Origin: Arenibacter sp. F20364
GTDB taxonomy: Bacteria > Bacteroidota > Bacteroidia > Flavobacteriales > Flavobacteriaceae
DNA length: 64,000 nt
NCBI RefSeq assembly: GCF_023015905.1
Contig: NZ_JALKBD010000003.1
Location: 124,001 to 188,000, forward strand
Direction: 5' to 3'
The position numbers and the translations under genes were made by a program. Below, piece by piece: positions 1-64,000 of this stretch. The notes beneath the pieces are model-generated. The model worked only from the letters and a program-made list of their open reading frames with translations, searched no databases and was not told the origin of the DNA. The stretch's first letter is position 1, and each line of letters opens with the position of its first letter.

Positions 1-2348
1 CTCATCACGGTGTAATTGACATTATCGGTGGACGAATACCATTGAAAATTAATCCCTGTACCTGCAGGCGTACCGTTGGAAACTGTAATGGTTGATGGGG
101 TATCACCTTCACAAATGGCTTGGTCCGCAGACCCTTCCCCTCCAGAAATGGCTCCGGCTACAGTGATAGTAACTTCATTGGTGTATCCAGTACACACCTT
201 ACCGTTTAAGGTGGTGGTGTTCAATCGTCTATATTTGGTAGACGTTGCCAGTACGCCAGGGGTATAAGTAGACCCTGTGGCGGAAGCTATCGGGCTCCAG
301 CTTACCCCATTGTCGGTGGAGGATTCCCATGCATAGGTTAGATTGCCGGCGGCGGTCGTATTTGCTATATTAATAATGGTGCTGGGGGCTTGTCCTGCAC
401 AAACATTCTGATCATTGCCAATTGTGCCTACATTTAGGCTGTTTACAAAAACAGTGCTTACAGTAGAATTTTGTAAACATACTTTGGCATTATTGGAAAC
501 TATGGTTTGTCTTCTATATCTTGTAGTAACAGATGGTGCCCCGGCAAAATTATATACTGCATTGGTTTCCCCGCTAATATTAGTAAAACTCCCTGTGGTT
601 GCCGATTGCCATTGGTAGCTAATGTTGGGACCTGCTGCTGTGGCATTGTTAATATTTATTGCATTGGGTGTTTCCCCTGCACAAATAGTCTGGTCGGCAC
701 TTGCCGTTCCTCCGTTAATTTGACCAAGAACAGTGATTTCTATTTCATTGGTATAGTCCGAACATGTGTAACTATTTAGAAGTATGTTGTCCTCTCTTCT
801 AAAGGTCGTGGTCTGTGTTAGGGCACTTGGCTGGTAGTCCGCATTATTGGCTCCAGAAATTGCGGCCCATGAACTTCCATCAAATCGCTCCCATTGGTAT
901 GAAATTGTACCTGTACCCGAAGCATTGGTATCCGATGCTATGGCACTTGGAGCTTCATTGTAACAAACAGTTTCAGCGCCCGTAATACTTCCTACCGCAA
1001 AATTGGTATAAGTTATGGTAGCCACTGTACTAACACCTTGGCAACTTGCACCGGAAACGGTGGTAACTCTTCTAAATTGTTCTACTCCAGGATTTAGGTT
1101 GGCACTGGCGTTGTAATTGCTCTGCGTGGCGCCACTTATGTTTAGCCAGTTACTGCCATCGTATTTCTGCCATTGATAGGTTCCATTGTTTTCGCCATTG
1201 TTTATCGTCAACAATTGTAATTCGCTTAATGAACATATATTTTGATTGGTGGCCGTACCTCCCAATACGGCGGAATTTACAATTATGGAAACCGCCGGGG
1301 TTTCCTTAAAACAACTAAATCCGTTCAAAACATTGGTAACCCTTCTTTTGAAAGAAGTGGTTTTGGTTAAAGCGCTAGGTTGATAAAAATTATCGGTTGC
1401 TCCGGGAATTATATCCCAAGGACCTGAATCGTTTTTGTACCATTGGTAGGTTGTGGTTCCAGCAGGGGTGACTGCCACATCCCCAGCGGTGCTTAATTGC
1501 TCCGGAATTTGGGTGGCACAAACGTTTTGGCCTGTTCCTTCTGTTATGCTACCGGCATATAATTCATTTACGGTAATAGTTGCTACCGTGCTGATTTGTG
1601 TACATGTTTCCCCATTTAGAGTAAATGTAGTTGCACGTCGGTACCTGCTTACTCCATTTGGGAAGGATGGCTTATCTACCACCAATATTTCGGTGTTGGA
1701 ATTTGCAATGGCCGTCCAGGTTCCGTTAACATCTTTTTCCCATTCAAAGGTTCTGGTTTGGGTGATATTGGAACCTGTAATACTTATGTTCTGTACATCG
1801 TTGATGGCACAAACCTGTTGATTAACCCCTGTGCCTCCAGTAAGAGCGGTGAAAGCTACGTTGGCAAGGGTTTGATTATCGGCAAGTCCGTTCACCATAT
1901 TGGTATTACCTCCCAATACATATTTTAGGTTGCCGTCTGTCGTTGTTGAATTTGGTATAAGTTGAATCCTTACATTTTCTATGGTAAATACATCCAAGGA
2001 ACCTTGGGCGTTGGTGGTCATGGTAACTTCCAATCTGGAGGGATTACCAGGGTCTTGGGCTACGGATGCGCTGGTAATATCGGTACCTGCCTCGGTAAAT
2101 GCGGTTGCCCTGATTTCAAAATTGGAGGGAGCTACAATGTAGAAGGTGAAGGTACCCGTGCCGAAATCGGTGGCCAGGGTTTCTGATAGTACTAGGTTTC
2201 CAAGATTAAGTTCGGTCTGTGGTAGGTTGCTGCCACAGGAATTGAAATTGGTGTTCTGCACACTGGTAGTAACCTGAGCGGTACTAAACCAAGCATTAAA
2301 ACTAAACAACAAGATTAGCAGCAGTAGTTTTTTGGTCGATTTTATCAT
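1..2348 (-). CDS. Secreted repeat-rich surface protein, N-terminal part (cut by window edge)
   Basis: The frame opens at an ATG at 2348 and stays open to the left edge, so the C-terminus is missing. The first 25 or so residues form a clear signal peptide (MIKSTKKLLLLILLFSFNAW, then ending near Ala-Gln), so the protein is exported. After a unique N-terminal stretch of about 170 residues come tandem repeats of about 95 residues. Each contains an Asn/Thr-rich strand, a 'YQW' or 'YAWESS' core, a 'YRR' strand, and a conserved Cys in an 'ICAG/VCAG' context. The Cys-containing motif recurs near 109, 398, 678, 960, 1230, 1515 and 1806. This is the Ig-like/PKD-like architecture of large flavobacterial adhesins and gliding-associated proteins. 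A C-terminal sorting domain would be expected but lies outside the window. Ligand and exact family are unknown. Confidence 0.8.
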   Translation of the reverse strand, partial: MIKSTKKLLLLILLFSFNAWFSTAQVTTSVQNTNFNSCGSNLPQTELNLGNLVLSETLATDFGTGTFTFYIVAPSNFEIRATAFTEAGTDITSASVAQDPGNPSRLEVTMTTNAQGSLDVFTIENVRIQLIPNSTTTDGNLKYVLGGNTNMVNGLADNQTLANVAFTALTGGTGVNQQVCAINDVQNISITGSNITQTRTFEWEKDVNGTWTAIANSNTEILVVDKPSFPNGVSRYRRATTFTLNGETCTQISTVATITVNELYAGSITEGTGQNVCATQIPEQLSTAGDVAVTPAGTTTYQWYKNDSGPWDIIPGATDNFYQPSALTKTTSFKRRVTNVLNGFSCFKETPAVSIIVNSAVLGGTATNQNICSLSELQLLTINNGENNGTYQWQKYDGSNWLNISGATQSNYNASANLNPGVEQFRRVTTVSGASCQGVSTVATITYTNFAVGSITGAETVCYNEAPSAIASDTNASGTGTISYQWERFDGSSWAAISGANNADYQPSALTQTTTFRREDNILLNSYTCSDYTNEIEITVLGQINGGTASADQTICAGETPNAININNATAAGPNISYQWQSATTGSFTNISGETNAVYNFAGAPSVTTRYRRQTIVSNNAKVCLQNSTVSTVFVNSLNVGTIGNDQNVCAGQAPSTIINIANTTAAGNLTYAWESSTDNGVSWSPIASATGSTYTPGVLATSTKYRRLNTTTLNGKVCTGYTNEVTITVAGAISGGEGSADQAICEGDTPSTITVSNGTPAGTGINFQWYSSTDNVNYTVM
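95..1850 (-). repeat. Tandem ~285-bp coding repeats (Ig-like modules)
   Basis: At least six to seven diverged copies of a module about 280-290 bp long lie inside the surface-protein gene. They are marked by the recurring 'gcacaaa...tgg' Cys motif and by a 'cattggta' (Tyr-Gln-Trp) motif half a unit away. Copies differ at many codons, so they are old protein repeats rather than a recent DNA duplication. Confidence 0.75.
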
Positions 2349-2886
2349 GATTTTGCCCCTTTATTTTATAATCGAAGTGAAATAATACTTCATTTATCCA
2401 CTTTGTAGGAAAGACCCTATAACGAGGTTGTGCTGGGATATATTGCGGTTATTAATAGGTATTAGAGCCCTTAATAACGGTTTTGTTGTGAAACTGCATT
2501 TAACTGTGGTGAAACGCAATTCCCGTCGATCAGCTATGTGAAAAATTAGCCCTGAAATCCAATTGCAAAAAGGCTGATTTAAATTCCTTCAATTAGCGAC
2601 AAAGAATCGGCTGATTGGCCACATATTTTGCTTGAACGGGCTTGTTTTTGTCAAAAATTATTGAGTTCAAAATAGAGTATTTTGATTGCCAAGCCTGGGA
2701 TATTTTTGTTTTGTATGTGAGGTGTTTCAAAACAGGAAATAAGGGAGTTTGTTATAAACTGGCATTTGCGCGTTTTGACGATGCTAAAAATGAATAGTAC
2801 ATCAATTTAAAACTGATTGTTCTTCTTCTTAATTTAGGTCATGAATAACTAATGGGAATGACTGATACTTCAAGACTTTCGATGTA
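2349..2886. other. Intergenic stretch, no gene seen
   Basis: This stretch lies between the start of the surface-protein gene and the stop of the rubredoxin-fusion gene, both on the minus strand. It is AT-rich, with no convincing open frame, RNA gene, hairpin terminator or repeat. The promoter of the surface protein must lie at its left end, but I see no good TAnnTTTG box there. Confidence 0.5.
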
Positions 2887-4323
2887 TCATAATATTTGTA
2901 GTTTCATTTTTTCGAATCCCGATTTGGGAGCGGCACAAACAGGACAGCAATAATCCCCACTGAGGTCTGCAAATGGAGTTCCAACGGCGACCTGCGATTT
3001 GGCATCACCATAGGTCTCATCATAAACGGTGAAACAGGAACTACATTGATACACTTCCTTTAATATGTCCACATTCGTATTCTTCGGAGCTTCCTTTTTG
3101 GGCACAGCCCGCCCCAGTTGATCGAAATAATTTTTACTAAGTTCCATTAACAGACCCGGTAGCTCTATCTTGTCCACGTCTTGGGCATACGCTTGGTATT
3201 CCTGAGTATTGGGGTCAAAATTTTTAAAGTGTAAAACATTGTATGTGGGCCTTACTGCAAAGCCTTTCACTATAGTGGGTTGGGTGTTCTTTTCAATGAT
3301 AACAGATGAGAAATGGGTTCGTTTCCCCGATTCATTACTGATTCCAAAGGTTAATCCATAAGTACTGATGTCGTTTTGGTCAAAACTCAACACCAAGAAT
3401 TTTTTCAGCTCCAATGCCTCCATATCATCCACAGGTAGATGCCAGTTCATTTCCAATTGTGAATGTCTAATGTTAATACCCTTTTGTCCCAAAAAACGTT
3501 CCAGTTCTGGCCTGCTGGAGCTTTTAATACCTTTGATAATAAACGATTTCCATGGCGTGATGCATATTTTCCCTATGCTGTTGTCCAAACAAAAGCTACA
3601 TAATTTTTTAAGAAAATCAAGATCATATCTATTGTTTCGCCAATAAAGTCCTAGCCAGTATTGATCCAGCCCCATTCTGTTCATTCCTTCATAATAAGGA
3701 AATTTAATGTAGGGAACCACCAGCTCCCGTTCTATTGTTCTGTTATTGGCATCCAATTTTTTATTAAGTATAAAAAATAGTTCATCAATGTCCGCGATGT
3801 CCTTGTAAATATCCTCAATGGCCTTGGCTACAGTGTTTATGTCCCAACTGTAAATAAGCACAGGGTAGTATACGGATTTGCTCCAGTGCGGAAGTTTAAT
3901 GTTCAGGTACCAATAATCCTCACTATCCGAAGCAATAAAGTTAAGGTTGCCATTAAAAATAGGAACCAAACGTTGCTTGGGGTCGGTGATGTTGATCTTT
4001 AATTTGGGCAGATAATCAAAACCCTCCAAAATGTATAAATAAGTGGATCCCTTGAGCCAGTTGGTCATATCAAAAATATCTGCTGACACATAGGAAGTTA
4101 CTATATTTTGGTAACTTCTATCGCTAACAATATCGGTGTTGAATTTTGATATTTGTTCCAATTGTTCCTCCTTGGCATTTTGCAAAGGGAACAACAAATC
4201 TTGCCGCGATCCAAAAAATACTTCTTTCAGCCCCCCTGCTTCCAACATGGCAATGATATCCTTTAATTCCCCGGGAGAAGTAACTCCTCCCTTGATCAAT
4301 ATTCGGTGTAAATCATCATTCAT
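2887..4323 (-). CDS. Rubredoxin fused to a sulfite/nitrite-reductase-like fold
   Basis: This is a 478-residue protein starting at the ATG at 4323, 11 nt after the nitrate reductase stop. A longer frame with a GTG start would overlap that gene and is rejected. The last 55 residues are a rubredoxin: CSSC near residue 426 and CPVC near 457 form the two Cys pairs that bind one iron. The first 400 residues look like two ferredoxin-like half-domains of the sulfite/nitrite reductase fold. There is a 'GGVTSPGELKDI' segment at the N-terminus and 'GKICITPWKSFII' near residue 250, resembling the 'LTPW' segment of that family. The Cys pattern that binds siroheme and [4Fe-4S] (Cx5C...Cx3C) is absent, so catalysis by the classical route is unlikely. 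Position makes it a likely electron carrier or assembly partner for the nitrate reductase; that is inference. Confidence 0.7.
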   Translation of the reverse strand: MNDDLHRILIKGGVTSPGELKDIIAMLEAGGLKEVFFGSRQDLLFPLQNAKEEQLEQISKFNTDIVSDRSYQNIVTSYVSADIFDMTNWLKGSTYLYILEGFDYLPKLKINITDPKQRLVPIFNGNLNFIASDSEDYWYLNIKLPHWSKSVYYPVLIYSWDINTVAKAIEDIYKDIADIDELFFILNKKLDANNRTIERELVVPYIKFPYYEGMNRMGLDQYWLGLYWRNNRYDLDFLKKLCSFCLDNSIGKICITPWKSFIIKGIKSSSRPELERFLGQKGINIRHSQLEMNWHLPVDDMEALELKKFLVLSFDQNDISTYGLTFGISNESGKRTHFSSVIIEKNTQPTIVKGFAVRPTYNVLHFKNFDPNTQEYQAYAQDVDKIELPGLLMELSKNYFDQLGRAVPKKEAPKNTNVDILKEVYQCSSCFTVYDETYGDAKSQVAVGTPFADLSGDYCCPVCAAPKSGFEKMKLQIL

Positions 4324-4334
4324 AACACTATTTT

Positions 4335-7300
4335 TTATGTGGTAACTGTTTGTAACTGTTTGCGCAAAATATCCTGTATTTCCGGTTTGCAACTTCCACA
4401 GCCAAGTCCTGCACCAGTCTCCGAACACAGTTTGGAGAATTCTTCACACCCTCCATTAATGGTTTCAATAAGATTGCCCTCCCCTACTTGACTGCAAGAA
4501 CAAACCAATTTTCCTTTCAAGGGCACAGAATTTGATTGCCCCCTTAACAATTCGTTCCGCTTCTCAGATAGTTCAATTTCCTCTTCTATAAGTCTTTTAA
4601 ATTCGGCAAACTCGTTTTTATCCCCCATTAAGATGGCCCCTTTTAGGGTGTCATCTTTTACGATGCATTTTTTATAATATTTCTTGCTGACGTCCATTAG
4701 GATAATCTCTTCATAACTATTGTCGTCTACGGGAGCATTCACCATTCCCAGACTACAGAGGTCCAAGTTTTCAAACTTTAATATGTTCATAAGGATAGAT
4801 CCATTGTAGATACTGCTAAAATCGCCCAAGATGTATTTTGCGGCTGTATCTGCCTGTTGTTCGGCTGCAGAAGTAATTCCAAAAAGGGCATTTCTAAATT
4901 CCGCAATCTCCCCAAGGGCAAAAATATTGGGATCACTAGTTTGCAAATATTCATTAACTACCACTCCTCTGCCGGTCTTGAGTTCGGAATGTTTACCCAA
5001 TTCAATATTGGGACGGGTACCAATAGCATAGACTATGGCGTTGCACTTTAAAGTCCTACCGGTTTTTAAGGTAATCGAAAGCGTATTCGTGTCATCCCTT
5101 TCCTCGAATACAGTACTTACCTCATTATCAAAATAAACCTTGATTCCCCTATCATTGACATCCTCTGCCAATAGTCGACTTGCAATCCTATCCAACTGTC
5201 TTTCCATTAACCTTGGGGCACGTTGAATAATACTGATATTGACATTTCTGTTCTTAAGCGCCGCTGCCAGCTCCAGCCCCAAAAGTCCTCCTCCAACAAT
5301 AACCACATGTTGTTCCTCGGCAGGAAGGCCGGTGGCCCCTAAATATTTACGTAATTTATCGGCATCCCCTCGTTCTCTCATCGTAAAACGGCCCGGCATG
5401 TTTATTTGCACCTCACTAGGAACAAAGGCCCTACTACCAGTGGCCATTATTAGGATATCATAGGCATGTTCAAAACCATTGTCGTCCATGACCGTTTTAT
5501 TTTTCCTATCAATTTGGGTTACCCCTAGGCCAGAATGTAGGGTAACATTTAATTTCTCAAGTTCCCCTTTTTTTAATTTTTCCAATGCTTCCCAAGAAAG
5601 CTCCTCGCTAACATATTCTGGGAGTAATACCCTATTATAGAAGGGATCCTTTTCCTTGGAAAAAACGTGAAGTTCATCTGTTTCATTCTTCTCCCTATAG
5701 GTCTGGATAAATCTATAGGCAGCAGCTCCTGCACCGATAATTAGAATCTTCTGTTTCGGCTTTACATATTTTGCCACTTCCACGGCACAATATTTAAAAT
5801 CAGGTTCTTTGGACACGGGATCTACCAGATCATTGGTCAAATTATTGGCCCTTCCAAAGTCGTTATTGAGCACCTTGCCCCAATGCATTGGAAGGAAGAC
5901 TACTTTCTCGCGTATATCAAAATTCACCTTCACTTTAACCCGGACCGTTCCTCTCCTACTTTTTATCACGGCTATATCTCCATCCTTTAATTTTCGCAAA
6001 TAGGCATCCACTTTGTTCATTTCCAAATAGGGATCCGGAATATGGGTAAGCAGACGTTTTACCTTTCCGGTTTTTGTGCGGGTATGCCATTGGTCCCTCA
6101 CCCTCCCGGTATTGAGAATCAATGGATATTCGGGGGTTGTTGTTTCGGACTTGTTGTAAAGTGCTGTAGGGGCATTGAAGTGCGATTTTTTATCGTTGGT
6201 AAAGAATTGATGATCCGTAAACAACCTGGGGGTACCCTTGTGTGTAGTGTGGGGTACTGGCCATTGGAAGCTACCCTCTGTCTTCAATCGATCATGGGAC
6301 AGGCCGGATATATCTATTTCGGTGCCCTTTGTTAAAAGGCAATGTTCATCGTATACTTCACTTGCATTCTTATAGTCAAATCCATGATACCCCATTTTTT
6401 GGGCGAACTTCCATAAAATTTCTGCGTCCGGTAAAGCCTCTCCTGGCGCATCGATGACTTTGGGAAGATAACTTATCCGTCTTTCGGAATTGGTCATAGT
6501 CCCTTCCTTTTCCAACCAGCCTGCGGCCGGTAAGAGCAGGTCGGCAAACTTGGTCGTCTCCGAATTGTGCGAAATATCCTGAACTACCACAAAATTGGCA
6601 TTTTTTAGTGCCTTTTCAGCTTTGTGTACATTGGGCATGCTCACGACGGGATTGGTGCAGATTATCCATACGGCCTTCATTTTTCCACTTTCCAGAGCGT
6701 CGAACATCTCAGTGGCGGTATAGCCGGGCTCGGATTTTATTTCTTTTCCACCCCAAAAATCCGACACTTGCTTGCGGTGTTTGGGATTGCCCAACTCCCT
6801 ATGGGCTGCGAGTAAGCTGGCCATACCCCCTACTTCCCTTCCACCCATGGCGTTGGGCTGCCCGGTAAGCGAAAATGGTCCTGCCCCAGGTTTTCCGATC
6901 TGCCCGGTGAGCAGTGACAGATTCATTAATGCCACGTTTTTGGAAACACCAATGACACTTTGGTTGAGCCCCATAGTCCACATACTTATAAAAGCATTGG
7001 CGTTGCCTATATACATGGCCGCCTTCTTGATGTCCTCTACAGGAATTCCACAAAGTTCGGCAGCCTTTTTCATCGAAAGTTGAAAGGCGCTCTCTTTAAC
7101 CGCATCGAAATTTACGGTATGCTTTTTAATGAAGTTTCTGTCTATTTTTTTCTTTTCAATCAACCAGCGGGCTATGGCATTGAAAAGAATTACATCCGTT
7201 CCCGGTAAAATTTGTAAATGAAGATCCGCCGCGGCACAGGTCTGTGTTTTCCTAGGGTCTACCACTATTATTTTTACGTCCGGATTGTTCTCCTTGTGAT

Positions 7301-7868
7301 TTTCTATTCGTCTGAATAGGATGGGATGACACCAGGCTGGATTTGCCCCTGCGATGAGAAAGCAATCCGAAAGCTCTATATCTTCATAAGAAATGGGCAC
7401 AGAATCCTCGCCCAACATTTTTTTATAACCCACAACGGCAGAACTCATGCAGAGCCTGGAATTGGTATCTATATTATTGGTGCCAATAAAGCCTTTGGTC
7501 AATTTATTAACCAAATAATACTCTTCGGTAAGACACTGACCGGAAACATAAAAGCCAACACTATCCGGACCATGTTTTTCTATAATGCTTTTAAATACGG
7601 CTGCTGCCCTGTCAAATGCCGTATCCCAAGAAACTCTTTGTAAAGGGTGATTTCTGCTCCATCTCATTTCCGGATATAAGATCCGGTCACTAACATCCTG
7701 GGCCACGTAATTAAGATTCTTCCCTTTGGAACATAACATACCTTTGTTAACGGGATAAACTTGATCTCCTTCAACACTAATATTGCCCTTAGAGTCTTGT
7801 TCCACCACAATGCCACACCCAACGCCACAGTAGGAGCAAATAGTTTTATGTTCGTTCTTTTTCTGCAT
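4335..7868 (-). CDS. nasA: Assimilatory nitrate reductase fused to NAD(P)H-type diaphorase
   Basis: A 1177-residue protein that should reduce nitrate to nitrite in the cytoplasm. Residues 1-60 hold the [4Fe-4S] motif C11-x2-C14-x3-C18...C46 of bacterial molybdopterin reductases. The molybdopterin catalytic domain follows to about 560, then the dinucleotide-binding domain to about 690 ('LNTGRVRDQWHTRT'). A complete FAD/NAD(P)H domain starts near 705 ('ILIIGAGAAAYRF') with a second Rossmann motif ('VIVGGGLLGLELA'). A BFD-like [2Fe-2S] domain ends the protein (CSC near 1121 and CGSC near 1160). The FAD and BFD parts resemble those of NirB. Nitrate reductases in other bacteria use a separate NasB or ferredoxin, so here the donor module is fused. 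A single TACGTA lies 63 nt upstream. Confidence 0.93.
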   Translation of the reverse strand: MQKKNEHKTICSYCGVGCGIVVEQDSKGNISVEGDQVYPVNKGMLCSKGKNLNYVAQDVSDRILYPEMRWSRNHPLQRVSWDTAFDRAAAVFKSIIEKHGPDSVGFYVSGQCLTEEYYLVNKLTKGFIGTNNIDTNSRLCMSSAVVGYKKMLGEDSVPISYEDIELSDCFLIAGANPAWCHPILFRRIENHKENNPDVKIIVVDPRKTQTCAAADLHLQILPGTDVILFNAIARWLIEKKKIDRNFIKKHTVNFDAVKESAFQLSMKKAAELCGIPVEDIKKAAMYIGNANAFISMWTMGLNQSVIGVSKNVALMNLSLLTGQIGKPGAGPFSLTGQPNAMGGREVGGMASLLAAHRELGNPKHRKQVSDFWGGKEIKSEPGYTATEMFDALESGKMKAVWIICTNPVVSMPNVHKAEKALKNANFVVVQDISHNSETTKFADLLLPAAGWLEKEGTMTNSERRISYLPKVIDAPGEALPDAEILWKFAQKMGYHGFDYKNASEVYDEHCLLTKGTEIDISGLSHDRLKTEGSFQWPVPHTTHKGTPRLFTDHQFFTNDKKSHFNAPTALYNKSETTTPEYPLILNTGRVRDQWHTRTKTGKVKRLLTHIPDPYLEMNKVDAYLRKLKDGDIAVIKSRRGTVRVKVKVNFDIREKVVFLPMHWGKVLNNDFGRANNLTNDLVDPVSKEPDFKYCAVEVAKYVKPKQKILIIGAGAAAYRFIQTYREKNETDELHVFSKEKDPFYNRVLLPEYVSEELSWEALEKLKKGELEKLNVTLHSGLGVTQIDRKNKTVMDDNGFEHAYDILIMATGSRAFVPSEVQINMPGRFTMRERGDADKLRKYLGATGLPAEEQHVVIVGGGLLGLELAAALKNRNVNISIIQRAPRLMERQLDRIASRLLAEDVNDRGIKVYFDNEVSTVFEERDDTNTLSITLKTGRTLKCNAIVYAIGTRPNIELGKHSELKTGRGVVVNEYLQTSDPNIFALGEIAEFRNALFGITSAAEQQADTAAKYILGDFSSIYNGSILMNILKFENLDLCSLGMVNAPVDDNSYEEIILMDVSKKYYKKCIVKDDTLKGAILMGDKNEFAEFKRLIEEEIELSEKRNELLRGQSNSVPLKGKLVCSCSQVGEGNLIETINGGCEEFSKLCSETGAGLGCGSCKPEIQDILRKQLQTVTT

Positions 7869-7930
7869 AAAATCCTTGTATTAAAAGAAACCAATTAAAT
7901 ATGATCTAAAATTACCAAATTAAGTATAAA

Positions 7931-7936
7931 TACGTA
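7931..7936. promoter_or_regulatory. TACGTA palindrome upstream of nitrate reductase
   Basis: One TACGTA in the 208-bp gap between the response-regulator gene and nasA, 63 nt before the nasA ATG. The same palindrome is clustered at the other two control regions of the island, so it is probably an operator of the shared regulator. Confidence 0.5.
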
Positions 7937-8076
7937 GTAATTTATTGATAATAGTTGGGCAGAATATTGACGAAAAGACAATAAAATTGCTTTTTCATTG
8001 GATATTACAGAATATATATATGCCTAGAACGACTTAATTATACTGTAAGTCAATAAAAAATAGCTATTTAGGTAGA

Positions 8077-8748
8077 TTAGACCAGTTTATACTCCTGAGC
8101 TTTTTTGGCAAGATCCATAAGATTATTTACGCCCATTTTTCGCATTAAATTAAAGCGATGGGTTTCAATGGTACGTTTGCTTTTTTGAAGTTTTTCAGAA
8201 ATTTGCTTGTTGGTAAGCCCGGAAAGGACAAGTTCCAAAATTTGTAATTCCTTACTGGTGATCCCAAAGGAGTTATTTCCGTTTTTTGAGGGAAGCTTGC
8301 TTTCCTGTTTTGTCTGTCCCTGATTCAACAGATTGTTTACCAAAACATTGGAAATATCACCACTGAAATATTTACCACCTTGTTCAACTGTGGAAATGGC
8401 CTTAAGAAACTCGGTTTTTCCGGTATCCTTCAATAAATAACCACTGGCTCCTGCGTTAACGGATTTTAGGATATACTCCTCAGAATCGTGCATGGAAAGT
8501 ATAATAGATTTGGTGGTTGAAGAATGTTTTTTGAGTTCCTCTACTGCTTCTATACCATTCATTTCGGGCATTCGGATATCGATGATCAAGAGATCGGGTT
8601 TTTTATCCAATACCATTTGAACGGCCTCCTTACCATTGGAGACCTCCCCAATGACTTCATAATTGGCATCTTCTTCCAATAATGCCCTAATACCATCCCT
8701 TACCAGGGAATGGTCATCGGCCAATACAATACGCGTCGTTTTATCCAC
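8077..8748 (-). CDS. NarL/FixJ-family response regulator
   Basis: A 223-residue two-domain regulator. Residues 1-120 are a receiver domain with the acidic pair D11-D12, phosphoacceptor D57 ('LLIIDIRMP') and the conserved Lys of 'YLLKDTG'. Residues 160-215 are a LuxR-type helix-turn-helix ('GLTNKQISEKLQKSKRTIETH'). It is directly upstream of nasA in the same direction. No kinase is adjacent, but a NarX-like kinase lies at the other end of the island (16622-18469) and is its natural partner. I infer that it controls nitrate/nitrite genes, possibly through the TACGTA sites. Confidence 0.9.
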   Translation of the reverse strand: MDKTTRIVLADDHSLVRDGIRALLEEDANYEVIGEVSNGKEAVQMVLDKKPDLLIIDIRMPEMNGIEAVEELKKHSSTTKSIILSMHDSEEYILKSVNAGASGYLLKDTGKTEFLKAISTVEQGGKYFSGDISNVLVNNLLNQGQTKQESKLPSKNGNNSFGITSKELQILELVLSGLTNKQISEKLQKSKRTIETHRFNLMRKMGVNNLMDLAKKAQEYKLV

Positions 8749-8930
8749 AATAATCTGTTCTTTACAAACAAATATAGGATAAAATTAAAACTAAGTATTC
8801 ATACGGTGAAAATAGATGTTGCAATTTTGAATGTAAACCTCAATCACAAAGGCATTTTACATATGGTTTGTTATGGAGCCGCATTTTGGTTAAGAGTCTT
8901 TTAATGAAGATTTACAGTGGTGGGTATTAA

Positions 8931-8962
8931 ATCAAAAACCCCGACAATTTCGGGGCTTTGAT
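8931..8962 (-). terminator. Hairpin terminator after the porin gene
   Basis: The arms 8931-8943 and 8951-8962 pair around a GC-rich core (ccccg/cggggc) with AT-rich ends; the minus-strand product runs into Ts. It starts about 10 nt beyond the porin stop codon. Confidence 0.8.
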
Positions 8963-8972
8963 GATCATTGGT

Positions 8973-10256
8973 CTATTTGGAAGTATTCAAAAATTTGGGT
9001 TTGATGACCAACATGGCCCATGCCCAGTTTTGGCTACTGGCGGCAGCATCCTCAGTGATACCCTTTAATTCATACATGCCATCATTGGCAAACATTTGGG
9101 AATAACCCAGTTGTAGGGAATAACCGTTGAATGCCTGCGAAAAAACAAGATCCAATTCTGTCCCCAACGATTTTTCCCCACTGGGCAATTCTTGTTCTCC
9201 ACTAAAGTTAAGTGCCTTGACCATTAAGCTAGATTTCTCCCCAAGTTTGAAATTGGCACTCACATGAACATCGAACAATCCAACTGAATTGGCATGATTT
9301 CCTACGTAGAAATAATCCATAAATCCATTGAATTTATGATTGGTGCCGTAAAGGGGGAAAAAGGCTTCCATTTTATCCCCAGTACTGGTATCGTTGCCAC
9401 TTATCATTTCCAATCCCGCCCCTAGGGCAACTTTGGCGGAGGCCTTGTATTTAAAATCAAGTCCCAACAAATAGGCGCCACCTACATCAACTGCACCTTG
9501 TCTTTCCCCAGTTTGAATAAAAGCGTTCAAAGCAGCCCCGAAACTTCCCTTTTTATAATCTAAATGTGTGCCTAGGGTCTGTAAATTGCTTATACCGTCA
9601 GGCGTTGTGCCATCAACTTCAAAATTCTGGAAGCCATTGTTCAACATCAAAAGACTTCCGTTAAGATTTTTCCAACCTTGTTTTAGGTATAGGTATTGCA
9701 TTGTTTTATAGGAGAAGAACCCAGTAGTGTTATAGGCATTCCCAACCGATTGAAAGCCACTTGGGTTATCATAGTCTTGACTAAATGCCAAGCCAAGATC
9801 CAACTGAAAACTCCCTATGGCGTATTTTAAAATTGCGGCATCGTGATTACGTCCCTGTTGTGTCCAGCCAACACTGCCCATTATTCGCTGATCGTCGTAG
9901 TCCAAGGTCTGTCTTCCCAATTTGGCGGAAAAATTACTTCCCAAATTTATATCTGCCCAGGCCTCGAAAACGGCGAAGGAATTATTCTCATCATCTGGTA
10001 GAAGCTGTCTGTTTTCGCCCCATACCATGACGTCTTGAAGGCTTAGGTAAAAGGTATACGCATCAATGACATAGCCAGCATTTAATCGCATACGGGTTGA
10101 AACCCCAAAACCGGCATCTGCATCATCGGCAATTATACTGCCAAAACCGTGACGTAATTCGGTTCGAGGTCTAAATTCTCCATCCAAAGTAAACTGTGCT
10201 CTGGCAATTGATCCATAAAGGGATATTAGGGTAAATAAAATATATATTGGTTTCAT
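8973..10256 (-). CDS. Outer-membrane porin (alginate-export-like), probable nitrate porin
   Basis: A 427-residue beta-barrel protein. The ATG at 10256 is chosen over one at 10301 because it begins a proper signal peptide (MKPIYILFTLISLYGSIARA, cleaved before Gln). The mature protein opens with 'EFRPRTELRHGFG' and continues with 'TRMRLNAGY', 'AKLGRQTLDYDDQR' and alternating aromatic strands, the pattern of the alginate-export/phosphate-selective porin-like family of Bacteroidetes. It lies between the nitrate regulator and narK, all on the minus strand, and is followed by a clear terminator. The location suggests passage of nitrate or nitrite across the outer membrane; the substrate is inferred from context only. 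Confidence 0.8.
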   Translation of the reverse strand: MKPIYILFTLISLYGSIARAQFTLDGEFRPRTELRHGFGSIIADDADAGFGVSTRMRLNAGYVIDAYTFYLSLQDVMVWGENRQLLPDDENNSFAVFEAWADINLGSNFSAKLGRQTLDYDDQRIMGSVGWTQQGRNHDAAILKYAIGSFQLDLGLAFSQDYDNPSGFQSVGNAYNTTGFFSYKTMQYLYLKQGWKNLNGSLLMLNNGFQNFEVDGTTPDGISNLQTLGTHLDYKKGSFGAALNAFIQTGERQGAVDVGGAYLLGLDFKYKASAKVALGAGLEMISGNDTSTGDKMEAFFPLYGTNHKFNGFMDYFYVGNHANSVGLFDVHVSANFKLGEKSSLMVKALNFSGEQELPSGEKSLGTELDLVFSQAFNGYSLQLGYSQMFANDGMYELKGITEDAAASSQNWAWAMLVIKPKFLNTSK

Positions 10257-10478
10257 CTGTAGATAGGTATTTATTAGTTTAGGAGTAGAACCAGTAAACA
10301 TAAGAATAAAATTGCCATTAATCGTCCAGGTTCCTGTAAAGAATTATTGTTTCCTGTGTCGTATTTTGATCAGAATTACGGAATGAAATAATCGCAAATA
10401 TCCATTCCGTATTCTGTTTTAAATTTCAGTGGTTTTTCGGGTTAAAGTGCCACAATGGGCACAGCAGATAATTCCCAT

Positions 10479-11897
10479 TTATTTATCGACTCCTGATAAT
10501 ATAAGCTCTGCCTTAGTTTCTTCAATAACAGCCATTTCATCGGCCGTAGCAAACTTAATAGCTAGGGATAGAAGGGCTGCTAATACTATAAATCCTCCTA
10601 TTACAAAAAATCCGCTGGATACTGCAGAAGCGGCAGCGGTAGTCTGGGCAGCCTTTACAGCCTGCTCGCCCAATTCGCTGTTGGCGGCTATGGCAGCACT
10701 TTCGGCCACGGCCGATTTGGATTTTAATAACATGGCGGCCAAAAAGGCTCCAACGTTTCCTCCTGCCCCAACAATTCCGGAAATAGATCCTATTGCCTTC
10801 TTGTTAATAAAGGGCACAACTGAGAAAGTGGCGCCTTCTGCCATTTGTACGGTAAGACTAAAAGCTATCAAAAATATCATGCCAAATACCAGACTGGTGG
10901 TCACTGAAAAGATGGAAAGCATTAGGCCCTCCGTAGCCAAAATCAAGGCAAGAAAAATTACCCTACCACGTAATCCTCGTAATTTGCCGAATAGATCGCC
11001 GAAATAGCCCCCTAATGTCCGGGCAAAAATATTCATAAGGGCAAACGACAATACCAAATTTCCTGCCGTAGAACGATCCAGGCCAAATCTATTCTGAAGA
11101 TAATCGTCCATGGTACCATACACTGTTAATTCTATTCCAAAACAAGCCGCGTAAACTAGAAACAAGATCCAGACCCTGTAATCCTTTAATGTGCTCAAGA
11201 AGGATACTTCATCTTTCTTTAAATTAGGCATTTTACCTGCCAGCTTCAATTCTTTAAAATTGCCTTCAGGCGTATCCCTGGTAAAGAAGTAATATATAAG
11301 TCCCATTGAGAAGCAAATAACCCCGGCAATTACCATAGAATATCTCCAGGCAACTTCATCCGCAATTCCAAAACTAACAACTCCTGCTGCGATCAATGGC
11401 ATTCCCAAACGGTTGGCCCCTCCACCTAGATTTCCCCAGCCTGCAGACGTAGCATTTGCCGTACCTACTATATTGGGAGCGAACATTATAGAAGTATGGA
11501 ATTGGGTTATTACGAAAGAAGCGCCAATAAAACCAATAAATAACCTACAAATTAGAAATTGTAGCGGCGTTTGTACAAAACCTAGAAGTATAACAGGGAT
11601 GGAACCTAGAATCAATAAATAGGTATAGCATAATCTAGGACCATATTTATCACATAATTTTCCAATTAACAAACGGGCAAATACGGTTCCCGAAACAGCC
11701 AAAATAATGGAATTCCACTTTTGCGTTGGGGTCAATCCCAAGTCTTTAACAACATCGGGCATAAAAGGAACGATACCGAACCATGCAAAAAAACAAATGA
11801 AAAAGGCTATTGAGGTAATCCAAAACGTACGTATTGGTATACTCCTCAAGTTTAAAAGTTCTAATTTCGTAGCTTTAGCAGAGACAAATTCTTTCAT
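10479..11897 (-). CDS. narK: NarK-type nitrate/nitrite transporter (MFS)
   Basis: A 472-residue inner-membrane transporter with about 12 hydrophobic segments. The ATG at 11897 is preferred; an upstream frame would need TTG and would run into the promoter. Both signature segments of the nitrate/nitrite porter family are present: 'AGWGNLGGGANRLG' in the N-half and 'GIVGAGGNVGAFLA' in the C-half. The MFS loop motif 'GKLCDKYGPR' is also there. The segment near the C-terminus between the last helices is Ala-rich and longer than usual. It probably imports nitrate and may export nitrite. Its promoter carries three TACGTA palindromes and a TATTTTTG -7 box. Confidence 0.93.
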   Translation of the reverse strand: MKEFVSAKATKLELLNLRSIPIRTFWITSIAFFICFFAWFGIVPFMPDVVKDLGLTPTQKWNSIILAVSGTVFARLLIGKLCDKYGPRLCYTYLLILGSIPVILLGFVQTPLQFLICRLFIGFIGASFVITQFHTSIMFAPNIVGTANATSAGWGNLGGGANRLGMPLIAAGVVSFGIADEVAWRYSMVIAGVICFSMGLIYYFFTRDTPEGNFKELKLAGKMPNLKKDEVSFLSTLKDYRVWILFLVYAACFGIELTVYGTMDDYLQNRFGLDRSTAGNLVLSFALMNIFARTLGGYFGDLFGKLRGLRGRVIFLALILATEGLMLSIFSVTTSLVFGMIFLIAFSLTVQMAEGATFSVVPFINKKAIGSISGIVGAGGNVGAFLAAMLLKSKSAVAESAAIAANSELGEQAVKAAQTTAAASAVSSGFFVIGGFIVLAALLSLAIKFATADEMAVIEETKAELILSGVDK

Positions 11898-11938
11898 AAC
11901 TGAATTGTTTATAGGATTAGTTATTTCGTTTAACAATT

Positions 11939-11946
11939 CAAAAATA
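11939..11946 (-). promoter_or_regulatory. Predicted -7 box of narK (TATTTTTG)
   Basis: On the minus strand this reads TATTTTTG, matching the Bacteroidetes consensus TAnnTTTG, about 42 nt before the narK ATG. No TTTG -33 box is found at the usual distance, which suits an activator-dependent promoter. Its first two bases are shared with a TACGTA site. Confidence 0.5.
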
Positions 11947-11983
11947 CGTATTTCTACGTATTATTACTTATTATTTTTACGTA
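11945..11983. promoter_or_regulatory. Three TACGTA palindromes in the narK control region
   Basis: Copies at 11945-11950, 11955-11960 and 11978-11983. The first two are 10 bp apart, one helical turn. The closest one overlaps the -7 box of narK by two bases. Confidence 0.6.
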
Positions 11984-12103
11984 ATACTGAAAATAAGTAG
12001 TGTTTTTATGAAGGTGGGAAAATATTAAGCTTGCGATTGTGAAATTGTAATTAATTAGTTAGTCCTGTTGCCATATTGTAAATGTGAGGTTTTAGTTTGA
12101 TAC

Positions 12104-12871
12104 CTAATAGTAGAGTGCACGTTGGATTTCCTCTTCAAAAAAGGATGGATGTTCGGCTACTACTTCCCCAACAACTATTATTCCAGGTTGTGCAATATCG
12201 ATTTGGTCAACAAGGGAGCCTGCATCTTTTAGAAGTCCAGTTAAACAGGTTTCGTTCTCAACAGTTCCATTTTGAATAACGGCAAAAGGGGTTAGTCCAT
12301 TTCTATTCTCAGCAATTTTATCAGCTATTTCCAAAAATCTACGTACTCCCATTAATATGATCATGGTAGCAGATGACTTGGCAGCAAGCTCCAGATCTTC
12401 GGAAAAGGAGCCATCGCGTTTTGTGGCTGTCATCACCCAAAAGCTGCTGCTTATTCCCCGTCTGGTTACCGGAATTCCCTGGCTGGCAGGAACGGCTATG
12501 GCACTGGTTACCCCTGGCACCACTGTTACAGGTATACCGAATGATTCCACGTATTCCAATTCTTCACTGGCTCTACCGAATACAAAAGGATCGCCTCCCT
12601 TTAATCGCACAACATGTCCGTGGATAAAGGCTTTTTCTACTATTAATTTATTAATCTCCTCTTGGGTTAGGGAATGCTCTCCACATCTTTTCCCTACATA
12701 GATTTTGGGAATATCCGGATTTAGTTCCTGAAGTAAATCCGTACTTATAAGAGCATCATATAAGATTACATCGGCATCTTCCAATGTTCTGTATCCTCTA
12801 ATGGTAATAAGGTCGCTACTTCCCGGACCAGCACCTACTAAACTAACTTTTGGGTCTTTGGATATACTCAT
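12104..12871 (-). CDS. cobA: Uroporphyrinogen-III C-methyltransferase (siroheme pathway)
   Basis: A 255-residue SUMT. It methylates uroporphyrinogen III with S-adenosylmethionine to precorrin-2, the first committed step toward siroheme, the cofactor of NirB. Family motifs are all visible: 'SLVGAGPGSSDLITIRG' at the N-terminus, 'VRLKGGDPFVFGRASEE' in the middle, and 'TSAIAVPASQGIPVTRRG'. Length is that of a single-domain SUMT; the dehydrogenase/ferrochelatase part of CysG is not fused and not elsewhere in the window. It is divergent from nirB and shares its 126-bp control region with five TACGTA sites. Confidence 0.95.
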   Translation of the reverse strand: MSISKDPKVSLVGAGPGSSDLITIRGYRTLEDADVILYDALISTDLLQELNPDIPKIYVGKRCGEHSLTQEEINKLIVEKAFIHGHVVRLKGGDPFVFGRASEELEYVESFGIPVTVVPGVTSAIAVPASQGIPVTRRGISSSFWVMTATKRDGSFSEDLELAAKSSATMIILMGVRRFLEIADKIAENRNGLTPFAVIQNGTVENETCLTGLLKDAGSLVDQIDIAQPGIIVVGEVVAEHPSFFEEEIQRALYY

Positions 12872-12911
12872 GATTTCTACTTTTTTAGATGTGCAATTAA
12901 GAATTTCGCAA

Positions 12912-12919
12912 CAAACCTA
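12912..12919 (-). promoter_or_regulatory. Predicted -7 box of cobA (TAGGTTTG)
   Basis: On the minus strand this reads TAGGTTTG, a match to TAnnTTTG, about 41 nt before the cobA ATG. A TACGTA overlaps it by exactly two bases, the same register seen at narK. Confidence 0.5.
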
Positions 12920-12998
12920 CGTATTTATTTTCATAAAAACATATAAATATTACGTAATTATACGTAATATTGCTACGTAACATTTAATAGTATACGTA
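12918..12998. promoter_or_regulatory. Five TACGTA palindromes between cobA and nirB
   Basis: Copies at 12918-12923, 12951-12956, 12961-12966, 12974-12979 and 12993-12998, in the 126-bp divergent gap. Two lie 10 bp apart. The last one ends on the A of the nirB start codon. Confidence 0.65.
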
Positions 12999-15514
12999 TG
13001 AAGACCGTAATTGTAGTTGGAAATGGAATGGTTGGATACAAATTCTGTGAGAAATTTGTTTCCAAAGTTGACCAAGACTCCTTTAAGCTAATTGTTTTCG
13101 GAGAAGAACCAAGAGTGGCCTATGATAGGGTACATTTAAGCGAGTATTTTGAAAATGGTGATGCGGAGCGTTTATCCATGGCTCCTAGAGAATGGTACCA
13201 GGAAAATAACATTGAACTTTATACCAATGAGAGGGTAACGGATATTCACAGAAATTCAAAAACAATAACAACGCTAAGCGATAAGACCTTTAATTATGAT
13301 TACCTGGTTTTGGCAACAGGCTCGAGTCCTTTTGTTCCACAAATAAATGGAGTGGATAAGGATGGTGTGTTCGTATATAGGACCATAGAGGATTTGGAAG
13401 ATACCCTTGCTTATGCCGAAAAGATAAAACAAACCGTTGCCAAACCGAAGGCGGCCATATTAGGAGGTGGATTATTGGGTCTAGAAGCGGCCAAGGCCGT
13501 AATGGACATGGGATTGGAGCCCCATGTGATTGAATTTGCTCCTAAATTAATGCCAAGACAATTGGATACCAGGAGTAGTAAGGTACTTCAAGTAAAACTG
13601 GAGTCTATGGGAATCAATATTCATTTGAGCAAAGCAACCAATCAAATTCTAGGCAATGGCCATGTCATAGGAATGGAGTTTGGGGAAGATGACTTACTTA
13701 ATGTAGATATGTTGGTGATTTCAGCAGGAATAAGACCTAGGGACGAATTGGGAAAAAGTTGCGGCCTTAAAATGGGTACCAGAGGTGGTATAGTGGTGGA
13801 TAATAAAATGAGAACTTCAGACCCCAGTATTTTTGCTATTGGGGAAATAGCCCTTTATAACCAAATGATCTATGGTCTGGTTGCTCCGGGATACGAGATG
13901 GCAGGTGTTGCAGTAGATCAAATTCTAGGTAATGAAGAAACCCTTATGGCAGCAGAAATAGATATGTCCACCAAACTTAAATTGATCGGTGTGGACGTAG
14001 CCAGTTTTGGGACGCCATTTATGCCAGCAGAAAAAGGTCACTCCATTATTTTTGAAAACAAAACAGAAAGCCTTTATAAGAGAATCAATGTAAGTCATGA
14101 CGGTAAAAAACTTTTAGGGGGGATCCTGGTAGGTGATGCCAAAGATTACAACATGCTCTTGCAGATGTATCTGAATGAAATGCCTCTGCCCAAAAATCCA
14201 GAAAACCTTATTCTAGGAAGTCGAGGTGGTGAGGATGTGTCATTTGGCAGTGCCATGGATCTTCCGGATACGGCCGTGGTATGTTCCTGTGAAGCTGTGA
14301 CCAAAGGTCAAATATGTTGCTCGGTAAAAGATGATGGTAACGAAAGTGTAAAGGCCATTTCCAAAGCTACCAAGGCTACTACAGGTTGTGGCGGGTGTAA
14401 ACCAATGGTAGTCGATCTAGTCAAGGAAACCCTTAAATCCTTGGGTAAAGTGGTAAAGGAATCCATTTGCGAGCATTTTGAATATTCTAGACAAGAACTG
14501 TATGATATTGTTAAACTGAGGAAAATTGAAGATTACGATTCCTTGTTGGACGGGGTTGGGAAAGGACATGGATGTGAAGTTTGTAAACCTGCAGTTGCCT
14601 CAATATTTGCCAGTATTTATAATGAAACTGCCAATAGGCAAGCAACTATTCAGGATACTAATGATCGATATTTGGCCAATATTCAAAGAAATGGAACCTA
14701 TTCTGTTGTTCCAAGGGTGGCAGCCGGAGAAATTACCCCAAAACAACTGTTGGCCATTGGTAGAATAGCTCAAAAATATGATTTGTATACCAAAATTACG
14801 GGCGGGCAGCGTATAGACATGTTCGGCGCACAATTACACGAATTACCCCTTATATGGGAAGAATTGATAGCAGAAGGTTTTGAAACCGGTCAGGCCTACG
14901 GCAAATCACTACGTACCGTTAAAAGTTGTGTAGGTTCTACCTGGTGCCGATATGGGATGGATGAAAGTGTGACATTTGCCATAGATATCGAGAACCGTTA
15001 CAAGGGCATACGCTCCCCTCATAAAATTAAGGGAGGTGTTTCCGGATGTATTAGGGAATGTGCAGAGGCCAGGAATAAAGATTTCGGTTTTATCGCTGTT
15101 GAAGGTGGATGGAACGTATATATATGTGGCAATGGTGGAGCCAATCCACAACATGCACAATTGCTTGTCGAAAAGGTAGACAAGGTAACTGCCACAAAAT
15201 ATGTGGACCGATTCTTAATGTACTATATACAGACCGCTCCTCCCCTAACCCGTACAGCTGCCTGGTTGGATAAACTGGAAGGTGGTATAGATTATGTGAA
15301 AGATGTGGTTATCAACGATTGTCTCGGTATTGCGGAAGAATTGGATATGGAAATGCAACATTTGGTGGATACTTACAAGTGCGAATGGAAAGAGGCCGTT
15401 GAAAATCCTGAAATAAGGGCAAGGTACACTCATTTTGTAAATGCCGAAGAAGCCGATGACACTATCGAATTTGTTTCCTTAAGAGAGCAGAAAATGCCGA
15501 AAGCGTGGGCTTAG
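12998..15514 (+). CDS. nirB: Assimilatory nitrite reductase, large subunit
   Basis: An 838-residue cytoplasmic enzyme that reduces nitrite to ammonium with NAD(P)H. The order is FAD/NAD(P)H domain (1-300, 'VIVVGNGMVGYKF' and 'AILGGGLLGLEAA'), BFD-like [2Fe-2S] domain (CSC near 427, CGGC near 466), a second half BFD segment (CEVC near 528), then the siroheme/[4Fe-4S] domain. Its ligands are intact: CVGSTWC near 644 and CIREC near 683. Length is typical of NirB. The ATG at 12998 overlaps a TACGTA palindrome. nirD follows after 88 nt. Confidence 0.97.
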   Translation: MKTVIVVGNGMVGYKFCEKFVSKVDQDSFKLIVFGEEPRVAYDRVHLSEYFENGDAERLSMAPREWYQENNIELYTNERVTDIHRNSKTITTLSDKTFNYDYLVLATGSSPFVPQINGVDKDGVFVYRTIEDLEDTLAYAEKIKQTVAKPKAAILGGGLLGLEAAKAVMDMGLEPHVIEFAPKLMPRQLDTRSSKVLQVKLESMGINIHLSKATNQILGNGHVIGMEFGEDDLLNVDMLVISAGIRPRDELGKSCGLKMGTRGGIVVDNKMRTSDPSIFAIGEIALYNQMIYGLVAPGYEMAGVAVDQILGNEETLMAAEIDMSTKLKLIGVDVASFGTPFMPAEKGHSIIFENKTESLYKRINVSHDGKKLLGGILVGDAKDYNMLLQMYLNEMPLPKNPENLILGSRGGEDVSFGSAMDLPDTAVVCSCEAVTKGQICCSVKDDGNESVKAISKATKATTGCGGCKPMVVDLVKETLKSLGKVVKESICEHFEYSRQELYDIVKLRKIEDYDSLLDGVGKGHGCEVCKPAVASIFASIYNETANRQATIQDTNDRYLANIQRNGTYSVVPRVAAGEITPKQLLAIGRIAQKYDLYTKITGGQRIDMFGAQLHELPLIWEELIAEGFETGQAYGKSLRTVKSCVGSTWCRYGMDESVTFAIDIENRYKGIRSPHKIKGGVSGCIRECAEARNKDFGFIAVEGGWNVYICGNGGANPQHAQLLVEKVDKVTATKYVDRFLMYYIQTAPPLTRTAAWLDKLEGGIDYVKDVVINDCLGIAEELDMEMQHLVDTYKCEWKEAVENPEIRARYTHFVNAEEADDTIEFVSLREQKMPKAWA

Positions 15515-15602
15515 TAGTGGTCAGGGACAATAGGTCCCCAAGTAAAGTACAATGTTGAACAGCAGGTACAACACAGTTGTAACCTCTCTAAAATAACTAG
15601 AA

Positions 15603-15980
15603 ATGATTTCAATTTTAAACACTTACGAAGCAGTGGAGCCAGAAAAAGTGAGTCTTTGGTTTAAGGCGGCCCCTGTAGAAAAATTTCCAGAAAATGGTGG
15701 TGCTTGTGTAAAATACAAGGATAAACAAATTGCAGTTTTTAATTTTACAAGGGAAGGGACATGGTATGCATGCCAAAATTTATGTCCCCATAAGATGGAA
15801 ATGGTGTTGTCCAGGGGAATGATAGGGGAAGACCAAGGCGAGCCCAAAGTAGCCTGTCCCCTGCATAAAAATTCCTTTTCATTAAAAACGGGCAAGCATC
15901 TAAATGGGGATTTGAATAGCATAGCAACATATCCGGTTAAAATAGAGAACGACTTTGTTTATATTGGTTTTTCTGAATAG
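15603..15980 (+). CDS. nirD: Nitrite reductase small subunit, Rieske type
   Basis: A 125-residue NirD. It has the Rieske [2Fe-2S] ligand pairs, 'CPHKME' (Cys-x-His) near residue 60 and 'ACPLHKNSF' (Cys-x2-His) near residue 83. It partners NirB in the NAD(P)H-dependent reduction of nitrite. The gene is 88 nt after nirB and 24 nt before the DUF4202 gene. A 12-bp perfect inverted repeat (15961-15972 with 15988-15999) spans its stop codon. Confidence 0.93.
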   Translation: MISILNTYEAVEPEKVSLWFKAAPVEKFPENGGACVKYKDKQIAVFNFTREGTWYACQNLCPHKMEMVLSRGMIGEDQGEPKVACPLHKNSFSLKTGKHLNGDLNSIATYPVKIENDFVYIGFSE

Positions 15981-15999
15981 CTTTGGAAAAAACCAATAT
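15961..15999 (+). other. Perfect 12-bp inverted repeat across the nirD stop
   Basis: Left arm atattggttttt (15961-15972), right arm aaaaaccaatat (15988-15999), loop 15 nt. It includes the nirD stop in the loop and ends 5 nt before the next ATG, so it could hide the start of the DUF4202 gene or mark an RNA-processing site. There is no T-run after it on the plus strand. Confidence 0.5.
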
Positions 16000-16004
16000 C
16001 GAAC

Positions 16005-16592
16005 ATGGCCTCAGAAAAACTAAAAAATGCCTTTCACTTATTTGACAAGGCAAATGAAAATGATCCGAATAAGGAGATGTGGCAGGGTCAGGAATATCCA
16101 AAGGAGTTACTGTACGCCATCAGAATGACCGAGAAGTTAAATAGGTATGCTCCGGAAGCACCGGAATCGCTACAACTTACCGCTAGATGTCAGCATATTC
16201 AAAGGTGGGAAATTCCTAGGGAATCCTATGAAATGAACAGAACCGGCTATTTAAAATGGCGACAGGACCTAAAAAAGTTTCATGCTCAGAAGGCGGGTGC
16301 CATCCTTAGGGAAGTGGGTTATGATCAAGAAATGATAAATAAGGTAGCTTTTTTATTGGAAAAGAAGCAACTTAAAAAAAATTCGGAGACACAGACCTTG
16401 GAAGATGTTATATGCCTTGTCTTTCTGGAGTTCTATTTCGAGCCATTTTCGCATAAATATCCCGAGGAAAAATTAATTGAAATCCTTCAAAAAACATGGC
16501 GAAAAATGTCCGATAAAGGGCATCAAGCTGCATTAAAGCTACCCTTGTCCAAGGATTCCCTAGACTTGATAGGCAGAGCACTTAAGGGATAA
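16005..16592 (+). CDS. DUF4202-family protein linked to nitrite reductase
   Basis: A 195-residue soluble protein without a signal peptide. It resembles the DUF4202 family, known mainly from nitrogen-assimilation neighbourhoods; the biochemical role is unknown. Visible features are conserved His, Arg, Trp and Glu residues in 'CQHIQRWEIPRESY' near residue 61 and a mostly helical composition. Its spacing after nirD and before the kinase suggests one transcript nirB-nirD-DUF4202-kinase. I assign the family from recall of its motifs, not from a search. Confidence 0.75.
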   Translation: MASEKLKNAFHLFDKANENDPNKEMWQGQEYPKELLYAIRMTEKLNRYAPEAPESLQLTARCQHIQRWEIPRESYEMNRTGYLKWRQDLKKFHAQKAGAILREVGYDQEMINKVAFLLEKKQLKKNSETQTLEDVICLVFLEFYFEPFSHKYPEEKLIEILQKTWRKMSDKGHQAALKLPLSKDSLDLIGRALKG

Positions 16593-16621
16593 GGGCTAAT
16601 TTTTATCAATACTATTTGGGA

Positions 16622-18469
16622 ATGAAAGACGATAAATACCTTGCACCATTGGACACAAGTACTTTCCTAAGAATAAGGAAGTGGTATTTGTTTGCCTTGG
16701 CTACTATCGCTTTGAGCATTATCGTTGCCCAAATATTGATACAACACCATTTAAATTCCCAATTAAATGATTCTAAAGTAATCAACGTTGCAGGTAGACA
16801 AAGGGCCTATAGTCAAAAATTGACCAAGGAAGTATTGCTATTGAAGGAATTGTCCAATACTGAACAGCAAAATCAAATAATCACAGAATTGAGGGAAACC
16901 TTGTCCATTTGGAAAGATTCCCATCAAGCCCTGCAATTTGGTGATGTGTCCATGGGTATTTCAAAAGGAGAGAACGAGGAGATAAAAGTTCTTTTTCAAA
17001 ATATAAACCCCCACTATAATGCCATGGTAGGTGCCGTTGAGGATATTTTAACGGATTTTGAGGCAACCGGTACTTCAATTCCAAACCAATTACAGGTTAA
17101 TATCCTCTTGGAGAATGAACGTAACTTCTTGAATATGATGGATATCATCGTTAATAAATATGATGAGCTAAGTAAAACACATTTACAGGATTTAAAGTTT
17201 AAAGAATATCTATTATTGGCTATTTCCCTTCTGATTCTGCTGCTGGAGATAGTTTTCATTTTTAAACCCCTTTCCGTTCAGATTAGAAATACGATCAAGA
17301 ATTTGATAGTCGCCCAAAAGAAATCGGAAGAAAGTACCAAGGAGATTAAAAAGCTATTCCAGGAAAAGGAAAAATCGTTACAGGAGTTACAGGAACTTAA
17401 TTTTGTGATAGACAACGCCGCCCTTTTCGCAAGCGCCAAGCAAGATGGTAATGTTGTTTTTATCAGTAAAAAGTTCAATGAACTTTTGGGACGTACCGAT
17501 CAGGATATAAATAGGCCGTTGTACGAAATGTTGACTACGGATGAGGGACAGCAACAATACCTCATGGAGGTATTAAAAAGCAATAGAAAAAATATCAGGA
17601 CGGAGGAAATAAATATAAAGACTCCCAAAGGGGAGTCGCTCTGGTTGGATATGTCCATTATTCCCATGCACCAATCCAGCGCCCAGCAGTCAATACTAAT
17701 ATTGTGCTCCGATATTACCGAACGTAAACAGACCCAACTAAAAGTTGCCCAGTTAACCAAAGAGAATTATGAAAAGACCATGAGGCAAAAGCAGTTGCAG
17801 GCCAGCCAGATTGTTGAAGGTCAGGAAGAGGAGCGTAAACGAATAGCTAAAGATATCCATGATGGAATTGGACAAATGTTAACGGCCCTGAAATTTAATA
17901 TAGAATCTATTAATTTAACCAATAAGGAAAAAACGGCCGAGAAAATAGAATATATTAAAAGTCTTGCCAGTGATTTGATCAAAGGAGTACGTACCGCTAC
18001 TTTTAACCTTACCCCTCCAGAGTTAAGTGATCACGGAATATTTCCCGCGCTACATAAAATGACCCATGAACTCTCCAAGCTTACCGGTAAAAATATACTC
18101 TTCGAAAACAAAACCGAGGAGAACATTCGCTTTAATTCTTTGGCAGAGACCAATATTTATAGGGTGGTACAAGAAGCAGTGAACAATGCCATAAAATACG
18201 CCGATGCCAACTATATTCTGGTTACCCTTAATTTTAATGACAATATTTTAAGTGTTGTTATTGACGATGACGGGAAAGGCTTTGACGATTCCATATTGGG
18301 AAAGGTACCCAAAAATAACAGTGAAGGAGGTATGGGTCTTTTCTTTATGAAGGAAAGGATGAACTATATCAACGGTCGCCTATTTATCAATTCCATCCCA
18401 GGAAAGGGCACCAGGGTCACCATTAACTACAAAACGGATAGGAAAGAATTGATTTCAAAGGATACCTAA
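16622..18469 (+). CDS. NarX-like nitrate/nitrite sensor histidine kinase
   Basis: A 615-residue membrane kinase starting at the ATG at 16622; an in-frame TTG lies six bases upstream. TM helix 1 is near 20-42 and TM helix 2 near 200-220, with a periplasmic domain between. That domain starts with 'INVAGRQRAYSQKL' at about 53-66, matching the P-box of NarX/NarQ and the PilJ-type N-terminal family, where nitrate is bound. A coiled coil (225-265) and a PAS domain (266-375) follow. The HisKA_3 dimerisation domain has the phosphoacceptor H413 ('RIAKDIHDGIGQ'), and a C-terminal ATPase domain follows ('DDDGKGFD', 'GGMGLFFMKERM'). HisKA_3 kinases pair with NarL-type regulators, so the partner is probably the product of 8077-8748. 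Confidence 0.9.
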   Translation: MKDDKYLAPLDTSTFLRIRKWYLFALATIALSIIVAQILIQHHLNSQLNDSKVINVAGRQRAYSQKLTKEVLLLKELSNTEQQNQIITELRETLSIWKDSHQALQFGDVSMGISKGENEEIKVLFQNINPHYNAMVGAVEDILTDFEATGTSIPNQLQVNILLENERNFLNMMDIIVNKYDELSKTHLQDLKFKEYLLLAISLLILLLEIVFIFKPLSVQIRNTIKNLIVAQKKSEESTKEIKKLFQEKEKSLQELQELNFVIDNAALFASAKQDGNVVFISKKFNELLGRTDQDINRPLYEMLTTDEGQQQYLMEVLKSNRKNIRTEEINIKTPKGESLWLDMSIIPMHQSSAQQSILILCSDITERKQTQLKVAQLTKENYEKTMRQKQLQASQIVEGQEEERKRIAKDIHDGIGQMLTALKFNIESINLTNKEKTAEKIEYIKSLASDLIKGVRTATFNLTPPELSDHGIFPALHKMTHELSKLTGKNILFENKTEENIRFNSLAETNIYRVVQEAVNNAIKYADANYILVTLNFNDNILSVVIDDDGKGFDDSILGKVPKNNSEGGMGLFFMKERMNYINGRLFINSIPGKGTRVTINYKTDRKELISKDT

Positions 18470-18574
18470 TTTATATCCTGTTCCGAAGTTTATTGGAATT
18501 GAAGTTTTTTATTATAGATTTCATTAAGTAAGGTGTTCTATGACAAAAAGTAATTATCTTAATTAAATTTTACT

Positions 18575-18949
18575 ATGAAAATCAGGATCAAAGGGAACTC
18601 TATTCGCTTTAGACTTACCAAGATGGAGGTAGAAACCTTTAGTAGAGTTGGATTTTATGAAGAGAAGACAGAATTTAGGGACCAAATCTTTAAATATGTC
18701 TTGAAGAGCAAGGGAAAAATTCCCCACTTGGAAGCCGATTTTAAGAACGACACTATAACTATGTACCTGCCCGAAAAGGATAAATTGATCTGGGCAAATA
18801 GTGATCGTGTAGGATTTCAACATACCATTGTCATGGAAAATGGCAAGGAACTATTTCTACTTTTGGAAAAGGATTTTGTCTGTTTGGATGAAACTATTGA
18901 AGATCAATCCGATAATTATCCCAATCCTTTGCTTGTTAAACGGAAGTGA
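18575..18949 (+). CDS. Small conserved protein (DUF7009-like)
   Basis: A 124-residue cytoplasmic protein with no signal peptide or membrane segment. It opens with 'MKIRIKGNSIRFRLTKMEVE' and ends near 'YPNPLLVKR'. It is a compact mixed alpha/beta sequence that I associate with the DUF7009 family, with moderate certainty. It lies 105 nt after the sensor kinase on the same strand, so it may be the last gene of the nir operon. No catalytic motif is visible and no function is claimed. Confidence 0.65.
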   Translation: MKIRIKGNSIRFRLTKMEVETFSRVGFYEEKTEFRDQIFKYVLKSKGKIPHLEADFKNDTITMYLPEKDKLIWANSDRVGFQHTIVMENGKELFLLLEKDFVCLDETIEDQSDNYPNPLLVKRK

Positions 18950-19028
18950 GTCCATTAATGTCTGTTGAAATATAACAAAATGTAACTTATTGAAACGGCG
19001 CATTGAATGAATGGTATAAATTTCTTTT

Positions 19029-20492
19029 TTATTCTATCTGAAGCACTTTATAAACTTCGTCTATTATTTTTTGTTGATCCGCTAAAACAATTAGTGTATC
19101 CTCACTCTCTATCTTAGTAGATCCACTAGGGGTAATAAATTTATTCCCCCTTTTGATCATGGCAATTATCGCATTTTTTGGAAAGCCCAATTCAACAATC
19201 TTTTTGTTGGCTGCATAACAGTCCGAACCTACGGCTATTTCCCTCATAATCGTCTTTGGATCTTCAGAAAACAATAGATCCGTAGGTGTTAGCTTCTTTG
19301 CTTTTTCAGGTATGGCAACGTCCAACCATTTAGCTACGATAGAGAGTGTGGTTCCTTGAATTAAAATAGAAGTCACCGATATGAAGAAAACTATATTGAA
19401 TATCATGTGGGCTTTGTCTATTCCGGCCAAGAGTGGATAGGTGGCAAATACGATGGGCACCGCTCCACGCAAACCCACCCATGATATGTAAAAACGCCTT
19501 TTCATTCTCATTTTGAAAAAAATCAGACTGAGAAAAACACTGATAGGACGGGCAATCAAAATGAGGAATAACGAAATAAGCAGACCTATTCCGATGTATG
19601 GAATAATTTGAGACGGGAATACCAAAAGGCCCAGGGTAAGGAACAGCACTATTTGCATTAACCAGGCCAGACCATCGAACATTTTTAGAATTGTCTTCTT
19701 ATGTATCAAATCTTGATTGCCCAGATAAACGGCGCAAATATAAATGGCAAGAAAACCATTTCCGCCAACAAAGTTGGTTGCAGAAAATGTAACGAACATC
19801 AAGGCTATTACTAAAACCGGGTAGAGACCCTCAAAGTCGAGCTTAAGGCCATTGATTATATATTTACTCAGTTTGCCAAAACCGAAACCTGCTGCTCCAC
19901 CCAAGATCATCTGCTGTAAAAACAATGGTATCATAGAAAAAACACTCTGGTCTTGATGAATCACCAAAGTCAAGAATGCAAGGGTTAGAACATAGGCCAT
20001 TGGATCATTACTACCGCTTTCCAATTCCAGTGTAGGTCTAAGGTTAGTTTTTAAAGCCATGCTTTTGGATCGCAAAATAGAAAATACGGCAGCGGCATCC
20101 GTGGAGGACACAATTGACCCCAGTAGCATACTCTCGTATATGGTAAAATCGGTAATTAGCCAGACAAAGGTCCCCAATGAAAGGGCGGTGAATAATACTC
20201 CCAATGTCGACAGTACAAGCCCTTCCTTCAAAATAGGCTTAACAGTGCCCCAATTGGTATCCAGTCCTCCTGAGAACAATATAAAGTTAAGGGATACGAT
20301 GCCAATGAATTGTGCAATTTTAGGGTCATCGAATCGGATTCCCCCAATGCCATCGGAGCCGGCCAGCATTCCAATCCCCAAGAACAATAATAAGGTAGGA
20401 ACTCCAAATTTATAGGATGTCTTTCCGACAACTATACTTATAAATAGTAGTATAGAACCTACTAGAAGTATATTTTCAGTGGTTATATTCAT
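19029..20492 (-). CDS. Potassium/proton antiporter with RCK_C domain
   Basis: A 487-residue inner-membrane protein of the CPA1 family, close to the NhaP2/CvrA type. About 12 membrane segments fill residues 1-390, including the acidic stretch 'SSTDAAAVFSILRS' and 'ELESGSNDPMAYV'. Residues 400-487 form a cytoplasmic RCK_C domain ('VGSDCYAANKKIVELGFP', 'PSGSTKIESEDTLIVLAD') that senses a ligand. It exports K+ (or Na+) in exchange for protons. It converges with the preceding plus-strand gene and is 118 nt beyond the permease gene. Confidence 0.9.
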   Translation of the reverse strand: MNITTENILLVGSILLFISIVVGKTSYKFGVPTLLLFLGIGMLAGSDGIGGIRFDDPKIAQFIGIVSLNFILFSGGLDTNWGTVKPILKEGLVLSTLGVLFTALSLGTFVWLITDFTIYESMLLGSIVSSTDAAAVFSILRSKSMALKTNLRPTLELESGSNDPMAYVLTLAFLTLVIHQDQSVFSMIPLFLQQMILGGAAGFGFGKLSKYIINGLKLDFEGLYPVLVIALMFVTFSATNFVGGNGFLAIYICAVYLGNQDLIHKKTILKMFDGLAWLMQIVLFLTLGLLVFPSQIIPYIGIGLLISLFLILIARPISVFLSLIFFKMRMKRRFYISWVGLRGAVPIVFATYPLLAGIDKAHMIFNIVFFISVTSILIQGTTLSIVAKWLDVAIPEKAKKLTPTDLLFSEDPKTIMREIAVGSDCYAANKKIVELGFPKNAIIAMIKRGNKFITPSGSTKIESEDTLIVLADQQKIIDEVYKVLQIE

Positions 20493-20609
20493 TTAGGTGG
20501 AATTAAAACAGGTTTCCACAAAAATAGGAGTTCTTATCTACGATCTTAATTAAAATACACCAATGTTTAAATTTTAATAGAACAATCCAAACTGGATGCT
20601 TTTGCCCCG

Positions 20610-22034
20610 TTAGATAGATTTGGCTCCTACACCGTAAATTAATCTACTGAAAATCAAAAAAAGTGCACCACACAATAGCCACGCCGGAAGGGTTACAAAT
20701 GATAGAAACACATTGAACTGAACTGATATAAAATAGAATAGCCCAAAGCTTATAGCCCATGCCAAAAATACCGCCTTATTGTATTTTATATTTGCTACTT
20801 CGGCGTAATTTTTGACAATTCCCGCCTGTTTATGGAAAAAATGCTCAAATACGATGATAGCGCCGAAGGGAGCTAAAATAAAACCGTAGAGTGCCACAAA
20901 GCCCAGTAATTTCATTGCAAATGCAGGAAAAAGTCCGGCAATTGTAGCCACGGATCCTGCAATTATAGTTACCCAAAAGGTGGATACCTTGGGCATAATG
21001 GCCTGAAAAGCGAGTCCGGCCCTATAAATGGTGGGGTTTGCGGTAGTCCATCCTGCCAGTACAACAGCAATAATTCCAAAAACACCTATGGCATTGTTGG
21101 CTAAAGGTCCGGGTGCTACTGTTGGCGCCTCTCCATTGTCAAGGAGGGTCTGCGCCTCTGGTGATCGTAGATAAACAGCGTATAGCAAGGCAGCAGCTAT
21201 CCAAGCCATGTAGTGGCCTACATACATCCCAGCTGCTGTGGTCCAACCAGAACTTGGGTTTTTGGCAAAACGGAAAACCGAGAGATCGGACATACCGATG
21301 TGCATGGCGGCATTGGCAAACCATGACCAGATAACGACATGCCAAAAAGTATACTTGATCTGTCCAGGAAAGGGTTCTGAACCTTCGCCCCAGATAGCCC
21401 AGAATTCCGAGAAGTTTTTAACTCCCAATTGATTTAGTGCTACAATACCACAGGCCAGAAAGGCCAAGACAATGACCGGGGACATCCAATTGGCAGCTTT
21501 GGATACAGTGTCGTAGCCTTTGGATGCAATTAACGATATAACAGCTCCAATTAGAATTACAATGATTATCCAAGTTGGTCCATTAGGGGTGGTATCGGTT
21601 AGTTTGGGCATTTCCATATTAAAAGGTATACCTACGGCGGTTGCCGATACCGTTATCATAGCCCCGGCCAAGAAACAAAATAGTATGCCGTTTGCAAGAT
21701 TGTATCCCGTCACTAATTTTTTTCCGCAGATCTTCTCCATCTGATAATAAAGGGTCAACCTATTTTTAACGGCAATCTCAGCGGTTAGAAAACGCCAACT
21801 TAACACGGCCAAGAAATTTCCAAGCAACAAGCCAATGATCAAATCAAAAGCACTTACACCTGCTGTCAAGAACAAAGGCCCTATTACAAACTCTGTTCCT
21901 GCTGCGTGTTCCCCCGCGTACATGCCCAAAAAGCTCTTCCATCCTTTTAATTTGGATTGCGGTACGGGCTCCCTTTCAAATTCCCCTCCTGCTATTTCTT
22001 GGATTATTTCCTCTTCAATATGGTATTGTGTCAT
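20610..22034 (-). CDS. NCS1-type permease in the rhamnose operon
   Basis: A 474-residue inner-membrane transporter with about 12 hydrophobic segments. It resembles the purine/cytosine permease (NCS1) family: 'ANAAMHIGMSDLSVFRFAK' in the middle and 'AGWTTANPTIYRAGLAFQ' near residue 330. NCS1 proteins normally carry nucleobases, hydantoins or thiamine with Na+ or H+. It follows the FGGY kinase gene by 116 nt on the same strand, so it is probably the last gene of the rhamnose operon. A true L-rhamnose transporter (RhaT or FucP type) is not in the window, so a sugar substrate is possible but unproven. Confidence 0.8.
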   Translation of the reverse strand: MTQYHIEEEIIQEIAGGEFEREPVPQSKLKGWKSFLGMYAGEHAAGTEFVIGPLFLTAGVSAFDLIIGLLLGNFLAVLSWRFLTAEIAVKNRLTLYYQMEKICGKKLVTGYNLANGILFCFLAGAMITVSATAVGIPFNMEMPKLTDTTPNGPTWIIIVILIGAVISLIASKGYDTVSKAANWMSPVIVLAFLACGIVALNQLGVKNFSEFWAIWGEGSEPFPGQIKYTFWHVVIWSWFANAAMHIGMSDLSVFRFAKNPSSGWTTAAGMYVGHYMAWIAAALLYAVYLRSPEAQTLLDNGEAPTVAPGPLANNAIGVFGIIAVVLAGWTTANPTIYRAGLAFQAIMPKVSTFWVTIIAGSVATIAGLFPAFAMKLLGFVALYGFILAPFGAIIVFEHFFHKQAGIVKNYAEVANIKYNKAVFLAWAISFGLFYFISVQFNVFLSFVTLPAWLLCGALFLIFSRLIYGVGAKSI

Positions 22035-22150
22035 GGTGGTTGGTTATTATTATGGTTTTAGTGTCCGTTTATATATTCAATACCTCCTAAGGTACTTAAG
22101 GTTTGCAACTAAGCTAGTTGATAATTGTTTATTAGGTTAATTGCCACTAA

Positions 22151-23524
22151 TTATTGTATTGAAATTGGTTCATGTTTTTTTAAAGAATAATTTTTTTTCA
22201 GGAACTTGGGCTCCAAGGTAACATCCGAAATAACAATAGCTGCTCCCAAAGCTGACCCCAAAGAGGAATCCGTGGTGCTCAGTTTCATATCCATTAAATA
22301 TTGTGAGAGTAATTGAATATAAACTTCGTTATCACTAAAGCCTCCATCAACATAAAGTCTCCCGATTTTTTCATCGCCAATCGCCGATCTTATACTTTTA
22401 ACTTGTAACAGCACCAGTTCCAACATCAGCTGATGATAGGCATACTCAAATTTATCATATTCAATATTGGTCTTTTTAGGCATGTTTTCGGATGTAATAC
22501 TAGTCCATTTATACATGTGCACAAAGTCCTTATTGATTTCAATAAAGGTATCCTGATTAAATTTTACGGTCCTGTGGTAGTCCTCCGGGACGTTATAAAG
22601 GGCGGAAAGTGCCTTAACTTGAAGTTTGTATTCGTTGCCTAGAAAAAGTGTTGAGACTTTTACAGGACTGCCATCTATTCGCATGTTAAAAAGACAACCG
22701 TTATAAATATCGTCCATGGTCAACATTCCCTTATTGAATGGATTTATGGAGATACTCCAGGTCCCGGTAGAAACCAACAAAAACGGCTTGCCAATACTTC
22801 GGATATAGGGTAGAAGAGCTGATGAACTATCGTGGATACCGGCCCCCATTTGAATGATTTTGCCCTTGTAATTTATGGGGATTGTAACCCGGGTTGAAGC
22901 AATAGGGGGCAATTTTTCATTTATTTTCTCTTGATACACCCAAGCATGATAGTCCTTCTTTTCATAATCCCAAAGCATGGTATGGCAGCCTATGCTTGTA
23001 TATTCGTTTACAGGAACACCGGTAAACAAATAGCTAAGGTATTGGGGCAGGTGTAGTGAATATTTTATCTTATCATATACCTCTGGCCTTGCATATTTTA
23101 ACCAGTATAGATGCATGCCAGTATTCAACATACCCACTTTCTGGGACCCTGTTGATCTGGAAAGTTCATTTTCAGGACCATATTTGTCATAGAATGTATC
23201 ATACACTTCAGCCTTTAATGGCTTCATATAATTGTAAAGGGGAGTAAGTACTTTCCCATTTTCGTCAATGTGGACCAAACTTGCTCCGTAACATGAAAAG
23301 TTTAAGGCTATTATCTCAAATTCGGATGAATCCATCATTCTATCGAACACTTCTTTGGCCCATGCAACCAGAGCTTCCAAATTTTCCGTAGGATAGCCGT
23401 CCTCATCCGTAATTTCCTCGAACCGATTATACTCCCGATACACCTCTTGAAAATCCGTGTCAAATAGAAAGAATTTTTTATTGGTTCTTCCAATGTCAAA
23501 TACGGCTGTGACCTTTTTTTTCAT
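22151..23524 (-). CDS. rhaB: FGGY carbohydrate kinase, probable L-rhamnulokinase
   Basis: A 457-residue sugar kinase. The N-terminal ATP-binding fold has 'VFDIGRTNKKFFLFD'. The centre has 'GAGIHDSSSALLPY', with the catalytic Asp of FGGY kinases, followed by 'LLVSTGTWSISINPF'. The C-half has 'LYVDGGFSDNEVY' and 'SSLGSALGAAIV', the ADP-binding segments. In this operon it should phosphorylate L-rhamnulose at C1. The gene is 10 nt downstream of the isomerase. A related sugar such as L-fuculose cannot be excluded from sequence alone. Confidence 0.85.
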   Translation of the reverse strand: MKKKVTAVFDIGRTNKKFFLFDTDFQEVYREYNRFEEITDEDGYPTENLEALVAWAKEVFDRMMDSSEFEIIALNFSCYGASLVHIDENGKVLTPLYNYMKPLKAEVYDTFYDKYGPENELSRSTGSQKVGMLNTGMHLYWLKYARPEVYDKIKYSLHLPQYLSYLFTGVPVNEYTSIGCHTMLWDYEKKDYHAWVYQEKINEKLPPIASTRVTIPINYKGKIIQMGAGIHDSSSALLPYIRSIGKPFLLVSTGTWSISINPFNKGMLTMDDIYNGCLFNMRIDGSPVKVSTLFLGNEYKLQVKALSALYNVPEDYHRTVKFNQDTFIEINKDFVHMYKWTSITSENMPKKTNIEYDKFEYAYHQLMLELVLLQVKSIRSAIGDEKIGRLYVDGGFSDNEVYIQLLSQYLMDMKLSTTDSSLGSALGAAIVISDVTLEPKFLKKNYSLKKHEPISIQ

Positions 23525-23534
23525 TTTGGTACAG

Positions 23535-24815
23535 TTATAATCCGGATGCTACAGAATGTTTACCTCTTTCCTTTATCAATGTTTCCCTTACCCTAAGTGA
23601 TCGATAGGCGTTAATGGGGGAAATTGCTCCTCCTCTGTTACGCCTTGCTTCTTGCAATAAAGGTCGCACATCCGTGCGATAGGCATTCTGAAGTATCTCT
23701 TGACAGCGAACTACATCGTTTTCTATTTGTGCCAACCTTAATTGGTCCTGGTCTATCAAAAGCGCCTTGGCATATGCTTCTTGGATGGCTTCCAAAGATT
23801 GGATCAAATCCTCCAATGGGTCTTTAATATTATGACTGGCATCGATCATCCAAGCGGGATATGGATTTTGGGGATTATTGTTCATCCCGTAGACCAATTC
23901 GTTAAAAATCAAAAAGAGGGCATAAGGTTTAATGCTGCCAACTGTTATATCATCGTCGCCATACTTGCTGTCATTAAAATGAAAGCCTCCCAGTTTGCCC
24001 TTCATCATCAAGGTGGCAACGATCTGTTCAATATTGCTATTGGGCAAATGATGTCCCAGATCTACCAAGGTGTATGCTTTTTCCCCACATTCGTTGGCCA
24101 ACATAAAAGAAGTGCCCCAATCTTGAATAACAGTACTGTAAAAATTGGGTTCATAAGGCTTGTATTCAATAAACAGCTTCCAATCCTCCGGCAAAGCCTT
24201 ATAAATATCCTTCAGACTATCCTGAGTGTTTTGCAGAGCGTTTTGAAAATTGTTCTGCCCTGGGAAATTGGCACCATCGGCCAGCCATACCGTTAGACTT
24301 TTAGATCCCAATTTGTTGCCAATATTAATAACGTCAATATTGTGTTGTATAGCCTGTTCCCTAATGGTCTTGGTCCTATTGCTCAGCGATCCGAACCTAT
24401 AGCTTTCCTTGGCATTTTTTTGATCTTGAAAAGTGTTAGAGTTTACCGCGTCGAAAATGATATCATGGGAAGCCGCCAACTGTTTAATTGCTTCGTAATC
24501 TTTCGGTACGTCCCAAGGAATATGTAGCGAAATGGCTCCTGCAGTTTGGGTGAGTGCGTGTAATATACCTACGTCATCTATTTTTTGTTCCAAACTCCCG
24601 GGTTCTCCATGAAAAGAAAATCTACCAAATCTGGTTCCTCCCGCGCCCAATGCCCAGCTTGGAACAGCTACTTGAAACTGGGCCAACTTATTGATGATTT
24701 CGACTACATCATGACCATCTTTCAACAAGTTATTCGATAAGAAATCCAATTTTTCCTGTTGCGATTTTAAATCTTTCCGATCGTTTTCTTTTATTATATC
24801 TTTATCTATTCTCAT
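23535..24815 (-). CDS. rhaI: L-rhamnose isomerase, TIM-barrel type
   Basis: A 426-residue xylose-isomerase-like TIM barrel. The ATG at 24815 is chosen; the frame extends to a TTG at 24833 that adds six weak residues. Metal-site segments are visible: 'FIEYKPYEP', 'LVDLGHHLPN', 'GGFHFNDSKYGDDD' and 'WMIDASHN'. Length and motifs fit the Pseudomonas stutzeri-type rhamnose isomerase (RhaI) rather than the E. coli RhaA. It converts L-rhamnose to L-rhamnulose. A GC-rich hairpin separates it from the upstream aldolase gene. Confidence 0.87.
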   Translation of the reverse strand: MRIDKDIIKENDRKDLKSQQEKLDFLSNNLLKDGHDVVEIINKLAQFQVAVPSWALGAGGTRFGRFSFHGEPGSLEQKIDDVGILHALTQTAGAISLHIPWDVPKDYEAIKQLAASHDIIFDAVNSNTFQDQKNAKESYRFGSLSNRTKTIREQAIQHNIDVINIGNKLGSKSLTVWLADGANFPGQNNFQNALQNTQDSLKDIYKALPEDWKLFIEYKPYEPNFYSTVIQDWGTSFMLANECGEKAYTLVDLGHHLPNSNIEQIVATLMMKGKLGGFHFNDSKYGDDDITVGSIKPYALFLIFNELVYGMNNNPQNPYPAWMIDASHNIKDPLEDLIQSLEAIQEAYAKALLIDQDQLRLAQIENDVVRCQEILQNAYRTDVRPLLQEARRNRGGAISPINAYRSLRVRETLIKERGKHSVASGL

Positions 24816-24835
24816 TGTATTTCCTATTAGCAATA

Positions 24836-24866
24836 GACCTGCCGGACATTATTGGTCCGACAGGTC
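24836..24866 (-). other. GC-rich intercistronic hairpin between rhaD and rhaI
   Basis: Arms gacctgccggac (24836-24847) and gtccgacaggtc (24855-24866) pair with one mismatch around a 7-nt loop. There is no T-run downstream on the minus strand, so it is more likely an RNA processing or stability element than a terminator. Confidence 0.6.
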
Positions 24867-24887
24867 CTGAACAACTAAATTAACTAT

Positions 24888-26993
24888 CTATCTTACAAAG
24901 GCATTGGCCATTCCGCCATCTACATTGATAATGTTACCTGTTGATTTATCCAATACAGCCACTAAGGCATATACACCATTAGCAATATCTTCGGGATATA
25001 TGATTTCGTTTAAGAGATTTCTTTTGGCGTAATGTGCTGGCAGTTCATCTACGGTAATTCCGTAGGCCTTGGCCCTACCTTCTGCCCATTCACCTTCCCA
25101 AATCTTACTGCCGACTATCACTCCGTCGGGGTTTACTGTGTTCACACGGATCTTGTCCCCGCCCAATTCGGCGGCCAATAAACGGGCCATATGTTGCTGC
25201 GCGGCCTTTGCCGTTCCATATCCTACATTGTTTGGGCCTGAAACTAGACCGTTCTTACTAGCTATACTTATAAAGTCCCCTCCCAGACCTTGTTGGCGCA
25301 TAATCGCCACTACTTGCTTGGCCAGTTCAAATTGTCCTTTCACCAAAACTTCCTGCAATATGTCCCAATCCTTTTCCGTGGTCTCTCCCAGGGGTTTGGA
25401 AATTGCCAAACCGGCACTGTGTACCACTATATCCACTCCACCGAACTCAAGACAAGCTTTTTTATAGGCCTCGGCAATAGATGCGCTTTTGGTGACATCA
25501 CAAACAGCATAACTAGCCGTATCCGATTTGTAAGTGCCTACGGCTTCTATTAACCGATCCTCGGCAATATCGGTCAATACCACATTGGCACCTTCCACAG
25601 CCAATTTGTCGGCAATTGCCTTACCTATACCGCCACCTGCTCCGGTAACCAAAGCTACTTTTCGGGATAAGGGCTGTTCTTTCGGCATACGTTGCAATTT
25701 GGCCTCTTCTAGCAACCAATATTCAATATCAAAGGCTTCCTGTCTTGGCAAAGAGGTATATTCGGTAATGGCCTCCGCACCCCTCATTACGTTAATGGCA
25801 TTGATATAAAATTCACTTGCTACCCTAGTGGTCTGTTTGTTTTTGGCAAAACTGAACATTCCTACCCCAGGGTAGATAATAATTACAGGATTAGGGTCGC
25901 GCATTGCAGGACTATTATCCCGTTTACAGGTATCGTAATATTTTTTGTATTCGTTTCTGTAAGCCTCAAAGGCAGGTTTCAATTTGCTCAGTACGGCCTC
26001 ATTATTGGTGATATCCTCATTCTTATCCAGCTCCAGAACCAAAGGCTGGATCTTTGTTCTTAGAAAATGATCTGGACAAGAGGTACCCATTGGGGCCAAA
26101 CGTGCCAAATCATTACTGTTGATATATTCCATGACCACTTCACTATCAGTAAAATGACCGATCATTCTATTCTCGGAAGAACAAAGCCCTCTTAGCAGAG
26201 GCATTAATTGAGAGGCTTTTTCAACGCGTTCCGCTTGGGGCAGACTATCCAATTTTTGCCCACCAAAAACGCTTCCTTTTTCTTCAATTTTTTTTGCAAT
26301 ATACTCCGAGGCCGTTTCAATCACTTCCAAGCTATTGATATAACATTCATAGGAAGTATCGCCCCAGGTAAAAAGTCCGTGGCTCCCCAAAACTATTCCC
26401 CTTATTCCAGGATTATCGTTCAGACATTTTTCCAATTGCAGGCCTAGGTCAAAGCCCGGTCTTTGCCATGGCACCCAACCCATGGTATCACCCCAAATTT
26501 CTTTGGTAACCTTTTCGCTATCCTTGGCCGCGGCAACCGCTATTAGGGCATCAGGATGCAAATGGTCAATATGTTTAAAAGGAAGTAGGCCGTGCAAAGG
26601 GGTGTCAATGGAGGGTGCCTTACTATCCAAGTCGTAGATACAGTGTTCGAAAAGGCCTACCATTCGGTCCTCATCAGCAAGACCGCCATAGACGTTTTTC
26701 AAATTTCTTAATCTTTCGGTGTAAAGACCTGCTATTCCAGCCTTGTTCAATGTACCAATATCGCCCCCGGAACCCTTGATCCACATTACCTCTACCTCTT
26801 CATTGGTCAGTGGATCCTTTTCCATGGTCTTGCAACTAGTATTTCCTCCTCCGTAATTGGTAATACGTAGATCCGCTCCCAGGATATTGGACCTATATAA
26901 AAACAGCTCTACCTGATCGTCCCCTAATTGATTGGCCTTATTCTCCTCCCAGAGATAATTAACATATTTGAAATTCTTTACCGATTGATTCAT
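24888..26993 (-). CDS. rhaD: Bifunctional rhamnulose-1-phosphate aldolase / lactaldehyde dehydrogenase
   Basis: A 701-residue fusion starting at the ATG at 26993; the frame continues 28 codons upstream without support. The N-terminal half is a class II aldolase: 'ITNYGGGNTSCK' binds phosphate and 'HIDHLHPD' near residue 145 holds the zinc ligands. The C-terminal 260 residues are a short-chain dehydrogenase with 'ALVTGAGGGIGKAIA' (NAD-binding) and the catalytic 'YGTAKAAQQ' (Tyr-x3-Lys). It cleaves rhamnulose-1-phosphate to dihydroxyacetone phosphate and L-lactaldehyde, and the second domain probably oxidises or reduces the lactaldehyde. It is the first gene of the operon, divergent from the GntR gene. 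Confidence 0.92.
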   Translation of the reverse strand: MNQSVKNFKYVNYLWEENKANQLGDDQVELFLYRSNILGADLRITNYGGGNTSCKTMEKDPLTNEEVEVMWIKGSGGDIGTLNKAGIAGLYTERLRNLKNVYGGLADEDRMVGLFEHCIYDLDSKAPSIDTPLHGLLPFKHIDHLHPDALIAVAAAKDSEKVTKEIWGDTMGWVPWQRPGFDLGLQLEKCLNDNPGIRGIVLGSHGLFTWGDTSYECYINSLEVIETASEYIAKKIEEKGSVFGGQKLDSLPQAERVEKASQLMPLLRGLCSSENRMIGHFTDSEVVMEYINSNDLARLAPMGTSCPDHFLRTKIQPLVLELDKNEDITNNEAVLSKLKPAFEAYRNEYKKYYDTCKRDNSPAMRDPNPVIIIYPGVGMFSFAKNKQTTRVASEFYINAINVMRGAEAITEYTSLPRQEAFDIEYWLLEEAKLQRMPKEQPLSRKVALVTGAGGGIGKAIADKLAVEGANVVLTDIAEDRLIEAVGTYKSDTASYAVCDVTKSASIAEAYKKACLEFGGVDIVVHSAGLAISKPLGETTEKDWDILQEVLVKGQFELAKQVVAIMRQQGLGGDFISIASKNGLVSGPNNVGYGTAKAAQQHMARLLAAELGGDKIRVNTVNPDGVIVGSKIWEGEWAEGRAKAYGITVDELPAHYAKRNLLNEIIYPEDIANGVYALVAVLDKSTGNIINVDGGMANAFVR

Positions 26994-27123
26994 TTTTAAT
27001 AGCTTGATAATTTTTATATTCGCTAAAGTATAATAGTGCCCTCGTGTTTCCATCCTGCACTGTACTGTAAAAAGCAATTTTTTTTATTTTATTTATTATT
27101 GTTGTGCAAGTAGGGGCTTAGGT

Positions 27124-27139
27124 AGGTCATGACAGGTCA
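27124..27139. promoter_or_regulatory. Candidate operator between rhaD and the GntR gene
   Basis: Two AGGTCA copies (27124-27129 and 27134-27139) are spaced 10 bp, and the central gtcatgac is palindromic. It is in the 220-bp divergent gap, so it is a reasonable site for the GntR-type regulator. This is inference from symmetry alone. Confidence 0.3.
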
Positions 27140-27213
27140 ATTTAATGAAATTAACGTTGCCTGCGATGAAATAAAAGTGGTAATCTCAGTTTATTATTCC
27201 AATATTAGCAATT

Positions 27214-28254
27214 ATGTACAAGTATTTAAAGATCGACGATAATTCTCGGATTCCTAAGTATAGACAGATAGTAGATTCCATTATCACAAATATTTCCAAT
27301 GGGAATTTGAAAATTGACGACAAAATCCCCTCCATAAATAGTTTTAGCGAAGAATATATTCTTTCCCGTGATACTGTTGAAAAAGCATATCAGATTTTGA
27401 AGGAGCGGAAAATTATTACCTCTATACGTGGAAAGGGGTATTATATTACTAGAACAAAACTGATATCCAAAGTCAACATTCTTTTTCTTGTTAATAAGCT
27501 AAGCGCCTATAAAATGCGTATTTACAATTCGTTTATTAATTCTATAGGAGGCAACTCCCATACGGACCTTCATATTTACCATTGTGACAATTCATTGTTC
27601 TTAAATATGATAGAGAAGAATATACAGGCGTACGATTATTACATCATTATGCCACATTTTAAGACTGATGATCTTAAGCATGTCAGTTATACTGAAGAGG
27701 CGGTCAAAGCAATAAATAGCATACCTAAGGATAAACTTATTGTAATGGACAACAATAATCTTCAAATTGAAGGTAATATCATTGAAATCTATCAAGATTT
27801 TGAGAATGATATCTACAATGCCTTAAAAGAAGGTTTGTCAAAGATATCCAAGTATGCGAAGTTGATTTTGGTGTATCCGGAGAATTCAGTTTATCCTTAC
27901 CCAAGAAGAATTTTGCACGGGTTTCGTAAGTTTTGTGTAGAATTCAGAATCGACTTCGAGATTATCAATGAAGTATACGACGATATTATCCTAAAGAAGG
28001 GGGACCTTTTTATCACCATAGAGGAAACGGATTTGGTGAATTTGGTAAATCAAATCAGGGAAAAGGAGTTTATTTTGGGCGTGGAGATAGGGGTAATTTC
28101 CTATAACGATACCCCGCTAAAAGAGTTGTTGGGCATTACCTGTATTTCGACCGACTTCAAGGCCATGGGCGAAACGGCAGCGCGAATGATCCTGGACAAA
28201 CAAAAGGGTAAAGTTAAAAATCCCTTTAATTTTATAGATCGGAATTCCATCTAG
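27214..28254 (+). CDS. GntR-type regulator with sugar-binding domain, likely rhamnose regulator
   Basis: A 346-residue regulator. Residues 10-75 are a GntR winged helix ('PKYRQIVDSIITNISNGNLK', 'LSRDTVEKAYQILKERKIIT', 'IRGKGYYI'). Residues 85-340 look like a LacI/periplasmic-binding-protein-type ligand domain ('YYIIMPHF', 'LILVYPENS', 'GVISYNDTPLKELLGITCIS'). This arrangement is common in Bacteroidetes sugar regulons. It is transcribed divergently from the rhamnose operon with a 220-bp gap, so it probably senses rhamnose or a catabolic intermediate. Confidence 0.88.
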   Translation: MYKYLKIDDNSRIPKYRQIVDSIITNISNGNLKIDDKIPSINSFSEEYILSRDTVEKAYQILKERKIITSIRGKGYYITRTKLISKVNILFLVNKLSAYKMRIYNSFINSIGGNSHTDLHIYHCDNSLFLNMIEKNIQAYDYYIIMPHFKTDDLKHVSYTEEAVKAINSIPKDKLIVMDNNNLQIEGNIIEIYQDFENDIYNALKEGLSKISKYAKLILVYPENSVYPYPRRILHGFRKFCVEFRIDFEIINEVYDDIILKKGDLFITIEETDLVNLVNQIREKEFILGVEIGVISYNDTPLKELLGITCISTDFKAMGETAARMILDKQKGKVKNPFNFIDRNSI

Positions 28255-28353
28255 GAATCGCAACCAAGTTTCTTACCCATATCCTCACATTTATTGATGA
28301 CCAAACCTAGATATAATGAGCCAACTACCTATTAAATTGACAATTAAATAACT

Positions 28354-31300
28354 TTACTCCTTAAGTATCCACTCCACACTATTCCTCAATATGGTTTTAT
28401 ATGCTTTATGTTCATGCGCCCGTTCATCGTGACCTAAGGTATTACCGACAATTTTTGCCTTGGGATGTTTTACGATCCAAACTGTGGGATATTCTTCCCC
28501 TGATTTCAAACCTCTACTTACTGCCAACACTTCTATCTCTGCACCGGGATCCTTCTTCCATCGGTACAATTCATCCACGATCCTAAATTTAGAGGGTACC
28601 CCTTTCATTAAAGGATGATCGGGTTTTACCACCCGAACCTCAAATTCTTGAAGATCTTCATGGGATCTTGATCCCCCTCCTACAAGTGTTTTGTTATATT
28701 CCGGCCAATCTTCCCAATTGTACCAAGTACTGGGATGGAAAATGAGCATGTTCATTTTACCCGAGTTTACCCGGGACATAATAGTATTTCTGGTGTTTTT
28801 GTCCAAAGGCTTGTTATTGCTCAATAAAAGCACCTCCGTAGTTGGGAGCAAGGTTCCCAATTCCCGGGAATTTTCTGAATAGATAACGGTGTTCCCACCC
28901 CCGTCACTTAGGATTTCACCATCAGCAATTCCAAAAAATTTGAGGAAGTCATGGGAGCCTCCCCCACCCATTACTGAGATTTTTGCGGCATTTTCATTTT
29001 CAGAAATATAGGATCCAGGGGCGGTCACTATAATTTCCCCTTGCATCATGCGCCAATGTCCTGGAAAGGTACAGACATAGGGATAAATGCCTGGAGTGTC
29101 CGGGAGTTTAATTACTACTGATCCGGTAACACCTGGTGTCAACATATCCGTTGATCCCAAGACGTATCTTGATTTGGGTATGTACCCCATTTTTTCCGCT
29201 TCCGGATTCTTTAAAAACCCGTCTACCATAGCCCCGAAAGTATCCAAACTACCAGGTTGAATGACCACCAAATTATGGGACATCTGGTCCTTATTGTTCA
29301 AGACTATTTCTACCGTCTGACCCGCTGTGGCATGCAGTGTTTTCTTATCATAGGCCATTTCCTGGTTAACGGTATTGAGGACAAAGGTAACATCGGCCTT
29401 TATTTTTCCAACCTTTCCTATTCCCAGATCAATATGTTGGTTTCCTCCTGTGTTTACACAATGAACTGCAATAAGATTTTTACCTTTTTTAAACAATTGT
29501 CCCTTTTCACTTTCGAGCTTTATATATTTATAGGTTTCGGTGGAACCGGCTTCGGCAATTAAAAGTTGCCCATTCACAAAAACTTCATAATCGTCATCAT
29601 GTGCAATTTTTAAAACAGGTTCGTCAATCTCATCTGTTATGACCACTTCTTGCCTCATCCAGATATCAGAGCCACTCCATGAGGTATTTACCTCTTTCAT
29701 ATTATCGCCTCCAAACTTTGCAGCACCCGTTTTCCATGAAGAGTCATTGAACTCGGACTTTGCCCAGTTGTCGGCAGGCTTGTCCGTAGTATACTTCCAT
29801 TTGGATTTTTTTTCCTCTGCCGATGGCACCATCATAACTACGGAAGAGGGGTCTACGGTTTCAAAGTTAGATTCCCTAAAATAAATCTTCATAGCGGCAT
29901 TGAGCCATTTATCGGAGGTACTGCTTTCGTCCTGCGATAATTTTTCTATCTCCGAATATAGTGCATTGGATTCCGGTAACTCCCCTGCACGTAAGGCCGC
30001 TGCCAGCTTTATATGTAGATCGGCACTATTTAATAGTCCTGATTGTGCCAGGCTTTCACTGCTTTCCTTTGTTGAAGGCAATAAAGTCAGGGCCGCACGT
30101 TTTACGGCATAGGAACCACTGTTCAATGCGCCAACAGCAACTTGGTTGGCTTCGGCATTGGAGCCATTTAGTGCTCCCAATCCCTTCAAGGTCCACAGGG
30201 CATGCAAAGCGGGGGCATTTAGGCCGCTTTTGTCAATATTACTATTGTCCCCAGCCATTGTGATCAAGTCTGGTATTAGGGATACTATCTTGTTTTCTAC
30301 AATCAAACGCTGGGCTGTAGTCCTCCAAAACATATTATCACTTTCAAGGGCCTCCAATAATTCTTGATCATCGTTGGCGTTCAAAGAGGTGATATCCGAA
30401 TCATCCCCATCTTCATGGGTAATAATATAAATTCTGCCATGTCCATAGTCCCTCAGCTGGTTCTTATGGGCATTTCCTTCACCCTTGTCGGCATTCCAAA
30501 TTTGATTGTCCATGCCACGTTTATCGGGGTTATGCTGAATCACTGGATTGTACCAATCGGCAACCCAAATATTTCCATCCGGACCAGTCTCTGCAAAAAC
30601 AGGCGCGGTCCAGGCATCGGTACTGGCAAAAATATTTCCACCGTCGACCTCCTTATACCCTGCCCCATCCCTAACTATTTTTGCAATGTGCACCAAATGT
30701 CCGGTAGGTTCGCAAACGTACATCTGATTTTGGTAGGCCTCGGGATAATTTCGCGCGGTATAAAAATTGGCTCCTGCAGCTGCGGTATAACCACCACGCA
30801 CATCTACCTGCTGCAACGGAATGGTATCTACAGGGGTAATTTCATAGTGCCCCTGGATGAAGTCGGCATTTACGGACCATGACGGTAGTTTATTTAAATA
30901 ATCGTAATGTTTTAAAGGTATCCCAACATAACAACAGTGGTTATTATTGGCCGTAGATCCAAATATTTCAAAATTCTCGTTAAAACCAAGCCCCCAAGTA
31001 TTGTTGTTGAATTGCCCTACAGGTTCAAAATAGGAACCATCCTTGGCAAATTTGTAGACGCCCATCTTAAATTCTACAGGCTTGCCCTGAAACTGATTTT
31101 CAAAGCCTGAATAACCAACGGAGCCCCAAATCATATTGTCCACACCATATCGTAGATTTGATGGTCCAGCATGTGTATCCCAAGTTCCGAATCCATCGAA
31201 AAGAACGGTACTTTTATCCATTTTGTCATCCCCATCGGCATCTTCCAAAAAGACCATATTTGGGGCCTGTGATACGATGGCACCTCCCTTGACCAAAGTA

Positions 31301-31698
31301 ATTCCGGTAGTCAAATTTTGCTCTGTAGCGAAATCGATAAAAGTATCCGCCATGCCATCACCATTGGTGTCCTCACAGATTGTAATTCTATCACCTCCAA
31401 CATCATTGTCAAGTCCATGTGGGTAATCCTGGGACTGTACCACCCAAAGTCTGCCTCTTTCGTCCCAAGTAAAAGCTATTGGGTTGATAATGTTGGGTTC
31501 CGCCGCATATAATTTAGCGCTAAAACCTTCAGGGAGCTGCACGTGCTTTTGGGAATCTTCGGGACTTAAAGGGATCTGGACCTTTGGGTTCTCTCCCGTA
31601 TAGGTCAAGGGCGGGGGTGGCTCTTTTTCCCCGGAACAGCTAGATAAAATGACCATTCCACAAAAGATTAATGAAATGTAACCCGTTATATTTTTCAT
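28354..31698 (-). CDS. Mosaic lipoprotein: propeller dehydrogenase-like, HEAT, jelly roll, cupredoxin, ThuA
   Basis: A 1114-residue exported lipoprotein with lipobox Cys at residue 21 (LSSCSG). Residues 50-440 form a beta-propeller of the PVC-type membrane-bound dehydrogenase / sorbosone dehydrogenase kind ('GFSAKLYAAEPNIINPIAFT', 'DTHAGPSNLRYG', 'WVADWYNP'). Residues 450-620 look like HEAT repeats. Residues 635-765 form a galactose-binding-like jelly roll. Residues 768-895 form a cupredoxin with a type 1 copper site: 'MSHNLVV' supplies one His, 'YVCTFPGHWRMM' supplies Cys, His and Met. Residues 905-1114 are a ThuA-like domain. Many relatives end in a cytochrome c CxxCH; here no CxxCH is present and copper may take its place. 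It probably oxidises or senses a sugar outside the inner membrane; substrate unknown. Confidence 0.75.
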   Translation of the reverse strand: MKNITGYISLIFCGMVILSSCSGEKEPPPPLTYTGENPKVQIPLSPEDSQKHVQLPEGFSAKLYAAEPNIINPIAFTWDERGRLWVVQSQDYPHGLDNDVGGDRITICEDTNGDGMADTFIDFATEQNLTTGITLVKGGAIVSQAPNMVFLEDADGDDKMDKSTVLFDGFGTWDTHAGPSNLRYGVDNMIWGSVGYSGFENQFQGKPVEFKMGVYKFAKDGSYFEPVGQFNNNTWGLGFNENFEIFGSTANNNHCCYVGIPLKHYDYLNKLPSWSVNADFIQGHYEITPVDTIPLQQVDVRGGYTAAAGANFYTARNYPEAYQNQMYVCEPTGHLVHIAKIVRDGAGYKEVDGGNIFASTDAWTAPVFAETGPDGNIWVADWYNPVIQHNPDKRGMDNQIWNADKGEGNAHKNQLRDYGHGRIYIITHEDGDDSDITSLNANDDQELLEALESDNMFWRTTAQRLIVENKIVSLIPDLITMAGDNSNIDKSGLNAPALHALWTLKGLGALNGSNAEANQVAVGALNSGSYAVKRAALTLLPSTKESSESLAQSGLLNSADLHIKLAAALRAGELPESNALYSEIEKLSQDESSTSDKWLNAAMKIYFRESNFETVDPSSVVMMVPSAEEKKSKWKYTTDKPADNWAKSEFNDSSWKTGAAKFGGDNMKEVNTSWSGSDIWMRQEVVITDEIDEPVLKIAHDDDYEVFVNGQLLIAEAGSTETYKYIKLESEKGQLFKKGKNLIAVHCVNTGGNQHIDLGIGKVGKIKADVTFVLNTVNQEMAYDKKTLHATAGQTVEIVLNNKDQMSHNLVVIQPGSLDTFGAMVDGFLKNPEAEKMGYIPKSRYVLGSTDMLTPGVTGSVVIKLPDTPGIYPYVCTFPGHWRMMQGEIIVTAPGSYISENENAAKISVMGGGGSHDFLKFFGIADGEILSDGGGNTVIYSENSRELGTLLPTTEVLLLSNNKPLDKNTRNTIMSRVNSGKMNMLIFHPSTWYNWEDWPEYNKTLVGGGSRSHEDLQEFEVRVVKPDHPLMKGVPSKFRIVDELYRWKKDPGAEIEVLAVSRGLKSGEEYPTVWIVKHPKAKIVGNTLGHDERAHEHKAYKTILRNSVEWILKE

Positions 31699-31774
31699 TC
31701 TCCTGATTTTAATTTTTTAGTTTTTCTTGTAACTTATTATAAAGTAGCTATTAATCCTTGTGTAAAATGTCCAG

Positions 31775-32185
31775 TTAGATCCGGGGACGATATTCAGAGT
31801 AAGGCTTATTCCCGCTTACGTCTACGGTTCCAGCTTCCCAACCTTCGGGTGGGGATAAGATGGCCAAGAATTCCAATTTCCCTTGTCCTGCGTTAAAGGT
31901 ACCATGGGCTACATTGGCCCCAATATAAACGGAGTCGCCCTCCTCCAATATCTGCATTTCATCTTCTATCCATTGTTCAGCCGTACCTTTTAAAACATAA
32001 AGAATTTCATTCATTTCTGGATGAACATGAAAATTATGCCCCCCTCCTTGGGGCATCACCACCTTTACCATATAGGAGTCGGCCTGTTTTATTATTTCGG
32101 GATGGTAATGCCAATGGTGCACCCGCCCAATGGCCTTTTCGAACATCTGGTCTTTTTCTTTGACAAATTTCCAATTCCTTTCCAT
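31775..32185 (-). CDS. Small cupin protein
   Basis: A 136-residue single-domain cupin. The first motif is 'GGHNFHVHPEMNEILYVLKG' (His-x-His...Glu) and the second is 'GANVAHGTFNAG' with the third His. These ligands hold a metal, so it could be an isomerase, dioxygenase or sensor of a sugar acid. It follows the TIM-barrel gene by 7 nt, so it is translationally linked to it. No specific substrate is claimed. Confidence 0.8.
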   Translation of the reverse strand: MERNWKFVKEKDQMFEKAIGRVHHWHYHPEIIKQADSYMVKVVMPQGGGHNFHVHPEMNEILYVLKGTAEQWIEDEMQILEEGDSVYIGANVAHGTFNAGQGKLEFLAILSPPEGWEAGTVDVSGNKPYSEYRPRI

Positions 32186-32192
32186 AACTGAC

Positions 32193-33053
32193 CTATAGGG
32201 TTAATGCCTTGAATTCTTTGGTAAGATTGGTCAATGATTGTTCTATCCCCATCCTTTCCAATGAAGAAGCGCCAACAAAGCCGTGTAGGCCGTTGCAATG
32301 TTCCAGCACATACTTTACATCTGCCGGGGTATTTATAGGTCCACCATGGGCCAGGAAGAAGGTATCGGGATTGGACTTCTTCACTGCATCAACAATTTTC
32401 TGTGTGCGTTCCAGGGCATCATCCATTGAGGCAGTGGCATTGGTAACCCCAATAGAACCTCCAACTGTTGTGCCTACATGTGCTATAATAGCGTCGGCAC
32501 CCACATCGGCCATTTGTACGGCCTCTTCCGGCTTACCCACATATACTACGGAGAACAGATCCATTTTGGTGGCCAAATTCACCATTTCCACTTCTTTTTG
32601 AAAACTCATTCCCGTTTCTTCCAGTACGTTTCTAAAGTGGCCATCAATAATGGAATGTGTTGGGAAATTGTTGACCCCTGAGAATCCCATATCCTTTACT
32701 TTACCCAAGAAGTGCCACATTCTTCTGCGTGGATCGCTACCATGGACCCCACATATAACAGGGATTTCCTCTACCACGGGAAGTACCTCAAACTCACCTA
32801 TTTCCATGGCCACCGCATTGGCATCCCCATAGGCCATCATCCCAGCGGTTGAACCGTGTCCGGACATTCTAAATCTACCTGAATTGTATATTATTATTAG
32901 ATCAGCCCCTCCTTTTTCAATGAATTTAGCACTGATCCCTGTACCAGCACCAGCAGCAATTATTGCTTTTTTTTCATTTACTACTGCTTGTAATCTATTT
33001 CTAACTTCTTGTTTTGTGTAAGGGTTTCCTTTCCCTGTCCATGGATTCGGCAT
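32193..33053 (-). CDS. PEP-hydrolase-like TIM-barrel protein
   Basis: A 286-residue soluble TIM barrel of the phosphoenolpyruvate hydrolase-like family (PEP_hydrolase; related to PEP mutase/isocitrate lyase). It begins 'AAGAGTGISAKFIEKGGADL' and shows 'IYNSGRFRMSGHGS', 'VICGVHGSDPRR', 'VGADAIIAHVGTTVGG' and 'FLAHGGPINTPAD'. Family members usually sit beside or are fused to a Tm-1-like ATP-binding protein (UPF0261). Here only a 3' remnant of such a gene is seen directly upstream (33125-33272). The actual reaction is not established. Confidence 0.82.
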   Translation of the reverse strand: MPNPWTGKGNPYTKQEVRNRLQAVVNEKKAIIAAGAGTGISAKFIEKGGADLIIIYNSGRFRMSGHGSTAGMMAYGDANAVAMEIGEFEVLPVVEEIPVICGVHGSDPRRRMWHFLGKVKDMGFSGVNNFPTHSIIDGHFRNVLEETGMSFQKEVEMVNLATKMDLFSVVYVGKPEEAVQMADVGADAIIAHVGTTVGGSIGVTNATASMDDALERTQKIVDAVKKSNPDTFFLAHGGPINTPADVKYVLEHCNGLHGFVGASSLERMGIEQSLTNLTKEFKALTL

Positions 33054-33124
33054 AATTGCTTATTTAGATTAATTTCTTTTTTAATTTTTGATTGCTGCAC
33101 TACAAATTAGTTATCTGAAAAGTC

Positions 33125-33272
33125 CTATTTTTTGATTATATCCATTAAGGATTTCTTGACTTGTATTGCAAATTCTTCTGTATTTATATTGGACTCAATT
33201 TCGATTACCTTTATATTTTTATTTGTGTTCCTTTTTATGGAATTGAATAACTCCTTGTAATGATTTATTGAT
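33125..33272 (-). pseudogene. 3' remnant of a Tm-1-like ATP-binding (UPF0261) gene
   Basis: On the minus strand this stretch reads about 48 codons to a TAG at 33127-33125, with no start of its own. It reads like the C-terminus of a protein: 'KELFNSIKRN', then 'IKVIEIESNINTEEFAIQVK', then 'KSLMDIIKK'. The 'vIEidshINdpeFA' pattern is how I recall UPF0261 proteins ending. The position just before the PEP-hydrolase-like gene is where that partner usually lies. Upstream the frame is closed, and 42 nt further is the glycerate kinase stop, so the rest of the gene is gone. The family call is from recalled motifs. Confidence 0.45.
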
Positions 33273-33314
33273 TAATTCCACACCCATTGCAATTCCCTTC
33301 AAATTCTTTGGCTC

Positions 33315-34454
33315 TTAAGCTTTATGAAAACATTTTATAGTCAACATTATATTTTTGGAACAGTCCTGTAATAGTAAAGGGGCCTGGTCTATCGCCTCCT
33401 TTAGCTCCATAGGTTTATTTACAATAGAGTATACCGCGCTTACTCCTATACTGTATATATCTTCGATACCCTCTCCAATTTTTCCGGTTACTACTATCAC
33501 CGGCACTTCGTACTTTTTTGCCATTGAAGCAATGCCAGATATTGTTTTGCCATGAAGCGTTTGCTCATCTATCTTTCCTTCACCGGTAAAGACTAGGTCG
33601 GCCTGTTTTATAATTTCCTCTATTCTTAAGGTCTGAAGTATTAATTCTATTCCGTTTACCAGTTCTCCATTTAAAAAAGCCATTAATCCCGCACCTGTGC
33701 CACCGGCTGCTCCTGCTCCAGGAATGGAAGATATGTCTATATCAAGGGTAGACTTAATTGTTTTGGCATAATGGGCCAGGTTGCTATCCAAAAATTCCAA
33801 ATCTTTCCTACTCCCGCCTTTTTGACCACCATAGACCATGGATGCACCATGCACACCTGTAAGGGGATTGGAAACATCACAGGCCACGATCACCTCACAA
33901 TTTTGAATCCTCTTGTCAAAATTGGTCAGGTCTATCCTGTATAACTCATTTAAACTCCCACCACCCTCTTTAATTTCCTCTCCCTTATCGTTCATAAATT
34001 TGGCGCCCAATGCCCTGACCATTCCAGCGCCACCATCGTTGGTAGCACTACCGCCAATGCCGATAATGATCTTAGTACAGCCTTGATTAAGGGCATCCTG
34101 AATTAATTGTCCCGTACCAAATGTTGTGGATAGTAAAGGGTTCTTTTCCTGCTCCATTAACAATTCCAAACCAGAAGCCTTGGCCATCTCGATAACAGCT
34201 GTTTTATTATCGTCTAATATTCCGTATTCGGCCGTTATTGGCCTCATGAGTGGATCCATTACAGTAACAGAAAGCCTATGGCCACCAACTCCGTTCAAAA
34301 GTGTTTCAAGTACTCCTTCCCCACCATCCGAAATAGGAATTTCATGAATTGTTGCAGCAGGCAATACCTTACGGACTCCTATGGCAATATTTGCCGCCAC
34401 TTCTCGGGCCGATAAGCATTCCTTGAAGGAATCTGGGGCAATAACTATATTCAT
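33315..34454 (-). CDS. Glycerate kinase
   Basis: A 379-residue kinase of the GarK/GlxK family that phosphorylates D-glycerate to 2-phosphoglycerate. Typical segments are 'IAPDSFKECLSAREVAANIA' at the N-terminus, 'IPISDGGEGVLETLL', 'IGIGGSATNDGGAGM' near residue 127 and 'LVFTGEGKIDEQTLHGK' near residue 290. Length is standard. With the 2-hydroxyacid dehydrogenase and the HpcH-type aldolase at 41467-43284 it could complete a route from acid sugars through tartronate semialdehyde or hydroxypyruvate to glycolysis. Confidence 0.94.
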   Translation of the reverse strand: MNIVIAPDSFKECLSAREVAANIAIGVRKVLPAATIHEIPISDGGEGVLETLLNGVGGHRLSVTVMDPLMRPITAEYGILDDNKTAVIEMAKASGLELLMEQEKNPLLSTTFGTGQLIQDALNQGCTKIIIGIGGSATNDGGAGMVRALGAKFMNDKGEEIKEGGGSLNELYRIDLTNFDKRIQNCEVIVACDVSNPLTGVHGASMVYGGQKGGSRKDLEFLDSNLAHYAKTIKSTLDIDISSIPGAGAAGGTGAGLMAFLNGELVNGIELILQTLRIEEIIKQADLVFTGEGKIDEQTLHGKTISGIASMAKKYEVPVIVVTGKIGEGIEDIYSIGVSAVYSIVNKPMELKEAIDQAPLLLQDCSKNIMLTIKCFHKA

Positions 34455-34563
34455 TTATAGTGGTTTGGTCTGGTTATTTTTTTGACTTGTTATTACATTC
34501 GATTAAAATACAAAATAATCCGTCGCTAATAATTTAATCTATTTTAAGAAGGGTAATGTCTTG

Positions 34564-35382
34564 CTAGTTTACCTTCGATTTCGAACGCACAAAATCTACC
34601 AACAAAGGAAAGGCTGGTTCGGTCATGCCATGACCATAACCGTCCATTTCATATAGGGTAATATCTGCGTGTCCGCTAACCTTCATCATTCTATAGAAAT
34701 AGGCATTTTCCTCATATCGCCCCAGCATCTCCTTTTCACGATCGCCCGTAATCAACAAGGTGGGTGGTGCATTTTGGCGTACGTGGAATAATGGCGCCCA
34801 TTCGTCTATTATAGGCTGCTCTCCGGGAATACCTTGTTCCTTTCTTATAGTAAAATGGGTTATGGTATGGCCACTAAAAGGGACTAGTCCAGCCACCTGA
34901 TCGGAATCCAAATTGTATTTCTTTAACCAACTTTTGTCCATAACGGCCATTAAAGCCAAGTAACCACCTGCTGAATGTCCTGAGACAAATATTTCATTGG
35001 AATCTCCATTATATTTGTCAATGTTTTTAAAGACCCATGCTATGGCTGCCGTGGCATCGGCAATACAGGTTTCAGCCTTTACATTTGGGGAAAGCCTATA
35101 CCCTACTCCAACCACACAGAACCCTTTATTTTTCAGAGCTGACGGAATTTCTTTTTGGCCTCCGGTCAACCCCCCTCCATGAAACCAGATAACCACGGGG
35201 ACCTTGTAATCGACCTCCGGATAATAGATATCCAAAAGGTTTTTTTCTTGCATATAATCAGTCCGTTTGGAAGTACTGGAATCGTAGTAATAGACATTTT
35301 CCTTTAATTTATAGCTTAGGACCTGACCTTGGACGTATATAGGCAAAGCAGCCAAAAGCACAAAAGTAAGTAGCTTTTTCAT
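34564..35382 (-). CDS. Secreted alpha/beta hydrolase (esterase)
   Basis: A 272-residue esterase with a signal peptide (MKKLLTFVLLAALPIYVQG). It has the oxyanion 'HGGG' motif ('VIWFHGGGLTGGQ'), the nucleophile 'GHSAGGYLA' near residue 134 and a C-terminal His in 'GYGHGM'; the acid is probably in 'ITGDREK'. This fits the BD-FAE/hormone-sensitive-lipase-like carbohydrate esterases. In this setting it may remove acetyl or other ester groups from a polysaccharide; substrate not shown. Confidence 0.85.
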   Translation of the reverse strand: MKKLLTFVLLAALPIYVQGQVLSYKLKENVYYYDSSTSKRTDYMQEKNLLDIYYPEVDYKVPVVIWFHGGGLTGGQKEIPSALKNKGFCVVGVGYRLSPNVKAETCIADATAAIAWVFKNIDKYNGDSNEIFVSGHSAGGYLALMAVMDKSWLKKYNLDSDQVAGLVPFSGHTITHFTIRKEQGIPGEQPIIDEWAPLFHVRQNAPPTLLITGDREKEMLGRYEENAYFYRMMKVSGHADITLYEMDGYGHGMTEPAFPLLVDFVRSKSKVN

Positions 35383-35828
35383 GGTTGAATTGGATTTTAA
35401 GTTGGTTATATGGTTATGAATATTCCTCTAATATCTTAAAAACAGATTAAATAAAATTATCATAATAATCTTTATTCCCTCCATCCTTCAAATAAATTTT
35501 GGATACAGTACATTATATTCGAGGTTTATTGCCTAGTAAACTACCTCGGGGCAAGCTTAGGAGTACCTGCCTTCGGCAGGCATGTTTTAAACTCGATTAT
35601 CAAGTAATTTTATTATCCTGTCCTTTGTTTTGAATTAAAAGATTTTCGAAATAGCCAATTATCGATAGGATTATATTTCCTTGTTGTATCAAAAAATTTT
35701 TTAAACTAGTTAAATAGTAAAGTAACGGTAGTCTTCGAAGTGACTGCACATAATTCGTTTGCTTTTTAGACAAGCTGTAAAAAATATTGGGTAGGACTTG
35801 ACCGCAAAAGATGTTATCGTAAGTGCGA
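35383..35828. other. Intergenic stretch with a palindromic element
   Basis: No gene is convincing here; a 79-codon frame on the minus strand ending at 35600 lacks any recognisable feature and runs into the TolC gene. The stretch contains one hairpin-rich element (35519-35596, listed separately). Confidence 0.45.
35519..35596. repeat. REP-like palindromic element A
   Basis: Outer arms tcgaggttta (35519-35528) and taaactcga (35588-35596) are inverted with one extra base. Inside is a strong hairpin cctgcc-ttc-ggcagg (35566-35580). A similar tgcctg/caggc element lies at 53751-53812, so both may belong to one family of dispersed intergenic repeats. Confidence 0.4.
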
Positions 35829-37235
35829 CTACAAATCAATAGGATTAATGGCCAGGCTTTTAAATAGCTTGGCTTTGGCGATACTGAATTTATTTTGAAT
35901 GAGATTTTTTTTCAATTCAACTTCCAGAAGTTTTCTTTCCCTCGAATTAACTAGAAACAAAGAACTTTCTCCGAAACTGAACTTTCTTTCCTCTGCAAAA
36001 AACAGTAGGCGGTAATCCTGTACCATGCTTTCTACGAGGCTCGTTTGGGTATCAAAAGAATCTAGTTCCTTGTAAATGGCAAGAATATTATTTCTTATCT
36101 GTACAGCAGTATTGGTAGCTTCCAATTGGGCATCCTGCAATTTATAGTCCGCTAACTTAAGATTGCCTCGTTCCTTTCGCAAAAATAAGGGTAGTTGAAA
36201 GTTAATGCCACCTTTGTACTGTTGATTCCCAAAGGAATTGAAATAATCTGGATTTTCCGTCAAGAAATTGTATTCTAAATCTATTTTAGGCAACAGTTTA
36301 TTACTTTTTAAACGTCTATCAATTTTTAAACTTTCTATTTTATAGTCCAAGGCTTTCAGTTTAGGATGATCGGCAAGGGCAAAACTGTCCAAGGGCTTTC
36401 CCAAAATTTCCAAGGTAACATCTATATCCCTTTCCGTGTTAATATCGGGAATTACATTGGGTTGTATCTCTATTGGAATGTTGTTGTTGGTCCATAGAAA
36501 ATTAGACAGTAACAAAGCCTTGTTGGATAAATTAACCTTGGCCTGCTCCAAATTCAAGGCCCGATCCTGGACAATGATCTTGGCCTCAAGGGTATCGATC
36601 GAGGGGATGACCCCTGCTATGGCGTTCTGCCGTACCCCTTTGAAGCGTTCCTGTGCATTGGCCAAAAATCTATCATAAATTTCCTTGTCCCTATAGGTTT
36701 GCAACCAATTGAAGTACGCAAGGGAAGCGTTGTACAATACCTCGTTGACCAGAATATCCCTTTCGGCCCTATTCTGATCCCTAAAAAGTTTGGCACTTTT
36801 TAAGGTTGCCATTCTATCATTTATCCATAGTCCCTGCCCAAGAGAAAAGGATACTCCGGCGCTATATAATCCATCCTCCGGTAAATTTTCCGAGGGATTT
36901 AAATACACTCCATCATTCTGTTCAAAATTGGCCTTTAATTCTATCCCATACCAGGTTGGGACCTTGAAAGTAGCGTTGAATCTTTCGTAGTACTCGGTTC
37001 CTTTAAATTCCTTTAGGTCGTAATCCACTTCTATCTTGGGATCAAACCCACCCCTGGATTTCATTAAATTGGCCTGAGCTTCGTCAATTTTAAGTTCCGC
37101 CTGCTTTGCTATAGGGTGATATTTTTTTATGTACCCCAAAAATTCCTTGAAGTCAAGGACGGCGGGATCCGTTTGCTGGGCCTGTGCAAAGGATATTGTA
37201 AATATTAATAAGAACAAGAATAATCTATTTATCAT
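35829..37235 (-). CDS. TolC-family outer-membrane efflux protein
   Basis: A 468-residue outer-membrane channel with signal peptide (MINRLFLFLLIFTISFAQA). It has two long helical repeats typical of TolC ('AKQAELKIDEAQANLMKSRGG', 'HPKLKALDYKIESLKI'). Its start overlaps the HlyD stop by 4 nt (ATGA), so the two are translationally coupled. It is the last gene of the export operon tetR-ABC-hlyD-tolC. Confidence 0.9.
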   Translation of the reverse strand: MINRLFLFLLIFTISFAQAQQTDPAVLDFKEFLGYIKKYHPIAKQAELKIDEAQANLMKSRGGFDPKIEVDYDLKEFKGTEYYERFNATFKVPTWYGIELKANFEQNDGVYLNPSENLPEDGLYSAGVSFSLGQGLWINDRMATLKSAKLFRDQNRAERDILVNEVLYNASLAYFNWLQTYRDKEIYDRFLANAQERFKGVRQNAIAGVIPSIDTLEAKIIVQDRALNLEQAKVNLSNKALLLSNFLWTNNNIPIEIQPNVIPDINTERDIDVTLEILGKPLDSFALADHPKLKALDYKIESLKIDRRLKSNKLLPKIDLEYNFLTENPDYFNSFGNQQYKGGINFQLPLFLRKERGNLKLADYKLQDAQLEATNTAVQIRNNILAIYKELDSFDTQTSLVESMVQDYRLLFFAEERKFSFGESSLFLVNSRERKLLEVELKKNLIQNKFSIAKAKLFKSLAINPIDL

Positions 37236-38581
37236 TTCTCTTCTTTTAGTACTGTCTTTGTGGGCTGATAGTAATTAGGTGGAAAGCCGTTCAACTGTCG
37301 CCATAATTCATACCAAATTGGAACATCCTCAAGTAATGCAATGGTGTTGGCACCAGATCCCACGCGGATGTCTTTTGGCCACGGTATGTCATTTTTGTCA
37401 GGCGCCAACAAAACACGGTATTTGCCGTTTTCACTGATGAAAGTTTCTATGGCAACCACGGTACCCCCGTAGGTACCATAGGAGACATTGGGCCAGCCAC
37501 TAAAGACAATTGCCGGCCAGCCATCAAACTGTATCCTAAACTTTTCACCTACATGGATCAAAGGTAGATCCAATGGAGCAACATAGGTTTCTACAGCCAT
37601 ATCGTAATTACTGGGCATTATCCCTACCAAACGATCTCCTTCCTTGATGGTCTCCCCCAAACCTCCTTGAATGGCCTTATTTATATATCCACTTTGAGGC
37701 GCTTTGACATAATACAGACTATTCCGCATTTCGTAATTGGTATACTCATTTTCCAATTTTGAAACCTGGGCCTCGGAATCGTACTGATTGGACTGTGCGG
37801 TGAACATATCACTTTGGGCTTTGGAGATCTTATCAGCATATTCCGCTTCAATCCTATTGATTTCCACTTCAGCATTGATTATTTCATTTCGGGCAGTAAG
37901 TAATTTATTCCGTTGAGAAATTAATTTGGCCTGGGACTCCTGCAATTTTAGTCTCTTTTCCTCCACATCCGTAATGGCCTTTAAGCCCTCCTTTGCCAAC
38001 TGTTCTATACGGTCATATTGTGTTTGCGCAATACTGATGTTGGTCTTGGCAGCTTCCAAATCAATACTATCACTCTCAACCTTTAATCCAGATTGCATTA
38101 GTTTGTTCTTGGCCTGTTTTAACTTGAATCCCCTCTCATTCTCCAAAGCTTTTATTTGGGTATTTAACACCTTGACCTTTCCTTCATAAGAAGAAACTGC
38201 TTTGCTCTTAGCCGTAATCTGCTGTCCTGTCCTAGAGACTAAATTGGGATCGAAGTACTCATTCTTAATCTCTGAAATAAATAAAATGGTATCGCCCTTT
38301 TCTACAAAATCACCCTCTTTTACAAACCATTTTTCTATTCTGCCGGGTATGGGCGACTGTATAGTCTGAGGTCTTTGATCCAGGCTCAGTGTTGTTAAAA
38401 ATCCATTGCCCCTAACATTCTGTGTCCAAGGCAAAAAAAGTACGATAATAACAAAAATCGCCGATGCCACTAAAAAACGATTAAAATGTTTATAGTGTCT
38501 AACGTGAAAAACTCTTCTAAAGGATTTATATCCAGAGAGGTCTACTTTATCGTTCAATTTATTTTGGGAAATGTTCAGCAT
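37232..38581 (-). CDS. HlyD-family periplasmic adaptor
   Basis: A 449-residue membrane-fusion protein. One membrane helix lies near residues 35-55 ('FLVASAIFVIIVLFLPW'). Then come a lipoyl-like half ('IPGRIEKWFVKEGDFVEKGD'), a long coiled coil (about 115-270) and the second lipoyl/beta-barrel half ('VKAPQSGYINKA', 'GDRLVGIMPS'). It bridges the ABC protein in the inner membrane to TolC. Start is 6 nt after the ABC stop. Confidence 0.9.
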   Translation of the reverse strand: MLNISQNKLNDKVDLSGYKSFRRVFHVRHYKHFNRFLVASAIFVIIVLFLPWTQNVRGNGFLTTLSLDQRPQTIQSPIPGRIEKWFVKEGDFVEKGDTILFISEIKNEYFDPNLVSRTGQQITAKSKAVSSYEGKVKVLNTQIKALENERGFKLKQAKNKLMQSGLKVESDSIDLEAAKTNISIAQTQYDRIEQLAKEGLKAITDVEEKRLKLQESQAKLISQRNKLLTARNEIINAEVEINRIEAEYADKISKAQSDMFTAQSNQYDSEAQVSKLENEYTNYEMRNSLYYVKAPQSGYINKAIQGGLGETIKEGDRLVGIMPSNYDMAVETYVAPLDLPLIHVGEKFRIQFDGWPAIVFSGWPNVSYGTYGGTVVAIETFISENGKYRVLLAPDKNDIPWPKDIRVGSGANTIALLEDVPIWYELWRQLNGFPPNYYQPTKTVLKEEK

Positions 38582-38587
38582 ATCGGA

Positions 38588-40255
38588 TTATGTTTGGGAG
38601 ACTATTTTACCTTGATCCAGGGTTACAATTTTTTTACAGCGCTTTATCCATTTTGGATTTTGACTCACCACTACCAAGGCCCAAGGATTATTGTTGTCCA
38701 ACAAGAAGTTCATGATTCTTAGGGCCTCAGGTTCATCAAATTGATTTAAAGGATCTTTTAAAATCAATATTTTTGGTTTTTTTACTATGCTGCGCGCCAA
38801 AATTATTTTCTTGGAAATGGTATAGGGAATTTGTTTTCCTTCAGGAAAAAGTGCCGTATTCAATCCTTGGGGCTGGTCTTTAATAAATTGAAGCAACCCT
38901 ACGTTTTCCAGTGCCCAGTAAAGGTCCCTTTGGGAAACTTTTTTATTCCCCATTGTAATGTTTTCTAAAATAGTACCTTCAAACGGACTTTCTTCGGTTA
39001 GGGACTGACCAAAAAAGGAACGATAATGGTTTATATTCATGCCGATCAAGGAAATATCGTTTACAAATATATTTCCCAAATTGGGAGGGATTATTCCGGA
39101 AATTAATCTCAATAAGGTAGTCTTTCCAGAACCATTGGCACCTAAAATAAGGATGCTGTCCTTTGGTGCTATTCTTAGATTGATATCTTGAAGAATTTTC
39201 TTATTGCTTCCAGGAGCACCATATGATACACCGCTTAGTTCAATAGTTATGGGCCCATCTTCCGAAAGTGGCTTCTCTCCCTGTTGCTCCTCAAGATCCA
39301 TATCCACTACCTGTCCCAATTTTTCCAAGGAAGTAAGGAGATCATAGAAGGTATCCAAGCCACGTATCAACTTCTCAACGGAATTTATGACCAAAAGAAT
39401 AATAATTTCGGCCGCTACAAATTGCCCAATATTTATTTGTTGATTGAGTACTAAAAACCCACCAATCAGCAAAAGTCCGGCCGTAACCAAAACTTTAAAG
39501 CCTATCATTTGGATGAATTGGATGACCAAAATTCTAAAATGACTCTCACGGGCCACCAAATATTTATCTACCAATTTATCATTTTTGGTGAGGGCCAAAC
39601 TGGTTTTTCCCGAAAGTTTAAAACTAGTAACGGAACGTGCCACTTCTTGAATCCAATGCGCCACTTTGTATTTACTTTTGGACTCGTCCATACTGGTTTC
39701 CAACCCTTTCTGAACAGTGAACTTGAAGACGACATAAATCAATAATATTAATAGCAGCCCATAAATGATAAAAAAGGGATGATAAAAAGACAATAATATT
39801 AGACCAAAAACAATTTGCAAAAGTGCCCCGGGGAAATCTATCAAAATCTTCGCCAAGCCTTTTTGAACATTTAGGGTGTCAAAAAAACGATTGGCCAATT
39901 CAGGGGGATAAAAGTCCCTTAGTACATTCATTTTAATTTTTGGAAAACGATAAGTAAATTCAAAGGAAGATCGTGTAAATATTTTTTGCTGCAAGTTCTC
40001 GATGATCCTTATCTGCATTAATTGCAAAATACCCGCAAAAGCTACTCCACCGGTAACCAAGGTGACCAAAATTATCCAAGAGGTGCTGATTTGTGCTCCT
40101 TGCAGTAAATTAATTATGGCCTGTATTCCTAGCGGTAGTGAAAGATTTACCAAGCCAGCAAAAATGGCATAATAAAAGGTTTGCAATACATCCCTCCTGT
40201 CCAACTGCAGTAGCCCCATTAGCCTTTGCCAGGCCGTTAAAACATTTTTAGGCAT
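38588..40255 (-). CDS. ABC exporter, membrane and ATPase domains, with degenerate signature
   Basis: A 555-residue half-transporter of the type I secretion/HlyB kind without peptidase domain. Residues 20-320 hold about six membrane segments. The nucleotide-binding domain has a normal Walker A 'LGANGSGKTTLL' near residue 370. The signature 'LSGGQ' is replaced by 'YTISKK', and Walker B reads 'ILILKDPLNQFDE', with Lys-Asp-Pro where Asp-Glu-Pro is usual. ATP hydrolysis may be altered or it may need a partner, though a family-wide variant is also possible. Cargo is unknown; no small peptide gene is seen beside it. Confidence 0.82.
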   Translation of the reverse strand: MPKNVLTAWQRLMGLLQLDRRDVLQTFYYAIFAGLVNLSLPLGIQAIINLLQGAQISTSWIILVTLVTGGVAFAGILQLMQIRIIENLQQKIFTRSSFEFTYRFPKIKMNVLRDFYPPELANRFFDTLNVQKGLAKILIDFPGALLQIVFGLILLSFYHPFFIIYGLLLILLIYVVFKFTVQKGLETSMDESKSKYKVAHWIQEVARSVTSFKLSGKTSLALTKNDKLVDKYLVARESHFRILVIQFIQMIGFKVLVTAGLLLIGGFLVLNQQINIGQFVAAEIIILLVINSVEKLIRGLDTFYDLLTSLEKLGQVVDMDLEEQQGEKPLSEDGPITIELSGVSYGAPGSNKKILQDINLRIAPKDSILILGANGSGKTTLLRLISGIIPPNLGNIFVNDISLIGMNINHYRSFFGQSLTEESPFEGTILENITMGNKKVSQRDLYWALENVGLLQFIKDQPQGLNTALFPEGKQIPYTISKKIILARSIVKKPKILILKDPLNQFDEPEALRIMNFLLDNNNPWALVVVSQNPKWIKRCKKIVTLDQGKIVSQT

Positions 40256-40259
40256 AATT

Positions 40260-40931
40260 TTATTTTAAGGATTTAAAAACAAGATCATTAAAGTATGCTG
40301 ATGGAGTGTTATTTTCATCGCAATTGGTCAGGGAAGGAAAATGTTCTTGGAGAAAATACTGATGGAACGATCCCTCCAAAATAGTACTGGCCAAACTAGC
40401 TGGATATTTATAATCTGCATTTACATTAGTGATCATTTGACTAATACGTTCTATAAGTCTTTTATATATTTCAAAATAGCCATCCTTATTCTCTTGCTCT
40501 ACTTCTTTGGTCAAATAGGATTTTGAGTATTCATTAATGATAATTCTATTAAGCAGCACCTCATTGATATGGGGGAAAGACGAATCTATTTCTGTTTTTT
40601 TTGTGAATATTTCAATTGTCTTTTTTAGTTTTTCCGAGGGGTTGGTAATGGCATTGGTTGCTAAAACCAATTGGTATTCCAGCCAGCCCCAGTACCATGA
40701 AGAAAGATATAGTAGTAGTTTGTGTTTGTTTTCAAAGTAACGGTATATGGAACTTTCATTAGAGCCAATGAGTGTCCCCAACTTTCTGAATGTAAAATTT
40801 TCAAAACCTATCTCATTTATAAGGTTTATACTATGCTCCAAGATGCGTTTCCCTAAATCGGACGATTCTGGATCTTTTAAATAGATTTTTTCATTAATTC
40901 CAATCTTCATCGTTTTTAACAGGCGCTCCAT
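40260..40931 (-). CDS. TetR/AcrR-family repressor of the export operon
   Basis: A 223-residue regulator. The N-terminal helix-turn-helix is 'GFENFTFRKLGTLIGSNESSIYRYFENKHKLL' (about residues 41-72); the C-terminal ligand domain is divergent. It is the first gene of the operon, 4 nt before the ABC gene. ATG starts exist at 40931 and 40910. Two palindromes just upstream (40965-40977, 40987-40999), next to a TATATTTG -7 box, suggest that it represses its own operon. Confidence 0.88.
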   Translation of the reverse strand: MERLLKTMKIGINEKIYLKDPESSDLGKRILEHSINLINEIGFENFTFRKLGTLIGSNESSIYRYFENKHKLLLYLSSWYWGWLEYQLVLATNAITNPSEKLKKTIEIFTKKTEIDSSFPHINEVLLNRIIINEYSKSYLTKEVEQENKDGYFEIYKRLIERISQMITNVNADYKYPASLASTILEGSFHQYFLQEHFPSLTNCDENNTPSAYFNDLVFKSLK

Positions 40932-40956
40932 AACTATAATTTTATAAAATTACACG

Positions 40957-40964
40957 CAAATATA
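40957..40964 (-). promoter_or_regulatory. Predicted -7 box of the tetR-export operon (TATATTTG)
   Basis: On the minus strand this reads TATATTTG, a match to TAnnTTTG, 26 nt before the tetR ATG. A TTTG lies 15 nt upstream, closer than the usual 19. The box abuts the first palindrome. Confidence 0.5.
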
Positions 40965-40999
40965 ATAGTATTACTATCAAATAATAATAGTTTAACTAT
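40965..40999. promoter_or_regulatory. Two palindromic operators for the TetR regulator
   Basis: ATAGTAtTACTAT (40965-40977) and ATAGTTtAACTAT (40987-40999) are both 6-1-6 palindromes, 22 bp centre to centre, about two helical turns. They sit between the tetR -7 box and upstream DNA, the usual place for TetR autorepression. Confidence 0.65.
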
Positions 41000-41227
41000 C
41001 TATTAACAAAAGTAATACTTTCAATAAATCCCTTTTAGTAAAAACTAAGTGCTAAATCCCCGGGATAGAGAAGGACTGGGGGTCTTGCGAAACTTCTACA
41101 ATACCATAAGTTAAATATTTAGGGGGAGACAAAGTCAATATATAATCTGAATCGGATAAAATTTAGGGTATAAAACACCCGTGTTGCAGCTTATATTTGT
41201 ATACGGATTTTTGACAGCTATTGCAAG

Positions 41228-41245
41228 TTGGGCACTTGTGCCCAA
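41228..41245. promoter_or_regulatory. Perfect 18-bp palindrome (8-2-8)
   Basis: TTGGGCAC-tt-GTGCCCAA lies 221 nt before the dehydrogenase ATG. It is too far from a T-run to be a terminator and has the symmetry of a dimeric regulator site. Whether it acts on the dehydrogenase operon is inference. Confidence 0.45.
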
Positions 41246-41466
41246 TAAAGTTCATCGTTTTATTTTGGTTTTAAATATTATTACCTATATATTTAATAAA
41301 CAGTGATTTAAATTCATTTATTTAATTTATAAATTTAATTATTTGATTCAATTTTAATTTGTACACTTAGGTGAAATCCACTGGATATTATTATCTTGAA
41401 ATGAAACCGGGATTCCGGTTTTATTCAGTTGTGTGAACCTATAATTAAGTAAATATAATATTGAAT

Positions 41467-42432
41467 ATGAAAATTGTAATCTTAGACGGATATACTTTAA
41501 ACCCTGGTGATTTAAGCTGGGAGAAATTAAAGGATATTGGAGAAGTTCAGGTATACGATAGAACCGAATATAATAATGACACAATAATTAAAGCTATAGG
41601 CGAGGCCGAAATTGTGTTTACCAATAAAACGCCCTTGCCAAAAGAGGTATTGGAAAAGGCAACAGCGTTAAAATATATTGGGGTACTGGCCACTGGTTTT
41701 AACGTAGTTGATGTTATGGCTGCAAAAAAATTGGATATTGTGGTTACTAATGTGCCTAGCTACGGCACTACTGCAGTTGCACAAATGACCCTTGCCCTGC
41801 TACTGGAAATGTGTCATCATGTTGGGGAACATAATCGATCTGTAAAACAAGGGGAATGGTCAGCAAGCAAGGATTTTTGTTTTTGGAACTATCCGCTAAT
41901 CGAATTGGATGGCAAAACTATGGGTATTTTTGGTTTTGGGAGGATAGGGCAAGCAACCGCCAAATTGGCCCAAGCATTTGGCATGAATATTTTGACTGCT
42001 GGTAGTAGAAAGAAACTGGAATTGGAAAGCAGTAGTTGTAAACAAGTGGATTTGGATGAACTCTTGGCCAAATCCGATATAATAAGCCTACATTGCCCAT
42101 TAACTCCTGAAACCGAAGGCATTATTAATGCTTCCAACATTTCCAAAATGAAGGATGGAGTAATGATCATCAATACTTCTCGTGGTCAATTGATCGTTGA
42201 GAACGACATGAAGGACGCCCTGGATAATGGCAAAATTGCCTGGGCCGCGGTAGATGTTGTTTCCAAAGAACCCATAGACCAGGACAATCCACTATTAAAG
42301 GCCAAGAACTGTATTATAACGCCCCACATCGCTTGGGCGCCAAAGGAGTCAAGGAGCAGGTTGTTGAATACGGCCCTTGAAAATTTACAAGCTTTTTTAA
42401 AGGGAAACCCCATCAATATGGTGAATAGCTAA
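41467..42432 (+). CDS. D-2-hydroxyacid dehydrogenase (glycerate/hydroxypyruvate type)
   Basis: A 321-residue NAD-dependent enzyme. The ATG at 41467 is chosen over a TTG six bases earlier. The dinucleotide fold has 'MGIFGFGRIGQATAKLAQ' near residue 147. Catalytic segments are 'INTSRGQLIVENDM' (Arg), 'DVVSKEP' (Glu) and 'ITPHIAWAPKES' (His). Overall it looks like glycerate dehydrogenase/hydroxypyruvate reductase. It starts a plus-strand group with the aldolase, glycosidase-like and phosphoesterase genes. With the glycerate kinase 7 kb away it fits conversion of hydroxypyruvate to glycerate. Confidence 0.9.
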   Translation: MKIVILDGYTLNPGDLSWEKLKDIGEVQVYDRTEYNNDTIIKAIGEAEIVFTNKTPLPKEVLEKATALKYIGVLATGFNVVDVMAAKKLDIVVTNVPSYGTTAVAQMTLALLLEMCHHVGEHNRSVKQGEWSASKDFCFWNYPLIELDGKTMGIFGFGRIGQATAKLAQAFGMNILTAGSRKKLELESSSCKQVDLDELLAKSDIISLHCPLTPETEGIINASNISKMKDGVMIINTSRGQLIVENDMKDALDNGKIAWAAVDVVSKEPIDQDNPLLKAKNCIITPHIAWAPKESRSRLLNTALENLQAFLKGNPINMVNS

Positions 42433-42471
42433 CCTCATATTGGCTTACACGAAACACAAAAATTTTGACCA

Positions 42472-43284
42472 ATGCCTTTTGATCTCAAACAAAAACTAAG
42501 TAACAACCATAATATCTACGGGACTTGTATTCTATCTACCTCCCCTATTTGGTCAAAGGTGGTAAAGGGCACTGGACTGGATTTTGTCTTCTTGGACACG
42601 GAGCACATTCCCATGGATAGAACCGAACTTTCTTTTCTATGCCAGGTGTACACGGCTCATGGAATGGCTCCTATTGTTCGTATACCAAGTCCTGATCCCA
42701 ATGCGGCCTGTATGGCAAAAGATGCCGGTGCCGTTGGAGTCCTTGCCCCATACATCGAAACTACAGGTCAGGTACAGCAGTTGGTGGGTGCCACCAAGTT
42801 TAGGCCCTTGAAAGGAGAGCGACTTCAAAGTGTGCTTAGTGGGAAGGAAGATTTATCGCCTGAATTAAGAACCTATCTGGAAAACTTCAATCAGGGTAGT
42901 TTGTGTTTGATAAACATCGAGAGTACGGTAGCAGTTGGAAGATTGGATGACCTATTGAGTGTCCCTGGATTGGATGGCATCGTTATAGGCCCTCATGATC
43001 TTTCCATAAATATGGGGCTACCGGAACAATACGATCATCCCGAATTTGAAAACACTGTAAAGGAAATTATACACAAAGCAAGAGCTAAAGGTCTTGCCGC
43101 CGGAATTCATTTTCCTGCCCATGCCCAATACCAGATAAAATGGATCAGGGAAGGTGCCAATATTGTGCTGCACAGCTCTGATATGCGACTTTTTAGTCAA
43201 AAACTCTCTGAAGATCTTAATAGTATTAAGGCAGCTGTAGGTGAAAGACAAAATTTGTCCGATGGAAGCGAGTTGGTTATTTAA
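42472..43284 (+). CDS. HpcH/HpaI-family class II aldolase
   Basis: A 270-residue aldolase. Family features are 'DFVFLDTEHIPMDRTEL' near residue 35, 'PIVRIPSPDPN' near 64, 'DAGAVGVLAPYIET', 'INIESTVAV' (metal Glu) and 'VIGPHDLSINMG'. Such enzymes cleave 2-keto-3-deoxy acids (glucarate, rhamnonate or 4-hydroxy-2-oxo acids) to pyruvate or tartronate semialdehyde plus an aldehyde. The exact substrate cannot be set from sequence. It lies 39 nt after the hydroxyacid dehydrogenase. Confidence 0.88.
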   Translation: MPFDLKQKLSNNHNIYGTCILSTSPIWSKVVKGTGLDFVFLDTEHIPMDRTELSFLCQVYTAHGMAPIVRIPSPDPNAACMAKDAGAVGVLAPYIETTGQVQQLVGATKFRPLKGERLQSVLSGKEDLSPELRTYLENFNQGSLCLINIESTVAVGRLDDLLSVPGLDGIVIGPHDLSINMGLPEQYDHPEFENTVKEIIHKARAKGLAAGIHFPAHAQYQIKWIREGANIVLHSSDMRLFSQKLSEDLNSIKAAVGERQNLSDGSELVI

Positions 43285-43340
43285 ATTGAGGGATAAAAGG
43301 TTTCAAAATAACTCATTATTAGGTAATTCCAATAATCAAT

Positions 43341-45782
43341 ATGAATAGAATCTTTAAACATTCCTTGATTTTAATTTTACTGATAACCTATAATTCTTCG
43401 GTCCTATTTGGGCAAATGATCGATTTGAGCAGGTCAGAAATAATCTGCCTGGGAAAAAATGACCCTCTGGTCATGACTGCTATTACCGTTTTGCAGGAGG
43501 AAGTTGCTAAAAGAAGTAATATTTTGCTTGCCAAGGGGAGTAGATTTCCAAAACGGTCCCATAGCGCAATAGTGGTTGGACTTGAAAAAGGTCTGGATAA
43601 ATTTCCGGCCGAATATCAGCAACTTTTGGCTACGATGCCAGAAATAATGACTGAAGGCTATAAAATAGCAGTGGTTCCGAAAAACAATGTCGTCCTAGTG
43701 CTGGGCAACGATTCTAGGGGTGTGCTATATGGTGTTGGAAAACTTTTAAGGAAACTTCAAATGACCCAAGGCCGGATTCTACTGCCACTTGATACCAACA
43801 TCGCTTCAAGTCCAGCGTTTCCAATTCGGGGTCACCAATTGGGGTACCGACCAAAGACCAATGCCTATGACGCTTTTTCTGTGGAGCAATTTGATGGTTA
43901 TATACGTGATCTGGCAATTTTCGGTGCAAATAGCATTGAAATAATGCCCCCACGTACCGATGATGACTTTACAAATGTTCATATGAAAATCCCAGCCATT
44001 GATATGATTTTGGAGCAATCCAAAATCTGTAATCGCTATGGCATGGATGTTTGGATGTGGTATCCTAATTTGGGGTCGGACTACAGCCATCCGGACTCCC
44101 TAAAGGTAGAAATTGAGGAAAGGCGCCAAGTATTTAAAGCCGTTCCAAAATTGGATGCCCTATTTGTCCCTGGTGGGGATCCCGGAGACTTGGAGCCGGA
44201 CGAATTGTTCAATTGGCTTGAAAAGGAAGCCGAACTGCTGCGGGAGTACCATCCAAACGCCAAAATTTGGGTTTCCCCACAGGTTTTTAGACCTACAAAA
44301 GCCTGGTTCGATAACTTTTATGATCACGTCAACAAAGAATACTCCTGGTTTGGGGGAATCGTCTTTGGGCCATGGATAAAAACTCCCTTAAAAGACATAA
44401 CCGAACGTTTGAAACCTGGCATTCCTATTAGAAGATATCCAGATATTACCCATAATTTAAGCAGTCAATACCCTATTCCCCATTGGGATTTAGCATATGC
44501 AATCACCTTGGGGAGAGAATCTATCAATCCTCGCCCACAAGACCAAAAAATAATCCATAATGCCTTCGACCAATATGCGCAAGGAAGTATTAGTTATTCG
44601 GAAGGTACCAACGACGATGTAAATAAAATGATATGGAGCGATCAGGATTGGGATCCGGAAACCCCCGTTATGGAAACCTTACGCGATTATTCACGTTATT
44701 TTATTGGACCCCAATATACCGAAACTGTTTCCCAAGGTTTAATGGCCTTGGAAAAGAACCTTCAAGGTCCCCTGCTGAATAACGATGGCGTACTAAGAAC
44801 CCTGCGGCAGTGGCAAGACATGGAAGTGCATGCCTCCAAGGAAGTATTGAGTAATTTCCGTTTTCAAATGGGACTTATAAGGGCCTATTTCGACGCCTAT
44901 CAATATAGAAGATTGATGTATGAGACCGAATTGGAACAGAAGGCCCGGGAAATATTATCAGCAGCCAAAACCTTGGGGCCAATTAAGACCATAGAAGTTG
45001 CCAAAGCAATTTTATATAAGGCAAAGCAGCAGCCCAATATGACTCATTGGAAAGATAGATGTTTAACCTTGGCGGATGACTTGTTTGAAAGTATAGGTGC
45101 GCAATTGACCGTGAAAAAGCATTTTGCCGCAAGTGGTCGCGGAAATTTTATCGACAATATAGATGTACCCTTGAATGATGGTATGTGGCTAGTAGATCAA
45201 CTTTCCATTATTGAAAAAAATGGAAGTGACTCTGATAAATTGTTGGCAATAGAGAATTTATTGAATCGGAACAACCCTGGACCTGGGGGTTATTACGACA
45301 ATTTTGGAACACCGAGAAGTTGGAACAGGGTAGTTTCCAATTATAGCTACAAAGAAGATCCGGGAGGATTAAAATCTCCAAGGGTCAGTTTTGGCGTAGG
45401 TCTAAGAGGGGAAGAATGGGTACACGAAATAACGGCCGTAGGCTTTGACGGGCATACAACTCCATTATCTTGGATGAACCAAGTTACGGCCTTGTATGAC
45501 GAGCCTTTAAAAATGGTTTACCCGGATTTAGACCCCAACGGTTCCTATATTATTAGGGTGGGCTATACAGGGCGATTTCGTTCAAAAATTAAATTGATGA
45601 CAGAGAATATTCTTGTGCACGACTTCATTACCACCGGCAACCAACCCCTATATGAATTTCAGGTTCCTTCTGCTGCACTACAGGACGGAGTTTTGGAATT
45701 GGAATGGAGCTGTGGTGAAGGCGAACGAGGATCTCAGGTTTCCGAAATATGGATAATTAATCAAAATGAATTAAAAAAATAA
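43341..45782 (+). CDS. Secreted glycosidase-like protein with GH20/GH67-type N-domain
   Basis: An 813-residue exported protein (signal peptide ending near 'SSVLFGQ'). Residues 30-145 look like the zincin-like domain that precedes GH20, GH67 and GH84 catalytic barrels ('YKIAVVPKNNVVLVLGNDSR', 'GVLYGVGKLLRKL'). The barrel follows: 'IRGHQLGYRPKTNAYDAF', 'DLAIFGANSIEIMPP', 'MDVWMWYPNLG', 'FVPGGDPGDLEPDEL'. C-terminal residues 610-813 are a beta-rich domain. Acidic residues that could act in catalysis are present, but I cannot place the family; alpha-glucuronidase-like is a reasonable guess. It probably acts on an acidic polysaccharide or oligosaccharide. Confidence 0.7.
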   Translation: MNRIFKHSLILILLITYNSSVLFGQMIDLSRSEIICLGKNDPLVMTAITVLQEEVAKRSNILLAKGSRFPKRSHSAIVVGLEKGLDKFPAEYQQLLATMPEIMTEGYKIAVVPKNNVVLVLGNDSRGVLYGVGKLLRKLQMTQGRILLPLDTNIASSPAFPIRGHQLGYRPKTNAYDAFSVEQFDGYIRDLAIFGANSIEIMPPRTDDDFTNVHMKIPAIDMILEQSKICNRYGMDVWMWYPNLGSDYSHPDSLKVEIEERRQVFKAVPKLDALFVPGGDPGDLEPDELFNWLEKEAELLREYHPNAKIWVSPQVFRPTKAWFDNFYDHVNKEYSWFGGIVFGPWIKTPLKDITERLKPGIPIRRYPDITHNLSSQYPIPHWDLAYAITLGRESINPRPQDQKIIHNAFDQYAQGSISYSEGTNDDVNKMIWSDQDWDPETPVMETLRDYSRYFIGPQYTETVSQGLMALEKNLQGPLLNNDGVLRTLRQWQDMEVHASKEVLSNFRFQMGLIRAYFDAYQYRRLMYETELEQKAREILSAAKTLGPIKTIEVAKAILYKAKQQPNMTHWKDRCLTLADDLFESIGAQLTVKKHFAASGRGNFIDNIDVPLNDGMWLVDQLSIIEKNGSDSDKLLAIENLLNRNNPGPGGYYDNFGTPRSWNRVVSNYSYKEDPGGLKSPRVSFGVGLRGEEWVHEITAVGFDGHTTPLSWMNQVTALYDEPLKMVYPDLDPNGSYIIRVGYTGRFRSKIKLMTENILVHDFITTGNQPLYEFQVPSAALQDGVLELEWSCGEGERGSQVSEIWIINQNELKK

Positions 45783-45788
45783 AGAGCC

Positions 45789-46751
45789 ATGGAGGATAAA
45801 AAAAACAATTTAGACGGTAGAAGAAAATTTTTGATCAGATCGGGATTGGCCGCTATGGCTATGCCATTCACTCAGATTTCCTGTGAACCGTCAAAAGAAA
45901 AGGAATCAACACTGGAAAATGAGGATTCATTTGAGTTTGCATTCCTTACGGATATCCATATAAAACCGGAAATGAATGCGCCAAAAGGATTTCAAATGGC
46001 TATTGACAAGGTAAATGAACTGAACCCGGATTTTGTCCTTACTGGAGGAGACCTCGTATACGATACCATGCGCGGTAACTATGAACAAAGCGAATCACTT
46101 TTTACCCTTTATAAAAACCTGAGCAAAGGCTTTAATATGCCCGTTTATAACTGTATCGGCAATCACGACCTTTTCGCCATCTATGAAGAAAGTCCCGAAA
46201 CTGAAGATCATCCAGATTATAAATACGGCATGTGGGAAAGGCATTTTGGGGATACCTATTACTCTTTTGATCATAAAGGTTGGCATTTTATAACCTTAAA
46301 CTCTTTGGATGTAACCGAAAACAAAAGATATCAGGGTATTTTTCACGAAAAGCAATTGGCCTGGTTGAAGGAGGATATATCGAAGGTAGAGAAAAGCACT
46401 CCTATTATAATTACCACCCATATTCCCATGATATGTACCTACTCCCAGTTAAACGGCAGCGAAGGTAGTAGAACGGTCAACAATGCCTCCGAGGTGTTTA
46501 AGATCTTGGAAAACCATAATTTAAAGTTGGTTTTACAAGGACATATTCATTGGAAGGAATACGGATTCATCAACGATAGGTTTCATTTTTTAACAGGAGG
46601 TTCCATCGCTGGGAACGGTTGGAAAGGAAGAAGACACAATACCAAGGAAGGCTTTGTAAAGATTAAAATAAGGGGAAATGATTTTTCTTGGGAATATGTA
46701 GACCACGGATGGGAAGCTGAAAGACTTAAATTAGCGAAAAACACTATTTAG
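45789..46751 (+). CDS. Exported calcineurin-like metallophosphoesterase
   Basis: A 320-residue phosphoesterase. The N-terminus has twin arginines before a hydrophobic stretch ('GRRKFLIRSGLAAMAMPF') and then 'QISCE', so it may be a Tat-exported lipoprotein. All motifs are present: 'DIHIKPEM' (Asp-x-His), 'GGDLVYD', 'GNHDLF', 'ITTHIPM' and 'GHIHWKEYGF'. It starts 6 nt after the glycosidase-like gene, so they are likely co-expressed. It may release phosphate from, or process, extracytoplasmic phosphoesters. Confidence 0.88.
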   Translation: MEDKKNNLDGRRKFLIRSGLAAMAMPFTQISCEPSKEKESTLENEDSFEFAFLTDIHIKPEMNAPKGFQMAIDKVNELNPDFVLTGGDLVYDTMRGNYEQSESLFTLYKNLSKGFNMPVYNCIGNHDLFAIYEESPETEDHPDYKYGMWERHFGDTYYSFDHKGWHFITLNSLDVTENKRYQGIFHEKQLAWLKEDISKVEKSTPIIITTHIPMICTYSQLNGSEGSRTVNNASEVFKILENHNLKLVLQGHIHWKEYGFINDRFHFLTGGSIAGNGWKGRRHNTKEGFVKIKIRGNDFSWEYVDHGWEAERLKLAKNTI

Positions 46752-46801
46752 TATTTTAAGCTATTTGCTAAACTTGGTGTATTTTAAGCCAAATTATCTA
46801 T

Positions 46802-47317
46802 ATGAAGATTACAACAAATACGGATTTTACTACTCTTGTCATTCAAGAAGTATATGCGCCTTGCGGGCTAATAGTTTCAAACCATCTGCTGGACAGGGAA
46901 AGTAGAGAATACCAAGCCTCCTCATTTGAATTGAACAACCTAAAAGTTAAAGCTAGGAAAGCTAAAATCACTCCAAAAAAAATAGGACAATTCGTAACTT
47001 TATGGAAAAGAAATAAGAATGGTGATACCGCCCCTTATGAGGAGTCCGATAAGGTAGATTTATTTGTAATAGACGTCCTTGAGGCTTCTCATATGGGTCA
47101 ATTTATATTTCCTAAAGAGGTCCTAATGGAAAAAGGCATAGTATCCTGCAACAAAAATGAAGGGAAACGTGGTTTTCGGGTTTATCCTCCTTGGTCCCAA
47201 CCTACCAATAAAACAGCCGAAAATACCCAAAAATGGCAGTTGGAATATTTCTTGAAAATTGGGCAAAATTCAAGAACGGACCTCGACAAAGCCAGAATGC
47301 TTTATTTACTGCGATAG
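46802..47317 (+). CDS. MepB-family protein
   Basis: A 171-residue cytoplasmic protein that resembles MepB of Staphylococcus aureus, whose function is not established. Typical segments are 'YAPCGLIVSNHLLDRESREY', 'KARKAKITPKKIGQFVTLWK', 'GQFIFPKEVL' and 'GKRGFRVYPPW'. It has its own position 50 nt after the phosphoesterase gene and converges with the ABC permease gene. Confidence 0.8.
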   Translation: MKITTNTDFTTLVIQEVYAPCGLIVSNHLLDRESREYQASSFELNNLKVKARKAKITPKKIGQFVTLWKRNKNGDTAPYEESDKVDLFVIDVLEASHMGQFIFPKEVLMEKGIVSCNKNEGKRGFRVYPPWSQPTNKTAENTQKWQLEYFLKIGQNSRTDLDKARMLYLLR

Positions 47318-47404
47318 CTATTAACAGAACAAAATGCCCGCTGTCTTTATAAACTGCTCCTGCCTTTTGTTGGATTTTAAATACATATCGAAGGAAAGTT
47401 TTCG

Positions 47405-49954
47405 CTATCTAACCTCCTTTCGCAATACTTCCAAGGGTGGACTTTTTATAACACTACTGCTGTTCACCAGACCTATGAACAGTACCAGTAATGTAATTCC
47501 AGGGAACAGCACGAGAAATGGAAATAAAGATGGTGTAAAAACTGATTCAAATACGAATAATGCCAGTAACTGACTACTTGCCAAGGACAATAAAATACCG
47601 GATAAACCTCCCAGAACACCTAAATACAAGTACTCCAAGGCCACTATTTTCAGTATTTGTTTACTCCTGGCGCCAATAGTTCTAAGCAGGACACTTTCAC
47701 GTATACGCTGATATTTACTGGTCCTTACCGCTCCCAGTAGGACTATTATTCCCGTGAGGATACTGAAAAATGCCATAAAATTAATAATCCATGAAATCTT
47801 GTTCAATAAGTTGTCTATAACCACCAAGATTTGTCTTATATCCAGAATGGATACGTTGGGAAATTCTCTAACCAATTCCTTCTGTAATTCTGCCGAAGCG
47901 TTTTCATCAGGTACATTGGTGGTGAGTACTGTAAATTGTGGAGCCTCTTCCAAAATACCAGAGGGGAATACAACGGAAAAATTTAGTTGCATCCTGCCCC
48001 AATCCACTGTTCGTATACTTGCTACAACAGTGTTCATGATAACCCCCTGAACATTAAAACTCAACTCGTCCCCTACCGCTACCTTGGCATCCCTGGCAAA
48101 ATTATCGCTCACGGAAATAGGTACTTTCTCCTTGGAAGTAACTCTTGGGACCCATTCCCCGGATTCCAATTTTTCCGAAGAAATAAGGCTATCCCTATAA
48201 GTCACCCTAAACTCGTGGTTCAAAATCCAGGAATTAATAGTGGAAGCGGTATCCTTCCTGATAGCATTGACAGATTCTCCCTGTATGCTATTCACCCTCA
48301 TTGTAATAATTGGGATATCGGTCAATACAGGATGTCCTCCCTCCATAATGGTTTGGGCTACGGCTTCCTTCTGTTCTGTTTGAATATCCAGAAGAATTAT
48401 ATTGGGACTATTGGCGTCTGTTCCCATGGTAGATTTAGCCAACAAAAAATCCTTTGTAAAATATAAGGTACTTATTAAAAAGGTGCCGATACCAATTGCC
48501 AGGACCAAGGTCAAGGTTTGGTTCTGTGGCCTAAAAAGGTTCAACAAACTATGTCGTGCGGTAAAAGTCCAAGAGGTTGGAAAGTATTTCTTTATTGTTT
48601 TCATGGCCATCGCGGACAAGCCGGCCATAATAGCAAAGGTAACTATGATGCCAGCAACAAATGACAAGGAATATTTCCAATCCCTTAATAACCAATATGA
48701 AAAAAGAAACAAGAAGGCCAAAATTGCGGCAGCGACCAAAATGAGTCCTCTTTTCGATCTTGATTTGCCAACTTCCTGTACCCTTAAAGTCTGAAGTGGG
48801 GAGACATATAATGTTCCCATCAAGGGATAAAGGGCAAAAAGCATGGACATAAAAAGGCCCAATAAAAGTCCCATTGCTATTGCTTTTGGGGCCAAGGACA
48901 ATTGTACATCCACCGGTAAGAGGTCCCCCAAGAGTAATGGGAATAATTGCTGTAAGATTACGCCCAATGCAGTGCCTACAGCTCCCCCGAACAATCCAAG
49001 CGCCCCGATTTGCAGTAAATAAATTAAAAAAGTTTGTTTTTTGGTTGCCCCTAGACATTTGAGAACTGCAACCGATCGCAATTTTTCCTTTATATAAATA
49101 TTAATGGCACTGGCAATTCCTATACAACCAAGGAGAAGGGCTATAAAAGCGACCAGATTAAGGAACTTTCCAAAATTTCCATATCTCCGTCCCAAGTTGG
49201 CACTTGTAGAGGTATGCGTATCCAAATCCGCACCTTCGGCATCCAATATGGGGTCCAACTTTTTATCCAATGCCTCTAGATCTGCAGCTGGTTGGACAAA
49301 ATAGAATTCATAATCCAACCTACTCCCCTTCTGTATCAATCCAGTTTCCTGAATAAACCTGTATGGAATAACCACTGGGGGGGCTATAGAACTGAACAGC
49401 CCGGAACTTCCGGGTATGGATTTTAACGAACCCGCAATTGGAAATGTTAGCTCTCCTATTTTAATGCTGTCCCCAGTTTGAAGGTTATACTGAAGCATAA
49501 CCGTGGCATCGACCAAGGCTCCGCCCATATTCTGGTAACTAGCTGCTGCCGATACAGGTGCCGTCTCCAGTGTACCATAAAATGGAAATCCACCTTCAAT
49601 TCCCCTAACTTGAACCAATTTGGACGCTCCCGATTTCTGGAAAGCTGCCATGGAGGGAAAGTTTATTTCCTTGGCATCGGCTCCTCCAAGGGAATCCAAT
49701 ATTCTTTCTACCTTTTCATTTGGTGGATTTCTACTATCCACTATAAAATCGGCTCCCATCAAGGATTTGGACTGTAGGGAGATATTTTTTTTAAGATTAT
49801 CACCAAAAGACTGTATAGAGACCACGGCGGCGATCCCCATAATAATCGAAGCCATGAAGAGAAAAAGTTTCCTCTTACTGGCTTTTCCATCGCGCCATGC
49901 CATTTTTACGAGCCATTGAAACCCGGATTTTGAAGTGCTGTTATGTCCGTTCAC
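47405..49954 (-). CDS. FtsX-type ABC permease (YbbP-like)
   Basis: An 849-residue inner-membrane permease with two FtsX modules. Helices are visible near residues 30, 255-275, 300-350, 355-380, 405-455, 480-500 and three in the C-terminal 130 residues. Large extracytoplasmic parts lie between (60-240, 510-710). The start is a GTG at 49954 that overlaps the stop of the ATPase gene by 4 nt (GTGA), so translation is coupled. With the ATPase it forms a YbbA/YbbP-like system, thought to pull lipids or proteins from the inner membrane. Confidence 0.9.
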   Translation of the reverse strand: MNGHNSTSKSGFQWLVKMAWRDGKASKRKLFLFMASIIMGIAAVVSIQSFGDNLKKNISLQSKSLMGADFIVDSRNPPNEKVERILDSLGGADAKEINFPSMAAFQKSGASKLVQVRGIEGGFPFYGTLETAPVSAAASYQNMGGALVDATVMLQYNLQTGDSIKIGELTFPIAGSLKSIPGSSGLFSSIAPPVVIPYRFIQETGLIQKGSRLDYEFYFVQPAADLEALDKKLDPILDAEGADLDTHTSTSANLGRRYGNFGKFLNLVAFIALLLGCIGIASAINIYIKEKLRSVAVLKCLGATKKQTFLIYLLQIGALGLFGGAVGTALGVILQQLFPLLLGDLLPVDVQLSLAPKAIAMGLLLGLFMSMLFALYPLMGTLYVSPLQTLRVQEVGKSRSKRGLILVAAAILAFLFLFSYWLLRDWKYSLSFVAGIIVTFAIMAGLSAMAMKTIKKYFPTSWTFTARHSLLNLFRPQNQTLTLVLAIGIGTFLISTLYFTKDFLLAKSTMGTDANSPNIILLDIQTEQKEAVAQTIMEGGHPVLTDIPIITMRVNSIQGESVNAIRKDTASTINSWILNHEFRVTYRDSLISSEKLESGEWVPRVTSKEKVPISVSDNFARDAKVAVGDELSFNVQGVIMNTVVASIRTVDWGRMQLNFSVVFPSGILEEAPQFTVLTTNVPDENASAELQKELVREFPNVSILDIRQILVVIDNLLNKISWIINFMAFFSILTGIIVLLGAVRTSKYQRIRESVLLRTIGARSKQILKIVALEYLYLGVLGGLSGILLSLASSQLLALFVFESVFTPSLFPFLVLFPGITLLVLFIGLVNSSSVIKSPPLEVLRKEVR

Positions 49955-50640
49955 TGTGCTGTCGTTTTTTGATTGGCAATAATCCTACCACCTTTTAACC
50001 TAAGTATATGTTGGGTTTTGGCGGCTAATTCCAAATCATGGGTTACGATAACCAAGGTAGTGCCCGCATCCGCATTAAGTTGAAAAAGTAATTGTATCAC
50101 CTTTTCACCTGTTTCGGCATCCAAATTCCCAGTAGGTTCATCGGCAAATAATATGGAGGGGTTATTGGAAAATGCCCTGGCCAGGGCAACACGCTGTTGC
50201 TCGCCACCTGAGAGTTGTGATGGATAATGATGGAAGCGATTTTGCAATCCTACCTTGTCCAGTAATTCCATTCCGTTCTTTATAGCATTTTTATCTCCTC
50301 TCAATTCCAAAGGAATGGCCACATTCTCCAAAGCAGTAAGTGTTGGCAGTAATTGGAAATCCTGAAAAACAAAACCTATATTCCTGTTGCGCAGTATGGC
50401 CCTCTCATCTTCGTTTAAAGTCCCTAATTCAGTACCGCACAGGGTTACCGTACCGGAATCCGGTTGGTCCAGTCCGGCACATATACCCAGCAAGGTAGTT
50501 TTTCCGCTTCCTGAAGGCCCTACAATGGAAAAAGTATCCCCTTCCTCCACGTCAAACGTAATATCTTGCAATACCGTAAGTTTTTTGGAGCCACTACTAT
50601 AGATTTTCCCTAAATTGTTTACGTTTAATATCTTTGCCAT
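49951..50640 (-). CDS. ABC transporter ATPase (YbbA/LolD-like)
   Basis: A 229-residue ATPase with intact motifs: Walker A 'GPSGSGKTTLL' near residue 40, signature 'LSGGEQQRVALARA' near 143, Walker B 'ILFADEPTGNLD' near 163, and 'VTHD'. It belongs to the YbbA/LolD/MacB group, partner of the FtsX permease that overlaps its stop. The divergent SGNH-esterase gene is the same layout as ybbA-tesA in Proteobacteria. Confidence 0.93.
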   Translation of the reverse strand: MAKILNVNNLGKIYSSGSKKLTVLQDITFDVEEGDTFSIVGPSGSGKTTLLGICAGLDQPDSGTVTLCGTELGTLNEDERAILRNRNIGFVFQDFQLLPTLTALENVAIPLELRGDKNAIKNGMELLDKVGLQNRFHHYPSQLSGGEQQRVALARAFSNNPSILFADEPTGNLDAETGEKVIQLLFQLNADAGTTLVIVTHDLELAAKTQHILRLKGGRIIANQKTTAQ

Positions 50641-50711
50641 ATTATTTCTGTTTCGTGGTTTTCCAAAGAAGGCAAAATACAGAAATGATTTTGATTTTAA
50701 TTCAATATCCC

Positions 50712-51422
50712 ATGCGAACCTTGTTAAGATTTTCTTATTTATTATTCATTTTTTGCGCCTCCTGTGGAAATGTGGCCACCAAAAAGGCCGATTCAGGGGA
50801 AAAAGAAGAAAATTCCATTGAGAATAAAGTGGAGGCCCAAGCTGAAAGCAAAGTCATTTTATTCTTCGGGAACAGTCTTACTGCGGGTATGGGTCTTGAT
50901 CCAAATGAAGCCTTTCCAGCCTTGATCCAAGAGAAGGTTGATTCTTTGGAATTGTCTTATAAAGTAGTCAACGCTGGCTTAAGCGGGGAAACAACGGCCA
51001 GTGGTAAAAATAGGATTGGCTGGGTACTTAATGCTGATATAGAGGTTTTTGTACTGGAACTTGGTGCCAATGATGGCCTACGTGGTATTCCTTTGGAAGA
51101 AACCCGTAGTAACTTACAGGAAATTATAGATGTGGTGCACCAAAAAAATCCGAATACAGCCATTATTTTGGCCGGAATGCAAATTCCTCCCAATATGGGT
51201 CAGGATTATACCAGTGAATTTAAGGAAATATTTCCAGAACTTGCCAAGGAGAATAATATTGACCTAATCCCATTTCTTTTAGAGGACGTGGCCGGTAATC
51301 CTGAACTGAATCAACCTGATGGAATACATCCAACGGCAGAGGGCCAGAAGATTATAGCCAATAATATATGGCCTATAATCGCCAGTGTACTTAAAAATAA
51401 AAAGGAGTTAGCTATTGAATAA
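50712..51422 (+). CDS. SGNH-hydrolase lipoprotein (TesA-like arylesterase)
   Basis: A 236-residue esterase. The ATG at 50712 begins a lipoprotein signal (MRTLLRFSYLLFIFCASC, with Cys at about residue 18). The nucleophile Ser is in 'FFGNSLTAGMGL' (block I), 'LGANDGLRG' is block III, and 'DGIHPTAEG' holds the Asp and His. It resembles TesA/EstA-type lysophospholipase or arylesterase. It is divergent from the ABC ATPase gene with a short gap. Confidence 0.9.
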   Translation: MRTLLRFSYLLFIFCASCGNVATKKADSGEKEENSIENKVEAQAESKVILFFGNSLTAGMGLDPNEAFPALIQEKVDSLELSYKVVNAGLSGETTASGKNRIGWVLNADIEVFVLELGANDGLRGIPLEETRSNLQEIIDVVHQKNPNTAIILAGMQIPPNMGQDYTSEFKEIFPELAKENNIDLIPFLLEDVAGNPELNQPDGIHPTAEGQKIIANNIWPIIASVLKNKKELAIE

Positions 51423-51786
51423 ATGACTTGAGGATAGCACATTGAAAAATTGATGGTTCATGGATTGCTTTTTCGTAAAGCCTCCACACTACTAGTCCTA
51501 GAATTTTTGTACAATATTTTTTGGTTATATTCGTCTCATATAATTGCTATTTGCTGCTAATTTACATGAGGGTTCCAAATTCCTTTCCAACGAAGTTATT
51601 GGTTGCTTTGTTCCTAAGTAACTATCTTACCTGCCTATTGTTTTATTTAAGGCCGGAAGCATCCCATATATTATCTGCCCAAGAACATTTATTAAAATCC
51701 ATTTTATTTCAGCCTATAAGTTAGCCATGAAAAATCGTCATATACTGTCATTAAATATAAATTTAAATAGCACTTTAAAATTGATT
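51423..51786. other. Intergenic stretch, no reliable gene
   Basis: The stretch after the esterase gene contains a 52-codon frame (51566-51724, one hydrophobic segment) that ends just before an alternative ATG of the peptidase frame. It has no recognised family and no RBS, so I do not call it. Confidence 0.4.
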
Positions 51787-53637
51787 ATGATAAGAAAAAA
51801 AATGACCTTCCTGTTTACGCTTTTGTTTGGATTTTTAGCCATTGTTACCGCCCAGCAAAAGGAAGCTATACTTTTAGAAAAATCCGTTCCTATTTTTGAG
51901 AACGGCGAAGCCCAAATTGTACCTGGTTTTAGCGATGAATCCAAATGGATTAGGCATGACCTATGGGTTGAAACAGAGTTTGATACTGATGGGGATGGTA
52001 AGAAAGATAGAATGCATGTGTCGGTAACCAGGCCTGGTCAAACCGAAACCGAAGACCTTAAGTTGCCTATTATCTATATAAGCAGTCCTTATTTTGCCGG
52101 AGTGGCTTCGAATTTAAAGGAGATCTTTTGGGACGTGCGTCATGAACTGGGGGCCGGTGCCGAAGAACGCCTACACCCCGAAGTAGTTAGGATTGGGGAA
52201 AGGCCCATTATTTCCAATTCCCATATTAAAACCTGGGTTCCCCGAGGTTATATCGTAGTGCACTCTTCCTCCCCGGGAACAGGGCTATCCCAAGGTTCTC
52301 CCACAGTAGGTGGCGATAATGAATCCTTGGCGCCAAAAGCAGTCATAGATTGGTTGTGCGGAAGGGCTAAAGGTTATACGGAACCCTATGGTAAAGAAAA
52401 GGTAAAGGCTTATTGGTCCACCGGAAAAGTAGGTATGACAGGGACTTCCTATAATGGCACTATACCATTGGCTGCGGCTACCACAGGAGTTCCAGGATTG
52501 GAGGCCATTATTCCGGTAGCGCCAAATACTTCCTATTATCACTACTATAGATCAAATGGTCTAGTTCGTTCTCCCGGAGGGTATTTAGGAGAAGATATAG
52601 ACGTACTGTATGATTTTATACATAGTGGAGACGAGTCCAAACGGGCCTATAGCAACAGTGTTGTCAGGGATACCGAAATGAAAAATGGTATGGATAGGAT
52701 TACCGGGGATTATAATGATTTCTGGGCAGGACGTGATTATTTAAATGATATGGAGCCTATGAAGGCCGCATTACTTATGGCACATGGATTTAACGACTGG
52801 AACGTAATGCCGGAACATAGCTATAGAATTTATAAGGCGGCCAAAGAGAAAGGGTTGCCCTCCCAAATTTATTATCATCAGAATGGACATGGTGGGGAAC
52901 CGCCACTAACCATGATGAACAAATGGTTTACACGTTATCTACACGGGGTGCAAAACGATGTTGAGAAAGATGCCAAGGCTTGGATTGTTCGTGAAAACGA
53001 TGATAAGAAAAGTCCAACTCCCTATCGGGATTATCCTAATCCAGAATCAGCTCCAGTTACTCTATACCTGGACGGTGGTGCCCCGGAGCACGGTGGATTA
53101 GGCACAGAAAAGAAGGAGGGCCAGGGCATTGAAACCTTGGTAGACAACTTTTCTTTTTCAGGAGCTACTTTGGCGAAGGCAGAGCATACCAATCATCGCT
53201 TGCTTTATACTACGCCAACCCTGAAACAAGATATTCATTTATCCGGCATCCCGAAAATCAGTATTTCTTTGGCAAGCAATAAAGCTGCCGCCAATTTATC
53301 GGTTTGGTTGGTCTCTTTGCCCTGGAATGATGGAAAGAATTCCAAAATAACGGATAATATTATAACCCGTGGTTGGGCAGACCCTCAAAACCACAAGTCC
53401 CTTACCCATAGTGAACCTTTGGTGCCTGGACAGTACTACCAGGTAACTTTTGACTTGATACCGGACGACCAGATTATCCCCAAGGGCCAACAAATTGCAC
53501 TTATGATTTTCTCAAGTGACAGGGAATTTACGCTATTGCCCGATCCTGGTACGGAATTATCCGTTAAATTGGATGCAACTACTTTAACCATACCTGTTGT
53601 TGGAGGTATGGAAGCTTTTAAAAGTGCTACTGAATAA
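51787..53637 (+). CDS. Xaa-Pro dipeptidyl-peptidase (S15)
   Basis: A 616-residue exported serine peptidase. The ATG at 51787 is chosen because it begins a signal peptide (MIRKKMTFLFTLLFGFLAIVTA); the frame extends 20 codons upstream without function. The nucleophile is in 'VGMTGTSYNGT' (near residue 220), the Asp in 'AHGFNDWNVMPEHS' and the His in 'QNGHGGEPP'. A C-terminal beta-jelly-roll (about 450-616) matches the S15/CocE/NonD group. It removes N-terminal X-Pro dipeptides, presumably in the periplasm. A strong terminator lies 330 nt downstream. Confidence 0.88.
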   Translation: MIRKKMTFLFTLLFGFLAIVTAQQKEAILLEKSVPIFENGEAQIVPGFSDESKWIRHDLWVETEFDTDGDGKKDRMHVSVTRPGQTETEDLKLPIIYISSPYFAGVASNLKEIFWDVRHELGAGAEERLHPEVVRIGERPIISNSHIKTWVPRGYIVVHSSSPGTGLSQGSPTVGGDNESLAPKAVIDWLCGRAKGYTEPYGKEKVKAYWSTGKVGMTGTSYNGTIPLAAATTGVPGLEAIIPVAPNTSYYHYYRSNGLVRSPGGYLGEDIDVLYDFIHSGDESKRAYSNSVVRDTEMKNGMDRITGDYNDFWAGRDYLNDMEPMKAALLMAHGFNDWNVMPEHSYRIYKAAKEKGLPSQIYYHQNGHGGEPPLTMMNKWFTRYLHGVQNDVEKDAKAWIVRENDDKKSPTPYRDYPNPESAPVTLYLDGGAPEHGGLGTEKKEGQGIETLVDNFSFSGATLAKAEHTNHRLLYTTPTLKQDIHLSGIPKISISLASNKAAANLSVWLVSLPWNDGKNSKITDNIITRGWADPQNHKSLTHSEPLVPGQYYQVTFDLIPDDQIIPKGQQIALMIFSSDREFTLLPDPGTELSVKLDATTLTIPVVGGMEAFKSATE

Positions 53638-53750
53638 ATAATTCCGCAACGTGAATTCGATATATTTATATTAAAATCAGTTGTTTATATAATACTGGTC
53701 CGGTCGATCGGCGTCGAGACCTCATTTTAAAAGCGTTACAGTTCAATAAC

Positions 53751-53812
53751 CTCTCGATTCTGCCTGTCTGCCGCCGGGTAGGCCTGTCTGTCGACAAGGC
53801 AGGCTCGAGGAG
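53751..53812. repeat. REP-like palindromic element B
   Basis: Left arm ctctcgattctgcctgtc (53751-53768) pairs imperfectly with right arm gacaaggcaggctcgaggag (53793-53812). The core holds gcctgtctg twice (53762-53770 and 53782-53790), 20 bp apart. It resembles the element at 35519-35596. Confidence 0.5.
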
Positions 53813-53970
53813 ACGGTAGCAATTTTTTAATTTACACGTAATCAATGTCTTGCACGTATTTTTATGTCGAACTCAAGTTCCGTAGGATAAGTTATCTGGA
53901 CGCAGTGTGTTTGCCCAATTTGATTTTGGGGGGCATAACAGAATGTTTAACAGGACCTTTGTCTATCATT

Positions 53971-54012
53971 AAAAAACTCCTTTTTCCAATAAGTTAGAAA
54001 AAGGAGTTTTTT
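53971..54012. terminator. Bidirectional terminator between peptidase and carB
   Basis: Perfect 16-bp arms, aaaaaactcctttttc (53971-53986) and gaaaaaggagtttttt (53997-54012), with a 10-nt loop. T-runs are present on both strands, so it serves both converging genes. Confidence 0.9.
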
Positions 54013-54057
54013 ATTTCCATGGAAGTGAATTTCTTCCAATAGCCATAAATCTTGTAA

Positions 54058-56910
54058 CTATTTGCTCAAGTACATCTTACGCCTAGAGTATAAGTTGTAG
54101 AACTCGTCGTCCTTAAGACTTTCTATAAACAGAATGCTCTCTCCCGTACTTTTCATTTCCGGACCTAAATTCTTATTTACATTAGGGAATTTATTAAAGG
54201 AAAATACAGGTTGTTTTATAGCATAACCCTCCAATTGCGGATTAAAGTTAAAATCCTTCACTTTTTTCTCGCCCAACATCACTTTGGTAGCATAATTTAC
54301 ATAAGGCTCTTTGTAAGCTTTTGCTATAAAAGGTACCGTTCTGGATGCTCTAGGGTTAGCCTCAATAATATAAACAATATCATCCTTGATGGCGAACTGA
54401 ATATTGATCAATCCTACCGTATTCAGCGCCAAAGCAATCTTCTTGGTGTGGTCCTTTATTTGCTGCATTACAAATTCCCCCAAATTAAATGGCGGTAAGG
54501 TAGCGTTGGAATCCCCAGAGTGAATACCACATGGTTCTATATGTTCCATAATTCCGATGATGTATACATCTTCCCCATCACAAATGGCATCGGCTTCAGC
54601 TTCTATGGCTCCATCCAAATAATGGTCCAACAACAATTTATTATTTGGTATTTTCCTCAAAAGATCTACAACATGTTCCTCCAACTCTTCTTTGTTGATC
54701 ACAATCTTCATTCCTTGTCCACCCAAAACATATGACGGTCTAACTAATAATGGAAAGTCCAGCTCATCGGAAAGTGCCAAGGCTTCATCAGCGGTTTCGG
54801 CCACTCCAAACTGTGGGAATGGAATGTTGTTCTCGACCAATAAATTGGAAAAACTTCCCCTATCCTCTGCCAAATCCAAAGCTTTGAAACTGGTACCAAT
54901 GATTTTAATTCCGTATTTATCAAGCTTTTCTGCCAATTTAAGTGCCGTTTGGCCTCCAAGTTGAACAATTACGCCCTCAGGTTTTTCATGTCTGATAATA
55001 TCGTAAATATGCTCCCAGAAAACGGGCTCGAAATAAAGCTTGTCCGAAATATCGAAATCCGTGGAAACCGTTTCCGGGTTACAGTTGATCATAATAGTCT
55101 CATAACCACATTCCGAAGCGGCCAATACCCCGTGTACACAGCAGTAATCAAATTCTATTCCCTGTCCAATTCGGTTGGGTCCCGAGCCCAATACTACAAT
55201 TTTTTTCTTATCGGTTACAACACTGTCGTTCTCCACATATTTCGTACCGTCCGGAGTTTCAATTTCTGCCTCAAAAGTAGAATAGTAATAGGGAGTCATG
55301 GCTTTGAATTCCGCGGCACAAGTATCCACCAATTTATAGATCCTGTTGATATTCAAGGCAACACGTTTGTTGTATACTTCACTTTCATAGCAATCCAACA
55401 TATGGGCAATTTGCCTATCGGCAAACCCTTTTTGCTTAGCTTCCAAAAGGAGGTCTTTGGTAAGTGTTTCAATATTGAATTTGGAAATTTCCTTTTCAAG
55501 TTGATTTAGTTCTTCATATTGCTTTAAAAACCACATGTCGATTTTTGTGATTTCATGGATCCTGGATAATGGAATACCCAACTGAATAGCATCATAAATT
55601 ACAAAGACACGGTCCCAACTTGGGATAGTAAGTTTACTGATAATCTCATCGTAATTGGTATACCCCTTCCCGTCCGCACCAAGTCCGTTCCTTTTAATTT
55701 CCAAGGATTGGGTGGCTTTGTGCAAGGCTTCCTGAAATGATCGGCCAATGCCCATTACCTCACCTACCGATTTCATTTGAAGTCCCAAAGTTCTGTCCGA
55801 ACCTTCAAATTTATCAAAATTCCAACGTGGTATTTTTACGATAACGTAATCTAAAGTTGGCTCAAATAAGGCAGAGGTCGATTTGGTAATCTGATTACTT
55901 AGTTCGTTCAAATTATATCCTATGGCCAGTTTAGCGGCAACCTTGGCAATGGGATATCCAGTAGCCTTTGAAGCCAATGCTGACGATCTGGAAACCCTTG
56001 GATTGATCTCTATGGCAATAATGTCTTCTTTTTCATCCGGACTCACTGCAAATTGCACGTTACATCCACCTGCAAAATCCCCGATACTGCGCATCATTTT
56101 AATAGCCATATCCCTCATTCTTTGGAATGTAGTATCGGACAAGGTCATGGCTGGGGCAACTGTGATGGAATCCCCTGTATGGATTCCCATAGGATCCATA
56201 TTTTCAATGGTACAAATAATGACCACGTTGTCATTCTTGTCCCTTAGCAATTCCAACTCGTACTCCTTCCACCCCATAAGGGCTTTGTCTATCATGACCT
56301 CGTGAATTGGGGAAACTTCCAATCCAAGACTAAGAAGTTCGTCAAAATCCTCTGGTTTATAGACTATGGAAGCTCCGGCACCTCCAAGGGTATAGGAAGC
56401 CCTGATAACCAAAGGAAAACCAAATTCCTGGGCAATTTCCTTACCTTTAAGAAAGGAAGTGGCGGTTGCTTGGGGAGCCATGCCAATGCCAATTTTTAGC
56501 ATCAGCTCACGGAATTTCTCCCTATCTTCGGTAATATTGATGGCATCAATGTCTACACCAATAATCTTTACTCCGTAATCTTCCCAAATTCCTTTAGTAT
56601 CCGCTTCTATACAAAGATTTAATGCTGTTTGCCCTCCCATAGTAGGTAAAACTGCGTCTATATTAGGATGTTTTTCCAAAATCTCCCTAATGGATTTTGT
56701 AGTCAACGGTTTTAAGTAAACATGATCGGCCATGGTGGGGTCCGTCATGATGGTAGCGGGGTTACTGTTGATGAGTATCGTTTCTATACCATCCTCTCTT
56801 AAGGATCTTAAAGCCTGTGTTCCTGAATAATCGAACTCACAAGCCTGACCGATAACGATGGGTCCTGAACCAATAATTAAAATAGAATTTAGATCTTTTC
56901 TTTTGGGCAT
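54058..56910 (-). CDS. carB: Carbamoyl-phosphate synthase large subunit, short form
   Basis: A 950-residue CarB that makes carbamoyl phosphate for arginine and pyrimidine synthesis. Two ATP-grasp halves are visible: the first opens 'SILIIGSGPIVIGQACEFDYSG', the second 'IVVLGSGPNRIGQGIEFDYC'. The E. coli protein is 1073 residues and ends in an allosteric MGS-like domain; here the sequence stops soon after 'GPEMKSTGESILFIESLKDD'. Absence of that domain suggests loss of UMP/ornithine control through it. The gene stands alone, with carA not in the window. Confidence 0.96.
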   Translation of the reverse strand: MPKRKDLNSILIIGSGPIVIGQACEFDYSGTQALRSLREDGIETILINSNPATIMTDPTMADHVYLKPLTTKSIREILEKHPNIDAVLPTMGGQTALNLCIEADTKGIWEDYGVKIIGVDIDAINITEDREKFRELMLKIGIGMAPQATATSFLKGKEIAQEFGFPLVIRASYTLGGAGASIVYKPEDFDELLSLGLEVSPIHEVMIDKALMGWKEYELELLRDKNDNVVIICTIENMDPMGIHTGDSITVAPAMTLSDTTFQRMRDMAIKMMRSIGDFAGGCNVQFAVSPDEKEDIIAIEINPRVSRSSALASKATGYPIAKVAAKLAIGYNLNELSNQITKSTSALFEPTLDYVIVKIPRWNFDKFEGSDRTLGLQMKSVGEVMGIGRSFQEALHKATQSLEIKRNGLGADGKGYTNYDEIISKLTIPSWDRVFVIYDAIQLGIPLSRIHEITKIDMWFLKQYEELNQLEKEISKFNIETLTKDLLLEAKQKGFADRQIAHMLDCYESEVYNKRVALNINRIYKLVDTCAAEFKAMTPYYYSTFEAEIETPDGTKYVENDSVVTDKKKIVVLGSGPNRIGQGIEFDYCCVHGVLAASECGYETIMINCNPETVSTDFDISDKLYFEPVFWEHIYDIIRHEKPEGVIVQLGGQTALKLAEKLDKYGIKIIGTSFKALDLAEDRGSFSNLLVENNIPFPQFGVAETADEALALSDELDFPLLVRPSYVLGGQGMKIVINKEELEEHVVDLLRKIPNNKLLLDHYLDGAIEAEADAICDGEDVYIIGIMEHIEPCGIHSGDSNATLPPFNLGEFVMQQIKDHTKKIALALNTVGLINIQFAIKDDIVYIIEANPRASRTVPFIAKAYKEPYVNYATKVMLGEKKVKDFNFNPQLEGYAIKQPVFSFNKFPNVNKNLGPEMKSTGESILFIESLKDDEFYNLYSRRKMYLSK

Positions 56911-56953
56911 TTTACTAGGTATTTATATTTAAACAAGGGAATTGGACAAAAAA

Positions 56954-56983
56954 AAGGTGCTACTTCGGAAAAAGTAACACCTT
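56954..56983 (-). terminator. Terminator after rpmH
   Basis: Arms aaggtgctactt (56954-56965) and aagtaacacctt (56972-56983) pair with one mismatch. On the minus strand an 8-T run follows, so it ends rpmH transcription 27 nt past the stop and before carB. Confidence 0.8.
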
Positions 56984-57009
56984 GTTATTTTAAAAAAACA
57001 ATTCTATCA

Positions 57010-57171
57010 TTATTTTTTGTGCTTCAGCTCCGAGGATACAGATAATTTTTTTCTTCCTTTAGCTCTTCTTCTAGCAAGAACTTTCCTACCATTGGCAGTA
57101 GCCATACGTTCCCTAAAACCATGTTTGTTTTTTCTCTTTCTTTTTGATGGTTGAAATGTTCTTTTGCTCAT
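57010..57171 (-). CDS. rpmH: Ribosomal protein L34
   Basis: A 53-residue basic protein of the large ribosomal subunit, too short for ordinary ORF cut-offs. It begins [20 protein letters not shown] and continues with '[20 protein letters not shown]', the classical L34 sequence, then a short flavobacterial tail '[10 protein letters not shown]'. A good RBS-like 'AGGAGA' lies about 20 nt upstream of the ATG at 57171, and a full Bacteroidetes promoter lies at 57252-57282. No dnaA or rnpA gene is visible next to it. Confidence 0.97.
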
Positions 57172-57251
57172 CGTAGCGTATTTTTTATAGTCTCCTTAAA
57201 TTTCTTTTGACAATGTTTAAATTTTGCTTCGTCGACAGCAAAATCCGGCTG

Positions 57252-57282
57252 CAAATATACAAAGAGTTTTTGCATTGGCAAA
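57252..57282 (-). promoter_or_regulatory. Promoter of rpmH (TTTG-N19-TATATTTG)
   Basis: On the minus strand the -33 box TTTG (57279-57282) and the -7 box TATATTTG (57252-57259) are 19 nt apart, the optimal Bacteroidetes spacing. The site is 80 nt before the rpmH ATG. Confidence 0.8.
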
Positions 57283-57377
57283 TCTAATTAAAAAAATATT
57301 TTTTTTAGGATTGCCCACTATAAGGCCCACTGGATTTTATTACTTTTGCAACGGCTTAACCAGTATCACAATTTAAC

Positions 57378-58262
57378 ATGAAGCGCTTTATTTTTTTAAT
57401 GGTTTGCATCCTATGCAATATGGGTGTTTATGCACAAACCACATTGCAATATCACTTAAAAAAGGGAGATGTTTTTAAGATCAAGCAGGATGCCGAGCAG
57501 ATAATAACCCAGGAATTGGATGGTGCTACCCATGAAATCACCAACCATATTGACGGTATATTGGAATTTAAAGTGCTAGGGGAGCTCAGTAATGGCTATG
57601 AGGTGACATTGACTTTTAAGGATTTGAACCTTAAAATGAATTCCAGTATCCAAGGGGTATTAATGAATGTCAATGCAAAAGAGGTAAAGGAAGACGACAT
57701 GCAATCCAAAATTTTCAATACTATATTGAATAATCCCGTGAAAATGGTTTTGGCAAAGACCGGAAATATATTAAAAGTTCAAGGTGGGGATAGTTTAGTA
57801 TCCAAAATGGCAAGGGCTTCAGGCTTGGAAGATGAATTTTCTATCAATATGATGAAAAAATCCTTGGAAAATGAGTTTGGATCCGAAGCCTTGTCCAATA
57901 GTTACAAGCAAATGACATTCATTTATCCCTTGAAAAAAGTTAATATCAACGACAAATGGGAGAATACATACAATGGTAAATTAAAGACAAGCAATGTATG
58001 GACCCTTAAGAGTATTGTGGACAATAAGGCAAAGATAAGCGGCAAGGCCTCAGTGTTAATGGATATCACGGATGCCAATACCATTATGAAACTCAGCGGG
58101 ACGCAAACCACATCCTTGACGGCAGATACTAATTCCGGCTTTATTAGATATATGCTGGTAGAGGGCTTAAGTTCTGGAATATCTACAATGAAACAAATGG
58201 GCGGACAAGAAATACCGACCACTATCAAATCTAAAATTACGTACGAATTAATTAACAAGTAA
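57378..58262 (+). CDS. DUF6263-like exported protein
   Basis: A 294-residue protein with a signal peptide (MKRFIFLMVCILCNMGVYA). The mature part is mostly beta, beginning 'QTTLQYHLKKGDVFKIKQDA', and resembles DUF6263 proteins common in Flavobacteria. No catalytic motif is visible. A TACTTTTG -7-like box lies 30 nt before the ATG. The next gene starts 1 nt after its stop, so the pair is co-translated. Confidence 0.72.
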   Translation: MKRFIFLMVCILCNMGVYAQTTLQYHLKKGDVFKIKQDAEQIITQELDGATHEITNHIDGILEFKVLGELSNGYEVTLTFKDLNLKMNSSIQGVLMNVNAKEVKEDDMQSKIFNTILNNPVKMVLAKTGNILKVQGGDSLVSKMARASGLEDEFSINMMKKSLENEFGSEALSNSYKQMTFIYPLKKVNINDKWENTYNGKLKTSNVWTLKSIVDNKAKISGKASVLMDITDANTIMKLSGTQTTSLTADTNSGFIRYMLVEGLSSGISTMKQMGGQEIPTTIKSKITYELINK

Positions 58263-58263
58263 T

Positions 58264-58779
58264 ATGTTCAATAAAAATTTAAAACTAGTTATAGCGGCGC
58301 TTATTATAGCTTATGCGGTATATCAATTTGTAGAAGGCAATATCGGAAATGGGATTTCCTTGATTCTCCTTTCCTCTATTTTTATATTTCTATATTTTAG
58401 GAATGAAATTATTCTGTTGGCATTCCTAAGAATGCGTAAGCAAGATTTGGCTGGAACAAAAAAATGGCTCGACAAAATAAAAAATCCTGATGCTGCCCTT
58501 ACCCAAAAGCAAAATGGTTACTATAATTACCTTAATGGTATAATTTTCTCACAGACCAATCTTACCCAAGCAGAAAAATTCTTTAAAAAGGCTTTGAAAT
58601 TTGGTCTTAACATGGATTATGATGTGGCGATGGCCAAATTAAGTCTTGCCGGTATAGCTATGCAAAAACGTAGAAAAAGGGAAGCTACCATGCTCTTGAA
58701 CGAGGCCAAGAAGTTGGACAAGCAGAATATGCTTGCGGAGCAGATCAAGATGATGCAGCAGCAATTAAAAAAAATCTAA
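58264..58779 (+). CDS. Membrane-anchored TPR-like protein
   Basis: A 171-residue protein. The first 55 residues form two membrane segments ('LVIAALIIAYAVYQFV', 'GISLILLSSIFIFLYF'). The rest is helical with TPR-like pairs ('YYNYLNGIIFSQTNLTQAEKFF', 'AMAKLSLAGIAMQKRRKREA') facing the cytoplasm. Such proteins are usually scaffolds. Coupled to the preceding gene by a 1-nt gap. No specific function assigned. Confidence 0.8.
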   Translation: MFNKNLKLVIAALIIAYAVYQFVEGNIGNGISLILLSSIFIFLYFRNEIILLAFLRMRKQDLAGTKKWLDKIKNPDAALTQKQNGYYNYLNGIIFSQTNLTQAEKFFKKALKFGLNMDYDVAMAKLSLAGIAMQKRRKREATMLLNEAKKLDKQNMLAEQIKMMQQQLKKI

Positions 58780-58886
58780 AGTTTTTCCTTTAGTTATCAC
58801 TTGATACATTCAAAATACCCTTATCGATTTAAACCGTGATTTTGAACGATCTGGATATGAAAGTCTGTATTGTACAAAATAGACAA

Positions 58887-60350
58887 TTATAGCAGGGGAG
58901 CCCAAAGCCTACTAAAGGATTCCTTAAGCCTTCTATTGAGATTTCTATTTTTCCAACGTGCCACAGTAACTTCTTCGCAATCCTCTAGGTCTAATTGGAA
59001 TTGCTTGCGCATTTGTTGGTTAATGTCCCTATTATAAATTAGGGCATTTATCTCAAAATTCATGGAGAAGCTTCGATAATCCATATTGGCAGTCCCTACA
59101 CTTGAGAACATATCATCTATGACCAAGGTCTTGGCATGTATAAAACCTTTTCGGTATCTATTGATGACAATTCCGGAATTTAAACATTGCTCAATATAAG
59201 AATCGGTTGCATATTGGGCTGCCCAGGAATCTGATTCATGGGGCAATATTATCCTAACCTCCACCCCACTCCTTGCAGCGGTGGTTAAAGCGGTCAATAT
59301 AGCGGAATTTGGAATAAAGTAGGGGGTTGTTATCAATATACTTTCCCTAGCGGAATTAATGGCACAAAACATGGCTTCCATTATATTTGCCCAATCGCTG
59401 TCGGGCCCACTTGCCGCAATTTGCACTGCTACCGGCTTTGGGGGAGCGGCCTTTGGTTTGGGAAGAAGAATTTCCTCGATTTCCATATTATCCTTGGCCA
59501 CGAAATTCCAGCTTAGGATAAATGCGGATTGAAGGCCACCTACCGCCCCACCAATGATGCGTAAATGTGTATCCCTCCAATATCTGTCATTGTCAAAGGT
59601 ATTGTCATATTTCTGATCCAGGTTAATTCCTCCAACATAGCCAATATCTCCATCAATTACAACTATCTTTCTATGATCCCTATAGTTGAGTTTACTAGTG
59701 GAATTTGAGAATAAAACGGGCATAAAGGCGTAGTGAAGGACCCCACTGTCCGTAAGTTTCTTTTTGTATTCATTGGCAATGTTGCTACCAACATCATCAT
59801 AGATCAACTTTACGCTAACCCCTTCCTTAGCTTTCTTGCACAGAATTTCAATAATTTCACTCCCTAACCCCTTGTCGAACAGTACAAAATACTCTAAATG
59901 TATATGATGTTTAGCCTTGGCGAGGTCTTGTCTTAAATATTTAAATTTCTCCTCACCATTTATAAGGATGTCCACTTGGTTGTCAAAAGCAAGTACCGCA
60001 TTTTCGTTGGTGCGCATTAGGCGATAGATCTTGAATATACCTTCTCCAAACTCCTCCTTTAAATCTTCCCTTACCTCTACGTTAAGACTAAAGTTTTTAC
60101 GCCATTTTTTTAGTCGATCGTGGTCCGCGATATACTTTTTTTCAAAAATTTTATCCTTTCTGTAGTCCTGTCCAAAAAAATAATAGACCAAAAGTCCAAT
60201 AAAAGGTAAGGTTGCCAAAACAAATATATATGACAAGGTCTTAACCGGATTTCTATTTTTTAGAACGATTAAGACCGAGAATATAATGGCCAACAAATAA
60301 TTAATTCCCAAAAGTAAAGACCAAACATTATCTTTTAGGAAAGACACCAT
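58887..60350 (-). CDS. Cardiolipin synthase
   Basis: A 487-residue membrane enzyme of the phospholipase D superfamily. Two N-terminal helices (about 10-30 and 38-58) are followed by two HKD motifs: 'YRDHRKIVVIDGDIGYVGG' near residue 222 and 'GFIHAKTLVIDDMFSSVG' near 403. It condenses two phosphatidylglycerol molecules into cardiolipin. The start is immediately next to the stop of the transglycosylase gene (adjacent bases 60350/60351), so expression is coupled. Confidence 0.93.
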   Translation of the reverse strand: MVSFLKDNVWSLLLGINYLLAIIFSVLIVLKNRNPVKTLSYIFVLATLPFIGLLVYYFFGQDYRKDKIFEKKYIADHDRLKKWRKNFSLNVEVREDLKEEFGEGIFKIYRLMRTNENAVLAFDNQVDILINGEEKFKYLRQDLAKAKHHIHLEYFVLFDKGLGSEIIEILCKKAKEGVSVKLIYDDVGSNIANEYKKKLTDSGVLHYAFMPVLFSNSTSKLNYRDHRKIVVIDGDIGYVGGINLDQKYDNTFDNDRYWRDTHLRIIGGAVGGLQSAFILSWNFVAKDNMEIEEILLPKPKAAPPKPVAVQIAASGPDSDWANIMEAMFCAINSARESILITTPYFIPNSAILTALTTAARSGVEVRIILPHESDSWAAQYATDSYIEQCLNSGIVINRYRKGFIHAKTLVIDDMFSSVGTANMDYRSFSMNFEINALIYNRDINQQMRKQFQLDLEDCEEVTVARWKNRNLNRRLKESFSRLWAPLL

Positions 60351-61307
60351 CTATTTGGAAATCTTGTAGTATCCTTTATTTGGAATTTCTATGGTGTACT
60401 TCTTCCTGGAAGAATTATTCAAATGTGGCTCCCTCAACCATGGGTTGTGCCTTTTCAATATTTTGTAGTTAATTTCATATAGGTTGGCAAAATCGGCAAA
60501 ATTGCTCACCGGCTCATCAATTTCCACATTAAAGGTGGGAACGGCAGTATACATGTCCTCCTTTTCAAGATGAAAACCATATTTCTCAGGATCGGACAAT
60601 ATCTCCTTGATCGCCAAAATTCTAAATACATAACGCCCTGTTTCCTCTCCTAAAAGAAGGTCATAGTAGCCATCAGCTTTTTGTATGCCCATATACTTTT
60701 TTATTCCTCCAGCTCCCGCATTGTATGCTGCTGCGGCCAAGGTCCAACTGCCAAATTTATCTTTGGATCTCTTTAGGTATCTACAGGCTACTTCGGTCGA
60801 TTTTTCAACGTGATATCTTTCATCCACATTGCTATTGATTTCAAGGCCATATTCCCTACCAGTGGCACTCATTATCTGCCAAAAACCAGTGGCCCCTGCG
60901 GGAGAAACTACGTTTTGAAGCCCACTTTCAGCCAAGGCCAAGTATTTAAAATCGTCCGGAATTCCATTTTTGGCCAAGATCGGCTCAATAATAGGAAAAA
61001 ATTTATTGGCCCTTTTCATCAGTAATAGGGCATTGGACTGCCAATAGGTATTTACCAAAAACTCACGATCTACACGCTCCATAATTTCAGGATCGTCAAA
61101 AGGAACCGGCTCTCCGGCGAAGTTTAAATCTTCTGGAATCTCAATGGCCGTGATGCGATAGCCCACTTCCTCCCCATCATTTGTTTCAGGTTCGGGATTT
61201 TCTGTCATCATGGCCGTATCCTTATACTGACTTTGCACAGCAAATATCAAGGTGCTTCCCACGAAAAAAACTCCCAAAATCATTAAAATATTCTTTATAA
61301 CCTTCAT
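60351..61307 (-). CDS. Lytic murein transglycosylase
   Basis: A 318-residue exported enzyme with an N-terminal hydrophobic anchor (residues 5-24). The SLT-type domain (about 110-215) has the catalytic Glu in 'YLALAESGLQNVVSP' and the motifs 'GATGFWQIM' and 'AAAAYNAGAGGIKKY'. The C-terminal segment is degenerate, and no complete LysM repeat is evident. It cleaves peptidoglycan between MurNAc and GlcNAc. Upstream of the cardiolipin synthase gene, same operon. Confidence 0.92.
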   Translation of the reverse strand: MKVIKNILMILGVFFVGSTLIFAVQSQYKDTAMMTENPEPETNDGEEVGYRITAIEIPEDLNFAGEPVPFDDPEIMERVDREFLVNTYWQSNALLLMKRANKFFPIIEPILAKNGIPDDFKYLALAESGLQNVVSPAGATGFWQIMSATGREYGLEINSNVDERYHVEKSTEVACRYLKRSKDKFGSWTLAAAAYNAGAGGIKKYMGIQKADGYYDLLLGEETGRYVFRILAIKEILSDPEKYGFHLEKEDMYTAVPTFNVEIDEPVSNFADFANLYEINYKILKRHNPWLREPHLNNSSRKKYTIEIPNKGYYKISK

Positions 61308-61433
61308 GCGTTCAATTTTTTTAAATTCCTAAATTTTCTTAGTTGTCTTATCACCTTGGGTAGGCGGTTTCACCTCTCTGGTAGTCCATGCCATTCACCC
61401 ATTTCTTATTCAAATATATTAAATAGAACTGCC

Positions 61434-62111
61434 TTATTGCAAAATAATTGTAGGTAAGTGTTCATTAAACCATTTTGATCGGTGAATAATCATCGTATGG
61501 GTCCCATTTTTCACAGTGATGCAATCTTTTATATGTCCAATGGGAAAAACTGGATCTTTTTCACCGTGTATATGAATTACATTTTCCCTGTGCCGGGTTT
61601 GTTTCCAATTTACTATGGAATCTATAGACCAATCCAAGTAATATTTATCGCGGACGGACAAATATTGCTCATAAAGTGCAAGACGTTTGGGGACAGTTTC
61701 GCCAAAGGCGTATTTTGCCAGTAACTCCATATTATTTACCAAGCCGGTGGGCAATAGCTTATGCACTTTGGTGTACTTGGCAAATATCATTCTCTTTGGC
61801 AGTTCTGAATTACTCTTGACGCTTGAAATAATAATAACCTTTCGTACTTTAATATATTTTGCCATCTCCTGAACTAAAATTCCCCCAAAGGAAACCCCAA
61901 TTAGGACAGCATCCTCGTGTTTAACGAGTCTGGACATTTTTAAGGCATAATCCTCCAAACTAATATTCTTTTCAGGAACCACCCAATCCAAAAAGTGAGT
62001 TTCAAAAGTCGCTACAGGTAAGTTTATACGGGCAAAAATGGAAGGATTGGCTGCCATACCTGGCATGAAATAAACATGTATTTTCTTCTGGACCGTTCGG
62101 GTTTTTAGCAT
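61434..62111 (-). CDS. Alpha/beta hydrolase-like protein
   Basis: A 225-residue cytoplasmic protein. The nucleophile elbow is 'VLIGVSFGGILVQEMAKY' (Ser near residue 94) and the C-terminal His is in 'VKNGTHTMII'. The acid is probably in 'HIHGEKDPVFPIG'. It opens with 'IHVYFMPGMAANPSIF', which contains an oxyanion-type loop. Substrate unknown. Confidence 0.8.
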   Translation of the reverse strand: MLKTRTVQKKIHVYFMPGMAANPSIFARINLPVATFETHFLDWVVPEKNISLEDYALKMSRLVKHEDAVLIGVSFGGILVQEMAKYIKVRKVIIISSVKSNSELPKRMIFAKYTKVHKLLPTGLVNNMELLAKYAFGETVPKRLALYEQYLSVRDKYYLDWSIDSIVNWKQTRHRENVIHIHGEKDPVFPIGHIKDCITVKNGTHTMIIHRSKWFNEHLPTIILQ

Positions 62112-62261
62112 ACTATTTTAATAGGATAATAACTTTTTTTTCATTAACTTTGTTTTCTTGGCTTTTTCGTCCCTGCTTATGTGTTTACTTAGTTTATGAG
62201 CCTAGATTGTAATATGAGAACGTTATGATCCAAAATTAGTCATTATTTAAAATCAAACTAT

Positions 62262-62555
62262 ATGAATGAAGTAGAAATTAAGGACAATGGTTTCTTGAGA
62301 CAATTCGAAGCCAGGGTTGACGGCCACTTGGCTAAAATCGAATATTCTTCTCAAGAACGAAAAGTTTTTTTGACCAAACTTGTTATTCCTGAGGAAATAA
62401 CAAAGGAAGATTTTAAAGAGGAGTTCATTAAAAGTGTTTTGAGCCATATCCAAGAACAAAATTTAAGAGTTGTGCCTACTAGCCCTCAGATAGCAGGTTT
62501 CTTGAGAAAAAATCGACAATACAAAGAAATGCTACCCGTCGGCATAAGAATATAA
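62262..62555 (+). CDS. Small GNAT-like N-acetyltransferase (COG2388 type)
   Basis: A 97-residue protein matching the compact YidJ-like GNAT family in length and pattern: N-terminal 'RQFEARVDGHLAKIEYSS', middle 'KLVIPEEI', and C-terminal 'VVPTSPQIAGFLRKNRQY'. Such proteins bind acetyl-CoA; the acceptor is not known. A strong terminator follows the stop within 10 nt. Confidence 0.8.
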   Translation: MNEVEIKDNGFLRQFEARVDGHLAKIEYSSQERKVFLTKLVIPEEITKEDFKEEFIKSVLSHIQEQNLRVVPTSPQIAGFLRKNRQYKEMLPVGIRI

Positions 62556-62562
62556 TCACCAA

Positions 62563-62592
62563 TAAAAAACCTCTCATAACCGAGAGGTTTTT
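62563..62592. terminator. Bidirectional terminator between GNAT-like gene and mtaB
   Basis: Perfect 12-bp arms aaaaaacctctc (62563-62574) and gagaggtttttt (62581-62592) with a 6-nt loop. T-runs on both strands serve both converging genes. Confidence 0.9.
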
Positions 62593-62659
62593 TATTATTC
62601 CAATATTGTCTATTCCTGATTTGGCCTATCAACATAGCCTCTACCAATGCTGGGTTCGC

Positions 62660-63991
62660 CTAGGCCGATACAGCACTACCTATTTCTACCCCTCTTACCA
62701 TTCCGTCATCATCAATTTCCGTAAGTCTTATCTCCTGTAATGTATTTACCAAGTTGGGATTCCATGGTGCCTTGACCTTTACGTAATTCTCTGTAAATCC
62801 ATGGATATAGCCTTCCTTGTTCTCGGCTTCGTACAATACAGTTCTGGTAGAACCCAATTGCCCTTCATAGAAGGCCCTTCTTTTTTTAACGGAAAGTCCC
62901 CTTAACATCTTACTTCTCTTATTCCTGACTTTTTTGGGTACAACACTGTCTAATTCCGTCGCCTTGGTATTATCCCTTTCAGAATAGGTAAATACATGCA
63001 GATAGGAAATATCAAGTTCATTCAAGAAATTGTAGGTCTGCAAAAAGTGTTCTTCGGTCTCCCCGGGAAATCCTACTATGACATCTACCCCAATACAGGC
63101 GTGGGGCATAACCTCTTTAATTCTATTTATGCGATCAACATATAAATTGGTCAAATATCTTCTGCTCATCAATTTTAGGATAGCATCACTACCACTTTGA
63201 AGAGGAATATGGAAATGTGGGACAAATGAACTGCTTTGCGCCACAAAATCTATGGTTTCATTTTTTAATAAATTGGGTTCAATGGAAGAAATGCGCAAAC
63301 GGTGGATTCCCTCTACCCTATCCAAAGCTTTTACCAGATCCAAAAAAGTATGCTCATGTTTTTTATTCCCAAATTCACCTTTACCGTAATCTCCAATATT
63401 AACTCCTGTAAGCACAATTTCCTTAATGCCTTTTGATGATATTTCGGCGGCATTATTTAGAACATTCTGAAGGGTATCACTTCTAGATATCCCCCTGGCC
63501 AAGGGAATAGTACAATAAGTGCATTTATAATCACAACCATCCTGTACCTTTAAAAAAGCCCTGGTGCGATCGCCAATGGCATAACTGCCTACATAAAAAT
63601 CGGCTTCTTCTATTTCGCAGGAATGTACCTGGCCAAAATCGTTTTTGGAAAGGTCATTGACGTAATCTGCAATCTTAAATTTTTCGGTGGCCCCCAGAAC
63701 AAGATCAACTCCGTCTACCGCCGCCAAATCCTTTGGTTTAAGCTGGGCATAGCATCCTATAGCGGCCACAAAGGCGTTTGGATTGCTTTTTTGAGCTTGC
63801 TTAACGATCGATTTAAATCGCTTATCGGCATTTTCCGTAACCGAACAGGTATTGATGACATACATATCCGCATTTTCGGAAAAATCTACACGCTCAAAGC
63901 CTTCCTCAACCAAATCCCTAGCTATGGTTGAAGTTTCCGAAAAATTGAGCTTGCAGCCCAAGGTATAGAAAGCGACCTTTTTCTTCATCAT
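62660..63991 (-). CDS. mtaB: tRNA t6A37 methylthiotransferase MtaB
   Basis: A 443-residue radical-SAM enzyme that adds a methylthio group to t6A at position 37 of ANN-decoding tRNAs. The N-terminal UPF0004 domain holds 'FYTLGCKLNFSE', 'NTCSVTENAD' and 'GCYAQ', which bind one [4Fe-4S]. The radical-SAM site is 'GCDYKCTYCTIPLARG' (Cx3Cx2C) near residue 155. A C-terminal TRAM segment follows. Length is typical. Two ATG codons, 63991 and 63988, are adjacent; either may be used. It sits close to the right window edge. Confidence 0.95.
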   Translation of the reverse strand: MMKKKVAFYTLGCKLNFSETSTIARDLVEEGFERVDFSENADMYVINTCSVTENADKRFKSIVKQAQKSNPNAFVAAIGCYAQLKPKDLAAVDGVDLVLGATEKFKIADYVNDLSKNDFGQVHSCEIEEADFYVGSYAIGDRTRAFLKVQDGCDYKCTYCTIPLARGISRSDTLQNVLNNAAEISSKGIKEIVLTGVNIGDYGKGEFGNKKHEHTFLDLVKALDRVEGIHRLRISSIEPNLLKNETIDFVAQSSSFVPHFHIPLQSGSDAILKLMSRRYLTNLYVDRINRIKEVMPHACIGVDVIVGFPGETEEHFLQTYNFLNELDISYLHVFTYSERDNTKATELDSVVPKKVRNKRSKMLRGLSVKKRRAFYEGQLGSTRTVLYEAENKEGYIHGFTENYVKVKAPWNPNLVNTLQEIRLTEIDDDGMVRGVEIGSAVSA

Positions 63992-64000
63992 TGTTCTACT

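Follow-up and report, generated by a model that had tools for sequence, protein, structure and literature searches.

A predicted NarL operator joined to the -7 box of nitrate-assimilation promoters in Bacteroidota

Flavobacteria are abundant in the sea. In E. coli, the consensus of the NarL heptamer is TACYYMT, and a 10-bp offset is a feature of many dimeric regulators. Papers are cited below from excerpts of their text. Nitrate sensors carry a periplasmic P-box with the motif N..[AS]G..R, and the absence of HAMP and GAF-like domains is reported for the Bacteroidetes class of these kinases (PMC8199190). No operator or recognition motif is described for the Bacteroidetes kinase systems in the excerpts of PMC8199190, and none for flavobacterial nitrate genes was found in the open PMC literature, as excerpted.

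The DNA analysed was a stretch of 64,000 nt (the window) from a marine bacterium, holding a nitrate-assimilation island. In an earlier note, the TACGTA copies in the control regions of this island were read as a nitrate operator of Bacteroidetes to which the NarL-type regulator encoded there binds. This is supported by the enrichment of the motif before the same genes in many other Bacteroidota and by the way it tracks the NarX-NarL type, and the motif is very probably the operator of that regulator. In addition, the predicted operator takes the form of an inverted TAMGTA repeat with a fixed orientation, joined to a -7 box.

The island and its candidate operators

The features of the island are collected in Table 1. 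The nitrate reductase genes reached no nitrate reductase NCBIfam cutoff, so their name rests on best matches and neighbourhood. The NarL-type protein belongs to the NarL/FixJ family, with a receiver domain (PF00072, E 7.4e-30) and a C-terminal GerE domain (PF00196, E 9.7e-18). Its best PDB match was E. coli NarL (1a04, E 1.2e-30), and it was the only one of the scanned island proteins with a DNA-binding domain. In the NarX-type kinase, the N-terminal domain matched PilJ (E 9e-14), the P-box was present as VINVAGRQRAYSQKL (NVAGRQR) and the HisKA_3 domain (PF07730) had D-x-x-x-Q after the histidine (HDGIGQ); HAMP and GAF-like domains were not detected by Pfam.

Table 1. Genes and predicted control sites of the island (window coordinates)
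Feature	Position	Strand	Basis or content
Assimilatory nitrate reductase genes	2887..7868	-	Profile matches and neighbourhood
NIR/SIR-rubredoxin protein	2887-4428	-	Part of nitrate reductase genes
Molybdopterin and NAD(P)H-reductase fusion	4335-7868	-	Part of nitrate reductase genes
nas operon operator, predicted	7916..7936	-	TACGTA-TTTA-TACTTA then ATTTG; PWM 24.1 at 7915
NarL-type response regulator, proposed binder	8077..8748	-	Pfam receiver and GerE
Weak candidate operator before narL	8786..8807	-	ACCGTA-TGAA-TACTTA-GTTTTA; PWM 10.6
Alginate_exp-type outer-membrane porin	8973..10301	-	Pfam
NarK-type nitrate/nitrite transporter	10479..11936	-	TIGR00886 296 bits, slightly below cutoff 311.7; MFS_1
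narK operator and -7 box, predicted	11939..11960	-	TACGTA-GAAA-TACGTA-TTTTTG; PWM 28.7
Further narK-gap half-sites	11955..11999	.	TACGTA 11955, TACTTA 11965, TACGTA 11978, TAAGTA 11994
cobA/SUMT, siroheme synthesis	12104..12871	-	TIGR01469
Extra cobA-nirB gap half-sites	12918..12998	.	TACGTA at 12918, 12974, 12993
nirB operator and -7 box, predicted	12951..12972	+	TACGTA-ATTA-TACGTA-ATATTG
nirB, nitrite reductase large subunit	12998..15514	+	NCBIfam NF011565 1064 bits vs cutoff 883
nirD-like Rieske protein and DUF4202 protein	15603..16592	+	Pfam
NarX-type nitrate-sensing kinase	16616..18469	+	PilJ, PAS, HisKA_3, HATPase_c; P-box

The window contains 18 copies of TACGTA, a number reached in none of 100 dinucleotide shuffles (mean 6.8, maximum 16). 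Nine lie in three gaps of the island, at the same coordinates as in the earlier note: 7931 (nas gap), 11945, 11955 and 11978 (narK gap), and 12918, 12951, 12961, 12974 and 12993 (cobA-nirB gap), the last copy (12993-12998) overlapping the nirB ATG (12998). From the note's list of copies outside the gaps, one at 26864 was missing.

The inverted repeat TAMGTA-N4-TACKTA is a better unit than single TACGTA copies. Searched as TAMGTANNNNTACKTA, the repeat was found at four places in the 5.74-Mb genome, all in the island's three gaps and one of them the nas operator (7921-7936); its reversed-letter control gave six places genome-wide. TACGTANNNNTACGTA had two places in the whole genome, both in island gaps (reversed-letter control: one). 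Two other units were rejected for low specificity, neither being enriched genome-wide: TTACGTAA (77 vs 156 in the reversed control) and plain pairs of TACGTA with spacings anywhere from 0 to 30 (9 vs 11 in the control; six of the nine lie in the island). The repeat is oriented: in 79 nirB upstream regions, TAAGTA-N4-TACTTA had 22 copies and TACTTA-N4-TAAGTA none. The opposite orientation, TACKTA-N4-TAMGTA, was also rejected: it occurs in the window's own genome only where both halves are TACGTA, and before nirB elsewhere not at all.

A PWM made from 45 nirB promoters, all of other species, scored 20 or more at eight positions of the window, every one in the three gaps, with 11.9 as the next best score; in simulated windows (n=100), matches of at least 14 averaged 0.09, with a maximum of 18.1. 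The nirB operator scored 28.2 on the plus strand and 29.1 on the minus strand, and in its minus-strand reading may also serve cobA. The candidate before narL scored below the best chance-level match elsewhere in the window; composites precede NarL in four instances among the named loci.

Conservation and co-variation with NarL

For the named loci, 79 of 80 were used (L060, with its nirB start off the contig, was left out). Upstream of nirB in those bearing NarX, TACGTA was the top over-represented 6-mer (115 copies vs 6.6 expected). It preceded nirB in 44 of 56 loci with a NarX homologue vs one of 23 without, where two (L045 and L105) were scored as NarX-less solely because their contigs end; the one exception was L045, whose contig ends before NarX. 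A lack of enrichment in other genomes was named in the earlier note as a refutation of its reading; such enrichment was present. Among the 12 NarX-bearing loci lacking TACGTA, five have TAAGTA-N4-TACTTA (L053, L059, L061, L062, L074) and the other seven have other NarL types.

Further loci (n=24, ten of one genus) agreed with this pattern, with approximate upstream windows for L185 and L186, where the nirB start is not on ATG. Those with a window-type NarX had TACGTA in 14/14 and the repeat at 4-5 spacing in 13/14, the single Spirosoma-type locus had TAGTTA, and all eight without NarX/NarL in the examined stretch had neither motif.

In 119 relatives, the NarX homologue and nirB were present in the identical 28 genomes. 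The strict 22-base composite was missing from five of these 28 (G012, G018, G041, G085, G105), and its reversed control matched in 5/119 genomes. Among the named loci, 28 of 100 composite matches lay outside the 400 bases that precede query-set genes on the same strand. Some of these stray matches were the reverse reading of the palindrome, and others lay inside nirB (near 10294, several Flavobacterium loci). The target genes of extra composites in the nirB-less genomes G030 and G059 were unconvincing.

The operator type varied with the recognition helix of NarL. With the helix TxE[VT]HR[FY] (ERF type), TACGTA or the repeat was present in 44/44 loci (TACGTA in 39, the repeat at 4-5 spacing in 41). 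With the Spirosoma (ANA) type it was present in 0/5, and these loci carry TAGTTA-N4-TAACTA instead (four exact, L115 with one mismatch). With the RTVDNHRA type it was present in 0/2 named loci; in the three loci with this helix (L102, L109, L187) neither motif occurred, and no other motif was seen by eye. The helix could not be read in six NarX-bearing TACGTA loci and in four of the 14 further window-type loci, because NarL was not found in the examined stretch. Since the motif changes with the DNA-reading part of NarL, this protein is its likely reader. Operator type also tracks the phylogeny of the island itself, and ten of the 14 further window-type loci are of one genus; the co-variation is therefore not independent in every species.

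Promoter overlap and direction of control

The sigma-A -7 box of Bacteroidota is TAnnTTTG at -12 to -5 (PMC9723704). In 37 of 47 loci, NNTTTG came after the operator (TTTG has a background of 0.0085 per position), and in four no NN[AT]TT[GA] followed; here, -7 boxes were assigned by sequence and promoter starts are predicted. In the window, the full NNTTTG is present at narK only; nirB has NNATTG, and at nas the TA-to-TTG distance is one base less than in TAnnTTTG. A TTG element at -33 is known from flavobacterial promoters, and those without it are weaker (PMC2483708). No -33 TTTG or TTG was visible upstream of 42 aligned operators. The half-sites kept a helical phase of roughly 10.7 bp (R 0.67, reached by 0/2000 random placements), so the roughly 10-bp spacing described in the earlier note holds; of 29 loci picked by hand at about one per genus, 27 had a pair at an offset of 10 or 11 bp.

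From family knowledge, the NarX-type kinase would bind nitrate at its periplasmic P-box, and the kinase would in turn phosphorylate the island's NarL-type regulator. Judging by geometry and co-variation, a NarL dimer would then sit on TAMGTA-N4-TACKTA with each subunit on its own half-site and the two spaced by a helical turn; the phasing suggests that extra half-sites on the same helix face aid binding. The downstream half-site overlaps the -7 box at its TA. Given this overlap and the lack of a visible -33 TTG, these seem to be weak core promoters that need a bound regulator, and nitrate would switch on nas, narK and nirBD jointly.

Sites that span the -7 box are typical of repressors. The same NarL-type protein might thus block RNA polymerase there, with nitrate either relieving repression or the system shutting the genes off. 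This reading, which we consider rather unlikely, agrees on NarL as the binder and differs solely in the direction of control. The dyad does lie between the -33 and -7 positions, touching the -7 box, and E. coli NarL represses frdA via sites near the transcription start (PMC4549865). However, an activated promoter fits better, since the -33 TTG is missing upstream of the operator and promoters of this kind are weaker (PMC2483708). Moreover, the unphosphorylated E. coli regulator has its recognition helix covered (PMC4549865), so nitrate would raise binding, and repression of assimilation genes would be implausible.

A Crp/Fnr-family regulator, encoded in nitrate regions elsewhere among flavobacteria, is improbable as the binder. 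The composite precedes a Crp-family gene in five loci (L207, L209, L210, L211, L213), and the FNR-box consensus, TTGATnnnnATCAA, has the same N4 spacing (PMC1274295). Yet the orthologue (E 1e-45) is missing from 18 of the 28 nirB-bearing relatives, including the window's genome, and 14 of these 18 retain the composite; 13 named loci scored as NarX-less have a more distantly related Crp-family gene in the examined stretch but no TACGTA before nirB. The candidate was set aside on this mismatch, a verdict that covers that orthologue only. That the motif is a variant of the core promoter or translation start, or chance in AT-rich gaps, is hardly credible: it overlaps the -7 box and at times the start codon, but it is missing before nirB in islands without NarX-NarL (except L045, at a contig end), and the repeat, whose orientation is strict and whose half-sites are in helical phase, occurs in a single island of the genome.

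Comparison with known systems

These sequence patterns are best read as a NarX-NarL regulon of Bacteroidota that has a predicted operator of its own, unlike the E. coli heptamer and located on the core promoter. More tentatively, and with slightly more doubt than confidence, the systems could form a separate Bacteroidota NarXL lineage. In such a lineage, the regulator would bind within the core promoter, stand in for the -33 element that is lacking there and open promoters that have a -7 box only; different recognition helices would read at least two diverged operator codes, TAMGTA and TAGTTA. If true, these codes are a natural series for how NarL-family proteins read DNA, and the paired changes of helix and operator offer a direct test of NarL-family specificity. 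The motif would make the regulon predictable from sequence and link the kinase class to its promoters.

The kinase resembles the Bacteroidetes nitrate-sensing kinases of PMC8199190 in bearing PAS and lacking HAMP, as in Flavobacteriales and Cytophagales; the Spirosoma-group kinases are short (477-520 aa) and, judged by length, resemble the PAS-less second group of that paper. With FNR/DNR-type sites (PMC1274295) the operator shares an inverted repeat, a 4-base spacer and a place before nitrogen-oxide genes, but its sequence differs and it is also present where the genome lacks the Crp-family gene. E. coli NarX-NarL is alike in the NarL family (1a04 as best PDB match), the nitrate P-box kinase and, as in excerpted accounts of the 7-2-7 sites, inverted half-sites offset by one helical turn (10 bp). 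The half-site here is TAMGTA(T) and not TACYYMT, and the E. coli form TACYYMT-N2-AKRRGTA had no copies in 79 nirB upstream regions. The recognition helix is SKRTIETHRFN here and ESTVKVHVKH in 1a04. This system also differs from that of E. coli in its assimilatory predicted targets and in having the site on the -7 box.

The inverted repeat and its distribution

When nirB upstream regions of other species were placed side by side, an inverted repeat, TAMGTA-N4-TACKTA, was apparent. In the window's own genome (5.74 Mb) this repeat occurred at four places, all within three control regions of the nitrate-assimilation island (one before the nas operon, two overlapping before narK, one between cobA and nirB); the reversed-letter control occurred at six. 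Neither the looser form TTACGTAA (77 versus 156 for the reversed control) nor TACGTA pairs at spacings of 0-30 (9 versus 11 reversed, six of the nine in the island) were enriched genome-wide. Orientation was strict: across 79 nirB upstream regions, TAAGTA-N4-TACTTA was present in 22 copies and its reverse in none. A position weight matrix derived from 45 nirB promoters, all from other species, scored at least 20 at eight window positions, all in the three gaps, versus a maximum of 18.1 in 100 simulated windows. Half-sites were phased at approximately 10.7 bp (R 0.67, reached by 0 of 2000 random placements) in the 180 bp upstream regions of 29 loci with window-type operators, hand-picked at about one per genus.

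TACGTA itself occurred 18 times in the window, versus 6.8 in shuffles. All nine copies that the earlier note had placed in the three intergenic gaps were present; its list of the remaining copies lacked one (see table). Read from left to right, the genes of the island specify a NIR/SIR-rubredoxin protein, a fusion of a molybdopterin oxidoreductase (nitrate reductase) with an NAD(P)H reductase, a NarL-type response regulator (NarL), an Alginate_exp porin, a NarK-type transporter, CobA, NirB, NirD, a DUF4202 protein, a NarX-type nitrate-sensing kinase (NarX) and a DUF7009 protein. Among these, only NarL carries a DNA-binding domain.

A NirB search gave 80 named loci (L-numbers), nearly all Bacteroidota by label, 79 of them with an upstream region. 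TACGTA was the top over-represented 6-mer before nirB in NarX-encoding loci (115 copies versus 6.6 expected); it was present in 44 of 56 such loci, with two or more copies in 37. The other 12 had TAAGTA-N4-TACTTA (five) or other NarL types (seven). Where NarX was missing, TACGTA preceded nirB in 1/23 loci, the exception (L045) being cut by a contig end.

Coordinates of individual elements, by locus
Element	Locus	Position	Remark
TACGTA	window	12993	overlaps nirB start codon
TACGTA	window	26864	left out of the earlier list
TAGTTA-N4-TAACTA	L097	9968-9983	over nirB start codon
TAGTTA-N4-TAACTA	L098	9968	over nirB start codon
TAGTTA-N4-TAACTA	L103	9932	over nirB start codon
TAGTTA-N4-TAACTA	L105	5083	over nirB start codon; contig-cut
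TAGTTA-N4-TAACTA	L113	9962	over nirB start codon
TAGTTA-N4-TAACTA	L115	9986	over nirB start codon; one mismatch
TAGTTA-N4-TAACTA	L181		over nirB start codon
Composite-like	L065, L067, L071, L072, L075	~10294	inside nirB
Composite-like	L069	~7002	inside nirB

Junction with the -7 promoter box

The repeat (4-5 spacing) lay at most 300 bp from nirB in 47 loci. NNTTTG followed it directly in 37 of them, so that the final TA of the repeat is the TA of TAnnTTTG, the flavobacterial -7 box at -12 to -5 (PMC9723704); NN[AT]TT[GA] followed it in 43. Given this box, the operator's dyad centre would lie at about -18.5. The window operators were TATTTTTG (narK) and TAATATTG (nirB), the nas form being one base shorter. 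No -33 TTG was found upstream of the 42 logo operators, including that of the window's nirB, a set itself chosen for its [AT]TT[GA] end; promoters lacking -33 are described as weaker in these bacteria (PMC2483708).

A relaxed pattern for the composite (repeat joined to -7 box) gave 100 matches in the 80 loci, versus 1 for the control with half-sites reversed: matches lay upstream of nirB (45), narK (14), nas (5), narL (4), cobA (2) and the porin gene (2), and 28 elsewhere. Among 119 relatives, the strict 22-base composite was present in 23/28 genomes with nirB versus 2/91 without (Fisher p 1.2e-17), and its reversed version matched 5/119. This distribution establishes that the element accompanies the island; it does not identify the binder. 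NarX homologues and nirB occurred in the identical 28 genomes. Composite-like sequences also recurred within nirB itself in several Flavobacterium loci, where they may reflect nothing more than conserved codons.

Operator type and the NarL recognition helix

Operator type sorted with the NarL recognition helix in the named loci. With T-x-E-[VT]-H-R-[FY], TACGTA or the repeat was present in 44/44 loci, spanning flavobacteria, Lewinella relatives, Cyclobacterium, Algoriphagus, Chryseolinea and Ohtaekwangia. Five loci of Spirosoma, Larkinella, Rhabdobacter and Dyadobacter encoded NTVANQRA or the near form TVANQRA; TACGTA was found in 0/5, and TAGTTA-N4-TAACTA lay over the nirB start (four exact), as also in L105. 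The helix was TVANQRA in TAGTTA-N4-TAACTA islands wherever NarL fell on the stretch. Two RTVDNHRA loci and a further one, L089 (no NarX), had neither operator motif. NarL was not found in 27 loci, six with NarX and TACGTA and 21 with neither.

Sampling 395 genomes across the phylum added 24 nirB loci (28 matches less the window's genome, the already used relative G018 and two with contigs of the same length as those of named loci). Loci with window-type NarX had TACGTA in 14/14 and the repeat at 4-5 spacing in 13/14 (exception L204); 10 of these 14 came from one genus (g84) and are not independent, and the helix was unread in four (L194, L197, L203, L204), where the fetched stretch contained no NarL. 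The single Spirosoma-type locus had TAGTTA, the single RTVDNHRA locus neither motif, and the eight loci whose stretch held no NarX and no NarL likewise neither.

RTVDNHRA constitutes a third NarL type, seen in nirB islands L102, L109 and L187, with neither operator present. The nitrate island of L096, a MAG with the label Rickettsiales (NP5), is Bacteroidota-like and has TACGTA operators; the label or binning of this MAG is doubtful.

Proposed control and known systems

The most economical chain would run from nitrate to the NarX-type kinase (nitrate P-box VINVAGRQR, HDxxxQ), a phosphorylated NarL dimer, the operator and finally the -33-less promoter; steps beyond the sequence pattern are inferred. 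Activation is tentatively favoured, given that these promoters have no -33 and that the genes serve nitrate use, but a site positioned on the -7 box would suit NarL acting as a repressor.

A Crp/Fnr-family regulator could instead read the operator, since the composite lies upstream of such a gene in five other-flavobacterial loci (L207, L209, L210, L211, L213). However, its orthologue was absent (E 1e-45) from 18/28 nirB-bearing relatives, including the window's genome, and 14 of these 18 had the composite. The gene more probably stands under the operator's control than encodes its reader. By names read from the sequences, the proteins encoded after it were globin-like and haem-type in three loci (L207, L210, L213) and once nitrate ABC-transporter-like; in other flavobacteria it probably forms a second tier of the regulon. 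Separately, ATCA/TGAT-type 6-mers were enriched before nirB in the 23 loci counted as lacking NarX, and a Crp-family gene fell in the stretch in 13 of these, which suggests Fnr-type control where NarXL is missing.

In the searched listings and passages of the open PMC literature, no description was found of the operator sequence or its regulon, nor of the operator/-7 box junction or the second, Spirosoma-group operator code. The NarL-family regulator and the Bacteroidetes-class nitrate sensor are already known; the sensors described there have PAS without HAMP, as does the window's kinase. Because the operator fails the E. coli heptamer test, it does not qualify as a NarL box of the E. coli type, although it resembles the E. 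coli sites in geometry.
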